Assembly: GCF_014196765.1 (NCBI RefSeq)
Contig: NZ_JACIEE010000018.1
Coordinates: 1-38,871, forward strand
Direction: 5' to 3'
Source: Mycoplana azooxidifex
GTDB taxonomy: Bacteria; Pseudomonadota; Alphaproteobacteria; Rhizobiales; Rhizobiaceae
Length of the DNA stretch: 38,871 nucleotides
The notes below the pieces were generated by a model, which saw only the letters and a program-made list of their open reading frames with translations, did no database searches and was not told the DNA's origin. Every line of letters starts with the position of its first letter. Positions within the stretch are counted from its first letter, which is position 1. The translations under genes were made by a program, and so were the position numbers. Shown piece after piece: positions 1-38,871 of this stretch.

Positions 1-42
1 CTTGCTCCCAACGTTGGCATTGGCCAGCGCGTCGAGAGGCGA

Positions 43-90
43 GACTGTCGCATCTCTAACTGGCCCAACTGTCGCATTACTAAATAGCCC
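43..90. repeat. Imperfect 24-bp tandem direct repeat
   Basis: Two adjacent 24-base units (43-66 and 67-90) match at 19 of 24 positions and share the core ACTGTCGCAT and a terminal GCCC. It lies in the first 288 bases, where I see no convincing gene. Repeated short blocks of this kind occur at the ends of some insertion sequences (IS21-type ends carry multiple repeats) and as regulator sites. Neither can be decided here. The rest of 91-288 shows nothing I can support beyond being the leader of the next gene. Confidence 0.4.
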
Positions 91-288
91 TTACATATCG
101 ATATCGCATAAGTTGTATTATGGAACATTTCTTTCTCATGGAGCGGAGACCTCGCAGCAGCATGTGAATCGCTGTCAACGTCGCCACTTCGCTCGGCCGC
201 GGCCGATCTATCTACTGGCCAATGCCGAAACAGAGCTTCATGCGGCCACTACCGGACCAGAGCGAGCGGTGGTAGACTTTGATTTGAC

Positions 289-1284
289 ATGTCAGGATTT
301 GAGCTCACAGGCGCCGGCAGCACCCGACAGTCGGTCGGCGAGGTCCGTTTCACGCGGCGCGAAACCCTATCGCTCGGTTTCTGCCTATGCTGTCTGCCGG
401 CGACCGGCCTTGCCGCCCAGACCTTTGCATTCCAGACCTTTGCTTTGAAGGATCTCGGCAATGGTCTCTTCATCCGCGAGGCACCGCACGAGGAGACGAC
501 GGCGACCAACAGGGGTGCCATTGCCAACATCGGCTTCATTGTCGGACGCGACAGCGTGCTCGTAGTCGATCCGGGAGGCAGTGCGGCAGATGGCCGGTGG
601 CTGCACTCGGAAATCAGAAAGCGGACGAGCAAGCCGATCCGGCACGTCGTGATGACCCACGTCCACCCCGATCATTGCTTCGGTGCTGCAGCCTTTGCTG
701 AGGAGCAACCGGAATTCATAGGCCACCACGCCCTGCGGCCTGCGCTCGACGCACGAGGAAGCTACTATCATCAACGCCTCGTCGAGGTGCTCGGGCAAGA
801 GAATGCAGGCAGCCTCGTGTATCCTACCCGGGAGATAGAAGATGTCGCCGAAGTTGACCTCGGCGACCGTCTGGTCCGGATCACCGCGCACCGGACCGCG
901 CATACGGATTGCGACCTGTCGATGCTCGATACATCCACGGGAACGCTGTTTCCTTCGGATCTGCTTTTCGTCGGCCGCATTCCCTCCCTGGATGGAAGCT
1001 TGCCCGGATGGCTGGCCGAAGCCGAACGGCTTGCAAAGCTTGGTGCTGCCCGTGCAGTGCCGGGACATGGACCGGCAATGGTGGAGTTCGAGCCGGCCAT
1101 GGCAATACAGCGGCGCTATCTGACGGCCCTCCAGGACGAGACGCGCACGGCGATAGCGGAGGGCGTTGCAATCGACGAGGCCAGCCGAACGGTCGCCGCG
1201 AAAGCAGCCGAAGGCTGGGCGCTGTTCGAGGACTATCACAGCCGTAACGTCATTCAGGCCTACAAGGAGCTTGAATGGGAATAG
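289..1284 (+). CDS. Quinoprotein-associated MBL-fold metallohydrolase (periplasmic)
   Basis: This 331-residue protein has the metallo-beta-lactamase fold. The zinc motif THVHPDHCFG sits near residue 124, followed by a later histidine in RTAHTDCDLS and the C-terminal VPGHGP motif. The N-terminus carries a twin-arginine-like stretch (FTRRETLSLGF) and a hydrophobic segment ending in LAA, so export is likely. About 20 residues precede this signal, so the true start may lie slightly downstream, although no better ATG is visible. The next two genes encode a SoxYZ-like carrier and a CXXCW protein. This trio is known to accompany PQQ-dependent methanol/ethanol dehydrogenases as a 'quinoprotein relay' set. 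The chemistry of this hydrolase is not established. The dehydrogenase itself is not in the window. Confidence 0.85.
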   Translation: MSGFELTGAGSTRQSVGEVRFTRRETLSLGFCLCCLPATGLAAQTFAFQTFALKDLGNGLFIREAPHEETTATNRGAIANIGFIVGRDSVLVVDPGGSAADGRWLHSEIRKRTSKPIRHVVMTHVHPDHCFGAAAFAEEQPEFIGHHALRPALDARGSYYHQRLVEVLGQENAGSLVYPTREIEDVAEVDLGDRLVRITAHRTAHTDCDLSMLDTSTGTLFPSDLLFVGRIPSLDGSLPGWLAEAERLAKLGAARAVPGHGPAMVEFEPAMAIQRRYLTALQDETRTAIAEGVAIDEASRTVAAKAAEGWALFEDYHSRNVIQAYKELEWE

Positions 1285-1313
1285 CGATCCCAATCAAGCG
1301 GGAGGAGGAGAAT

Positions 1314-2132
1314 ATGATACAGATAGTGCGACAAGCCCTCGCGGCTGCTCTGGTCACGGTGTTCTGTGCAGCGCCGGCAACCGTTGTGGAGGCCTCCGAG
1401 GCCGATGCCAAGCGGGAGGAGCGCTGGCAGCAGATTGCCGACTACCTTTTCGATGACCGCGAGGTTCTCCCGACGGATACCCTCATCAGGATCGAAGCGC
1501 CGAAGCGCGCCCAGGATGCCGCGCTCGTACCGATCACCCTGACAATGCCGGAGAAGGACAAGATCAAGTCTGTCTATCTCGTGATCGACGACAATCCCGC
1601 CCCGCTCGCCGCTCATGTCACCTTCGGGCCGGCCGCCGATCCGGGCACGCTGCACCTGCGCGTCCGGATCGACACCTATACCAATGTTCACGCTGTTGCC
1701 GAGACGAAGGATGGAAAGCTGTTTTCCACTGTGGCCTTCGTGAAGGCTTCGGGTGGCTGCTCGGCGCCGTCCGGACCGAGTGACGCAGAAGCGATGAAGG
1801 GGATGGGAGATATGAGGATGAAATTCGCGAAGGACATCCAGCAAGAAAAGCCCTCGGAGGCGACGCTGATGATCCGTCACCCGAACTTCAACGGAATGCA
1901 GATGAACCAACTCACCCGGCTCTACACGCCTCCGCGCTACATCGACAAGGTGACCGTCTCTTATGGGGACCAGGACGTACTGAACATCGTCGGCGATATT
2001 TCCCTGTCCACGAATCCCGCGCTCGGCTTCGGTTTCATTCCGCGCGGCGAAGGCCCGATGAAGGTCGTCGCATCCGACACCAAGGGAGGCCGTTGGGAAC
2101 AGACTTTCGACGTGCCTTCGATTACCCAGTAA
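1314..2132 (+). CDS. SoxYZ-like carrier protein associated with quinoprotein dehydrogenase
   Basis: The start at 1314 is chosen because GGAGGAGGAG (1301-1310) lies just upstream and the protein then opens with a signal peptide ending near VVEASEA. An in-frame ATG at 1275 has no such site and lacks a signal-like start. The 272-residue product has a SoxY-like half ending in GGCSAPSG around residue 145, where SoxY proteins carry the thiol-bearing cysteine, and a SoxZ-like C-terminal half. It is therefore a natural SoxY-SoxZ fusion, known as an accessory of PQQ alcohol dehydrogenases and not of thiosulfate oxidation. No other sox gene is present. It starts 29 bases after the hydrolase stop and 11 bases before the next gene, consistent with one operon. 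Confidence 0.85.
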   Translation: MIQIVRQALAAALVTVFCAAPATVVEASEADAKREERWQQIADYLFDDREVLPTDTLIRIEAPKRAQDAALVPITLTMPEKDKIKSVYLVIDDNPAPLAAHVTFGPAADPGTLHLRVRIDTYTNVHAVAETKDGKLFSTVAFVKASGGCSAPSGPSDAEAMKGMGDMRMKFAKDIQQEKPSEATLMIRHPNFNGMQMNQLTRLYTPPRYIDKVTVSYGDQDVLNIVGDISLSTNPALGFGFIPRGEGPMKVVASDTKGGRWEQTFDVPSITQ

Positions 2133-2143
2133 GGGGAACGGAC

Positions 2144-2728
2144 ATGTCGGGCTTGATTGGATACCTGGTGAAGCCTGCCGCTTCACTCGCGATTGCATTG
2201 TTTTTCGCCGCCACGGTCATACATGCGTCGTCGGCCGAGGTGAAGGAACCGGACGGCATGTGGACCGGCCCGATGCGGGGAGAAACCCCGGCGACACTGA
2301 AGGGTGCCGTGGTCGTCGGCCTGCCGGCGCTCGAGGCGCTCATTGCGGAAAAACCGATCCTTCTGGATGTCGGCCCCGCCGACAAGAAGCCGGAGGACTT
2401 TCCACAGGATCGGCTGTGGCTGCCGACCCATCGCTCCATCCCGGGCGCGGTGTGGTTTCCGGGAGGCGGTGCAGCGGCCTTTGATGCCGCGCAGGAGGAA
2501 GCATTTTTTCGTCGTCTGGAGGAACTGACGCAAGGCGACAGATCAAAGCCGGTCGTCACCTTCTGCCGTCCCCAGTGCTGGGGCAGTTGGAACGCCGGCA
2601 AACGGCTGGTGATGAAGGGCTATACTGGCGTTCACTGGTTCCCGGATGGCATCGACAGGTGGCAGGAGGCCCACGAGGCGGTCGAAGTCGAGCCGGACAA
2701 GGTTTGGAACTCGGCGACAATGAAATAG
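2144..2728 (+). CDS. PQQ-dependent catabolism-associated CXXCW motif protein (rhodanese-like)
   Basis: The 194-residue protein has an N-terminal hydrophobic export segment (SLAIALFFAATVIHASSA) and a rhodanese-like domain. The signature FCRPQCWGSWNAGKR near residue 150 contains the C-x-x-C-W motif that names the family. The start at 2144 follows an AAGGGGAAC ribosome-binding stretch directly after the stop of the preceding gene. Family members sit beside PQQ alcohol dehydrogenase genes, and their exact role is unknown. A periplasmic thiol or sulfur-relay function with the SoxYZ-like neighbour is a reasonable inference. The sequence downstream is degenerate, so the operon probably ends here. 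Confidence 0.85.
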   Translation: MSGLIGYLVKPAASLAIALFFAATVIHASSAEVKEPDGMWTGPMRGETPATLKGAVVVGLPALEALIAEKPILLDVGPADKKPEDFPQDRLWLPTHRSIPGAVWFPGGGAAAFDAAQEEAFFRRLEELTQGDRSKPVVTFCRPQCWGSWNAGKRLVMKGYTGVHWFPDGIDRWQEAHEAVEVEPDKVWNSATMK

Positions 2729-2829
2729 GCGCCAGGGCAACGTGGCAGTCGATGGGCGGAATCGATCAACCTGATCCTGAAGATGCGGTGCGCGACGGCC
2801 GGGCTCGATCCGGAAAAATTCTCCGCGCA

Positions 2830-3012
2830 TGGACTTGGAGGCTGTCGAAGAAGTCAGGTGCGCTCGCAGACGGAGTCTGAATCGTCGCCGTTGTGGATGT
2901 AGAAGTGCCCGACGAGCCTGCTGGCGGTTCCGATCATTGAACGCCAACGGCCGCAGGCGGGATCGTCACGTCATTTCCCTCCCAGGAGAACTCCGTGCAG
3001 GCAAATCCGTCG
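2830..3012 (-). pseudogene. Decayed remnant of a small conserved hypothetical gene
   Basis: Reading the minus strand downward from 3012 gives ACTEFSWEGND, then after a frame slip DPACGRW..GHFYIHNGDDSDSVCERT, then after a second slip DFFDSLQ. From memory these pieces follow the order of a small alphaproteobacterial hypothetical family (W-x-G-x-D-E, then G-x-x-F-x-H-x-G-D-D-S, then a DFF tail). At least two frameshifts separate them, so it is not a functional gene. The family name is unknown to me. Confidence 0.4.
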
Positions 3013-3019
3013 CGCGCGC

Positions 3020-3151
3020 CGTAGCGGACGGCACGTGTCACATGAAGCAGAGCTCCGCCTCCTTGCCGTTGCCCTTCTTGTCGATCGCCCGCAGCAGACG
3101 ATCGCGACGCCCCCTCGCCTACAGATCGACGTAGCTGAACAGTTCGCCCAT
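3020..3151 (-). pseudogene. Transposase remnant (IS1182/IS5-type DDE) with nonsense codons
   Basis: The minus strand from the ATG at 3149-3151 reads MGELFSYVDL-stop-ARGRRDRLLRAI followed directly by KKGNGKEAELCFM-stop-H. The first part matches the typical start of IS1182/IS5-like transposases (GELFSYVDLE-A-x-R). The second matches a region normally well inside the protein (KGxGxEAKLxFMGH). Both stops sit where the family usually has E and G and need only one base change each. The remnant therefore has an internal deletion plus two nonsense mutations. Identification is by recalled family pattern only. Confidence 0.5.
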
Positions 3152-3302
3152 TCGTCCGCGTCATTTTGCGAGCATTCCCGTGCCAAATTCGCCTTGGCCC
3201 CAATATCGAAAACGACAACGCTTGCACACTTGGAAACAGTTCTTTCAAGGTTGCTCCCTAATTTCGGAAGCGTCGACTCCGAGATATGGGTAGAAGCGGG
3301 CT

Positions 3303-4310
3303 ATGGCTTTGGTATCCCCGAGAAGCTGGATCGCAGGTCTCAGCACCAGATTCGCGCAATGGCTGGGGGAACCGGCACTTGGAAACCCAAGCGCCAGCGC
3401 AGCCGAGGTGGCCCATCTCAGGAAGATCTTTGAACGCTCATCGAAGGCTGCACGCATCGGGGTCTGGGAATGCGCCCTTCCCTCCGAGGCCCTAGCCTGG
3501 ACCGACATGGTCTACGAGCTGTTTGACTTGCTGCCCGGTTCCACTCTGGACCGACCGTCGATCGTAGACATGTACACAGAGGCCTCGCGCGCGGAACTGA
3601 CCAGGCTCCGCAATCGTGCCATTGAAGAGCGCGGCGGTTTTTCGCTTGATGCGGAAATCATCACTGCCAAAGGCAACCACCGCTGGATACGGATCACGGC
3701 AATCGTTGAATGCGAGTCCGATGTCCCGATCCGGATATTCGGGTTGAAGCAGGACATTACCTCCGAAAAGATCATGATCGACCAGATCCGCCGGCTGGCC
3801 GAAACCGACGCCTTGTCCGGACTGGCCAACAGGAACCAGTTCGAAAAGGAATTCGAGCATGCCTGCGCCCTTCGCTCCTCCGGAGATCAATCTGTGCTTT
3901 TCCTCGTCGACATGGACGGGTTCAAGCTCGTCAACGACTCGTTCGGTCATCAGGCAGGCGACGAATGTTTGAAGGAGACGGCGCGTCGGCTGATGAAAAT
4001 CCTCGACCAGGCGGACGTCATTGCCCGCATTGGCGGCGACGAATTTGCCATCCTGCATCGATGCTCTTCCCTCGATGGAGCAAACCGGATCGGCGGAGAG
4101 ATCATCGCCGCCCTGGCGCAGGACTATTCAAGGGACGGCAAGCAGATCCGCGTGGGCGTGTCGATTGGCGCAGTGTTCGGGACCTCGGGGTTTTTGCCGA
4201 AAGATGTCTTCGCGGTAGCCGACAAGGCTCTCTATGCTGCAAAGCGTGAAGGGGGTGGCATCCTCATCACGAAAGAAATGGACAACAGCCAACGCGTACG
4301 CGCAGCTTAA
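3303..4310 (+). CDS. PAS-GGDEF diguanylate cyclase
   Basis: This 335-residue, apparently soluble protein has a PAS-like sensor domain at about residues 40-160 (GVWECAL, WIRITAIVE, IFGLKQDIT) and a GGDEF domain from about 165. The GGDEF domain contains DALSGLANRN, the metal-binding segment LVDMDGFKLVNDSFGH and the active-site ARIGGDEFAIL. The intact GGDEF motif predicts synthesis of cyclic di-GMP from two GTP. The product-inhibition site, normally R-x-x-D five residues before GGDEF, reads DQAD here, so feedback inhibition is probably absent. The start at 3303 is the first ATG before the PAS region, but its ribosome-binding site is weak. It appears to be a single-gene unit downstream of decayed sequence. 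Confidence 0.9.
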   Translation: MALVSPRSWIAGLSTRFAQWLGEPALGNPSASAAEVAHLRKIFERSSKAARIGVWECALPSEALAWTDMVYELFDLLPGSTLDRPSIVDMYTEASRAELTRLRNRAIEERGGFSLDAEIITAKGNHRWIRITAIVECESDVPIRIFGLKQDITSEKIMIDQIRRLAETDALSGLANRNQFEKEFEHACALRSSGDQSVLFLVDMDGFKLVNDSFGHQAGDECLKETARRLMKILDQADVIARIGGDEFAILHRCSSLDGANRIGGEIIAALAQDYSRDGKQIRVGVSIGAVFGTSGFLPKDVFAVADKALYAAKREGGGILITKEMDNSQRVRAA

Positions 4311-4324
4311 ACGTGCCTACGCGT
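4292..4324 (+). terminator. Hairpin at the end of the diguanylate cyclase gene
   Basis: ACGCGTACGC (4292-4301) pairs with GCCTACGCGT (4315-4324) with one mismatch across a 13-base loop that contains the stop codon. There is no clear T-run after it, so intrinsic termination is only possible, not certain. The rest of 4325-4500 holds nothing I recognise. Confidence 0.25.
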
Positions 4325-4500
4325 ATCATTGTGCTGCGCCACATTGCGCCTGCTCGTCTGCCGGGCAACTCGTGAGAGTCGGACTCAAGAAACAATTTCC
4401 ATATCTTGCGAGGCGCCTTCCTGAAGCTACAGATTTTTCGAAGTCGCCGGTCCGAAAAGAGGGCCGTCCCATTCGTCTTGGATGACGGTCACGGTACACC

Positions 4501-4566
4501 TCAAGCCACCATGTCGTAGAGGAAGCGCAGGCAGACGGTCATCAGGAAGAGGCCGAAGAGCAAGCT
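4501..4566 (-). pseudogene. 3' tail of a TauE/SafE-type membrane exporter gene
   Basis: The minus strand from about 4566 down to the stop at 4501-4503 encodes LLFGLFLMTVCLRFLYDMVA-stop. This resembles the last transmembrane segment and C-terminus of TauE/SafE sulfite/sulfonate exporters (…FG-x-F-L-x-x-V-G-L-R-F-L-Y-D). No upstream part remains, and the fragment directly abuts the stop of the efflux gene at 4567. It is therefore a truncated leftover, probably from a deletion that brought the efflux gene in. Confidence 0.45.
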
Positions 4567-5994
4567 TCAGTCACGACGGTGCCCCGACACATCTACTCCG
4601 GCGTCGTGCGGGAGTGCCAGGAAGCGCAACGCCGACAGGAGACCGATCGCGGCAACGCAGAGGAAGGCGGCACGGATGTCCACCAGCATCCCGCCATCCG
4701 CCGCTCCTGATTGGAGGTAGGACGACAGGCGGATGACGACCGCTGCGACAGCCACGCCGAGCAGTTGCGACAACTGCTGCAGCATTGCCGAAATCGTCGT
4801 CGCAGCACCTCGCTGTGCCTGTGTCACGTCGGCAAAGGCGATCGTCGTGAGCGAGGTGAACTGCATCGAGCGGGTGAGGCCGCAGGCGATCAGCAGCGTG
4901 AAGAGGATGACGCGCGGCGTCTCGCCGTCGATGAAGGCGAAGGCGCCGATCGTCAGCGCCGCGATCACGCCGTTGACGACGAGGAGCGTGCGGAAGCCGA
5001 AGAGACGCAGCGCCGGCGTCGTGACACTCTTCATGAGCAGGTTGCCGAAGAAATAGACGAGGACGAGGGAGCCCGTTTCGACCGCGTCGAAGCCGAGGCC
5101 GACCTGGAACAGCAGCGGCAGCAGGAATGGCGTAGCGTTGACCGCGAGCCGCCCGGCCGTGCCTGCCGAAAGGGTGGCAAAGGCAAAGGTCGGCACCTTC
5201 AGCACGGCCATGTCGAGCAGGGCATGCGGCGTGCGCTTGAGGTGGCGGATCGCGAAAATGCCGATCATGATACCCGCCGCCAGCATCGCAAGTGCGCTGA
5301 ACCCGCCGGTTGACGCACTGGTAAGTTCAAGCCCCACCAACGTCAGCGCCAGCGCGCTTCCGGTCAGCAAAAAACCGCTGAGATCGAAGGCGCGCGCCCG
5401 CTCCTCCACCGGCGCATGCGGCACGAAGAAGGCGACGAGTACGACGCCGAGCAGGCCGAGCGGCAGGTTGATGAAGAAGTTCCACTCCCATCCGGCATGG
5501 GTGGTGATCCAGGCGCCGATCAGCGGGCCGATCACCGGTGCGATCAGGGCCGGCCAGGTGATGGTGGCAATCGCCCGTACCAACTCCGCCTTGGGGGCGC
5601 CACGCAGCACGAGTTGACGCCCGACGGGCGTCATCAGCGCGGCGGACGCGCCCTGGAAGAGCCGCGCCGTCGTGAATTCCGCAAGCGAGCCGGAAAAGCC
5701 GCAGGCGACCGATGAGAGCGTGAACAGCACGATCGCCGAGAGAAAGACCCCCCGCGCACCAAAACGGTCGGCGAGCCAGCCAGCCGGCGGGATGAACACC
5801 GCCATCGCGAGCAGATAGGCGGTGAAGCCGATATTGAGCGTCACCACATCCGTTGAGAAGGCATGTGCCATGGCCGGCAGCGACGTCGCAATGATCGTGC
5901 TGTCCAGCATCTGCATGAAGAAGGCCACGGCGACGACGGCCGGGACGATGCGGCTGCGGTGGAGCGGGATGCACGGAGACGCAGTGGAAGACAT
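4567..5994 (-). CDS. DHA2-type (EmrB/QacA-like) MFS drug efflux transporter
   Basis: This 475-residue polytopic membrane protein belongs to the drug:H+ antiporter family 2. The first helix carries the DHA2 motif LDSTIIATSLPAM. The loop after helix 2 has GWLADRFGARGVF (MFS motif A), and helix 5 has the antiporter motif around PVIGPLIGAWIT followed by GWEWNFFINLP. It likely exports toxic amphiphilic compounds by proton exchange. The start at 5994 has no strong Shine-Dalgarno sequence. A terminator-like hairpin at 6015-6040 separates it from the importer operon upstream, so it may have its own promoter or depend on readthrough. No membrane-fusion partner gene is adjacent. Confidence 0.88.
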   Translation of the reverse strand: MSSTASPCIPLHRSRIVPAVVAVAFFMQMLDSTIIATSLPAMAHAFSTDVVTLNIGFTAYLLAMAVFIPPAGWLADRFGARGVFLSAIVLFTLSSVACGFSGSLAEFTTARLFQGASAALMTPVGRQLVLRGAPKAELVRAIATITWPALIAPVIGPLIGAWITTHAGWEWNFFINLPLGLLGVVLVAFFVPHAPVEERARAFDLSGFLLTGSALALTLVGLELTSASTGGFSALAMLAAGIMIGIFAIRHLKRTPHALLDMAVLKVPTFAFATLSAGTAGRLAVNATPFLLPLLFQVGLGFDAVETGSLVLVYFFGNLLMKSVTTPALRLFGFRTLLVVNGVIAALTIGAFAFIDGETPRVILFTLLIACGLTRSMQFTSLTTIAFADVTQAQRGAATTISAMLQQLSQLLGVAVAAVVIRLSSYLQSGAADGGMLVDIRAAFLCVAAIGLLSALRFLALPHDAGVDVSGHRRD

Positions 5995-6014
5995 CGCAAC
6001 AACTACAACAAGAG

Positions 6015-6040
6015 AGCGCCGGCGGATGAACGCCGGCGCT
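6015..6040 (-). terminator. Strong hairpin after the sulfonate-type importer operon
   Basis: A perfect 10-bp stem AGCGCCGGCG / CGCCGGCGCT with a 6-base loop lies 14 bases beyond the stop of the binding-protein gene. On the minus strand it is followed by CTCTTGTTGTAGTTG, a T-rich stretch. This fits a rho-independent terminator for the 11481-6055 operon. Confidence 0.6.
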
Positions 6041-6054
6041 TGAAGACTACAAAA

Positions 6055-7086
6055 TCAGTTGCTTGCATCAACCCTCTTGTGCGCCTTTTCATAGAAGGAG
6101 CGGTCAATCCAGGTGTCGTAGTTGACCTTGCCCTTCAGAAGACCGGAATCGGCCATGAAGGTTTCCTCGCCCTGCAACGCCCGAACCGCCTCTTCGGTGA
6201 TTTGCGGGTCCTGGAAGAACTTGCCGTCCGGATAGGTCGCACGCACGGCCTTGTCGCTGTTGCCGGTTTCCTTGACAAATATCGCGATCGTCTCTTCCGG
6301 GTTGGCATCGGCCGAGCGAGCGGTGGCAATATCAACGGCGAGCAGGCGCGCCACGATATCCGGATACTTGCGGGCGAAATCACCATTGACGCTGATGAGG
6401 TGCGGCACCGCCCATTCCGGTTTGCCCGATACGCCGGCATCGAAGATCACCCGCGCGCCACCTTTTTCAACGAGCGCCTGGACCGGGCCGGTGCTTTCGA
6501 CGATGGCATCGATATCGCCGCGGGCGAGCGCGGGGCCGGAACTTTCGATGCCGAGGTTCAGGCTCTCCACGTCATTGATCGACAGGCCGGCGTCCTTCAG
6601 TGCCTTGGCGAAAGTCGAGTGCCTGACCGTTCCGGAGAGATAGGCGATCTTCTTGCCCTTCAGATCTTCGATCTTCTGGATCGGCGAATCCGGCTTGACG
6701 ACGATCTGCGTCTCGTTGGAGCGGTTCCAGCTCGAGAGGCCCACCAGTTTCACGTCCGCCCCGGTGGCGGCAAGACGAAGCGAGGGGTTGTTGCCGATAT
6801 AGGTGAAGTCGATGGCGCCGGAACCGAGTGCGACCGTTGCGGCCGAGCCGCCGTCAAAGGTGGTCAGCTCGATCGTGATGCCGTCCTTGGCGAATTCGTC
6901 CTCCAGCAGCTTCTTGTTGCGGTAGAGGATGAACTTCAGATGGCCGGGCGCAGTGGAGCCGATGCGGATGACCTCGGGTTTCGCCTCACCTGCAGCGGCC
7001 GGGGAAAGGCCTGCAACGGGTAGGAGCGAAAGCGCGAGGGCAAGTTTCAGGATGGTTCGGCGGAGAAGGGGCGAGTGCGATGTCAT
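6055..7086 (-). CDS. Sulfonate/nitrate/taurine-type ABC transporter substrate-binding protein
   Basis: The 343-residue protein begins with a signal peptide (RRTILKLALALSLLPVAGLSPAAAG). It continues as a SsuA/TauA-type periplasmic binding protein: IRIGSTAPGHLKFILYRNK at the first strand, then AIDFTYIGNNPSLRL, then VKPDSPIQKIEDLKGKKIAY. The start at 7086 follows GAAAGGA on the message strand. An upstream in-frame start at 7167 would place the signal internally and is rejected. It is the last gene of an operon with permease, ATPase, ferredoxin, flavoprotein and thioredoxin-like genes. The ligand is likely an organosulfur anion, inferred from family and context and not proven by residues. Confidence 0.88.
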   Translation of the reverse strand: MTSHSPLLRRTILKLALALSLLPVAGLSPAAAGEAKPEVIRIGSTAPGHLKFILYRNKKLLEDEFAKDGITIELTTFDGGSAATVALGSGAIDFTYIGNNPSLRLAATGADVKLVGLSSWNRSNETQIVVKPDSPIQKIEDLKGKKIAYLSGTVRHSTFAKALKDAGLSINDVESLNLGIESSGPALARGDIDAIVESTGPVQALVEKGGARVIFDAGVSGKPEWAVPHLISVNGDFARKYPDIVARLLAVDIATARSADANPEETIAIFVKETGNSDKAVRATYPDGKFFQDPQITEEAVRALQGEETFMADSGLLKGKVNYDTWIDRSFYEKAHKRVDASN

Positions 7087-7138
7087 GATTGATCCTTTCG
7101 AGATCGGCTGTTTATAGATGAAGCGAAGTGTCAGGATT

Positions 7139-8002
7139 TCAGTTCGGGCCGCTTTCGCCTGTGCCATGCCAGTGGGTGGCTCGCCGCTCGCCGGCGACGA
7201 GCAGGTAATTCAGCACGAGTCCGATGATCGTCAGCGTCAGGATGCCGGCATACATGCGGTCGGTTTCGAGCATCAGCGAGGAGTTCTGGATTAGGTATCC
7301 GATGCCGGACTGGGCGGCGAGCATCTCGGCGGCGATGACCGAGAAGAGCGAGGTCTTCACGCCGAGCCGGGCGCCGGCGACGATCGAGGGAATGGCGGAG
7401 GGGAAGATCACCTTCTTGAACAGGTCCCAGTCCGAGGTGCCCATCGAACGCGCCGCCTTGACAAGCAGCGGATCGACGGACTTCACGCCGACGATCGTGT
7501 TGATCAGCAGAAAGAACACCGCGGCATAGAACGTGATGGCGATCTTTGACGCCTCGCCGATGCCGAGTACCAGGATGAAGACCGGCAGCAGCGCGAACTG
7601 CGACGTGTTGCGCAGTGTCTGGACGAGGAAGTCGGACGACTTCTCGAAGAACGGATAGCGCCCCATCAGGAAACCGAGCGGCACGGCAACGACGACGGCG
7701 AGCGAGAAGCCGATTGAGGCCCGCTGAAGACTGATGCCGATATGGTTGGCCAGATGGCCGGAAACGATCATCTCCCACAGCACGGAAAGCACCTGGCTCA
7801 GTGGCGGGAAGAAGAGCGCATTGATCCAGCCGGCGCGCGGCGCGATTTCCCACAAAAGTGCAAAGGCGATCAGCGCCGGAAGGCCGAGCATGAGGGTGGA
7901 GAAGGTATCGCCGAGGGCGGTCGGCCGCTTTGACCGCGCGCGCTTGCGGCGTAGCGCGAAGGTGTTGCGGATTGGCGGGATGCGGTCGATGGTCAGGCTC
8001 AT
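7139..8002 (-). CDS. SsuC-like ABC transporter permease
   Basis: This 287-residue inner-membrane protein has about six hydrophobic helices and the EAA-type ATPase-contact loop KAARSMGTSDWDLFKKVIFPSAIPSI near residue 190. Sequence style and length match the permeases of sulfonate, taurine and nitrate importers. The start at 8002 has a clear GGGAGG ribosome-binding site. It lies 11 bases after the ATPase gene and 52 bases before the binding-protein gene. It forms the channel of the importer, probably as a homodimer. Confidence 0.9.
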   Translation of the reverse strand: MSLTIDRIPPIRNTFALRRKRARSKRPTALGDTFSTLMLGLPALIAFALLWEIAPRAGWINALFFPPLSQVLSVLWEMIVSGHLANHIGISLQRASIGFSLAVVVAVPLGFLMGRYPFFEKSSDFLVQTLRNTSQFALLPVFILVLGIGEASKIAITFYAAVFFLLINTIVGVKSVDPLLVKAARSMGTSDWDLFKKVIFPSAIPSIVAGARLGVKTSLFSVIAAEMLAAQSGIGYLIQNSSLMLETDRMYAGILTLTIIGLVLNYLLVAGERRATHWHGTGESGPN

Positions 8003-8013
8003 CCGAACCTCCC

Positions 8014-8850
8014 TTAGTTGGCGTAGCTGGAAGCAAGAGCCCAGTCGCGCTGGGCCTTGCCGACTTCATCGCGCAAGCTTTCCCAGACGCGGCCGCGATA
8101 GGCGTTGAAGGCCGCACTGTTGCGGATATCGAGGTCGCGCGGGCGTGGCAGGTCGATCGCGACGATCTCCTTGATGCTCGCCGGACGCGCGGTCATCACG
8201 ACGACCCGGTCGGCGAGATAGATCGCCTCGTCGATCGAGTGGGTGACGAAGACGACGGTCGTCTTGATCTGCTCCCAGATGCGCAGGAGCTCGCTTTGGA
8301 GGATGTCGCGCGTCTGCGCGTCGAGCGCGGCGAACGGCTCGTCCATCAACAGCACCTGCGGGTCGGTGGAAAGCGCCCGGGCGATCGCCACGCGCTGCTG
8401 CATGCCGCCGGAAAGCTGTGAGGGGAACCGGTCCTCGAAGCCCTTGAGCCCGAAAAGATGCAGAAAATGGCGCGCCTTGTCGCGTCGCTCGGCGGTAGCG
8501 ACGCCGCGCACCTCCAGTGCGTATTCGACATTCTGCAGCGCCGTACGCCAGGGAAAGAGCGCGTATTGCTGGAAAACATAGGCGGTGCGGGTCTGCGGCT
8601 TCGACACCTCGATGCCATCGATGCGAGCAACGCCCGATGTCGCCTCGGTCAGCCCCGCGATCACGTCGAGAAGCACCGATTTGCCGCTGCCGGATGGGCC
8701 GACAACCGTGATGAACTCGCCGCTGTCGATGGTGAGATCGACACCGTCCAGCACCGCAATCCGGTCGGAGGTGACGCCGTCGACGGTCACCGTCTGGCCC
8801 GGCTTCAGCGTAAAAGTCTTGCGCAGCGCGCTGACGGCTATGCGTTCCAT
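8014..8850 (-). CDS. SsuB-like ABC transporter ATP-binding protein
   Basis: This 278-residue ATPase has all motifs intact: Walker A GPSGSGKS, Q-loop VFQQYALFPW, signature [15 protein letters not shown], Walker B VLLMDEPFAALD and the switch histidine in VFVTHSIDEAI. It energises the importer encoded by the next two genes. The start at 8850 is preceded by GAAGGAGA at good spacing. A longer reading frame opens further upstream but overlaps the ferredoxin gene in another frame and shows no family similarity. The insert KPGQTVTVDGVTSDRIAVLDGVD between strands 1 and 2 is somewhat longer than in typical SsuB. Confidence 0.9.
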   Translation of the reverse strand: MERIAVSALRKTFTLKPGQTVTVDGVTSDRIAVLDGVDLTIDSGEFITVVGPSGSGKSVLLDVIAGLTEATSGVARIDGIEVSKPQTRTAYVFQQYALFPWRTALQNVEYALEVRGVATAERRDKARHFLHLFGLKGFEDRFPSQLSGGMQQRVAIARALSTDPQVLLMDEPFAALDAQTRDILQSELLRIWEQIKTTVVFVTHSIDEAIYLADRVVVMTARPASIKEIVAIDLPRPRDLDIRNSAAFNAYRGRVWESLRDEVGKAQRDWALASSYAN

Positions 8851-8866
8851 GTACGGTCTCCTTCGC

Positions 8867-9196
8867 TCAGACCTGCGCCACGCGGATGTGGCGGGTCGGA
8901 TCATTCTCAGCCCCTCCGGCGCGCCCGCGGCTCCAGCCAAGCGAGCGGGCGTAGGCACCGAAGAGGTCGCGTTGCAGAGCCTCGGGCTCGGTAATGCCGG
9001 TCGGCCCATGAGCCTGCTCGGCGACGTAGAGCGCATCCGTCGGGCAATAGATTTCACAGAGGAAGCAGGTTTGGCAGTCGTCCTGCCGGGCGATGACGGG
9101 CAGCCCCGTCTCGTCACGGTCGAAGACGAAGGCCGGGCAGACGCGCTCGCAGATATCGCAACGGATGCAGCGGTCGGCGGAAACGACTTCGATCAT
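8867..9196 (-). CDS. Two-[4Fe-4S] ferredoxin, partner of the adjacent flavoprotein
   Basis: This 109-residue protein carries two classical cluster motifs, CIRCDICERVCP near residue 10 and CQTCFLCEIYCP near residue 42, so two [4Fe-4S] clusters are expected. A roughly 50-residue tail follows that is not part of the ferredoxin core. It starts only 3 bases after the flavoprotein stop, so the two are almost certainly translated together as an electron-transfer pair. The arrangement resembles the beta and alpha subunits of adenylylsulfate-reductase-like or fumarate-reductase-like enzymes, but there is no evidence that this pair acts on adenylylsulfate. Confidence 0.88.
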   Translation of the reverse strand: MIEVVSADRCIRCDICERVCPAFVFDRDETGLPVIARQDDCQTCFLCEIYCPTDALYVAEQAHGPTGITEPEALQRDLFGAYARSLGWSRGRAGGAENDPTRHIRVAQV

Positions 9197-9199
9197 CCG

Positions 9200-10828
9200 T
9201 CAGCCCTCCTGCGCCATAGGGAGGGCGCGGTCCTCGCGCACCGCCGTCACCTGGTCGAGGCCGGAGACGAGGATGCGGCTCGCCTGCGCCTCGTCCTCTC
9301 CGGGAAAATCGCGCCGGCGGTGCACGCCGCGGCTCTCGGTACGCAAGAGCGCCGCGGCAATCGTCCAGCGGGCGCTCGCGGTGACCGAGGCCACCTCGCG
9401 GGCTCGAAGACGGTCGATGCCGGTCGCGGGCTTGGCCTGGCGGAGACCCGCCCATACGTGCTCCAACGTCCGGCGGCTCGTCTCCAGTGTCTCGGTGGTG
9501 CGCCAGTAGCTCTTGTCGAGCGGCGCGATCTCGGCATGGACGGTCCTCGCTGCGTCGGCGAGGTCGATGTCGACGCGCTCGGCGGTGCCCCGCAGGCCCG
9601 TCGTGCCGAGCGACCGCAGGCGTACAATCTCACGGTTCTGGCAGCGGCGGGCGTGCTGGGCGGCGCCATGACCGGCCCACCAGCCACTGGCGATCGCCCA
9701 GGAAGCATTGATCGCACCACCGCCTGAGATGCCGCCGGTCACGTTCTCGCGGCTCGCCGCATCACCGGCCGCATAGAGACCCGCGATGCCGGTGCCGCAC
9801 TCCGAGGAAACGATGCGGATGCCGCCGGTGCCGCGCACCGTGCCCTCGTATTTAAGCTCGACACGAAACAAGTCCCCGAACGGGTTGATGCCCATGCGGT
9901 CGTAAGGCTGGAAGCAGTTCGGCTGGCCGCGTCGCAGCCAGTCCTGCATGGCGGGGTCGGCGAGGTCGAGCCGCGCATAGACCGGGCCGGAAAGCATGGC
10001 CTCCGCCACCTGCCGTTCGCCGCCGCCGATGCCGTTGGTCACCGGTTCCCCGCGGGCATCGCGCAGCACCTCGCCATTCTTGCGGTAGAAGGTCGCCCAA
10101 CGAAAAGGCAGGCCTTTGTTCAGCGACGAACCGTGCGGCGCCAATGTATATTTGCCGGTGAATTCCATGCCGGACAGCGACGCGCCGGCCTCTGCCGCGA
10201 AGAGGTGGCCATCGCCAGTGAGCCCCGTACCGCCCAGGATGCGTTCGAAGAACGCGCAGCCGCCGGTCGCAAGAACGATGCCACCGGCAGAAACCCGGAA
10301 GCCCGCGCCGGTGCGGCGCACGACCCCGGCCGCGCCGCCGATATGATTGTCGTCGCCAAGCAATTCCAGGATCGGATGATGGTCGAGAATGGTGACGCCG
10401 GCCTTCTGCACACGCTGGCGCATGAAGCGCATATAGTCCGGTCCGCGCAGATTGGCGATGTAGAGGCTGCCGTCCTCCTCGCTTGGGAAGGGATAACCCC
10501 ATTCGACGAGCTTCTGCAGGTTCTCATAGGCGCGGTCGGCTGCGCGCAGCATCCAACGGCGGTCGGCAAGGCCGGCCGTGCGCTTGAACCGCCGCTCGAC
10601 GGAAGCCGCGCGGTCCTCACCAGGCGGGACGCACCAGGTCCCTGTATTGGAAGGGGCGGTCGCGCCGCTGGTGCCGTGATAGCCCTTGTCGGCCAGCACG
10701 ACGCGCGCTCCGGTTTCGGCGGCCGAGAGTGCTGCCCAGGCGGCAGCGGGCCCGCCTCCGACGACGAGCACGTCCGTTTCGATGAGGCGCCCGTCTTCCG
10801 CGGGCGGTTCCTTGCGACGCGATGCCAT
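9200..10828 (-). CDS. FAD-dependent oxidoreductase of the fumarate reductase/AprA-like flavoprotein superfamily
   Basis: This 542-residue protein starts with an FAD-binding Rossmann motif (DVLVVGGGPAAAWAALSAAE, ending in an acidic VLADKG strand). It has the superfamily segments TSGATAPSNTG, GIVLATGGCAF and, in the second FAD-contact region, GIAGLYAAGDAA with GGISGGGAINASWA. These are typical of succinate dehydrogenase, fumarate reductase and AprA flavoproteins. The start at 10828 is the most plausible ATG, but its ribosome-binding site is weak. It pairs with the ferredoxin gene 3 bases downstream and lies in an operon with a sulfonate-type importer. The likely job is redox processing of an imported sulfur compound. 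Reaction and substrate are unknown. Confidence 0.85.
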   Translation of the reverse strand: MASRRKEPPAEDGRLIETDVLVVGGGPAAAWAALSAAETGARVVLADKGYHGTSGATAPSNTGTWCVPPGEDRAASVERRFKRTAGLADRRWMLRAADRAYENLQKLVEWGYPFPSEEDGSLYIANLRGPDYMRFMRQRVQKAGVTILDHHPILELLGDDNHIGGAAGVVRRTGAGFRVSAGGIVLATGGCAFFERILGGTGLTGDGHLFAAEAGASLSGMEFTGKYTLAPHGSSLNKGLPFRWATFYRKNGEVLRDARGEPVTNGIGGGERQVAEAMLSGPVYARLDLADPAMQDWLRRGQPNCFQPYDRMGINPFGDLFRVELKYEGTVRGTGGIRIVSSECGTGIAGLYAAGDAASRENVTGGISGGGAINASWAIASGWWAGHGAAQHARRCQNREIVRLRSLGTTGLRGTAERVDIDLADAARTVHAEIAPLDKSYWRTTETLETSRRTLEHVWAGLRQAKPATGIDRLRAREVASVTASARWTIAAALLRTESRGVHRRRDFPGEDEAQASRILVSGLDQVTAVREDRALPMAQEG

Positions 10829-10857
10829 GGTGTTCCGGTCTTGAGAGGGGAAACAGG

Positions 10858-10879
10858 TGCCGGCCTCTGTGGGCCGGCA
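10858..10879 (-). other. Intercistronic hairpin between the thioredoxin-like and flavoprotein genes
   Basis: TGCCGGCC (10858-10865) pairs perfectly with GGCCGGCA (10872-10879) across a 6-base loop. It is 14 bases past the thioredoxin-like stop and is followed on the minus strand by CACCTGTTTCCCC. It may stabilise or partially terminate the upstream message. Confidence 0.4.
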
Positions 10880-10893
10880 AAGCTTGGTGCGTC

Positions 10894-11481
10894 TCAGGCG
10901 GCCTTGGGAGACCAGGAGGGTTCGTTGCCGGCCGTCCACTTGATGTTGCAGCCGATCGACGGGACCTGCTTCGCACCGACGGGTTCACCTTTCAGCACGG
11001 CATCGACGGCGGCCCGCAGGTCGGCACCGGTCACGTCCTTGCCGTTGCCCGGGCGGGCGTCGTCGAATTGACCGTGATAGGCAAGCTTGCGTTCGCGGTC
11101 ATAGAGGAAGAAGTCCGGTGTGCAGGCCGCGCCGTAGGCCTTGGCCACACTCTGCGAAGCGTCCTTGAGATAGGGGAAGCCGTAACCGTAGGCGTTCACC
11201 TCCGCGCCGAGCCGCTCCAGCGTCTCTTCCGGGTGCGCCTCGGCGTCGTTGCTGTTGATGGCGAACACGGCGAGGCCTTGATGGGCGTAGTCGCGCGCGA
11301 ACTGCGCCAGCGCCTCGCGGATCAGCACCACGAAGGGGCAGCGGTTCGAGATAAAAACGACGAGCAGCGCCGGGCTGTCCTTGAAATCCGCAGGGGTGAA
11401 CAACTTGCCGCCTGCGTCGGGCAGAATGAAGTCCGGAGCCCGGGTCCCCAACGTGATGGAATTGGATTCGGTCTTGGGCAT
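10894..11481 (-). CDS. Thioredoxin-fold (AhpC/TSA-like) redox protein
   Basis: This 195-residue thioredoxin-fold protein has the peroxiredoxin-like opening GTRAPDFILPDAGG. The active-site region is VFISNRCPFV, where this family has a single conserved cysteine before proline. Further on come TPDFFLYDRERKLAYHGQFDD and the family tail PSIGCNIKW near residue 177. No signal peptide is seen, so it should be cytoplasmic. The start at 11481 is supported by CAGGAGGA. It is the first gene of the importer/flavoprotein operon and may supply or relay reducing equivalents there. This is inference, as family members are mostly uncharacterised. Confidence 0.82.
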   Translation of the reverse strand: MPKTESNSITLGTRAPDFILPDAGGKLFTPADFKDSPALLVVFISNRCPFVVLIREALAQFARDYAHQGLAVFAINSNDAEAHPEETLERLGAEVNAYGYGFPYLKDASQSVAKAYGAACTPDFFLYDRERKLAYHGQFDDARPGNGKDVTGADLRAAVDAVLKGEPVGAKQVPSIGCNIKWTAGNEPSWSPKAA

Positions 11482-11516
11482 CGGAGTCCTCCTGAAAGCG
11501 AGGAGGCCATTAGGCA

Positions 11517-11559
11517 CTATCATCGATAGATTTAGTAGAAAATAGATTTCAAATGAAAT
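11517..11559 (-). promoter_or_regulatory. Candidate regulatory dyads upstream of the organosulfur operon
   Basis: Two short inverted repeats lie 36-78 bases before the first gene in an unusually AT-rich patch: CTATC-atc-GATAG (11517-11529) and ATTTCA-aa-TGAAAT (11546-11559). TAGATTT is also directly repeated between them. They could be operator or activator sites. No regulator gene for this operon is in the window, so assignment to a protein is not possible. Confidence 0.3.
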
Positions 11560-11616
11560 GCTTCTGCGTAGATATTATTGCCGCCAAACGTGCCGAATGC
11601 GCTGGAATTCTCCTGC

Positions 11617-11766
11617 ATCGATGGGATCTATGTAAGAGTCCGCGGACAATGGACGTATCTGTACCGGGCCGTCGACAGTCTCGCCAACATGATCGATTTT
11701 TATCTGTCCCCGACCCGCAATGCCAAGGCGGCCATGCGCTTTCTCGGCAAGGCCCTAAACGGATGA
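11617..11766 (+). pseudogene. Internal fragment of an IS6-family transposase
   Basis: The plus strand encodes IDGIYVRVRGQWTYLYRAVD, then FYLSPTRNAKAAMRFLGKALNG and a stop. This is the recognisable centre of IS6-family (IS26/IS240-like) transposases around the first catalytic aspartate. Both the N-terminal helix-turn-helix part and the rest of the DDE domain are absent, so it is an inactive fragment. Its 3' edge runs directly into the pntA fragment on the opposite strand, marking a recombination or insertion junction near 11763. Confidence 0.65.
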
Positions 11767-12055
11767 CGGCGACGCCGTTGTCAGAGACGATCTTCTGGCC
11801 GGTGACCGTCAGATCGCAGTTGCCGCCGCGTTCGGCGGCTAGGTCGACCGCGACGGAACCCGACTTCATAGCCGCGACCATGCCGGCAAGCCACAAGTTC
11901 GGAGCGCCACGACCGGGGATCAGCGCCGTGGTGATGACGATGTCCATCTCAGGGGCGAGCTCGCGGAACTTGGCAAGCTGCTTCTCGCGGAAATCGGGCG
12001 GCCTAGCCGCCTGTCGCCGCGCCGTCCTGTTGGCCGCCTCCTGCAGCCGCCATCC
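11762..12055 (-). pseudogene. pntA: Fragment of NAD(P) transhydrogenase subunit alpha gene
   Basis: The minus strand from about 11997 to 11762 reads DFREKQLAKFRE then MDIVITTALIPGRGAPNLW, GSVAVDLAAERGGNCDLTV and KIVSDNGVAVI. These are hallmark segments of the NAD-binding half of PntA. Further upstream, after a frame slip near 12000, AATGG-stop-A resembles the preceding TGGYA region. Only about 90 codons of a roughly 380-520-codon gene remain and both ends are lost, so it is non-functional. Between 12056 and the regulator promoter I see nothing recognisable. Confidence 0.65.
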
Positions 12056-12244
12056 TAAATGGCATCCACGGCGCAACGGGTTTGCGCGTCTACGAGGTTC
12101 CAGCCACGCCGGAGTGAATTCTTGCAGCAATGGCGCGCGATCGCCGTGCGCAGTAGCCCAAGATCCGGTCGCTGCCCAAACAAGCGAGACTGCTTAGCCA
12201 TCAACCGTTCCGCGCCGGCGAAATCCGGGCGGAAGGCAGCGGGC

Positions 12245-12283
12245 TTGACAAGGCTGCTATTTAATTTCTACGCTTTAGAAAAT
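12245..12283 (+). promoter_or_regulatory. Candidate promoter and operator of the ROK regulator gene
   Basis: TTGACA at 12245-12250 is a good -35 match. The -10 region is less clear (TACGCT at 18-base spacing). Overlapping it is an AT-rich dyad AATTTCTA-cgctt-TAGAAAAT (12263-12283), one mismatch in 8 bp. It ends 13 bases before the start codon, which suggests autoregulation by the ROK protein. Confidence 0.4.
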
Positions 12284-12296
12284 AATTGGAGGAGCA

Positions 12297-13415
12297 ATGG
12301 CGGGGAACCATCGTGGGGAGATACTGAGCATCCTCCGGGATGAAGGGCCGCAGTCTCGAGCGTCCTTGGCGCGGCGCAGCAAACTGTCGGCCACCACGAT
12401 GACCCACTTGACTGCCGAGCTCCTGCGCGACGGCGTGGTGTCGGAGGCCGAAATCGCCGAAGCTGCAGGCATCGGACGGCCTGGACAGGCTATCAAGCTG
12501 AGCCCTGACGCCTTTCACGTCGCCGGAATCCACCTAGGCGCCGGCCTGGTGCAAATCGCGATCACAGATTTGACAGCCAGTGCCAAAGCGACCGCCTCCT
12601 TCGGTTTTTCGCTTCGGGAAGCGACGCCGGACGATGTTGTTGCACGCACGGCCGAAACGCTTGCCGGATTGATCGCCGAGGTAGACGGGCCTCGATTGCT
12701 TGGCGTCGGCGTTGCCGTTCCGGGACCTGTAAACGCCGACCAGCGTTCTATTCTTGCTTCGATCAACACCGGGTGGCGCAATCTGCCGCTGGCAGCCAAG
12801 TTTGAAACGGAAACCGGCCTCCCCGTCGTCCTTGAGCACAATGTCAGTTCCATAGCCCTGGCGGAGGTGAGATACGGCATCGGCCGCCGTGTCCCGGCTG
12901 TGCTTTACGTCTACTTGCGGACCGGGCTTGGCGCCGGGCTCGTGGTGGACGGCGTGCCGTTTCGACCTGGTGGTCACGGCGCTGTCGAATTAGGCCACAT
13001 CCAGATTTCACAGGATGGTCCGCCCTGCAGTTGCGGCAATCACGGCTGCCTGGAAAGCTACGTAAACGAACGCGTGCTTATGCGTGCGGCAGGACTGGAA
13101 GGGGTGGCCCCCAGCAATCTCATGGAGCGGCTCGAGGCAACTGAAACCTGGGCTCCAACGCTTGATCGGCTGACCGACTCCTTGGCTATCGCCATCAATC
13201 TTCTGACGCCAGACCTGATCGTTCTCGGCGGTCATCTGGGCGAGGCGCCAGACAGCATGTTCGCCCACCTGCTTAAGAACCTGCCGCCGCGGGTCATGCC
13301 GCACATGCGTGATATCTTGCGAATTGAGCGTACAAGTTTTGGCCCTCTTTCGGGAGCTTTCGGCGGCGCGGCGGTGGCCTTGGATCATTTCTTCTATTCA
13401 GGAGTCCGGCAATGA
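12297..13415 (+). CDS. ROK-family transcriptional regulator
   Basis: This 372-residue protein has an N-terminal winged helix-turn-helix (RGEILSILRDEGPQSRASLA… through about residue 70) and a ROK sugar-kinase-like domain. The zinc motif CSCGNHGCLESY lies near residue 242 and ELGHIQIS just before it. In ROK kinases the segment after VLE/VVD normally reads N-D-A-N. Here it is VLEHNVSSIALAE, lacking the catalytic aspartate, so the domain should sense a ligand and not phosphorylate it. The start at 12297 has GGAGGAG. It overlaps the next, truncated permease gene by ATGA, so it once headed an operon with a permease and sulfatase. It probably controlled uptake and use of a sulfate ester or sulfated sugar. 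Confidence 0.88.
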   Translation: MAGNHRGEILSILRDEGPQSRASLARRSKLSATTMTHLTAELLRDGVVSEAEIAEAAGIGRPGQAIKLSPDAFHVAGIHLGAGLVQIAITDLTASAKATASFGFSLREATPDDVVARTAETLAGLIAEVDGPRLLGVGVAVPGPVNADQRSILASINTGWRNLPLAAKFETETGLPVVLEHNVSSIALAEVRYGIGRRVPAVLYVYLRTGLGAGLVVDGVPFRPGGHGAVELGHIQISQDGPPCSCGNHGCLESYVNERVLMRAAGLEGVAPSNLMERLEATETWAPTLDRLTDSLAIAINLLTPDLIVLGGHLGEAPDSMFAHLLKNLPPRVMPHMRDILRIERTSFGPLSGAFGGAAVALDHFFYSGVRQ

Positions 13416-13564
13416 CTGTTGCAGTTGGGGATATCCAAACTGCGCGGAGGAAGACGATCGCCGATTGGCCCCCGATCATCCTCAACCTGCTCGCCTTTGC
13501 ATTGGGCGTAACAGTATGGTGGGCGATCACCGCTGCACCCGCTCGGCCAGCTTGGCGGACATAG
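13412..13564 (+). pseudogene. N-terminal fragment of an ABC permease gene
   Basis: Starting at an ATGA overlap with the regulator stop, 50 codons encode a basic, cytoplasmic-like start (DIQTARRKTIADWPP) and one transmembrane helix (IILNLLAFALGVTVWWAITA) before a stop. The style matches the first helix of sulfonate/taurine-type ABC permeases, whose usual length is 260-290 residues. The reading is cut within the following periplasmic segment, and the downstream DNA switches to a sulfatase C-terminus. It is probably a deletion product. Confidence 0.5.
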
Positions 13565-13565
13565 T

Positions 13566-13772
13566 GGCGACGAGCCACCGGAGTGGGAGCTGTTTGATTG
13601 CGAGAAGGACCCGTTCGAACTGCGCAACCACGCCAATGACCCGGCTTTTGCTGACATCTTTGCGCAAATGCTTGCCAAGCTCGATGCCAAGATGACAGAG
13701 ATCGGAGATATCCCGGAACACGACAGCGTGGCGGTCCTTGCCGACGTGCGACGGTTGCGCTGCCAACCCTAA
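13566..13772 (+). pseudogene. C-terminal fragment of a sulfatase gene
   Basis: In a different frame from the permease fragment, 68 codons ending at TAA 13770-13772 encode PPEWELFDCEKDPFELRNHA, then AQMLAKLDAKMTEIGDIPEH. This is the typical tail of arylsulfatase-type enzymes (WELFDLEKDPxE). The catalytic C-x-P-x-R region and the rest of the protein are gone. With the regulator and permease fragment this suggests a former sulfate-ester utilisation operon collapsed by an internal deletion at about 13540-13566. Confidence 0.6.
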
Positions 13773-14159
13773 ATAAGCATCGTGATCAGAAGTCCCGATG
13801 GGGGCGTCGCCTCAATTGAGTACGGGGCGCAAAGAGCGGCCCCTTCACCCTGATCGTTCCGTCGGCTGTGTTTCGGCATGCAAAATATTCAATGCCGTTT
13901 GAGGTGTGAATCGCCATGTGGCATCCGCGCTTCCGTCCTGCCGGGTTACGCTCGTCGTGCACGCTTTCCACACCCGCTCCTTGCACGAGCGGACGGACAT
14001 GATGTGAAACCAACATGGCGTTGATTTATTCCCAAATTGGGTCGCCTTTGCTACGTTGTATCCTGCTTTTGAACTGAAGGTGGGGTGAGCGCCAAATGCG
14101 CCGAATGCCGGCACTGAGGACAACGTCTTCACCCACCCCGATCCCTCGCAAAAACCACT
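13773..14159. other. Intergenic stretch with no recognisable gene
   Basis: About 390 bases between the sulfatase scar and the end of the peptide-importer operon. Minus-strand frames stay open for 76 and 95 codons, but I recognise no family, signal or start site in them. It may hold further decayed sequence. Confidence 0.5.
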
Positions 14160-14909
14160 TCACGACTTGCGGCAAAACCCCTCACTTGCGACGAGCAGGC
14201 CGCGTGTATAGTCGGTCGTTACCCTTCGGGCGGCGAGGTCCGTGGAGGCGAGTTGCTCTACGACCCCGCCGTTTTGCATGACCAGCAGCCGATCGCACAT
14301 ATGGGTGACGACGGCAAGGTCGTGGCTGACCATGACGAAGGTGAGTTTTCGCGTGGCGCGCAATTGCTCCAGCAGGTTCAGCACCTCGGCCTGCACAGAG
14401 GCATCAAGCGCCGAGGTCGGCTCGTCGAGCAGCAGCATGGAGGGTTCGAGGATCAGCGCACGGGCAATCGCCACACGCTGACGCTGGCCGCCGGAGAGCT
14501 GGTGCGAGTAGCGGAAACGGAAGCTCACACCGAGGCCAACCTCGTCGAGCGCACGCACGATGCGGCCCTCGGTGTCGTCGAAGCCATGGATCGCGAGTGG
14601 TTCGAGCAGCAACCGGTCGACTGTCTGGCGCGGATGGAGCGATCCGTAGGGGTCCTGAAAGACCATCTGGACCTTGCGGTAAAAGGCCTTGTCGCGCTTG
14701 CCGCCGAGCCTTTTGCCATCGACGGTGATGGTGCCGAACGAGACAGGAGCAAGGCCGGCGACGGCCCGCAGCAGCGTCGACTTCCCAGAGCCGGATTCAC
14801 CGACCAGACCGAAGGATTCGCCCGGCGCGACCGTCAGGCTGACATCGTCGAGCGCCACGAAATCGTCGTACTCGACGCTGAGGCCGTCAATGGCGAGAGC
14901 CGGCGTCAT
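14160..14909 (-). CDS. Peptide/nickel-type ABC transporter ATP-binding protein (DppF/OppF-like)
   Basis: This 249-residue ATPase has Walker [11 protein letters not shown]-loop [15 protein letters not shown], signature [15 protein letters not shown], Walker [12 protein letters not shown] and switch histidine VSHDLAV. The start is placed at ATG 14909 because it forms the same ATGA overlap seen at other junctions in this operon and has GGAG upstream. A GTG at 14918 is possible. DppF/OppF proteins usually run beyond 300 residues with a C-terminal extension; this one ends soon after [10 protein letters not shown], so it is a short version. It works with the second ATPase encoded just upstream. Confidence 0.87.
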
Positions 14910-15739
14910 GTTCTCCACTCCGGTTTGCGATCGAGCACCGGCAGCGGGTGCCGGTCCGCACCGATCTCGGGCATGCAGTTGAGCAGGCCGCGCGTATAGG
15001 GATGCTGCGCCTCGGAGAGCTTTGCCGCCGGCAGTTCCTCGACGATGCGGCCGGCATACATGACGATGACGCGATCGCAGAAGGAGGAGACAAGACGCAG
15101 GTCATGTGAAATGAAGATCAACCCCATGCCACGCTCGGCGACCAGCCGGTCGAGGATGGCGAGCACGTCGAGCTGCACCGTCACGTCGAGCGCCGAGGTC
15201 GGCTCGTCGGCGATCAAGAGCTCGGGACCGGCGATGAGCATCATCGCGATCATGGCGCGTTGGCCCATGCCGCCGGAAACTTCGTGCGGATAGAGATCGA
15301 AGACACGCTCGGGGTCGCGGATCTGAACGGCGGAGAGCATGTCGAGCGCGCGCTTGCGGGCTTCGGCCTTGCCGACGGGTTCGTGCGCCCGCAGCGTCTC
15401 GACGATCTGCCGACCGATGGTCATCACCGGGTTCAGCGAATATTTCGGATCCTGCAGGATCATCGCGATACGCCTGCCGCGCAGCGCCCGCCGCTCGGCC
15501 TTCGAGGCCTTGAGGAGATCGATGCCGTTGAACTCCAGCCGCTTGGCGTCGATGGTGCCATGTTCGGCCGTCAGGCCCATGATGGCGCGACCGGTCTGCG
15601 ACTTGCCGGAACCGCTTTCACCGACGATGCCGAGCCGTTCGCGGCCGAGCGTGAAGGTCACGCCGCGCACCGCTTCGATGACACCCGTGCGCGTGGGGAA
15701 CGTGACGCGCAGATCTTCGACGCCGAGAAGCGCGCTCAT
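14906..15739 (-). CDS. Peptide/nickel-type ABC transporter ATP-binding protein (DppD/OppD-like)
   Basis: This 277-residue ATPase has Walker [11 protein letters not shown]-loop ILQDPKYSLNPVMTIG, signature VSGGMGQRAMIAMML, Walker [13 protein letters not shown] and switch histidine ISHDLRL. The C-terminal HPYTRGLLNCMP is the OppD/DppD-type extension. It overlaps both neighbours by ATGA, showing translational coupling. Together with the following gene it forms the heterodimeric motor of the importer. Confidence 0.9.
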   Translation of the reverse strand: MSALLGVEDLRVTFPTRTGVIEAVRGVTFTLGRERLGIVGESGSGKSQTGRAIMGLTAEHGTIDAKRLEFNGIDLLKASKAERRALRGRRIAMILQDPKYSLNPVMTIGRQIVETLRAHEPVGKAEARKRALDMLSAVQIRDPERVFDLYPHEVSGGMGQRAMIAMMLIAGPELLIADEPTSALDVTVQLDVLAILDRLVAERGMGLIFISHDLRLVSSFCDRVIVMYAGRIVEELPAAKLSEAQHPYTRGLLNCMPEIGADRHPLPVLDRKPEWRT

Positions 15740-16653
15740 TGGCCGCTCCCGCGTGGATCGAGCGCATCGCGCAGGCCGTCGCCCAGCAGGTTGAAGCCGA
15801 GGCTGACGATGAGGATAGCCACGCCCGGAGCGGCGGCCACCCACCACTGATCGAGGATGAAACGGCGGCCGGAAGCGATCATCGCGCCCCATTCCGGCAA
15901 CGGCGGCTGTGCGCCGAGACCGAGGAAACCGAGACCGGCGGCCGTCAGAATGATGCCCGCCATGTCGAGCGTCACGCGCACGATGAGCGAGGAGATGCAG
16001 AGCGGCATGATATGGCGCAGCACGATTCGCCACGGGGACGCGCCCATCAGCTGCACCGCCTGGATGTAATCGGAATTGCGTACCGTCAGCGTCTCGGCGC
16101 GCGCGATGCGGGCATAGGGCGGCCAGGAGGTGATCGCGATGGCGATGATAGCATTGCCGATGCCCGGTCCGAGCGCCGCAACGAAGGCGAGCGCCAGAAC
16201 GAGCTTTGGAAAGGCGAGGAAGATATCGGTGATGCGCATCAGCACCGCATCCACCCAGCCGCCCGCATAGCCGGCGACGGTGCCGACCAGAAGGCCGATG
16301 GGGGCGGCGATGACCGCGACCAGCAGAACGACCTGCAAGGTCAGCCGCGAACCGTAGATGAGACGCGAGAGGATGTCGCGGCCCTGGTCGTCGGTGCCGA
16401 GCCAATGCCCCGGTCCGGGCGAAAGCAGCCGCGCCTTCGCGAGATCTCCGATATAGGGCGAATGGGGCGCAAGCAGCGGCGCGAAGATCGCCAGGAAGAC
16501 GAGACCGAGAATGATGACGAGGCCGATGACGGCGAGCCTGTTGGCGGTAAAGCGCCGCCAGGCGACGTAGGCGCGGCCGAGCCTCGCCTGCAGCCGCGAT
16601 TGCGGCCGGTCGGTCAGGAGCCATTCGCGGCGGGTCATGGCGGCGTCGCTCAT
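15736..16653 (-). CDS. Peptide/nickel-type ABC transporter permease (DppC/OppC-like)
   Basis: This 305-residue membrane protein has the OppC-type N-terminal extension, first helix (LAVIGLVIILGLVFLAIFAPLL) and the hallmark HWLGTDDQGRDILSRLIYGSR. The EAA loop is around QLMGASPWRIVLRHIMP near residue 215. It ends in GDGLRDALDPR, which is typical. It overlaps the upstream permease and the downstream ATPase by 4 bases each. It forms half of the translocation channel. Confidence 0.92.
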   Translation of the reverse strand: MSDAAMTRREWLLTDRPQSRLQARLGRAYVAWRRFTANRLAVIGLVIILGLVFLAIFAPLLAPHSPYIGDLAKARLLSPGPGHWLGTDDQGRDILSRLIYGSRLTLQVVLLVAVIAAPIGLLVGTVAGYAGGWVDAVLMRITDIFLAFPKLVLALAFVAALGPGIGNAIIAIAITSWPPYARIARAETLTVRNSDYIQAVQLMGASPWRIVLRHIMPLCISSLIVRVTLDMAGIILTAAGLGFLGLGAQPPLPEWGAMIASGRRFILDQWWVAAAPGVAILIVSLGFNLLGDGLRDALDPRGSGQ

Positions 16654-17717
16654 CGGGACCTCGTTCGGGGATCGAGCATGCGGTAGAGCACGTCGGAGAG
16701 AAGGTTGATGGCGATGAAGACGGAACCGATGACGATGGTGCCGCCGAGCACCGCGTTCATGTCGGCGTTTTGTAGCGAATTGGTGATGTAGAGCCCAAGG
16801 CCCGGCCAGGCGAAGACGGTCTCCGTCAGCACCGAGCCTTCGAGCAGGCCGGCATAGGAAAGCGCGATGACCGTGACAAGCGGCACCGCCGCATTGCGCA
16901 ACGCATGGCCCCAGATGATGCGGGTCTCCGACAGGCCTTTCGCGCGTGCAGCGACGATATATTCCTGGCCAAGCTCGTTCAGCATGAAGGAGCGCGTCAT
17001 GCGGCTGATATAGGCGAGTGAGAAGTAACCGAGCAACGAGGCCGGCAGGATGATGTGCGAGACGATATCACGGAAAGCCGCCCAGTCGCGGTTGAGGATC
17101 GCGTCAAGCAGGAAGAAGCCGGTGACGGGCGTGAACGTATATTCGAACACCACGTCGATGCGGCCGGGGCCGGAAACCCAGCCGAGACGCGCATAGAAGA
17201 CGAGCAGCGCCAGGAGGCCCAGCCAGAAGATCGGCACGGAATAACCGACGAGGCCGATGATACGCACCACCTGGTCGGTGAAACTGCCGCGCTTGACGGC
17301 GGCGAGGACACCGAGTGGAATGCCAATCAGCGCGCCGATGATCGTGCCGACCGTGGCAAGCTCCATGGTCGCAGGAAAGACCCGGCGGATGTCGGCCATG
17401 ACAGGGTTGGTCGTCAGCACCGATGTGCCGAAATCACCGCTGAGCACGCCCTTCATGTAAAGCCAGAACTGCTGGTAGTAGGGCAGATCCAGCCCCATCT
17501 CCAGCCGCACGCGCTCTACGACATGGGCGGGCGCCCGGTCGCCGACGATCGCCAGCACCGGATCGATAGGCACGACGCGGCCGATGAAGAAGGTGACGGC
17601 GAGCAGGCCGAGATAGGTGGTGGCGACCACGACGAGGAAGCCCGCCACGGATTTCAGCCGCCCATAGGCGCGCCGGTTGGCCCGCCTTGCCGGCTTCAGT
17701 CTTGCAACAGCGCTCAA
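16650..17717 (-). CDS. Peptide/nickel-type ABC transporter permease (DppB/OppB-like)
   Basis: This 355-residue permease has the DppB pattern: a first helix with FFIGRVVPIDPV, a large periplasmic loop ending in GDFGTSVLTTNPV, EAA loop ARAKGLSETRIIWGHALRNA, and a C-terminus with VLYRMLDPRTR. The N-terminus carries an extra Arg/Lys-rich stretch of about 22 residues. The start appears to be TTG at 17717, with GAAGGA 8 bases upstream and the binding-protein stop 17 bases away. A later start is conceivable. It is the partner of the DppC-like permease. Confidence 0.9.
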   Translation of the reverse strand: MSAVARLKPARRANRRAYGRLKSVAGFLVVVATTYLGLLAVTFFIGRVVPIDPVLAIVGDRAPAHVVERVRLEMGLDLPYYQQFWLYMKGVLSGDFGTSVLTTNPVMADIRRVFPATMELATVGTIIGALIGIPLGVLAAVKRGSFTDQVVRIIGLVGYSVPIFWLGLLALLVFYARLGWVSGPGRIDVVFEYTFTPVTGFFLLDAILNRDWAAFRDIVSHIILPASLLGYFSLAYISRMTRSFMLNELGQEYIVAARAKGLSETRIIWGHALRNAAVPLVTVIALSYAGLLEGSVLTETVFAWPGLGLYITNSLQNADMNAVLGGTIVIGSVFIAINLLSDVLYRMLDPRTRSR

Positions 17718-17734
17718 GGAGCTTGTCCTTCAGC

Positions 17735-19384
17735 TCACTGCTTGGTCACGGGTGCAAGGAAGTTCGTGTCCATGGACGGACCGAGCTTGTAGTTCTTCAC
17801 CGCGCCGCGCAGGCCCGCCGCTTCGGTCTGCTGGAAGATCATGACGAAGGGGCTGGTTTCCAGCGCCTGCTGCTGCAGTTTCTGGTACATTTCGGCACGC
17901 TTGGCGTTGTCACGCTCCAGAAGGGCGGCCTTGGATTCGGCAGTCAGCTCCGGAATATCCCAGGCATTGCGCCAGGCGAGCGTCTTGACCGATGCGTCGT
18001 CGCTGTTGTCGGGGTTGGACGTGAAGGCTTCGCCGTTCGAGTTTGGATCCCAGTAGTCCATGCCCCACTGGCCGATATAGAGGTCGTGGTTGCGGGCGCG
18101 GTATTTGGTCAGCGTCTGCTTACCGTCACCGGGGATGATCTCGATATTCACGCCGGCCTGACCGGCGGTCTGCTGGAAAGATTCGGCAATGCCCGTGACC
18201 GGCTGCGTGTTGCGCACGTCGAAGGTCACGGAGAAGCCGTCCTTCAGGCCGGCCTTTTCCAGGAGTTCCTTGGCCTTCGCCACGTCGAACTTGTAGGGGC
18301 TCGCCTCCAGTGCGCCGAGCACGCCCTTGGCCTGGTAGGTCTGGCGGATTTCGCCGATGCCCTTGATCAGCGTCGAGCCGATCGCGTCATAATCAACAAG
18401 ATACTTGAAGGCTTCGCGCACCTCGGGCTTGGCGAGGTTCGCGTTCTTCTGGTTGAGGCTGATGTAATAGACCGTGCCCTTCGGCGCGCTCGTCGTCGCC
18501 AGGTCGGCGTTCTTGGAAACGGCGTCGAGATCGCCCGGCTCCAGGTTACGCGCGACGTCGACGTCGCCGGCTTCCAGCATCAGACGCTGCGTCGCGCTTT
18601 CCTTGACGTGACGGTAGATGACGCGGGCGAGCGCGGGCTTTTCACCGTAATAATTGTCGTTGCGCTCCAGGACGAGGATTTCGTTGGCGCGCCAGTCGCG
18701 AATCTTGAACGGACCGGAGCCCGCATAATTGGTCTTCAGCCAGCCATAGCCGAAATCGGTGTCGTATTTGTATTCGTCGCTCGGCGTCTTGGCCTCGGCG
18801 TGCTCCATCACCAGCTTCTTGTCGAGCACGGCGCCGACGGTGGCGGTCAGGCAGTTCAGCACGAAGCTCGGCGCATAGGCCTTGTCGACGGTGAAGACGA
18901 AGGTGCTTTCATCGACGGCTTTCGCCTTTTCCGTGACGTTGTCGCCCGTCAGGCCGAACTGGGTGAGGATGAAGGCCGGGCTCTTGTCGAGCTTGACAGC
19001 GCGTTCGAAGGACCAGGCGACATCCTCGGCGGTCACGGGATTGCCGGAGGCGAATTTGACCCCTGCCTTCAACTTGAACGTATAGGTGAGGCCGTCGTCG
19101 GAAACGGTCCAGCTGTCGGCGATGCCGCCTTTGACCTTGGTCGTGTCATTGATGTCCAGACGGACCAGCATGTCATAGGCATTGCCGATGAACTCGGCCG
19201 GCGACAGCTCGAAGGATTCGGCCGGATCGAGCGTGATCGTGTCGTCGATAGCCCAGGCCTGCACCAGCGTATCGGCCGGCGTTTCGGCAAAGGCCGGCGC
19301 CATACCGCCCGAAACGAGCAGCAGCGACAAGGCAGCCCCAGCAAGCAGCCGACCAGTGCGGTTCGTAATCTTTTCCCTGTTCAT
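17735..19384 (-). CDS. Peptide-type (family 5) ABC transporter substrate-binding protein
   Basis: This 549-residue periplasmic protein has a signal peptide (TGRLLAGAALSLLLVSGGMAPAFA). Family-5 binding-protein landmarks include SWTVSDDGLTYTFKLKAGVKF, VTAEDVAWSFERA, YAGSGPFKIRDW and PEVREAFKYLVDYDAI. It is first in the importer operon. Family members bind peptides, opines, nickel, glycosides or other small molecules, and the residues visible do not fix the ligand. The ROK regulator and sulfatase scar nearby hint at sugars but are on the other strand and may be unrelated. A promoter must lie in 19385-19500, but I could not pick convincing -35/-10 boxes. Confidence 0.9.
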   Translation of the reverse strand: MNREKITNRTGRLLAGAALSLLLVSGGMAPAFAETPADTLVQAWAIDDTITLDPAESFELSPAEFIGNAYDMLVRLDINDTTKVKGGIADSWTVSDDGLTYTFKLKAGVKFASGNPVTAEDVAWSFERAVKLDKSPAFILTQFGLTGDNVTEKAKAVDESTFVFTVDKAYAPSFVLNCLTATVGAVLDKKLVMEHAEAKTPSDEYKYDTDFGYGWLKTNYAGSGPFKIRDWRANEILVLERNDNYYGEKPALARVIYRHVKESATQRLMLEAGDVDVARNLEPGDLDAVSKNADLATTSAPKGTVYYISLNQKNANLAKPEVREAFKYLVDYDAIGSTLIKGIGEIRQTYQAKGVLGALEASPYKFDVAKAKELLEKAGLKDGFSVTFDVRNTQPVTGIAESFQQTAGQAGVNIEIIPGDGKQTLTKYRARNHDLYIGQWGMDYWDPNSNGEAFTSNPDNSDDASVKTLAWRNAWDIPELTAESKAALLERDNAKRAEMYQKLQQQALETSPFVMIFQQTEAAGLRGAVKNYKLGPSMDTNFLAPVTKQ

Positions 19385-19508
19385 TCCAGTTCCCCGTTCG
19401 TTGCATTACCTTCGGCATCTGATGGCCAGCGGTCATTTCCGTAAGTCAATCATACTATTGACGGGAATTACAATCCCCTTAGATTTTTCAATGTTCAGGA
19501 ACGCAAAA

Positions 19509-19622
19509 TCATTGAGGCGGCGTGGGAAGTGAGACTTCCATGGGATCGGCCTGAACTTCGCGAATGCCGTAAAGGTTGGTGCGATCGGCGCCGGCACGGG
19601 TGCTGCGATCATATCTGGCCAT
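19509..19622 (-). pseudogene. Possible 5' remnant of an ArdC-like antirestriction gene
   Basis: A 37-codon minus-strand frame begins MARYDRSTRAGADRTNLY, closely resembling the start of ArdC/TraC-type antirestriction proteins of rhizobial plasmids (…R-x-D/N-L-Y-D-E-I-T…). After NLY the sequence diverges and ends at 19509, so only the first roughly 18 codons are kept. If right, it marks plasmid-derived DNA. The match is short and from memory. The rest of 19385-19802 holds only a small hairpin (GGAAG-tgaga-CTTCC, 19525-19539) and nothing else I recognise. Confidence 0.35.
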
Positions 19623-19802
19623 CGGGATTGCTCCGCGACGGGCGCCGGAAGCCTCTCTCCCGACCCTCAACCCGTCACGGTCAAACCGGCCAAACTCTTA
19701 CTCTCAGGGGGCCTTGCAAGGGGCAGGTTGTGCTAAAACTCCAGCGACTATCTCCAAATTCAGTGCTGATCCGTAAGCCCCCTGACACCGCTCGAACGGG
19801 CA

Positions 19803-21065
19803 TCAGCTTTCTGCGGCAATTGTCTCGGGATCGATCCGGGGAAGCCGGCTGCGGGCGATGACGGCTCCGGTCAGCGCGATCAGGACGACAGCGCCAACCC
19901 ATGCGCCATATAAAGCTTGCCCAAGGATAAGCCCTGCCAGAACCGGAGAGACGATGTCGGTGACGGCAACGAGGGACTGGATCGCTCCCATAACCACGCC
20001 TTGCCGTTGTTGCGGGACATGAACGGAGAGCGCCGCCACGAAGGTCGGACGGGCCAGCGCTACCCCAGTGCTGACGCAGAGGACCGCAAAGGCGAGCGTG
20101 GCGATGCTGCTTGCCAGACCCGCTGCGACATAGCCAACGGACAGGATAGCGAAGACCACAACGATCAGGTTTCTCTCGGTAAAGCGGCCGCCAAGCCACT
20201 TCAGGAGGAAAAGCTGCACCACGATGTTGATTGCGCCATCGGCGGTGAGGATGTAGCCCAGTTCCTTCGGGCCGAAGGCGTGGCCATCCCAAATGAAGGT
20301 GTCGCTCAGGAACACGGCAAGCTGGGAACTGAACATGCCATAGGAAAAGTAATGACAAAGCAGGACGATAATGAGAATGCGAATGACCGGTGAGGTCAGA
20401 ATCGACCGGAAAGAAACGACTTCCCTGACTTGCCCGCCCTCTTCGGCATCGCCGCCGGTCTGACCGGAAGCGGTATTGCTCTTGAGCCAGACGCCGGTGA
20501 CGAGCATGCTGGTCGCCGACAGGGCCCAGGCCGCCCAGATCGGTGCCGTAAGGGAGATGTCCGAGAGGTATCCGGCAAGGCTTGGACCGACGATTCCGCC
20601 GAGGCCGAGGCCTGCGCTCAGGATGCCGATCGCCTGTCGCCGCGTGGCGGGGCTGCTATTGTCGGCGGCATAAGCCGCCGCAGCCGCAAAATTGGCTGCG
20701 GTGAGCCCGAGCAGGACCCGCGCGAGCAACACGAAGACCACGCTGTTGGCCAAGGCAAGCAATGAAAGGCTGATCAGCGCTCCGGCCTGGCTGGCGAGCA
20801 GCACCTTCTTGCGACCGAAGCGGTCGGAGAGCTGCCCGAGCCACGGGGCCGCGGCGAACTGGCTGAGCGCTTCGGCGCCGAGGACGAGCCCCAGAACCAG
20901 CGGCGACGCTCCAAGGTCCCGGAGGTAGAATGGCAGGATCGGCAGGATGGCGCCGCTGCTGGCGGCGTCGAGGCTGACAATGATGAAGACCGGCAGCATC
21001 AGCCGCCAATCGAGTTTCTGAGCTGCGGGGCTTTCGCCGCCGATCGCAAGGGTATCACCGCTCAT
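19803..21065 (-). CDS. TetA-like MFS efflux transporter
   Basis: This 420-residue, 12-helix MFS protein has motif A as GQLSDRFGRKKVLL after helix 2 and the antiporter motif around GIVGPSLAGYLSD in helix 5, as in TetA-type drug exporters. The start at 21065 is one base from the preceding stop and has GAGGTG upstream. A frame extending to 21221 runs through the neighbouring gene in another frame and is rejected. It is third in an operon with a flavin monooxygenase and a quinone-reductase-like protein, divergent from MarR, so it probably exports the toxic inducer or its oxidised product. Confidence 0.87.
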   Translation of the reverse strand: MSGDTLAIGGESPAAQKLDWRLMLPVFIIVSLDAASSGAILPILPFYLRDLGASPLVLGLVLGAEALSQFAAAPWLGQLSDRFGRKKVLLASQAGALISLSLLALANSVVFVLLARVLLGLTAANFAAAAAYAADNSSPATRRQAIGILSAGLGLGGIVGPSLAGYLSDISLTAPIWAAWALSATSMLVTGVWLKSNTASGQTGGDAEEGGQVREVVSFRSILTSPVIRILIIVLLCHYFSYGMFSSQLAVFLSDTFIWDGHAFGPKELGYILTADGAINIVVQLFLLKWLGGRFTERNLIVVVFAILSVGYVAAGLASSIATLAFAVLCVSTGVALARPTFVAALSVHVPQQRQGVVMGAIQSLVAVTDIVSPVLAGLILGQALYGAWVGAVVLIALTGAVIARSRLPRIDPETIAAES

Positions 21066-21066
21066 C

Positions 21067-22035
21067 TCATGCACCTCGCCTACCGAGGGTAAAGACGGTT
21101 CGGCAGGCGCTATCGTCCTGCGACCAAGCAGACTCGAAATCTTCCAGCGGAACCGGCTTGAACGCGATCCGAAAGCCCCCTGAAACCGTGGCCTGCAGTA
21201 ACTCGCGGATGGCGGCAACAAGACGGTCGAGCGATATACTGCCGATGCCGCTACCCATCAGCTCGATCGCAGAAGCGCGCAGCACGGCACCTGGAAACGT
21301 GATTTCCTGACCGCTCGCGGAACCGATCTGTACGAACCGGATGGGCACGGCGTCCGCACCGGCTTTGGCAGCCGCGATCAGCAGTTGTTGCGCGCTCTTG
21401 CCCCACAGATAGTCGATGATGACATCGACGCCTTGGGCGAACTGCTCTTTGAAACTGGCCTCAAGAGCCGCCGCGTCATCGACCAGCGGAATCGTCACGT
21501 CCGCGCCGAGAGCCTCCAGCTGTCGGAGGACATCAACATTGCGGCCGGTCGCGATGACCTTCCTCGCGCCGCGATACCTGGCGATCTGCACGGCGAGACG
21601 TCCAGCCGTTCCCGTGGCACCATTGATGAGCACCGCCTCGCCGGGCTTGAACCTGGCCCGCTCGCTCAGGGCGGCCCAGGACGACATGCCGGGATTTGCG
21701 ATGGCGGCGGCTGTCGCGTCGTCGAGTTCATCGGGCATCTGCAGGCAGTGTACGATTGGCGCCACCGTCCGCTCCGCCATGCTGCCGAAGGGTGCGCGCG
21801 GCAAGACGAAATAGACCCGGCGCCCGTCATCCAACCGCCCCACGCCGTCGATGCCGACGACGAAGGGAAACCGGTCTGTCGAGGCATAGTGGCGGCCGGA
21901 TGCCCGGCTCTTGACATTCTGGCTGATGGCGGCCGCTGTCACGGTGATGCGGTTCTCGCCTGAAACGGGCGCCGGATCCTCGAAATCCCCGTAGACTGGC
22001 GCCTTGCCGGCCCCCTGAACGATGGCGGCCTTCAT
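21067..22035 (-). CDS. Quinone oxidoreductase-like medium-chain dehydrogenase/reductase
   Basis: This 322-residue protein of the zinc-independent medium-chain family has an N-terminal GroES-like domain (PAPVSGENRITVTAAAIS, FVVGIDGVGRL) and a nucleotide-binding domain with the NADPH motif VLINGATGTAGRLAVQIA near residue 145, followed by ATGRNVD. No catalytic zinc cysteines are present. It should reduce quinones or enones with NADPH. The start at 22035 follows AGGAGG and overlaps the monooxygenase stop by ATGA, so both enzymes are made together. Confidence 0.87.
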   Translation of the reverse strand: MKAAIVQGAGKAPVYGDFEDPAPVSGENRITVTAAAISQNVKSRASGRHYASTDRFPFVVGIDGVGRLDDGRRVYFVLPRAPFGSMAERTVAPIVHCLQMPDELDDATAAAIANPGMSSWAALSERARFKPGEAVLINGATGTAGRLAVQIARYRGARKVIATGRNVDVLRQLEALGADVTIPLVDDAAALEASFKEQFAQGVDVIIDYLWGKSAQQLLIAAAKAGADAVPIRFVQIGSASGQEITFPGAVLRASAIELMGSGIGSISLDRLVAAIRELLQATVSGGFRIAFKPVPLEDFESAWSQDDSACRTVFTLGRRGA

Positions 22036-23540
22036 GACAAACCTCCTGGGCCGAGACCAACCGCTTGAAGATATGTCTCCAGCGCCGTGATCTCGCTCGA
22101 TGCGACGATGGCGCCGACATAGCCGTCGGGGCGCACGAGTACCCAATCGCCGGAGTTGACGGCGTACGCGTCATTGAAGTGCCCTCCGTCATCAATGATA
22201 TCTCCGCGCGGACCGATCGCGTGGATACGCAATCCCGGGCGCGGTGGTATGGCCACACGCTCGACCCCGTAGCCAAGCAGCGTCCATTGCGGGCCCTCGA
22301 AGAGGCTGAACAGGCGGATCGGCTGACCGCCGGCGCCGCGAAGCGGTGCATCCGGGGCGCGATCGCCCGCAAGCAGGCCGCCGCTTCGCTCCGGCCTCTC
22401 CAGCGCGAGCAAGGATTCGGGATAGCCGATGTCGAGCTGATGCACCTCGCGGCCGCGCCGCATCTCGCCGCGCTTGAGGGCGTCGAGCAGCGTGGTGGCA
22501 AGACCGAGCATGGCCGCCGCAATCGGACGGCGCTCTTCCTCGTAGCTATCGAGTAGTGCATCGGGGGCACCGGCGGCTACTGCCGCCAGCTTCCAGCCCA
22601 GATTATAGGCGTCCTGGACGCTGGTGTTGAGGCCCTGGCCGCCGGTCGGCGGATGGGTATGCGCGGCATCGCCGACGAGGAAGACGCGGCCGAGCCGATA
22701 GCGATCGGCAAGGCGGGCATTCATGGTGAAGGCCGAGGCCCAGGACACCGACTGGATGTGAATATTGTCGCGGCTGGTGCGCTCCGCCACCAGAGCGGTC
22801 AGGCCTTCGGCGAAAAGATCGACCTCGCCTTCGAGCGGTATCGGACCCTGGATCTGGAATAGCTCCGTTCCCGCGAGCGGGCAGATCCCGATCTGCCGCG
22901 TCATGTCGCCTTCCGCGAAGCGATGCCAGACATCCCGGCCGAGGCCGGTCAGCGTGACATCCGCCACGACCGCGCGGACGCCGAGCGTCTTTCCGGGAAA
23001 GCCGATGTCGAGCGCGTGGCGCACGAAGCTGCGGCCGCCATCGGCGCCGACGAGCCAGCGCACGCGGATGCTCTCTTCCCCGCTCTTGCCAACAAGCCGC
23101 GCCGTCACGCCATCGGCATCCTGCTCGAAGCCGGCCAGTTCGCAGCCGAACTCAGGCCGATGCCCGAGTTCGACAAGGCGCTCGCGCATCACGCCCTCGG
23201 TCAGGAACTGTGGCACCATTAAGGGCAGATGATAGGGCTCGGCGGGCGTTGGGTCTTGATGCTCGACGACATCCGAGTCGGTGAAGCTGCCGTCGCCGTG
23301 ATACGCTCGCTGCTGCGGATAGAGTCCCCCTGCCGCGACGATTCGATCGAGGATGCCGAGATCCTCGAATACCTCCTGCGTGCGCGGCTGTATGCCCTTG
23401 CCGCGGGAACCGCGGAACGGGTCGTCCAGCTTCTCGATCAACCGGAAGGAAACACCGCGCCGGGCCAGGTCGATCGCCAGCGTCAGGCCAGCCGCTCCCG
23501 CGCCGCAAATCAGCACGTCGGCTGCAAATTGCTCTGTCAT
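22032..23540 (-). CDS. FAD-dependent aromatic-type monooxygenase (class A)
   Basis: This 502-residue flavoprotein hydroxylase has the FAD Rossmann motif DVLICGAGAAGLTLAIDLAR at the start, the DG motif LVGADGGRSFVRHAL near residue 160, and GD motif FLVGDAAHTHPPTGGQGLN near 285. A thioredoxin-like C-terminal domain is expected for its length, as in phenol-hydroxylase types. The start at 23540 is chosen because AGG lies 6 bases upstream; ATG codons at 23546 and 23552 are alternatives. It would hydroxylate an aromatic or polyketide-like compound with NAD(P)H and oxygen. Its position with a TetA-like pump and a divergent MarR points to detoxification of a phenolic or antibiotic. Confidence 0.87.
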   Translation of the reverse strand: MTEQFAADVLICGAGAAGLTLAIDLARRGVSFRLIEKLDDPFRGSRGKGIQPRTQEVFEDLGILDRIVAAGGLYPQQRAYHGDGSFTDSDVVEHQDPTPAEPYHLPLMVPQFLTEGVMRERLVELGHRPEFGCELAGFEQDADGVTARLVGKSGEESIRVRWLVGADGGRSFVRHALDIGFPGKTLGVRAVVADVTLTGLGRDVWHRFAEGDMTRQIGICPLAGTELFQIQGPIPLEGEVDLFAEGLTALVAERTSRDNIHIQSVSWASAFTMNARLADRYRLGRVFLVGDAAHTHPPTGGQGLNTSVQDAYNLGWKLAAVAAGAPDALLDSYEEERRPIAAAMLGLATTLLDALKRGEMRRGREVHQLDIGYPESLLALERPERSGGLLAGDRAPDAPLRGAGGQPIRLFSLFEGPQWTLLGYGVERVAIPPRPGLRIHAIGPRGDIIDDGGHFNDAYAVNSGDWVLVRPDGYVGAIVASSEITALETYLQAVGLGPGGLS

Positions 23541-23550
23541 TGTCATCCTC

Positions 23551-23572
23551 ATGTGTGTAATATTCACATAAT
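23551..23572. promoter_or_regulatory. Probable MarR operator between divergent genes
   Basis: The 44-base gap between the monooxygenase and marR-type starts contains ATGTGTGT-AATATT-CACATAAT, an imperfect dyad centred on the AATATT palindrome with GTGT/CACA arms. Its size and position fit a MarR-dimer site that would repress both directions. Confidence 0.5.
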
Positions 23573-23584
23573 AGGAGACTCGGC

Positions 23585-24079
23585 ATGACGTCAACAAAGA
23601 AAGTGAAAAATACACATATCAGCGATCAACTTCGCGAACTTCATGGCGCTCTGATTGACATCGTCAGCGTCATGAACCGCCCCCAGCGCGACGAGGCGAT
23701 GGTGCGGGAGGCCGGCATATCGCTCGACCGCGCACTGTTTCCGTTGCTGGTTGGCATCGAGCGGTTTGGGCCGATCGGCGTGGTGGAAATGGCAGACCGC
23801 GTGGGGCGCGACTACACCACGGTCAGTCGGCAGGTCGCCAAGCTGGAAAGCCTCGGTCTCGTCGAGCGCAAGACAAGCAACGTCGACCGTCGCGTTCGCG
23901 ACGCGACCATCACGCCGAAAGGCAAGGCGATGACGGATCTGGTTGACGGTGCGCGTGAGAAGATGGGGCGTGCGATCTTCGCCAGTTGGGACCAAAGGGA
24001 CGTCGAGGAACTCGTGCGGCTCATGCGCAAGTTTGCAGACGATATTAACGGGGACGTTCCCACCGATCCGGGGAACTGA
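23585..24079 (+). CDS. MarR-family transcriptional regulator
   Basis: This 164-residue protein has the MarR winged-helix layout: VVEMADRVGRDYTTVSRQVAKLESLGLVERK recognition region (residues about 67-97), a wing NVDRRVRDATITPKGKA and flanking helices for dimerisation. It is divergent from the monooxygenase/reductase/efflux operon with a dyad in between. It therefore most likely represses that operon until a phenolic ligand binds. The start at 23585 follows AGGAG (23573-23577). Nothing recognisable lies in the 97 bases downstream. Confidence 0.9.
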   Translation: MTSTKKVKNTHISDQLRELHGALIDIVSVMNRPQRDEAMVREAGISLDRALFPLLVGIERFGPIGVVEMADRVGRDYTTVSRQVAKLESLGLVERKTSNVDRRVRDATITPKGKAMTDLVDGAREKMGRAIFASWDQRDVEELVRLMRKFADDINGDVPTDPGN

Positions 24080-24176
24080 CATCACCGTGAAGAGACCAGA
24101 ACCGCAGACCCGGCAATTCCTTGTAATGTCTAGGCTTTCCCGCTTATGCAGCCGGCTAGCGATCACAAGAGCGATT

Positions 24177-24728
24177 TTAGATGGTCCAGTCTTCGATGCG
24201 TAAGCCGGCCACGCGATCAAACTCGCGCCGGCTGTTTGTCACCACGATTAATCCGCGGGAGCGCGCGTGCCCTGCGATCAGTTGATCATACGGCCCGATA
24301 GGGGTTCCGTTCCGAGCGAGTTCTGCACGCAACTGGCCTGTATGGTTGGCCGCTATGTCATCATAAGGTAACACCTCGAGTCGGGCCGCAAAACCCTCAA
24401 CAACGGCCAGATTGCGCTCTTGGCTCGCTGACTTTTCTGCCCCGTAAATCAACTCCATCAAAGTTACTGAGCTTATGCATAGTTGACCGTGGTGGCGATT
24501 GAACGCATCGCGCACCTGCAAGGCAGGCTGATCACGTTCGCTCATGAAGTCGGGGGTTGCCGCCGCACCCTCGAACCAGCTATCCCAAGCCTCCCCGGCG
24601 GGAGCTATAATTCGAGTGCGCCCAACCGCAACGATATCAACACGCTTCACATCATCAGGCAGAGCGACGGCCTTTGGCAGCCGAATGGCCTGGCTACGAT
24701 TACTCTGGAATACCGCACCCTGTTCCAT
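24177..24728 (-). pseudogene. In-frame VapB-VapC fusion with the toxin N-terminus deleted
   Basis: Residues 1 to about 69 are a VapB antitoxin with its AbrB-like DNA-binding start (GAVFQSNRSQAIRLPKAVAL) and tail ending ERDQPA. From about residue 70 the protein continues as VapC: VRDAFNRHHGQLCISSVTLM, then ELIYGAEKS and GTPIGPYDQLIAGHARSRG. The normal VapC start, including the first catalytic aspartate in a LDTNICI-type motif, is missing, and there is no antitoxin stop. A deletion of probably under 100 bases near 24520 explains it. The remaining acidic residues (ME, PYD) are kept, but ribonuclease activity is unlikely. The start has AAGGGA. Repressor function by the VapB part could persist. 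Confidence 0.75.
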
Positions 24729-24945
24729 GACGTACTCCCTTGAATTTCCTTGTTCGAAGGCACCCGTCAGTTCCGTTCGATCCATTATGCGATCGTTTCA
24801 GCACATACAATGCACACAACACGTTGCAGCGCGAGCCCATTTTTTGGAACGTTCGCACATGGTTTGACAATCGTCCGGCACGGCTTCCAATACAGAAGTG
24901 ACGTGCTTTCGCGAAGGCCCCAGCTTCACCTCCGTGCCTTTGCAA

Positions 24946-25701
24946 CTAGCTTAGTACGATCCCGCCGTCGACATTTAGCGTCTGCCCGGTGACGAATGCG
25001 GCGTCGTCCGAAGCGAAGAAGGCGACGGCGCCGACGACGTCTTCGGGATCCCCGATACGCCGCATCGCGGTCTTGTCCTGCCAAGTCTTGCGGACCTCCG
25101 GATCGTCGAGGTTCACGCGGCCCATGTCGGTGAGGATGATGCCAGGGCAGACGCAGTTGGCCGTAATTCCGTCGACCCCGACCTCCTGCGCCAGGACGCG
25201 GGTGAAGCCCATGACAGCTGCTTTGGAGGCCGAGTAATGTGCCTGCTCGGGCGCGCCATGCTTGCCGCCGATGGAGGCGATGTTGACGACACGGCCGTAC
25301 TGGCGTGCCTTCATCATCGGCAGCACCGCCTGGGTGACCAGGAATGTGCCCTTGGCGTTGACGTCCATGACGCTATCCCAATATTCCTCCTTCAGCCCGT
25401 CGACCTCGCCGGCGATCAGAATGCCCGCATTGTTGACCACCGCATCGAGATGGCCGAAGGCATCCGCGACGGCCCGGGCCATCGCCTCGACCTCGCCCTT
25501 GCTGCTGACGTCGGCAAGGACCATGACCGCGCGGCGACCGAGCGCCTCGATCTCGCTTGCCACCTCGGCCAGTACGCCCTCCTGCCGCGCGATATCGTTG
25601 ATTGCGACATCGTAGCCGCGCGCGGCAAGGCCGATCGCGATGGCGCGGCCGATGCCGCGGCTTGCGCCCGTTACGAGCGCGGTGCGGTTGGAAGCAGTCA
25701 T
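24946..25701 (-). CDS. Short-chain dehydrogenase/reductase
   Basis: This 251-residue classical SDR has the cofactor motif TGASRGIGRAIA at residue 10, NNAG near 88, catalytic serine in NIASIGG and the Tyr-Lys pair in HYSASKAA near 155, plus the C-terminal GQTLNVDGG. An asparagine-aspartate after strand 2 (AINDIARQ) suggests NAD(H) preference. The start at 25701 has GGAGG, 15 bases past the original stop of the preceding SDR gene. It is the last gene of the long sugar operon and probably oxidises or reduces a hydroxyl of the pathway intermediate. The 217 bases between this gene and vapB show nothing recognisable. Confidence 0.9.
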   Translation of the reverse strand: MTASNRTALVTGASRGIGRAIAIGLAARGYDVAINDIARQEGVLAEVASEIEALGRRAVMVLADVSSKGEVEAMARAVADAFGHLDAVVNNAGILIAGEVDGLKEEYWDSVMDVNAKGTFLVTQAVLPMMKARQYGRVVNIASIGGKHGAPEQAHYSASKAAVMGFTRVLAQEVGVDGITANCVCPGIILTDMGRVNLDDPEVRKTWQDKTAMRRIGDPEDVVGAVAFFASDDAAFVTGQTLNVDGGIVLS

Positions 25702-25715
25702 GTCAGTCCTCCAGA

Positions 25716-26486
25716 TTACAAGGCGGTATAGCCGCCATCGATCGTCAACACTGTCCCAGTGATGTAGCTCGATGCGTCGGCGGCCAGGAAAAGAACGGCA
25801 TTGGCGATTTAACGCGGCTCGCCGAGACGCCCCATCGGCGTCATGCGCATCCAGGTGTCGAACCACTCGGGATTGCTGCGGCCGCGCAGGGTGAGCTCCG
25901 TGCCGACATAGCCGGGCGCAACGGCGTTGACGCGCACGCCGCTCTTCGCCCATTCGACGGCAAGCGACTTTGTCAGAAGGTTCACCCCGGCTTTGGCCGC
26001 GTTGTAGGATATCTGCGGCTGCGGATAGACCGTCACCTCGCCGCAGATCGAGGAGATGTTGACCATAACGCCGCGACCGGCAGTGACCATCCTACGACCG
26101 AAAGCCTGGGCACAATGGAAGACGCCGCCGAGATTGATGTCGAGGACCGCTTTCCAGTCGTCTCGGCTCATCTCGAGAGCCGGGGCGTTGCGCACGATGC
26201 CGGCGTTGTTGACGAGCACATCCACGGCGCCGTGATCGGCGTAGATCGCCTCTACCGCCACTCCGACGGCGGCCGCGTCCGTGACGTCGAGCGACACGAA
26301 GACTGCCTTGCCGCCGCCGACCTCGATCGCCGAAGCGACGGCCCTCCCCTCGGCCTCGTCAATGTCGGCGACGATGACATGGGCGCCGGCGCCGGCAAGA
26401 CGCTCGGCAATCTCCCGGCCGATGCCACGCGCGGCCCCCGTGACGACGGCACGCTTGCCGTCGAGCCTGAAGTCGGCGTCGCTCAT
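25716..26486 (-). pseudogene. Short-chain dehydrogenase gene with an in-frame nonsense codon
   Basis: The gene has all classical SDR motifs: TGAARGIGREIAERL, NNAGIVRN, serine in NISSICGE and YNAAKAG. Translation stops at TAA 25809-25811 after GRLGEPR. The same frame then continues IANAVLFLAADASSYITGTV and ends GGYTAL at the expected terminus 25716. SDRs normally have GEPxEIA here, so a single GAA-to-TAA change explains it. The truncated 225-residue product lacks the last helix and strand that close the cofactor and dimer interface. It overlaps the kinase gene upstream by ATGA. It is probably inactive unless the stop is suppressed or is a sequencing error. Confidence 0.8.
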
Positions 26487-27988
26487 GCGGATTTTCCTCC
26501 CTCGCGAATGGATTTCAGCGCGGGATAGAGCGCCCGGTATTGCTGATAGATGCCGTCATAGAGTGCAGTCTCGCGGGCGCGCGGTTCGATGCGCTTGCCG
26601 GGACGAACCATGGCGGCGATGCCGTCGTCGATCGTGGCGAAGTGCCCGGCGCCGTGCGCGGCAAGGACGGCGGCACCGACCGATGGCGCGTCGCGCGAGG
26701 CCGGCACGCAGACCGGAAGGCCGGCGGTATCGGCATGGATCTGCAGCCACAGGTCCGAAGCGCCGGCACCGCCGCCGATGGTGATCTCCGCGCCGCGATA
26801 GCCCGCCTCGGCCATGGCATCGAGAATGGCGCGCGTGCCGAAACCGATGCCTTCCATGATGGCGCGGAAGATGTGATGCGGCTCATGGGCGAGCGTCAGG
26901 CCGACGATGGCGCCGCGCGAGAGCGGATCGGTATAGGGCGTGCGGTTGCCCTGGAAATGATCCTGGACCAGCAGGCCGTCACATCCGGGCTCAAGCGCCG
27001 CCGCCTTTCGGTTGAGCGCTTCGAGCTCCATCGTTCCGTTCATCAGGCGCCCGAGCCAGGCGATGATCGAACCGGTCGACGTCTGCCCGCCTTCGACGAT
27101 ATAGCGATCCGGATAGACGCAGTCGCGATAGGTGCCCCAGACGCCCGGCGCATGGACGGCCTTCTCCGTGACGCCGAACTGCAGGTGGGACGATCCTGTG
27201 ATCAGGGCGAGCTGGCCGGGTTTGGCGACCCCGAGGCCGATCATGCCGATCAGCGCATCGGCACCGCCCTGCATGACTTTGACCCTTGTAGAAAGACCGA
27301 GCTCCCCTGCCGCCTTTGCGGAAAGATTGGCGATGACGCCGCCGGGCGCGACAATTCGCTCCGGCCATTTGTCGAGCAGCGCCGAAAGGCCGAGCTTCTC
27401 CACCAGCGTCCTTGCCCAGCCGCCACGGTCGGTCTGGTAATGCCAGCGCAGCGTCACGTTGTTGAGGCTGGCGGCGCGTTCGCCGGTCAGCCGCATCGTC
27501 ATGAAATCCTGGTATTCGCAGATCGTATGGGCGTTTTCAAAGATTTCCGGCTCGTTGCGGGCGATCCAGAGCGCCTTCGGGATCATCCACTCGGCGGAAA
27601 CAGGCCCCTTGCCGCCTCCGTTGGAAATCAGCGCGTCGTCGCCGGTTGCCAGCACCGCATCAGCCTCGGCATTGGCGCGCACGTCCATCCAGATGATCGC
27701 CGGCCGCAGCGCCTTGCCGTTGCGGTCCAGCGCCACCACCGTGCAACTCGTCGTCGCCAGCGTAATCGCCTCGATGGCGGCCGGGTCGACCCTCGCCTCC
27801 GAAATGGCGCCGCGCGACGCCTGCACGAACGCGTTCCACCAGTCTTCCGGATTCTGTTCGGCGCGGGCGCCGGCCGAGAATCTGGTTTCATAGGGTACGG
27901 CGACGCTGCCAAGGCAGGTGCCGGACAGGTCGTAGACCCGTGCGCGAAGACTTTCCGTACCGCCGTCGGCAGTCAAAAAATAACCCAT
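26483..27988 (-). CDS. FGGY-family carbohydrate kinase
   Basis: This 501-residue kinase has the two-domain FGGY layout: phosphate-binding start LTADGGTESLRARVYD, the substrate-domain segments LRPAIIWMDVRA and GADALIGMIGLG, ITGSSHLQFGV, and the C-terminal ATP-domain motif ITIGGGAGASDLWLQIHAD (G-G-G). It should phosphorylate a ketose, polyol or related sugar with ATP. The start at 27988 follows GGGAGGAG. It is flanked by the AhpD-like gene upstream and overlaps the nonsense-bearing dehydrogenase gene. The exact sugar cannot be read from the sequence; xylulose, ribulose and erythritol kinases are all relatives. Confidence 0.88.
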   Translation of the reverse strand: MGYFLTADGGTESLRARVYDLSGTCLGSVAVPYETRFSAGARAEQNPEDWWNAFVQASRGAISEARVDPAAIEAITLATTSCTVVALDRNGKALRPAIIWMDVRANAEADAVLATGDDALISNGGGKGPVSAEWMIPKALWIARNEPEIFENAHTICEYQDFMTMRLTGERAASLNNVTLRWHYQTDRGGWARTLVEKLGLSALLDKWPERIVAPGGVIANLSAKAAGELGLSTRVKVMQGGADALIGMIGLGVAKPGQLALITGSSHLQFGVTEKAVHAPGVWGTYRDCVYPDRYIVEGGQTSTGSIIAWLGRLMNGTMELEALNRKAAALEPGCDGLLVQDHFQGNRTPYTDPLSRGAIVGLTLAHEPHHIFRAIMEGIGFGTRAILDAMAEAGYRGAEITIGGGAGASDLWLQIHADTAGLPVCVPASRDAPSVGAAVLAAHGAGHFATIDDGIAAMVRPGKRIEPRARETALYDGIYQQYRALYPALKSIREGGKSA

Positions 27989-28020
27989 TCTGTTCTCCTC
28001 CCGCGTCTTCTCCCTCAAGA

Positions 28021-28051
28021 CGCGACCTCGACACGCGACCTCGACACGCGA
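28021..28051. repeat. 13-bp tandem repeat, about 2.4 copies
   Basis: CGCGACCTCGACA is repeated exactly at 28021-28033 and 28034-28046, with a partial third copy CGCGA to 28051. It lies in the short gap between the AhpD-like gene and the kinase gene, just upstream of the kinase ribosome-binding site. It is likely replication slippage; a role in spacing or translation is possible. Confidence 0.6.
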
Positions 28052-28059
28052 GACAGGCG

Positions 28060-28395
28060 CTATTGCAGCGCGCGCATGATTTCCAACGCCTTCGCACCGT
28101 ACATGACGGCGGGGCCGCCACCCATTTCGACGGCGACCTCGAGCGCCTCCACGAGCTCGGCCTCCTTCGCGCCATGCCTGAGGGCGGCATCGACGTGATA
28201 GAGAATGCAATCCTCGCAGCCCTTGGATACGGCGATCGCGACGGCCAGCAGTTCCTTTTGGGCCGCAGTGAAGGTGCCGGACGTTGCCGCCACCTTGCTG
28301 ACCCGCGCAAAACCGCCGAAAAGCTCGGGGCTCGCCTTTGCCAGCGTGCCGATCCGGCGCTGGGCGTCCTTCAGTTTTTCCGATGCATCGGACAT
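28060..28395 (-). CDS. AhpD-like carboxymuconolactone decarboxylase-family protein
   Basis: This 111-residue protein contains the AhpD signature E-x11-C-x2-C-x3-H, seen as KELLAVAIAVSKGCEDCILYH around residues 46-66. Proteins with this motif act as alkylhydroperoxidases or thiol-disulfide relays. Mycobacterial AhpD is recharged by the dihydrolipoyl domain of an E2 subunit. That makes its place 10 bases after a lipoyl-carrying E2 gene notable. It may protect or couple to the lipoyl groups of this complex. Carboxymuconolactone decarboxylation itself is unlikely given the CxxC. Confidence 0.87.
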   Translation of the reverse strand: MSDASEKLKDAQRRIGTLAKASPELFGGFARVSKVAATSGTFTAAQKELLAVAIAVSKGCEDCILYHVDAALRHGAKEAELVEALEVAVEMGGGPAVMYGAKALEIMRALQ

Positions 28396-28405
28396 GGCCT
28401 GATCC

Positions 28406-30007
28406 TCACGCTAGAAGAATGTCGACGACGTCCTTCGTCTGGTCCCATTGCGGCATGTGACCGGAGCGGGACAGAAGATGGACGGCGACGCGGGGCGGAA
28501 GCGAGAGAACGTGCTTCCATGGAATGATCCTGTCCTCCAGGCCGAAGAGCACCCGAACCGGCAGGGATGCCGGGAGCTTCTGGAGCGCCGCAAGACTGTC
28601 GACGCGCTGGCCGGACGGACCGGCAACCGCTTCCGCGAGAGCGACAAGCCGCCCCTTCGCCAGGTCCGCCGTGAGCGCTGCAAGGGCCGCTTCCGAAAGG
28701 TCCACGCCGTTCACCGACAGGCGGCGCAGCAGATGCGCGACTTCGCCGGCGGTCTTCGCCCCCGCCATGCCCCGGATGAAATGGCCGTCGATCTCCGCAC
28801 CAAGCCCGGCCGGGGCGATGAGCGACAGGAACGCGACACGCCGGGGCGCCGCCGAAGCCAGGCCGAGTGCCGCCACCGCACCCAGCGAATGGGCAACGAC
28901 ATCGATCCTGTCGACGCCGAGCGTGTCGAGGAAGGCCGGCAGGTCATGGGAAAGCTCGGCGGAACTTGCCGCTTCGATTTCCGTCAGGCCATGACCCGGT
29001 AGATCGGGGACGATCACCCGTTTTCCGGCCCGCTTCAGGCTAGAGGTGACGCCCGCCCAGGTCGTGCGATCGCCGGAGAAACCGTGCAACAGCAGGACCG
29101 GATTTCCGCTGCCCGCGCCGGTATCGAGATAGGCCATGCGGCCGCGCTTCAAGGGCGCGAAATGGACGTCCGAGGGAGCGGCAGATGTGCTCGACGCGGG
29201 TGCAGCACCCGCGGCCGCGAGGACATCTTCCTTCTCGATGCGGCCGCGTCGGCCCGTGCCGCCGATCGTGGCGATGTCCAGCCCATGCCGCCGGGACAGA
29301 CGCCGCGCGAGTGGCGTTGCGCGAACCCGGCTATCGACCGGAGTGGTGCCGCGGCCTGATGATCTCTGCGCAACCGCGGGAGCAGCGTCACCGGATTGCA
29401 ATGCAACGGCCGCTTCCTCAGCATGGGGAATGCTGTCGGCCGGAACCTCGATCCGCGCGATCGGATCGCCGACTGTTACCATCTCGCCGTCTTCGCGCAG
29501 GATGCGCACGAGGCGACCTTCAGTCAGCGCCGGAAATTCCGCGGTGGTCTTGTCCGTCTCGATCTCGATGATCGCCTCGCCGCGGACGAAGCTCTCGCCC
29601 GGCGACTTCAGCCACTTGGCAACGCGCCCCTCTTCCATCGTTTCGCCGAGGCGCGGCATGGCGAGATCGGTCTCGATCCAACCGCCGGCTTCCATGGTCG
29701 ATGCGACGGCAGCCTCGGCCGCGGGCTCCGCCTCCGCGCCTTCCTCCGCCGTCCAGTCCGGCCCTGCGCCGATGTCGATCCGGGCCAGCGCCGCGCCGAC
29801 CTCCACCGTATCGCCGATCGAGACCAGCACTTCATGGAGCGTGCCGTCCCCCAGCGCCGGGAATTCGGCGATGGTCTTGTCCGTCTCGATCTCGATGATC
29901 GAATCGCCGCGGCGGAAGCTGTCGCCCGGCTTGATCAGCCAGCCGACGACCTTGCCCTCGTCCATCGTCTCGCCGAGGCGAGGCATTTTCAGGATGCGTT
30001 CGCTCAT
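28406..30007 (-). CDS. E2-like protein: two lipoyl domains, peripheral-subunit-binding domain and alpha/beta hydrolase (AcoC-like)
   Basis: This 533-residue protein begins with two similar lipoyl domains whose lipoylated lysines lie in ETDKTIAEF (K44) and ETDKTTAEF (K153). A peripheral-subunit-binding domain follows at about 228-263 (RATPLARRLSRRHGLDI, RGRIEKEDVL). The C-terminus from about 285 is an alpha/beta hydrolase with LLLHGFSGDRTTWAG, nucleophile motif VAHSLGAV and a late histidine in SGHMPQWD. Normal E2 proteins end in a chloramphenicol-acetyltransferase-like core. The hydrolase ending is the form known from AcoC of acetoin dehydrogenase, though a second lipoyl domain is less usual. 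The start overlaps the E1 beta stop by ATGA. Confidence 0.9.
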   Translation of the reverse strand: MSERILKMPRLGETMDEGKVVGWLIKPGDSFRRGDSIIEIETDKTIAEFPALGDGTLHEVLVSIGDTVEVGAALARIDIGAGPDWTAEEGAEAEPAAEAAVASTMEAGGWIETDLAMPRLGETMEEGRVAKWLKSPGESFVRGEAIIEIETDKTTAEFPALTEGRLVRILREDGEMVTVGDPIARIEVPADSIPHAEEAAVALQSGDAAPAVAQRSSGRGTTPVDSRVRATPLARRLSRRHGLDIATIGGTGRRGRIEKEDVLAAAGAAPASSTSAAPSDVHFAPLKRGRMAYLDTGAGSGNPVLLLHGFSGDRTTWAGVTSSLKRAGKRVIVPDLPGHGLTEIEAASSAELSHDLPAFLDTLGVDRIDVVAHSLGAVAALGLASAAPRRVAFLSLIAPAGLGAEIDGHFIRGMAGAKTAGEVAHLLRRLSVNGVDLSEAALAALTADLAKGRLVALAEAVAGPSGQRVDSLAALQKLPASLPVRVLFGLEDRIIPWKHVLSLPPRVAVHLLSRSGHMPQWDQTKDVVDILLA

Positions 30008-30984
30008 GCCAGCATTCTCTCGGCGACCTCGGCGATGCTGCGCGCGGACGGCACGCTGCCGGCTTCCAGTTCCTGCGAGACCGAAATCGGGACGTCCTCG
30101 CCCGCGACGCGCACGACCGGCTGCTCCAGGAAGTCGAAGCATTCCTCGGAAATGCGGGCGGCCAGTTCGGCGGCGACACCGGAGGTCATCACGCCTTCGC
30201 TGACGACCATGGCCTTGCCCACGCGCTCGACATGTTCGCGCACCGTGTCGAAATCCAGCGGATTAAGCGTCCTGAGATCGATGACCGTCGCTTCGATACC
30301 TTTCTTAGAAAGAGCCTCGGCGGCTTCGAGCGCGTAGAACACCTGGCGGGAATAGGTGACGATGACGAGATCGTCTCCCTTTCGCCGCACGGCGGCCTTT
30401 CCCCACGGCAGGGGATCGGCGTCGAAATCCACGTCTTCCTTGCGGGTGTAGAGCGCCTTGTGCTCGATGAAGACGACTGGATCTGGCTTGGTGAGGCTCT
30501 GGCGCAGCAGGTGATAGGCATCAGCCGCCGTCGCCGGCATGGCGAGCCGAAGGCCGGGCGTGTGCATGACCCAGGCCTCCAGGCTCTGCGAATGCTGGGC
30601 GCCTGCCGAGCGGCCCGTGCCGCCCTGCGTGCGCAGCACCATCGGCACGCCGATCTGGCCGCCGAACATGTAGCGGATCTTTGCCGCCTGGTTGGCGAGC
30701 TGGTCCATCGTCATGCCGAGAAAGTCGATGTACATGAGCTCGGCCACAGGCCTGAGCCCCGTCATCGCCGCGCCGACGGCGGCGCCGATGATGGCGGGTT
30801 CGGAAATCGGCGTATCGATCAGCCGTTCCGGGCCATGGGTCTTGATCAGGTCCTTGGTGACGCCGTAGGCGCCGCCGTAGCGGCCGACCTCCTCGCCGAT
30901 GACGACGATGGTGCTGTCCTCGGTCATCGCATCGTCCAGCGCCTTGCGCAGGGCGTCTCTGTAAGTGGTCGAGGTCATCATCAT
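30004..30984 (-). CDS. 2-oxo acid/acetoin dehydrogenase E1 component, beta subunit
   Basis: This 326-residue transketolase-like protein has the E1 beta hallmarks IGEEVGRYGGAYGVTKDL, DTPISEPAIIGAAVGAAM, the GGTGRSAGAQHSQS loop and C-terminal SEGVMTSGVAAELAARI. With the alpha subunit it forms the thiamine-diphosphate site and reductively acylates the lipoyl arm of the adjacent E2. It overlaps both neighbours by ATGA, so all three subunits are coupled. The set is most like acetoin dehydrogenase AcoA/AcoB/AcoC because of the E2 type. Pyruvate or branched-chain substrates are not excluded. Confidence 0.92.
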   Translation of the reverse strand: MMMTSTTYRDALRKALDDAMTEDSTIVVIGEEVGRYGGAYGVTKDLIKTHGPERLIDTPISEPAIIGAAVGAAMTGLRPVAELMYIDFLGMTMDQLANQAAKIRYMFGGQIGVPMVLRTQGGTGRSAGAQHSQSLEAWVMHTPGLRLAMPATAADAYHLLRQSLTKPDPVVFIEHKALYTRKEDVDFDADPLPWGKAAVRRKGDDLVIVTYSRQVFYALEAAEALSKKGIEATVIDLRTLNPLDFDTVREHVERVGKAMVVSEGVMTSGVAAELAARISEECFDFLEQPVVRVAGEDVPISVSQELEAGSVPSARSIAEVAERMLA

Positions 30985-32009
30985 GCATCATCCCTGGCGA
31001 GTACGCGATCGATCCGGCTGCCTACGGCTTCCGGTTCGGGTTCTCCGACGGCATAGACGTCGCGGAACATCGAGGTGAGCGGCGGCGCCTTGGACTCCAC
31101 GGTGAAGTCGATCGTGGCGTCCATCTCTGCAGCGATGTCCTTGTCCGTCGCATCGAGCGCGGACTCCGTCTCCAGACCGGACGCAATCAGCTTGTTGCGT
31201 GCAAAGAGGACCGGGTCCTTCTTGCGGCCTTCCAGCTCCTCCGCTTCCTCGCGGTAGGGGCTCTTGTCCATGCGCGCATGGCCGAAGAACCGGTAGACAT
31301 CGATGGACAGAAAGCCGGGCTTGCCCCCGCGGGCGTCATCGACAAGCCAGCGGGCCGCCGACTGAACCTCCTCGACGTCGAGCCCGTCGACCACAACGCC
31401 GTTGAGGCCGAAGGCCTTGGCGCGCTGGTCGAAAGCCGTGTTGCTGGTCGCCTGGTCGATGCGCGTTCCCATCCCGTACTGGTTGTTGATGCAGACGAAG
31501 AGGACGGGCAGGCCCCAGAGTGCTGCCATGTTCATGCTCTCGTAGAGAATGCCCTGCTGCATAGCGCCGTCGCCGAAGAAGGCGATCGAGACCGAATCCT
31601 GCTTCAGGCATTTGCTCGACAGGCCGGCGCCGACCACGGCTGGAATGCCGCCGCCGACGATCGCGTTGGCGCCGAGATGGCCGAGCGCCATGTCGGCGAT
31701 GTGCATCGAGCCGCCCTTGCCGCGGCAGTATCCGCTTTCTTTGCCGCCGATCTCCGCCATCATCTGCTTCGGATCGGCGCCGCGGGCGAGAAAGATGCCG
31801 TGGCCACGATGGTGGGTGGTGAAGGTATCCTGCGGCTTCATCGCCGAGGACACGCCGGCAGCGCTCGATTCCTCGCCGATCGACAGGTGCAGCATAGACC
31901 CGGCCGACTGGCCGCGGATGAAGAGTTCACCGACCCGTTCCTCGAAGGTGCGGATGCGCCGCATCGTCCGGTAGAGCTCGAGAAGGTTGGAATTGACAGG
32001 AGCGCCCAC
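30981..32009 (-). CDS. 2-oxo acid/acetoin dehydrogenase E1 component, alpha subunit
   Basis: This 342-residue protein carries the thiamine-diphosphate motif GDGAMQQGILYESMNMA ending INNQYGMGT (GDG…NN) near residues 145-178. It also has HHRGHGIFLARGAD near 66, GKGGSMH near 97, and the phosphorylation-loop-like FFGHARMDKSPYR near 240. It starts with GTG at 32009, preceded by AGGAGGG. It follows the importer permease gene by 42 bases, so uptake and cleavage genes share one transcript. No lipoamide dehydrogenase (E3) gene is in the window; the cell's general E3 must be used. Confidence 0.92.
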   Translation of the reverse strand: MGAPVNSNLLELYRTMRRIRTFEERVGELFIRGQSAGSMLHLSIGEESSAAGVSSAMKPQDTFTTHHRGHGIFLARGADPKQMMAEIGGKESGYCRGKGGSMHIADMALGHLGANAIVGGGIPAVVGAGLSSKCLKQDSVSIAFFGDGAMQQGILYESMNMAALWGLPVLFVCINNQYGMGTRIDQATSNTAFDQRAKAFGLNGVVVDGLDVEEVQSAARWLVDDARGGKPGFLSIDVYRFFGHARMDKSPYREEAEELEGRKKDPVLFARNKLIASGLETESALDATDKDIAAEMDATIDFTVESKAPPLTSMFRDVYAVGEPEPEAVGSRIDRVLARDDA

Positions 32010-32051
32010 GCGTCCCTCCTAACAGTTGCATGTGATGTTGACGGGCCGGGC

Positions 32052-33044
32052 CTAGAGCAGCTTCAGCTTGGTGGTCCGGGAGACGATCGCGACTGCGACC
32101 AGGATGATCAGCCCCTTGACGATGCTCTGGATGTACGTGTCCATGCCGATGAGGTTGAGGCCGTTGTTGATGACGCCGATGAACAGCGCACCGAAGAACG
32201 TGCCGGTGACGGTCGCCGTGCCCGGACGAAACATGGTCATGCCAATGAACACGGTCGCCAGGCCGTCGAGCAGGTAGCGCTCGCCGGCATTCGGCTGCCC
32301 GGAGCCGAGACGGGCTGCCAGGAGCATACCGGCAACCGCGGCGAAGAGACTGCAAACGACGAGCGCGGCGGCACGGTAGAAGCGGCCGTTGACCCCCGAC
32401 AGCTCGGCTGCCTTGAGGTTGCCGCCGACCGCGTAGATGTAGCGGCCGAAGATTGTGCGCTCCATCAGGAACCAGGCGAGCACCACGAACAGCATCATCG
32501 CATAGGCAAGCACGGGAATACCTAACAACTGCCCCTGCCCGAACCACAGGTACGTTTCGGGCAGGCCGCCATAGATGGCGCGGCCGCCGGTCGTCAGGAA
32601 GTTGATGCCGTAGAGGATCGATCCGGTCGCCAGCGTCGCGATCAGCGACGGCACGCCGACGAGCGTCACCAGTGCCGAGTTGACGGCGCCGACGAGCACG
32701 CCGGCAGCGATACCGCCCAGCAGCGCAAGCGGCAACGGCACGCCGGAAATCAGCATGAGCGGTACGAGGATGCCGGCGAGACCGACCATGTAGCCGACCG
32801 ACAGGTCCATCTCCCGGGCCGCAAAACCGAAGGTGAGACCCGCCCCGACGATCGTCAGCATCGAAATCTGCTGCACGATATTGAGCAGGTTCGTTGTGGT
32901 CAGGAACCGGTCGACAGTGAGCGCGAAGCCCAGGAAGAGAAGGATGAGCGCAAAGAGCGTGCTGTACTTCAGCATCCAGTCCTTGCGGGCGCGGCCGGAC
33001 GCGGTATCCTTGGCCTGGGCGATGGTGGGGGATGCTGCGTTCAT
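32052..33044 (-). CDS. Ribose-type (CUT2) ABC transporter permease
   Basis: This 330-residue membrane protein resembles RbsC. It has about ten hydrophobic segments, the REMDLSVGYMVGLAGI region, and the CUT2 hallmarks AVGGNLKAAELSGVN and GSGQPNAGERYLLDGLATVFIGM. It ends with GLIILVAVAIVSRTTKL. It overlaps the ATPase gene by ATGA. Only one permease gene is present, so the channel is probably a homodimer, as in ribose importers. Confidence 0.92.
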   Translation of the reverse strand: MNAASPTIAQAKDTASGRARKDWMLKYSTLFALILLFLGFALTVDRFLTTTNLLNIVQQISMLTIVGAGLTFGFAAREMDLSVGYMVGLAGILVPLMLISGVPLPLALLGGIAAGVLVGAVNSALVTLVGVPSLIATLATGSILYGINFLTTGGRAIYGGLPETYLWFGQGQLLGIPVLAYAMMLFVVLAWFLMERTIFGRYIYAVGGNLKAAELSGVNGRFYRAAALVVCSLFAAVAGMLLAARLGSGQPNAGERYLLDGLATVFIGMTMFRPGTATVTGTFFGALFIGVINNGLNLIGMDTYIQSIVKGLIILVAVAIVSRTTKLKLL

Positions 33045-34555
33045 TGGAGGACTCCTGCCATGGCAGATATGAAGCGGTTCTCGGAAAAGTTGCCCTGGTC
33101 TATCTCGCCGGAGGCGCGCCTGTTGACAAAGGGGATGACGCGATCGGAGACATCGCCGATCTCCAGGAGATCGGAGGACGCGACGATGATGGCCGTGCCC
33201 TGCCCGGCAAGCCGTTTCAGGTGGCCGTGGATTTCGCGCTTGGCGCCGATATCGACGCCTTCGGTCGGCTCGACGAAGATCATCAGGCTGTAGCGTTCGT
33301 CGGCGCCGTAAAGCCACTTGCCGATCGACACCTTCTGCTTGTTGCCGCCGCTCAAGTCCTTGATCATCTGCGACGGCGAATGGGCCTTGACGTTCAGGAG
33401 TGACATGATCTTTGAGGCTTCCCGCACCTCGCGCGTGTTCGAGAGCACGCCGGATCCGCCGAAGGTCGCATGCTGGGGATGGACCATGGCGAGGTTCTCG
33501 CGCACGTCCCAGTCCGCCACCAGCGAATTTTCCATGCGCTGGTCGGGAATGAAGGCGACGCCGCGCTTCTGCATCGTGCGCGCATGGATTCCTTTCAGGA
33601 CCTCGCCCTTGAAGCGGCAGGTGCCGGAAATCAGCCCCTCGCCGGTATAGATCGACCGGGCAAAGCCGAAATGGCCGGCGCCGGTGAGGCCGATCAGGCC
33701 GACGATCTCGCCGGCGCGGACCTGGAAGCGATCCACCTCGACGGCGCCGGCCTTCCAGCCTTCGATGTCCAGCACCGTGTCGCCGAGGCGCCGCTCGACA
33801 GCCCTCTCCGTCGATGCGGCGGCCACGCTGCCGGAGCGCTGGAGCATGAAATCGACCAGTTGCGCTTCCGTCGCGTCTGCGGCCGCAAGCGTCGAGATGT
33901 GGCGCCCGTCGCGGAGAACCGTGATGCGGTCGCTGAGTGCCTTCACCTCGGAAAGGAAGTGGCTGATCAGGACGATGCCGATGCCGCGCGCCGGCAGGGT
34001 CTTTATGATGCGCCAGAGATTTTCCTTCTCGCGGGCCGGCAGCGTCGCGGTCGGCTCGTCGAGGATGAGGAGCCTGATATCGCCGCGCAACGCCCGGACG
34101 ATCTCGATCACCTTCTGGTCCGCCATCGGCAGGCTGTCGACCGGCCTGTCGAGATCGATCGAAACCTCCGGGAACCAGCGGCCGACGAGTTCGGCCGCGC
34201 GCCGCTTCAGTTCGCCCTTGTTGATAATGCCGAAGCCGATGCGGGGTTCGTCGCCGAGCAGGATGTTCTGCTCAGCAGTCAGTCCCGGGACGAGGCTTCC
34301 TTCCTGCGAGACATGGGCGATCCCCTTGCGGAGCGCATCACCGGCGCTGTGGAGGACGAACTCGATGCCATCGATGGAAATGCGGCCGGACGTCGGCTGC
34401 CTGCTGCCGCCAAGGATGCTGACGAGTGTCGTCTTGCCGGCGCCGTTCTCCCCGATGAGACCGTGCACCTCGCTGAAGCGGAAGTCGATGCTGACATTGT
34501 CGAGCGCCCGGGTGCCGGGATATTGCATCACGATGCCGGAAAGGCTGACGGACAT
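33041..34555 (-). CDS. Ribose-type (CUT2) ABC transporter ATP-binding protein, double cassette
   Basis: This 504-residue protein has two nucleotide-binding domains, as in RbsA. The first has Walker A GENGAGKTT, Walker B LLILDEPTATLP and ISHFLSEV. Its signature region is SLPMADQKVIEIVRAL. The second has signature LSGGNKQKVSIGKWL, but Walker A is degenerate (LTGAGHFGF). Its Walker B reads LMIFVEPTEGVD, so the usual aspartate before the glutamate is valine. A weak second Walker A is usual for the family; the valine is not. The start at 34555 has GGAGG. It powers import of the operon's sugar. Confidence 0.9.
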   Translation of the reverse strand: MSVSLSGIVMQYPGTRALDNVSIDFRFSEVHGLIGENGAGKTTLVSILGGSRQPTSGRISIDGIEFVLHSAGDALRKGIAHVSQEGSLVPGLTAEQNILLGDEPRIGFGIINKGELKRRAAELVGRWFPEVSIDLDRPVDSLPMADQKVIEIVRALRGDIRLLILDEPTATLPAREKENLWRIIKTLPARGIGIVLISHFLSEVKALSDRITVLRDGRHISTLAAADATEAQLVDFMLQRSGSVAAASTERAVERRLGDTVLDIEGWKAGAVEVDRFQVRAGEIVGLIGLTGAGHFGFARSIYTGEGLISGTCRFKGEVLKGIHARTMQKRGVAFIPDQRMENSLVADWDVRENLAMVHPQHATFGGSGVLSNTREVREASKIMSLLNVKAHSPSQMIKDLSGGNKQKVSIGKWLYGADERYSLMIFVEPTEGVDIGAKREIHGHLKRLAGQGTAIIVASSDLLEIGDVSDRVIPFVNRRASGEIDQGNFSENRFISAMAGVLQ

Positions 34556-34626
34556 CCTGCGGCCTCCAAAAAAATGAACGGGATAGGCCCCGCCTGCCGG
34601 CGGAACCACCAAGAGCATGCCTTGAA

Positions 34627-34654
34627 GGGCCGGCTCCACAGATGGAGCCGGCCC
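34627..34654 (-). other. Strong intercistronic hairpin after the binding-protein gene
   Basis: GGGCCGGCTCCA (34627-34638) pairs perfectly with TGGAGCCGGCCC (34643-34654) around a 4-base loop, starting 8 bases after the binding-protein stop. Only two Ts follow on the minus strand, so it looks more like a partial terminator or message-stabilising stem that keeps binding-protein transcript levels above those of the downstream genes. Confidence 0.6.
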
Positions 34655-34662
34655 GCCGACGG

Positions 34663-35610
34663 TCACTGCGGGAGGAAGTCCCTGCAATTCTGCTTGGTCA
34701 CGAGAGGCGCATCCATGTAGACGGTCTTCGAAGGGATGACCGTTGCCGGATCCTCCTTCTTCTCGACGATCGCCTCAATCCATTCGCCAGCCTGCGCACC
34801 CATCTTCTCGAAGGGCTGGCTGACGGTTGCAATCATAAGGCTGTCCGGCTTGCAAACCTCGGCGACGGCCTGCGGGTGGCCGTCGATGCCGATCACCTTG
34901 ACGTTCTTCAGGCCGGCAGCCGTCAGTTCGTTGATGGCGGCCTGGGCCGGCTCGTCCCAGGGAGCCCAGACGGCATTGATCTCTTCGCCGAACCGCGAGG
35001 CGTAGTCCTGCATCGTCGAGGTCGTGTCTTCGAAGAAGGCGGTGTAGTCGATATTGTGCTCGGCCAGGACCTTGATGTCCGGATATTCCTTGAGGATCGT
35101 CTCCATCACGTCGCCGCGCTTGCGCGTGCCATGGTGCTCGGCCATGCGCAGGAAGATGATGCTGCCCTTGCCGCCCATCTCGTTCAGAAGATAGGGCGAG
35201 ACATCCGACGACATCGCCCAGTTGTTCGTGGTGATGTCGACGAGCACGCCATCGATGTAACCGCTGTCGACGGTGATGACCGGGATCTTGGCGGCAATTG
35301 CCGCATCAAGTGCGGCGCGCGATGCGCGCAAATCCGCCATGGTGATGATGATCGCATCGACGCCGCGCGAAGCCGCGTCCTGCAGGTTCGACGCCGTCCG
35401 TTCGCCCGATCCGCCACTGTCCAGCAGGCTGACGTTCCAGTCCTTGCCCGTCTCCACCAGCCAGGCATCGAAGCCTGCCTTGACGCGCTGTTCGGACTGG
35501 GCGGCAGCATTGGCATGCACCCAGGCGAGATTCAGCGCATTGGCGCTGGCAGCACTCCACAGAAATCCAGCAGCGGCGACGATGGCCGCTTTCCTCCACA
35601 TTCCAGACAT
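34663..35610 (-). CDS. Sugar ABC transporter substrate-binding protein (RbsB-like)
   Basis: This 315-residue protein has a signal peptide (KAAIVAAAGFLWSAASANA) and the periplasmic-binding fold of ribose-type importers: GFDAWLVETGKDWNVSLLDS, DAIIITMADLRA, GIDGHPQAVAEV. The start at 35610 follows GGAGGAG at normal spacing and is preferred over the upstream in-frame codon at 35640 and the ATG at 35601. It is the first gene of the long operon, divergent from the SorC-type regulator. Ligand identity is unknown; the binding pocket cannot be read off confidently. Confidence 0.9.
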   Translation of the reverse strand: MSGMWRKAAIVAAAGFLWSAASANALNLAWVHANAAAQSEQRVKAGFDAWLVETGKDWNVSLLDSGGSGERTASNLQDAASRGVDAIIITMADLRASRAALDAAIAAKIPVITVDSGYIDGVLVDITTNNWAMSSDVSPYLLNEMGGKGSIIFLRMAEHHGTRKRGDVMETILKEYPDIKVLAEHNIDYTAFFEDTTSTMQDYASRFGEEINAVWAPWDEPAQAAINELTAAGLKNVKVIGIDGHPQAVAEVCKPDSLMIATVSQPFEKMGAQAGEWIEAIVEKKEDPATVIPSKTVYMDAPLVTKQNCRDFLPQ

Positions 35611-35693
35611 TTGATCTCCTCCACAGCGGGCTCTCCACATTGACCCGCTTTTCCATTCGCGCTCAGTAGGCGAATGAGCTCATTGAAATTCAC

Positions 35694-35732
35694 CTTGTTA
35701 CAAATGTCAAACAAAATTACATTTGTAACAAG
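35694..35732. promoter_or_regulatory. Perfect 14-bp inverted repeat: operator for the SorC-type regulator
   Basis: CTTGTTACAAATGT (35694-35707) and ACATTTGTAACAAG (35719-35732) are exact reverse complements with an 11-base spacer, in an AT-rich island. It ends 11 bases before the regulator start and lies 84 bases before the importer operon. Each arm also contains a smaller dyad (TTACAAATGT-like), so a tetrameric SorC/DeoR protein could bind. It would control both the operon and the regulator. Confidence 0.75.
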
Positions 35733-35743
35733 CAGGAGAAGCC

Positions 35744-36718
35744 ATGTCTGAAGATGACGATGAATTGATGGTCCGCGCCGCCTGGTACTACTATGTCGGC
35801 GGGTTCAATCAGGAGATGACCGCCGCCCGCCTCGGGCTGACGCGGGCCAGGGTCAACAAGATGCTGTCGGAGGCGCGGGAAAGCGGGCTGGTCAGCATCT
35901 CGATCGATCACCAGCGCGTCGGCGTCCTGCCGCTCGAGGACACGCTCAGCGCGCGGTTTAATCTCGACTTCTGCATCTCGACGCCTGCCTTCGGCTTTCA
36001 CAACACGCCGGGCGACAGCGAAGTGCGAAAGCAGATCGCCTTTCGGGCGGTAGGCGTCGCCGCCGCAAACCACCTGAAGACGCTTCTTTCGGATAACGGC
36101 ACACTAACGGTGGGCACCGGATGGGGGCGGACGATCGAGCAGATGACGCTTCAACTCGCCGGCGTGCGGGCGCCCCATGCGCGCTTCATATCCGTGATGG
36201 GATCGCTGACGGCCAACAACGCGTACAATCCGTTCGAAGTGGTGCACAGCCTTGCGCGGCGCACCGGCGGTCAGGGTTTCTTCCTACCCGTCCCGTTCAT
36301 TGCGGATTCGATCGACGACAGGAAAGTTCTGCTTTCGCAACGCTCGGTGGTCAAAGCCATGGAAATCGCTAAGACGGCCTCGGTCTGCATCATCAGCGCC
36401 GGCGAACTCACCGAAGACTCGCTTCTGAGACGCCAAGGTATGATCAGCAGTGTCGAACTCGAAAGCCTGCGGTCAGTGGGGGCGGTCGGGGATACCAACG
36501 GCATCTTCTTCGATAGCGAAGGAAGACAGGTCGACCACGACCTCAACAGGCGCACGATCGCACTCGGCTTCATGGAACTGAAGACACTACCCGTTATCTT
36601 GCTAATCGCCGGCCAGGAGAAAGCGATGGCAGCCAAAGCGCTATTGCGCAGCGGTATTGTCAATGGCCTCATTATCGACGGAGACGCAGCCGCCGCGCTT
36701 GATGCACTTGGCCCGTGA
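35744..36718 (+). CDS. SorC/DeoR-type sugar-binding transcriptional regulator
   Basis: This 324-residue protein has an N-terminal helix-turn-helix (WYYYVGGFNQEMTAARLGLTRARVNKMLSEARESGLVSISI) and a SorC-type sugar-phosphate-binding domain with VGTGWGRTIEQM near residue 125, VMGSLTANNA and the C-terminal GQEKAMAAKALLRSGIVNGLIID. Such regulators respond to phosphorylated sugars, which fits the kinase in the divergent operon. The start at 35744 follows CAGGAG and the 14-bp inverted repeat. It is probably the specific repressor or activator of 24946-35610. Confidence 0.92.
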   Translation: MSEDDDELMVRAAWYYYVGGFNQEMTAARLGLTRARVNKMLSEARESGLVSISIDHQRVGVLPLEDTLSARFNLDFCISTPAFGFHNTPGDSEVRKQIAFRAVGVAAANHLKTLLSDNGTLTVGTGWGRTIEQMTLQLAGVRAPHARFISVMGSLTANNAYNPFEVVHSLARRTGGQGFFLPVPFIADSIDDRKVLLSQRSVVKAMEIAKTASVCIISAGELTEDSLLRRQGMISSVELESLRSVGAVGDTNGIFFDSEGRQVDHDLNRRTIALGFMELKTLPVILLIAGQEKAMAAKALLRSGIVNGLIIDGDAAAALDALGP

Positions 36719-36789
36719 GTATCACTATCCGTCGCCTGGCCGCGTAGACGAGCGGAACGCCCCAAGCGAGAAGAAGGCCCGCCGGCTCG

Positions 36790-37509
36790 TCAGCCCGCGG
36801 CAAGGGCATCGTGCATCGGCGGCGAAGGTGGCGCGATGCAAAGCTCGGCAGCGGCGAGATCTTCAAGCGAGCATCCGACCGACTTGAACAAAGTGATGTC
36901 GAGCGCGTGTTCACGCCCGGGATGTTCACCGCGCGACAGCTCGAAAAGGCTGGCCTTGATGTCGCTTCTTTTGAGCGCGCCGCTTTTGAGCGCTTGCACC
37001 AGTTCTCCCGATTCCGACAGTGCTCCTTCGAACGTGTCGACGAATACCCGGCTGCGAACGAGCGCAGCCTCGTCGGCCTCCTTCATCTGCGGGGTGAACG
37101 CCCCAACCAGGTCCAGATGCGCGCCTGGCTTCAGCCATTCCCCCCTGATCAGCGGGTCATGGGAAAGGGTGCAACAGGATACGACGTCGGCGGCCTTTGC
37201 TTCCTTTTCCAGCCCTTGTGCCGGGCGAGCCCGCAAACCCATCGCCGCGAGTTCTTCGACGATCTTCTGGGCTTTCGACGCATCCCTTCCCCAGATGGCG
37301 ATGTCGTCGAAATCGCGGACCGAGGCATGGGCGGCGGCAAGATTGGGGCTGAGCCTACCCGTGCCCACGATCAGGAGGCGTTTGCTGTCCTGGCGGGAGA
37401 GATAGCTCGACGCCAGCGCCGAGGCTGCTGCCGTCCGGCGTGCCGTCAGGGCGCCCGCTTCCATAATCGCAACGAGTGCCCCCGTCGTCGCGCTGAACAG
37501 AAGATATTG
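36790..37509 (-). pseudogene. Ornithine cyclodeaminase/mu-crystallin-family gene, 5' end lost at an IS junction
   Basis: From an in-frame ATG at 37464 to the stop at 36790 lie 224 codons. The same frame extends upstream (QYLLFSATTGALVAI) to about 37509, where the IS66-like element begins. Family hallmarks are ALTARRTAAASALAS, the NAD-binding LLIVGTGRLSPNLAAAH, and HLDLVGAFTPQMKEAD. Family proteins have about 310-330 residues, so roughly the first 80-90 are missing, including substrate-binding residues. It converges with the SorC-type regulator gene, 71 bases apart. It is probably inactive. Confidence 0.8.
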
Positions 37510-38871
37510 GTAAGTGGGGCAAATTCGGTGGCAGTTCGCTTAGCGGCCCGCCCTTGAGGTGTGCATAGAGGCGGTATTCGGGAGAAGCTGTTGGCGGCAG
37601 GGATTCCCCAGCTGGGGCAAATCATGATTCGATTCCGTCATGACCAAACGGCTCCCCTCCCCCGAGCATGCCGACACGCTTTCGCTGAAAGCGCTGCGCA
37701 GTTTGGTGACAGGCCTTGTCGATCGGGTCGAGGTTCTGTCCGCTGAGGTCAAGGAACTGCGCGAAGAGAACGCCGTCCTTCGCGAGGAGAACGAAATCCT
37801 GCGGCTAGATAATCCGCGGCTAAAGGTCGACAACCAGATGCTGCGCGATGAGATCGCCCGCCTCAAAGATCTGCCTCCTCGACCACCTTTTCGCCCGTCC
37901 GGGATGGACAAGGCAACGGACGCCATATCTGCCGACAGACCGCGGCCGAAGAAACCTCGCGGACCAAAGCTCGATGTGAAGCGGATCAGCCGGGAAGAGA
38001 TACTGCCGATCAATCCGCCGGCGGGATCACGCTTCAAGGGATACCGGACTTGCATGGTGCGCGACCTCGTGCTGATGGCCGAGATCGTGCGGTACCGCCG
38101 CGAGTGCTGGATCACCCCGGAGGGTTCTGGCACCGCTTCCCGCCGGGGTGGTCGGCGGGTATGGCGCCAACCTTAGGCGGATTTGCCTGATGCTGCATAC
38201 ACAGGGTCAGGTCACGACGCAGCGATTGACGACCTTGCTGAATGATATCGGCATCGACGTGTCGAAGCGTCAGGTCGTGCGGCTTCTGACCAGAGGAATG
38301 GATGGCTTGGCTGCCGAGGATTCAGCGGTGCTGCATGCCGGCTTGGTGTCCTCCGATTACGTTACTGTCGATGATACTGGCGGCCGATATTTCCATAATC
38401 CGTGTTACGCCACACAAATTGGCGGCCCGAACTTCACCGTTTTCCGCACCACGCCGTCGAAGTCGCGGCTGAACTTCTTGTCCCTGCTGCGTGGCAATTA
38501 TCAGGACTACGTTCTCAACGATGCCGCCTTCGATTATCTGGACCAGCGGCATGGTACCGACCCAACTCTCGTCGCCGGACTGCGAACCCGAACACCACAG
38601 CACTTCTGCAATGAGATTGCCTTCCTTCACTATCTCGCCAGCAAGGGAATCGACATCTTCGACAAGGAGGCAATCCGGCCGCTCGCCGAAGCCGGCATCT
38701 GGGGTGCGATCCGCCATCATGGCCTGATCGGCAAGGCGGTGATTGTGTCCGACGACGCCGGCCAGTTCCGCGTCGGCACCCATGCACTGTGCTGGGTTCA
38801 TGCCGAACGTCTGCTGCAGAAACTGATGCCGGCCGCGCCTGGGCAAGTGCGACAGGTCGAAACTGTCCGGG
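37510..38871 (+). mobile_element. IS66-like insertion element, left part (runs off window)
   Basis: The element begins at about 37505-37530, where the interrupted cyclodeaminase coding ends and GTAAGTGGGGCAAATTCGG starts. GTAAG is a common IS66-type end. TGGGGCAAAT recurs at 37612-37621 just before the transposase. The right end and target duplication lie outside, so the exact boundary is not confirmed. Confidence 0.65.
37640..38871 (+). pseudogene. IS66-like transposase gene, frameshifted and incomplete at the window end
   Basis: The first frame (37640-38176) encodes a leucine-zipper-like coiled coil (about residues 25-80), PPRPPFRPSGMDKATD, and RFKGYRTCMVRDLVL up to RECWITPEG. At about 38123-38128 the correct reading jumps to another frame, continuing LAPLPAGVVGGYGANLRRIC without a stop to the window end. 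That second part holds the DDE-type motifs YVTVDDTGGRY and VIVSDDAGQFRVGTHALCWVH, with the family segment NFLSLLRGNYQDYVLND. A few bases seem lost at the junction. No slippery run is present there, so a disabling frameshift is likelier than programmed recoding. Confidence 0.8.

What the first reader, a model, noticed from the sequence alone, without database searches (positions are those of the whole stretch)
24946..35743. Sugar-uptake operon containing an acetoin-dehydrogenase-type E1/E2 complex
One transcript appears to carry a CUT2 sugar importer, E1 alpha, E1 beta, an AcoC-like E2, an AhpD-like protein, an FGGY kinase and two SDRs, with a divergent SorC-type regulator. Known families: Aco complexes cleave acyloins or diketones to acyl-CoA plus an aldehyde, and FGGY kinases phosphorylate sugars or polyols. 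Inference: a sugar, deoxy-sugar or branched polyol is oxidised and phosphorylated to a phosphorylated acyloin or 2,3-diketone, then split to acetyl- or other acyl-CoA and a phospho-aldehyde. I do not know a described pathway with this exact set.
Basis: partly seen in the sequence, partly recalled or inferred. Interest (0 to 1): 0.78.

Follow-up and report, generated by a model that had tools for sequence, protein, structure and literature searches.

The report
Sugar operon with acyloin-cleaving enzyme complex
A soil-bacterium gene cluster links a sugar importer and a sugar kinase to a thiamine enzyme complex normally used on pyruvate or acetoin, and comparison with relatives suggests that it splits a phosphorylated deoxy-sugar into acetyl-CoA and a sugar phosphate, a breakdown route we did not find described.

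Summary
In detail: CUT2 importer, E1-alpha, E1-beta, AcoC-type E2, AhpD-like protein, FGGY kinase and two SDRs in one closely spaced row, with a divergent SorC regulator. One correction: SDR1 has an in-frame stop and is truncated here. Among the 80 closest E1-alpha loci, FGGY accompanies E1/E2 in 73 (five of the other seven end at a contig edge), while importers and front-end enzymes are exchanged. E1/E2 is therefore no independent insertion. In 6 of 13 type-B loci (and one type-A) the 5-deoxypentose kinase MtnK lies within 20 kb. A second sugar-operon E1 family, which shares two basic residues in the active-site-entrance loop that acetoin and pyruvate dehydrogenases lack, sits directly beside true DXR-II (DXP reductoisomerase) in 29 of 34 plasmid records, pointing to DXP as its substrate. 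Best explanation: FGGY phosphorylates a 1-deoxyketose (1-deoxyxylulose type) and E1/E2 cleaves the phosphate to acetyl-CoA plus glyceraldehyde 3-phosphate, the oxidative reverse of DXP synthase. The cleavage is inferred, not shown; sugar length and stereochemistry are open. Our literature searches found no description of this gene set.

The parts
35744..36718 (+). divergent SorC/DeoR-family sugar-sensing regulator
   Evidence: Pfam Sugar-bind 167.6 bits; no equivalog cut-off met, best DeoR 156, LsrR 112; homologue in 56 of 57 type-A loci
34663..35640 (-). CUT2 periplasmic sugar-binding protein
   Evidence: Peripla_BP_4 111.7 bits; closest PDB 4wt7 81.6 bits, 3l49 80.4
33041..34555 (-). CUT2 ATP-binding protein (two ABC domains)
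   Evidence: ABC_tran, 2 stretches; AraG model 384 bits, below cut-off
32052..33044 (-). CUT2 permease
   Evidence: BPD_transp_2 126 bits; ribose permease model 215 bits, below cut-off
30981..32009 (-). E1-alpha, thiamine-dependent dehydrogenase; R246/K249 in entrance loop, S43, H66, H111 notable
   Evidence: E1_dh 225 bits; residue test on 85 family and 37 other rows; own clade
30004..30984 (-). E1-beta
   Evidence: Transket_pyr 145 / Transketolase_C 123 bits; NF006667 357.7 bits, cut-off 321
28406..30007 (-). E2, AcoC type: two lipoyl domains (ETDK at residues 41 and 150), E3-binding domain, alpha/beta-hydrolase acyltransferase
   Evidence: NF011457 458 bits over cut-off 307; Pfam domains; motifs
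28060..28395 (-). AhpD/CMD-family protein with E-x11-C-x2-C-x3-H motif; possible redox partner of lipoyl E2
   Evidence: CMD 67 bits; motif in 54 of 54 tblastn homologues over 60 bits
26483..27988 (-). FGGY sugar kinase, near pentulose kinases
   Evidence: FGGY_N 116 / FGGY_C 139 bits; XylB 288 and 5C_CHO_kinase 268 bits, both below cut-off
25716..26486 (-). SDR1, truncated by an in-frame TAA at 25809-25811
   Evidence: sequence; best SDR model 203 bits (below its cut-off of 296) on the first 225 residues; homologue in 43 of 57 type-A loci
24946..25701 (-). SDR2, intact SDR dehydrogenase
   Evidence: adh_short_C2 226 bits; homologue in 50 of 57 type-A loci

Best explanation
The operon is a catabolic route for a 1-deoxyketose, most likely of five carbons. 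A CUT2 importer brings in the sugar or its polyol; SDR2 (with SDR1 where intact) makes the 1-deoxyketose (CH3-CO-CHOH-...); the FGGY kinase phosphorylates its terminal hydroxyl; E1 (thiamine diphosphate) attacks the C2 carbonyl and breaks C2-C3, releasing an aldose phosphate; the hydroxyethyl unit is oxidised onto lipoyl-E2 and leaves as acetyl-CoA. The simplest case is 1-deoxy-D-xylulose -> DXP -> acetyl-CoA + glyceraldehyde 3-phosphate, the oxidative reverse of DXP synthase. E3 is borrowed from the genome; AhpD may exchange electrons with lipoyl-E2. Shown: gene order, families, conservation, residues. Inferred: every reaction step, the sugar's length and stereochemistry, the regulator's inducer.
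For: (1) FGGY stays with E1/E2 in 73 of 80 loci, while importers and front-end enzymes are exchanged: the front ends seem to feed one kinase substrate. (2) Two of the replaceable front ends are ketose-forming or ketose-handling: SDRs, or a D-psicose-3-epimerase-like enzyme (159 bits, cut-off 300). (3) MtnK, of the 5-deoxypentose DHAP shunt, lies within 20 kb of E1a in 7 of the 28 MtnK-bearing genomes among 49 searched (49 of the 80 loci were given): 6 of 13 type-B loci and type-A L057. By position alone about 0.25 would be expected (28 x 40 kb / 4.5 Mb); five of the seven share one arrangement. (4) A second sugar-operon E1 family sits directly beside true DXR-II (685 bits over 435 residues to PDB 3upl) in 29 of 34 plasmid records with DXR-II at >=72% identity; 32 of 33 of its E1a records (>=60%) have a DRL-family gene adjacent. 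DXR-II interconverts DXP and MEP, so DXP is the shared metabolite. (5) Both E1a families have basic residues at 246 and 249 of the entrance loop (85/85 and 12/12 rows), where none of the 7 Aco rows (5 distinct proteins) and none of 18 other rows does; Ser43 likewise 85/85 and 12/12 against Tyr in 7/7 Aco rows. (6) In Priestia an FGGY 40% identical to this one lies beside a DRL-like gene, in one locus with E1/E2/E3. (7) Precedent as stated in PMC3424233 (passages read): purified PDH forms 1-deoxyxylulose; mutant PDH raises DXP in vivo; XylB, an FGGY kinase, phosphorylates 1-deoxyxylulose; its reference list names a paper on 1-deoxyketose formation by pyruvate and acetoin dehydrogenases (title only seen).
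Against: No enzyme, growth or expression data. No DXR-II homologue was found (E <= 1e-20) in any of the 80 family loci, so DXP is carried over by analogy. The SDRs match many families about equally well. FGGY relatives at 50.6% and 42-43% (Skermanella rosea, two Rubrobacter) have no annotated E1/E2 within 10-12 kb, and a Shinella sugar locus with E1/E2/E3 and FGGY has non-basic loop residues V/P, so kinase and basic loop are not strictly coupled. Priestia has only one of the two basic residues (K/A) and Cys at 43. Of the 30 weaker DRL records (<60%; 26 listed) only three have this E1a adjacent and one within 9 kb, and 12 C. difficile plasmid records carry an E1a at about 50% with no DRL in the listed rows. 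MtnK lies elsewhere in the other 21 MtnK-bearing genomes (48 kb away in one). The 5-deoxypentose neighbours use aldol cleavage, a different chemistry, and 5-deoxy-D-ribose would lead to an L-configured 1-deoxyketose (own reasoning). The tree does not resolve whether the two sugar-operon E1 families are sisters, so shared residues may be ancestry. E1-beta also passes the cut-off of a generic PDH E1-beta model.
Confidence: 0.55

Rival explanations
1. The complex cleaves an unphosphorylated acyloin (acetoin or a small hydroxyketone), as ordinary acetoin dehydrogenase does; the kinase serves a separate branch for the same imported compound.
For: E2 passes the acetoin-dehydrogenase E2 cut-off; aco-type operons can also carry an SDR and an AhpD/CMD gene (L187; L103).
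Against: E1a lies outside the Aco clade and lacks its loop residues (E/A in 6 of 7 Aco rows, S/P in one, against R/K in 85 of 85). No AcoX-like NAD kinase or sigma-54 regulator in the window operon. FGGY is kept in 73 of 80 loci, while in type A AhpD is found in 47 and SDR1 in 43 of 57.
Confidence: 0.15
2. The substrate is an ordinary (not 1-deoxy) ketose phosphate; E1 makes a dihydroxyethyl adduct and E2 releases glycolyl-CoA plus an aldose phosphate, as in an oxidative transketolase.
For: The FGGY is pentulose-kinase-like; psicose-epimerase-like and DhaK/DhaL genes in type-B clusters handle normal ketoses.
Against: No obvious glycolyl-CoA-using gene among the cluster genes that I annotated; the second E1 family points to DXP, a methyl ketone; the AcoC-type E2 is known for acetyl transfer (recalled).
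Confidence: 0.12
3. A six-carbon variant of the same logic: an imported 6-deoxyhexitol (for example D-rhamnitol or L-fucitol) becomes a 1-deoxyketohexose 6-phosphate, and cleavage gives acetyl-CoA plus a tetrose 4-phosphate.
For: Same enzyme logic; one SDR suffices, as in type-A loci without SDR1; a FucU-like gene lies near a type-B cluster (L130, 32 bits, below its cut-off of 141).
Against: Links to DXR-II and MtnK/MtnA point to five-carbon sugars; for several natural 6-deoxyhexoses the released tetrose has the wrong configuration for central metabolism (own reasoning).
Confidence: 0.13
4. An AI-2 (DPD) disposal operon in which E1/E2 replaces the LsrF thiolase.
For: CUT2 importer, FGGY and SorC are also the parts of the Lsr system (recalled); the regulator scores 112 bits to LsrR; the type-B binding protein scores 118 bits to LsrB.
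Against: The kinase scores 166 bits to LsrK against a cut-off of 528 and scores higher to XylB; none of the ten operon genes is assigned to LsrF or LsrG; LsrF chemistry cuts a different bond (recalled).
Confidence: 0.05

Closest known systems
Acetoin dehydrogenase complex (aco operons, e.g. Mycetohabitans L111, Paracoccus L187)
   Same: E1-alpha/E1-beta plus AcoC-type alpha/beta-hydrolase E2; in L187 also an SDR-type gene and a CMD/AhpD gene
   Different: separate E1a clade, basic instead of acidic/small loop residues; sugar importer, SorC regulator and sugar kinase instead of the NAD-kinase-like gene and sigma-54 regulator of L111 and L187
DXR-II-linked E1/E2 operons of rhizobia and others (L185, L186, L219, L220; DRL-like in L218); no published description found in our searches
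   Same: sugar importer or PTS in four of the five and a kinase in three (neither seen near L220), an annotated sugar-binding transcriptional regulator in those four, E1/E2; basic loop and Ser43 in E1a of the four alphaproteobacterial loci
   Different: they carry DXR-II (or DRL-like) and PfkB, a PTS or, in Priestia, PTS plus FGGY; three have lpdA; the window has FGGY and SDRs and no DXR-II
DXP synthase (DXS)
   Same: would interconvert DXP with a hydroxyethyl-thiamine unit and glyceraldehyde 3-phosphate
   Different: runs in synthesis from pyruvate; single polypeptide, no lipoyl E2; a separate DXS is in the own genome (793 bits)
DHAP shunt for 5-deoxypentoses (MtnK-MtnA-aldolase; PMC6079011, abstract seen)
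   Same: deoxypentose catabolism; MtnK within 20 kb of E1a in seven of the loci
   Different: aldol cleavage to DHAP plus acetaldehyde, no thiamine complex
E. coli pyruvate dehydrogenase AceE mutants that give DXP (PMC3424233, passages)
   Same: a PDH-type E1 that can yield DXP
   Different: synthesis direction, by mutants only

Membership tests
acetoin dehydrogenase complex | AcoC-type E2 | tested here: met
   NF011457 458.4 bits, cut-off 307
acetoin dehydrogenase complex | E1a inside the Aco clade | tested here: not met
   12 window-family rows and 7 Aco rows (5 distinct) form separate clades, 100/99 each
acetoin dehydrogenase complex | aco operon partners (AcoX-like NAD kinase, sigma-54 regulator) | tested here: not met
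   absent among the window operon genes; present in L111 and L187
acetoin dehydrogenase complex | activity on acetoin | not testable with these tools
   needs assay
pyruvate dehydrogenase complex | E1a equivalog cut-off | tested here: not met
   TIGR03182 316 of 394 bits; separate from the own-genome PDH row L107 in the tree
pyruvate dehydrogenase complex | E1b model cut-off | tested here: met
   NF006667 subfamily model 357.7 of 321 bits; a broad model; the E1b equivalog NF008854 is not met (343 of 454)
CUT2 sugar-uptake operon with SorC regulator and FGGY kinase | all three parts together | tested here: met
   conserved
AI-2 Lsr system | LsrK equivalog kinase | tested here: not met
   166 of 528 bits
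AI-2 Lsr system | LsrF thiolase and LsrG in the operon | tested here: not met
   none among the ten operon genes; not sought elsewhere in the genome
DXR-II-linked E1 operons | DXR-II beside E1a | tested here: not met
   no DRL hit at E <= 1e-20 in any of the 80 family loci; none at E <= 1e-30 in own genome
DXR-II-linked E1 operons | basic loop residues 246/249 and Ser43 in E1a | tested here: met
   85/85 window-family rows and 12/12 DXR-II-linked rows
xylulokinase (XylB) | equivalog cut-off | tested here: not met
   288 of 380 bits
DXP/1-deoxyketose-phosphate-cleaving complex | acetyl-CoA and aldose phosphate from the phosphorylated ketose | not testable with these tools
   needs assay

The most novel reading that the evidence does not exclude
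Bacteria run DXP synthase chemistry backwards for food: at least two E1/E2 families in sugar operons are DXP (1-deoxyketose-phosphate) dehydrogenases yielding acetyl-CoA and glyceraldehyde 3-phosphate. One is fed by a kinase acting on 1-deoxyxylulose-type sugars (this window), the other by methylerythritol via MEP and DXR-II working in reverse. That would explain why bacteria that already own DXR-I keep a second, DXR-II enzyme: it would be catabolic, not biosynthetic.
Probability: 0.42. Interest if true: 0.88.

Novelty: new variant of a known kind. Interest (0 to 1): 0.74.

Why it matters
It predicts an undescribed use of 2-oxoacid-dehydrogenase-type complexes, on sugar phosphates, and gives deoxyketoses and probably methylerythritol a bacterial degradation route. 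It also turns the unexplained redundancy of DXR-II in bacteria that have DXR-I, raised in the discussion of PMC3847144 (passage seen), into a testable question.

Tried and rejected
Rejected: that E1/E2 is a random insertion; that it is a standard aco or pdh operon; AI-2/Lsr membership. Considered and left open: glycolyl-CoA formation, 1-deoxyhexulose substrates, direct use of acetaldehyde from the neighbouring aldolase.

Led nowhere: the E1-beta comparison with DXS and transketolase gave no clear discriminating phosphate-site residue; SDR family names are non-specific; the promoter/terminator scan was not above shuffles. An AlphaFold2 model of the binding protein was meant for a ligand-title comparison whose library was not available, and was not used. 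Literature: ten searches found no description of the operon. Passages of the FGGY family paper PMC3245297 hold no 'acetoin' or 'SorC'; passages of PMC10663253 and PMC13001223 mention DXR type II but the texts hold no 'catabol'.
Full report
What is there. On the minus strand, from 35640 down to 24946, lie a CUT2 binding protein, ATPase and permease, E1-alpha, E1-beta, an AcoC-type E2 with two lipoyl domains, an AhpD/CMD protein, an FGGY kinase and two SDRs, with a divergent SorC regulator at 35744-36718. Start and stop codons of E1a/E1b, E1b/E2 and FGGY/SDR1 overlap by 4 bases; the widest gaps in the row are 71 and 107 bases. SDR1 has an in-frame TAA at 25809-25811, behind which SDR-like sequence continues in frame, so it is truncated here. 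There is no E3 in the operon; the genome holds three lipoamide dehydrogenases over the family cut-off and its own DXS. The sigma-70 and terminator scans were not above shuffled expectation, so the 'one transcript' reading rests on spacing alone.

How conserved it is. The single genome-contig scan kept 80 of 203 E1a relatives, 70-90% identical. Outside this family the next E1a proteins drop to about 45%. It is sporadic: 3 of 398 genomes drawn across the phylum, the own genome being one of the three. FGGY (>=45% identity) accompanies E1/E2 in 73 of 80 loci. Of the other seven, five end at a contig edge, L084 has an FGGY at about 45%, just under the threshold, and L077 appears to lack it. By importer, 57 loci are type A (as in the window), 13 type B, 4 type C, 2 D, 2 E, 2 unassigned. 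In type A, SDR2 is found in 50 of 57, AhpD in 47 of 57 and SDR1 in 43 of 57; some absences are contig ends. SDR1, broken in the window, is thus the least conserved of these three. Type B replaces the SDRs by a D-psicose-3-epimerase-like protein (12 of 13 loci; 159 bits, cut-off 300), with DhaK (10 of 13) and an aldo-keto reductase (11 of 13) beside it. Type E has a beta-hydroxyacid-dehydrogenase-like protein (2 of 2).

The deoxypentose neighbourhood. In a Rhodobacter MAG (L041) the cluster lies beside MtnK (475 bits, cut-off 275), MtnA and a class II aldolase. These are the parts of the DHAP shunt that turns 5-deoxyribose into DHAP and acetaldehyde (PMC6079011, abstract and section list seen). 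I searched MtnK in the genomes of 49 of the 80 loci; the 31 left out were mostly the rhizobial and Brucella/Ochrobactrum ones. MtnK was found in 28 of 49. One more is 48 kb away (L082); in the other 20 it is on another contig or more than 1 Mb away. Not counted: a MtnK piece at the contig end of L064 and MtnA at the end of L056. By position alone about 0.25 would be expected. Five of the seven share one arrangement, leaving at least three arrangements.

A second, telling E1 family. The E1a groups closest to the window family include rhizobial proteins (44-45% identity) in quite different sugar operons. In Rhizobium sp. N324 and Agrobacterium CFBP7129 they lie with a CUT1 importer, a sugar-binding transcriptional regulator, a PfkB kinase and, directly upstream, a DRL-family protein (Pfam DRL_cat 229 and 227 bits), and precede E1b, E2 and lpdA. 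The N324 DRL matches PDB 3upl over residues 2-436 with 685 bits; I take it as true DXR-II (DXP reductoisomerase type II) and not one of the DLO families of PMC3847144 (abstract, passages and section 5 part 1 seen). In the plasmid collection, 29 of the 34 records with DXR-II at >=72% identity have this E1a immediately next to it. All five exceptions are Phyllobacterium; the one that I opened has a CUT2 importer and DXR-II but no E1 within 8 kb. Conversely, 32 of 33 records with this E1a at >=60% have a DRL-family gene directly adjacent; the one left, Rhizobium sp. SSA_523, shows no DRL among the listed rows. Many records are close relatives and not independent. Beyond these, of the 30 weaker DRL records (<60%; 26 listed) three have this E1a adjacent (Terrarubrum, Pseudoroseomonas, Paracoccus versutus; already in the 32) and Priestia has one 8 kb away, and 12 C. 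difficile plasmid records carry an E1a at about 50% without a DRL in the listed rows; those were not opened. Terrarubrum (glucitol-type PTS, DRL 56%) and the Gram-positive Priestia (glucitol-type PTS, FGGY, DRL-like 43%, E1/E2/E3) repeat the association with sugar uptake; Aminobacter L220 has DXR-II and E1/E2 without a sugar importer or kinase nearby. DXR-II interconverts DXP and MEP. With a sugar importer, a kinase or PTS and an acyl-CoA-forming complex, the simplest reading is methylerythritol -> MEP -> DXP -> acetyl-CoA + glyceraldehyde 3-phosphate. This is inference; DXR equilibrium favours MEP (recalled), so an oxidative pull by E1/E2 would be needed.

Residues. In the E1a loop that aligns with the human PDH phosphorylation loop (alignment; its identity and its place at the active-site entrance are recalled), positions 246 and 249 are R and K in 85 of 85 window-family rows and K and R in 12 of 12 DXR-II-linked rows. 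The 7 Aco rows (5 distinct proteins; two pairs are the same gene fetched twice) have E (6) or S (1), and A (6) or P (1); the 18 other E1a rows have no basic residue at either position. Ser43 is shared by both sugar-operon families (85/85, 12/12) against Tyr in 7 of 7 Aco and 16 of 18 other rows. H66 and H111 are basic in the window family only. Priestia has only the first basic residue, K/A, and Cys at 43. Against the rule, a Shinella locus with FGGY kinases and E1/E2/E3 has V/P. The maximum-likelihood tree makes window family, DXR-II-linked and Aco each one clade (100/99, 100/100, 100/99) but does not resolve their order, and warns of long branches. Shared residues may thus be convergence or ancestry.

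Mechanism. E1 enzymes cleave next to a carbonyl. A 1-deoxyketose phosphate CH3-CO-CHOH-R is an acyloin like acetoin, and its cleavage yields the same hydroxyethyl-thiamine intermediate, so that an AcoC-type E2 can release acetyl-CoA. PMC3424233 (passages seen) states that purified PDH makes 1-deoxyxylulose from pyruvate and glyceraldehyde, that mutant aceE and ribB genes give about 20-fold higher DXP levels, and that E. coli XylB phosphorylates 1-deoxyxylulose; [quoted passage not shown] The thiamine step thus has precedent in the opposite direction, and the kinase step directly. The window's FGGY is closest among curated models to xylulokinase and pentulose kinases (288 and 268 bits, both below cut-off) and is 40% identical over 497 residues to the Priestia FGGY that sits beside the DRL-like gene; the closest paralogue in its own genome is 35%. 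Skermanella rosea (50.6%) and two Rubrobacter (43.1% and 41.6%) FGGYs, however, have no annotated E1/E2 within 10-12 kb. The AhpD protein keeps the E-x11-C-x2-C-x3-H motif in 54 of 54 homologues examined, and AhpD/CMD genes recur in aco-type operons. Given the known lipoyl-AhpD electron transfer in mycobacteria (recalled), it may exchange electrons with lipoyl-E2; it was not found in types B, D and E.

What remains open. The imported compound; whether SDR2 oxidises a 1-deoxy-alditol or works otherwise; five against six carbons; D or L series. The 5-deoxyribose of the neighbouring shunt would give an L-configured 1-deoxyketose if simply reduced at one end and oxidised at the other (own reasoning), so the two branches need not share one sugar. 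Our searches of an open-access library found no paper that describes this gene set or a catabolic DXR-II operon.

Noticed in passing
window 25809-25811: In-frame TAA in SDR1 with SDR-like sequence continuing in the same frame behind it: recent truncation or sequencing error; intact homologues exist in relatives (for example Shinella sumterensis L110).
   Followed up: partly
window 24177-24785 (-): ORF that reads as a VapB-like antitoxin run together with a VapC-like PIN protein lacking its usual start; looks like a decayed toxin-antitoxin module just downstream of the operon (by eye, no family search).
   Followed up: no
window 37640-38176 (+): ORF resembling the N-terminal part of an IS66-type transposase, suggesting a mobile element near the regulator side (by eye).
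   Followed up: no
L185, L186, L218, L219, L220: DXR-II (DXP reductoisomerase type II) or a DRL-like gene directly beside, or in Priestia 8 kb from, E1/E2 genes, in four of the five with a sugar importer or PTS: a probable catabolic role for DXR-II.
   Followed up: yes
L130-L137 (extended stretches of L041, L054, L055, L057, L059, L060, L069): Super-cluster with CUT2 importers, MtnK, MtnA, class II aldolase, aldo-keto reductase, DhaK/DhaL, epimerase and E1/E2/FGGY in roseobacters; L057 and L041 hold variants of it.
   Followed up: partly
L233 (Shinella sp. H4-D48 plasmid p1): Another large sugar locus with E1/E2/E3, a transaldolase-family gene, phosphatases, FGGY kinases and two importers; its E1a lacks the basic loop.
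   Followed up: partly
L112 9004-10322 (Sinorhizobium meliloti Ak57 pSymB): The E2 of this family is annotated as two separate ORFs (hypothetical protein and alpha/beta hydrolase), so it may be broken in that strain.
   Followed up: no
L187 10912-11241 and L103 3948-4262: AhpD/CMD-family genes also sit beside aco-type E1/E2 and SDR genes, hinting at a more general AhpD-lipoyl E2 partnership.
   Followed up: partly
listing, hits H175-H186: Twelve C. difficile plasmid records carry an E1-alpha about 50% identical to the DXR-II-linked one; their neighbourhood was not opened.
   Followed up: no
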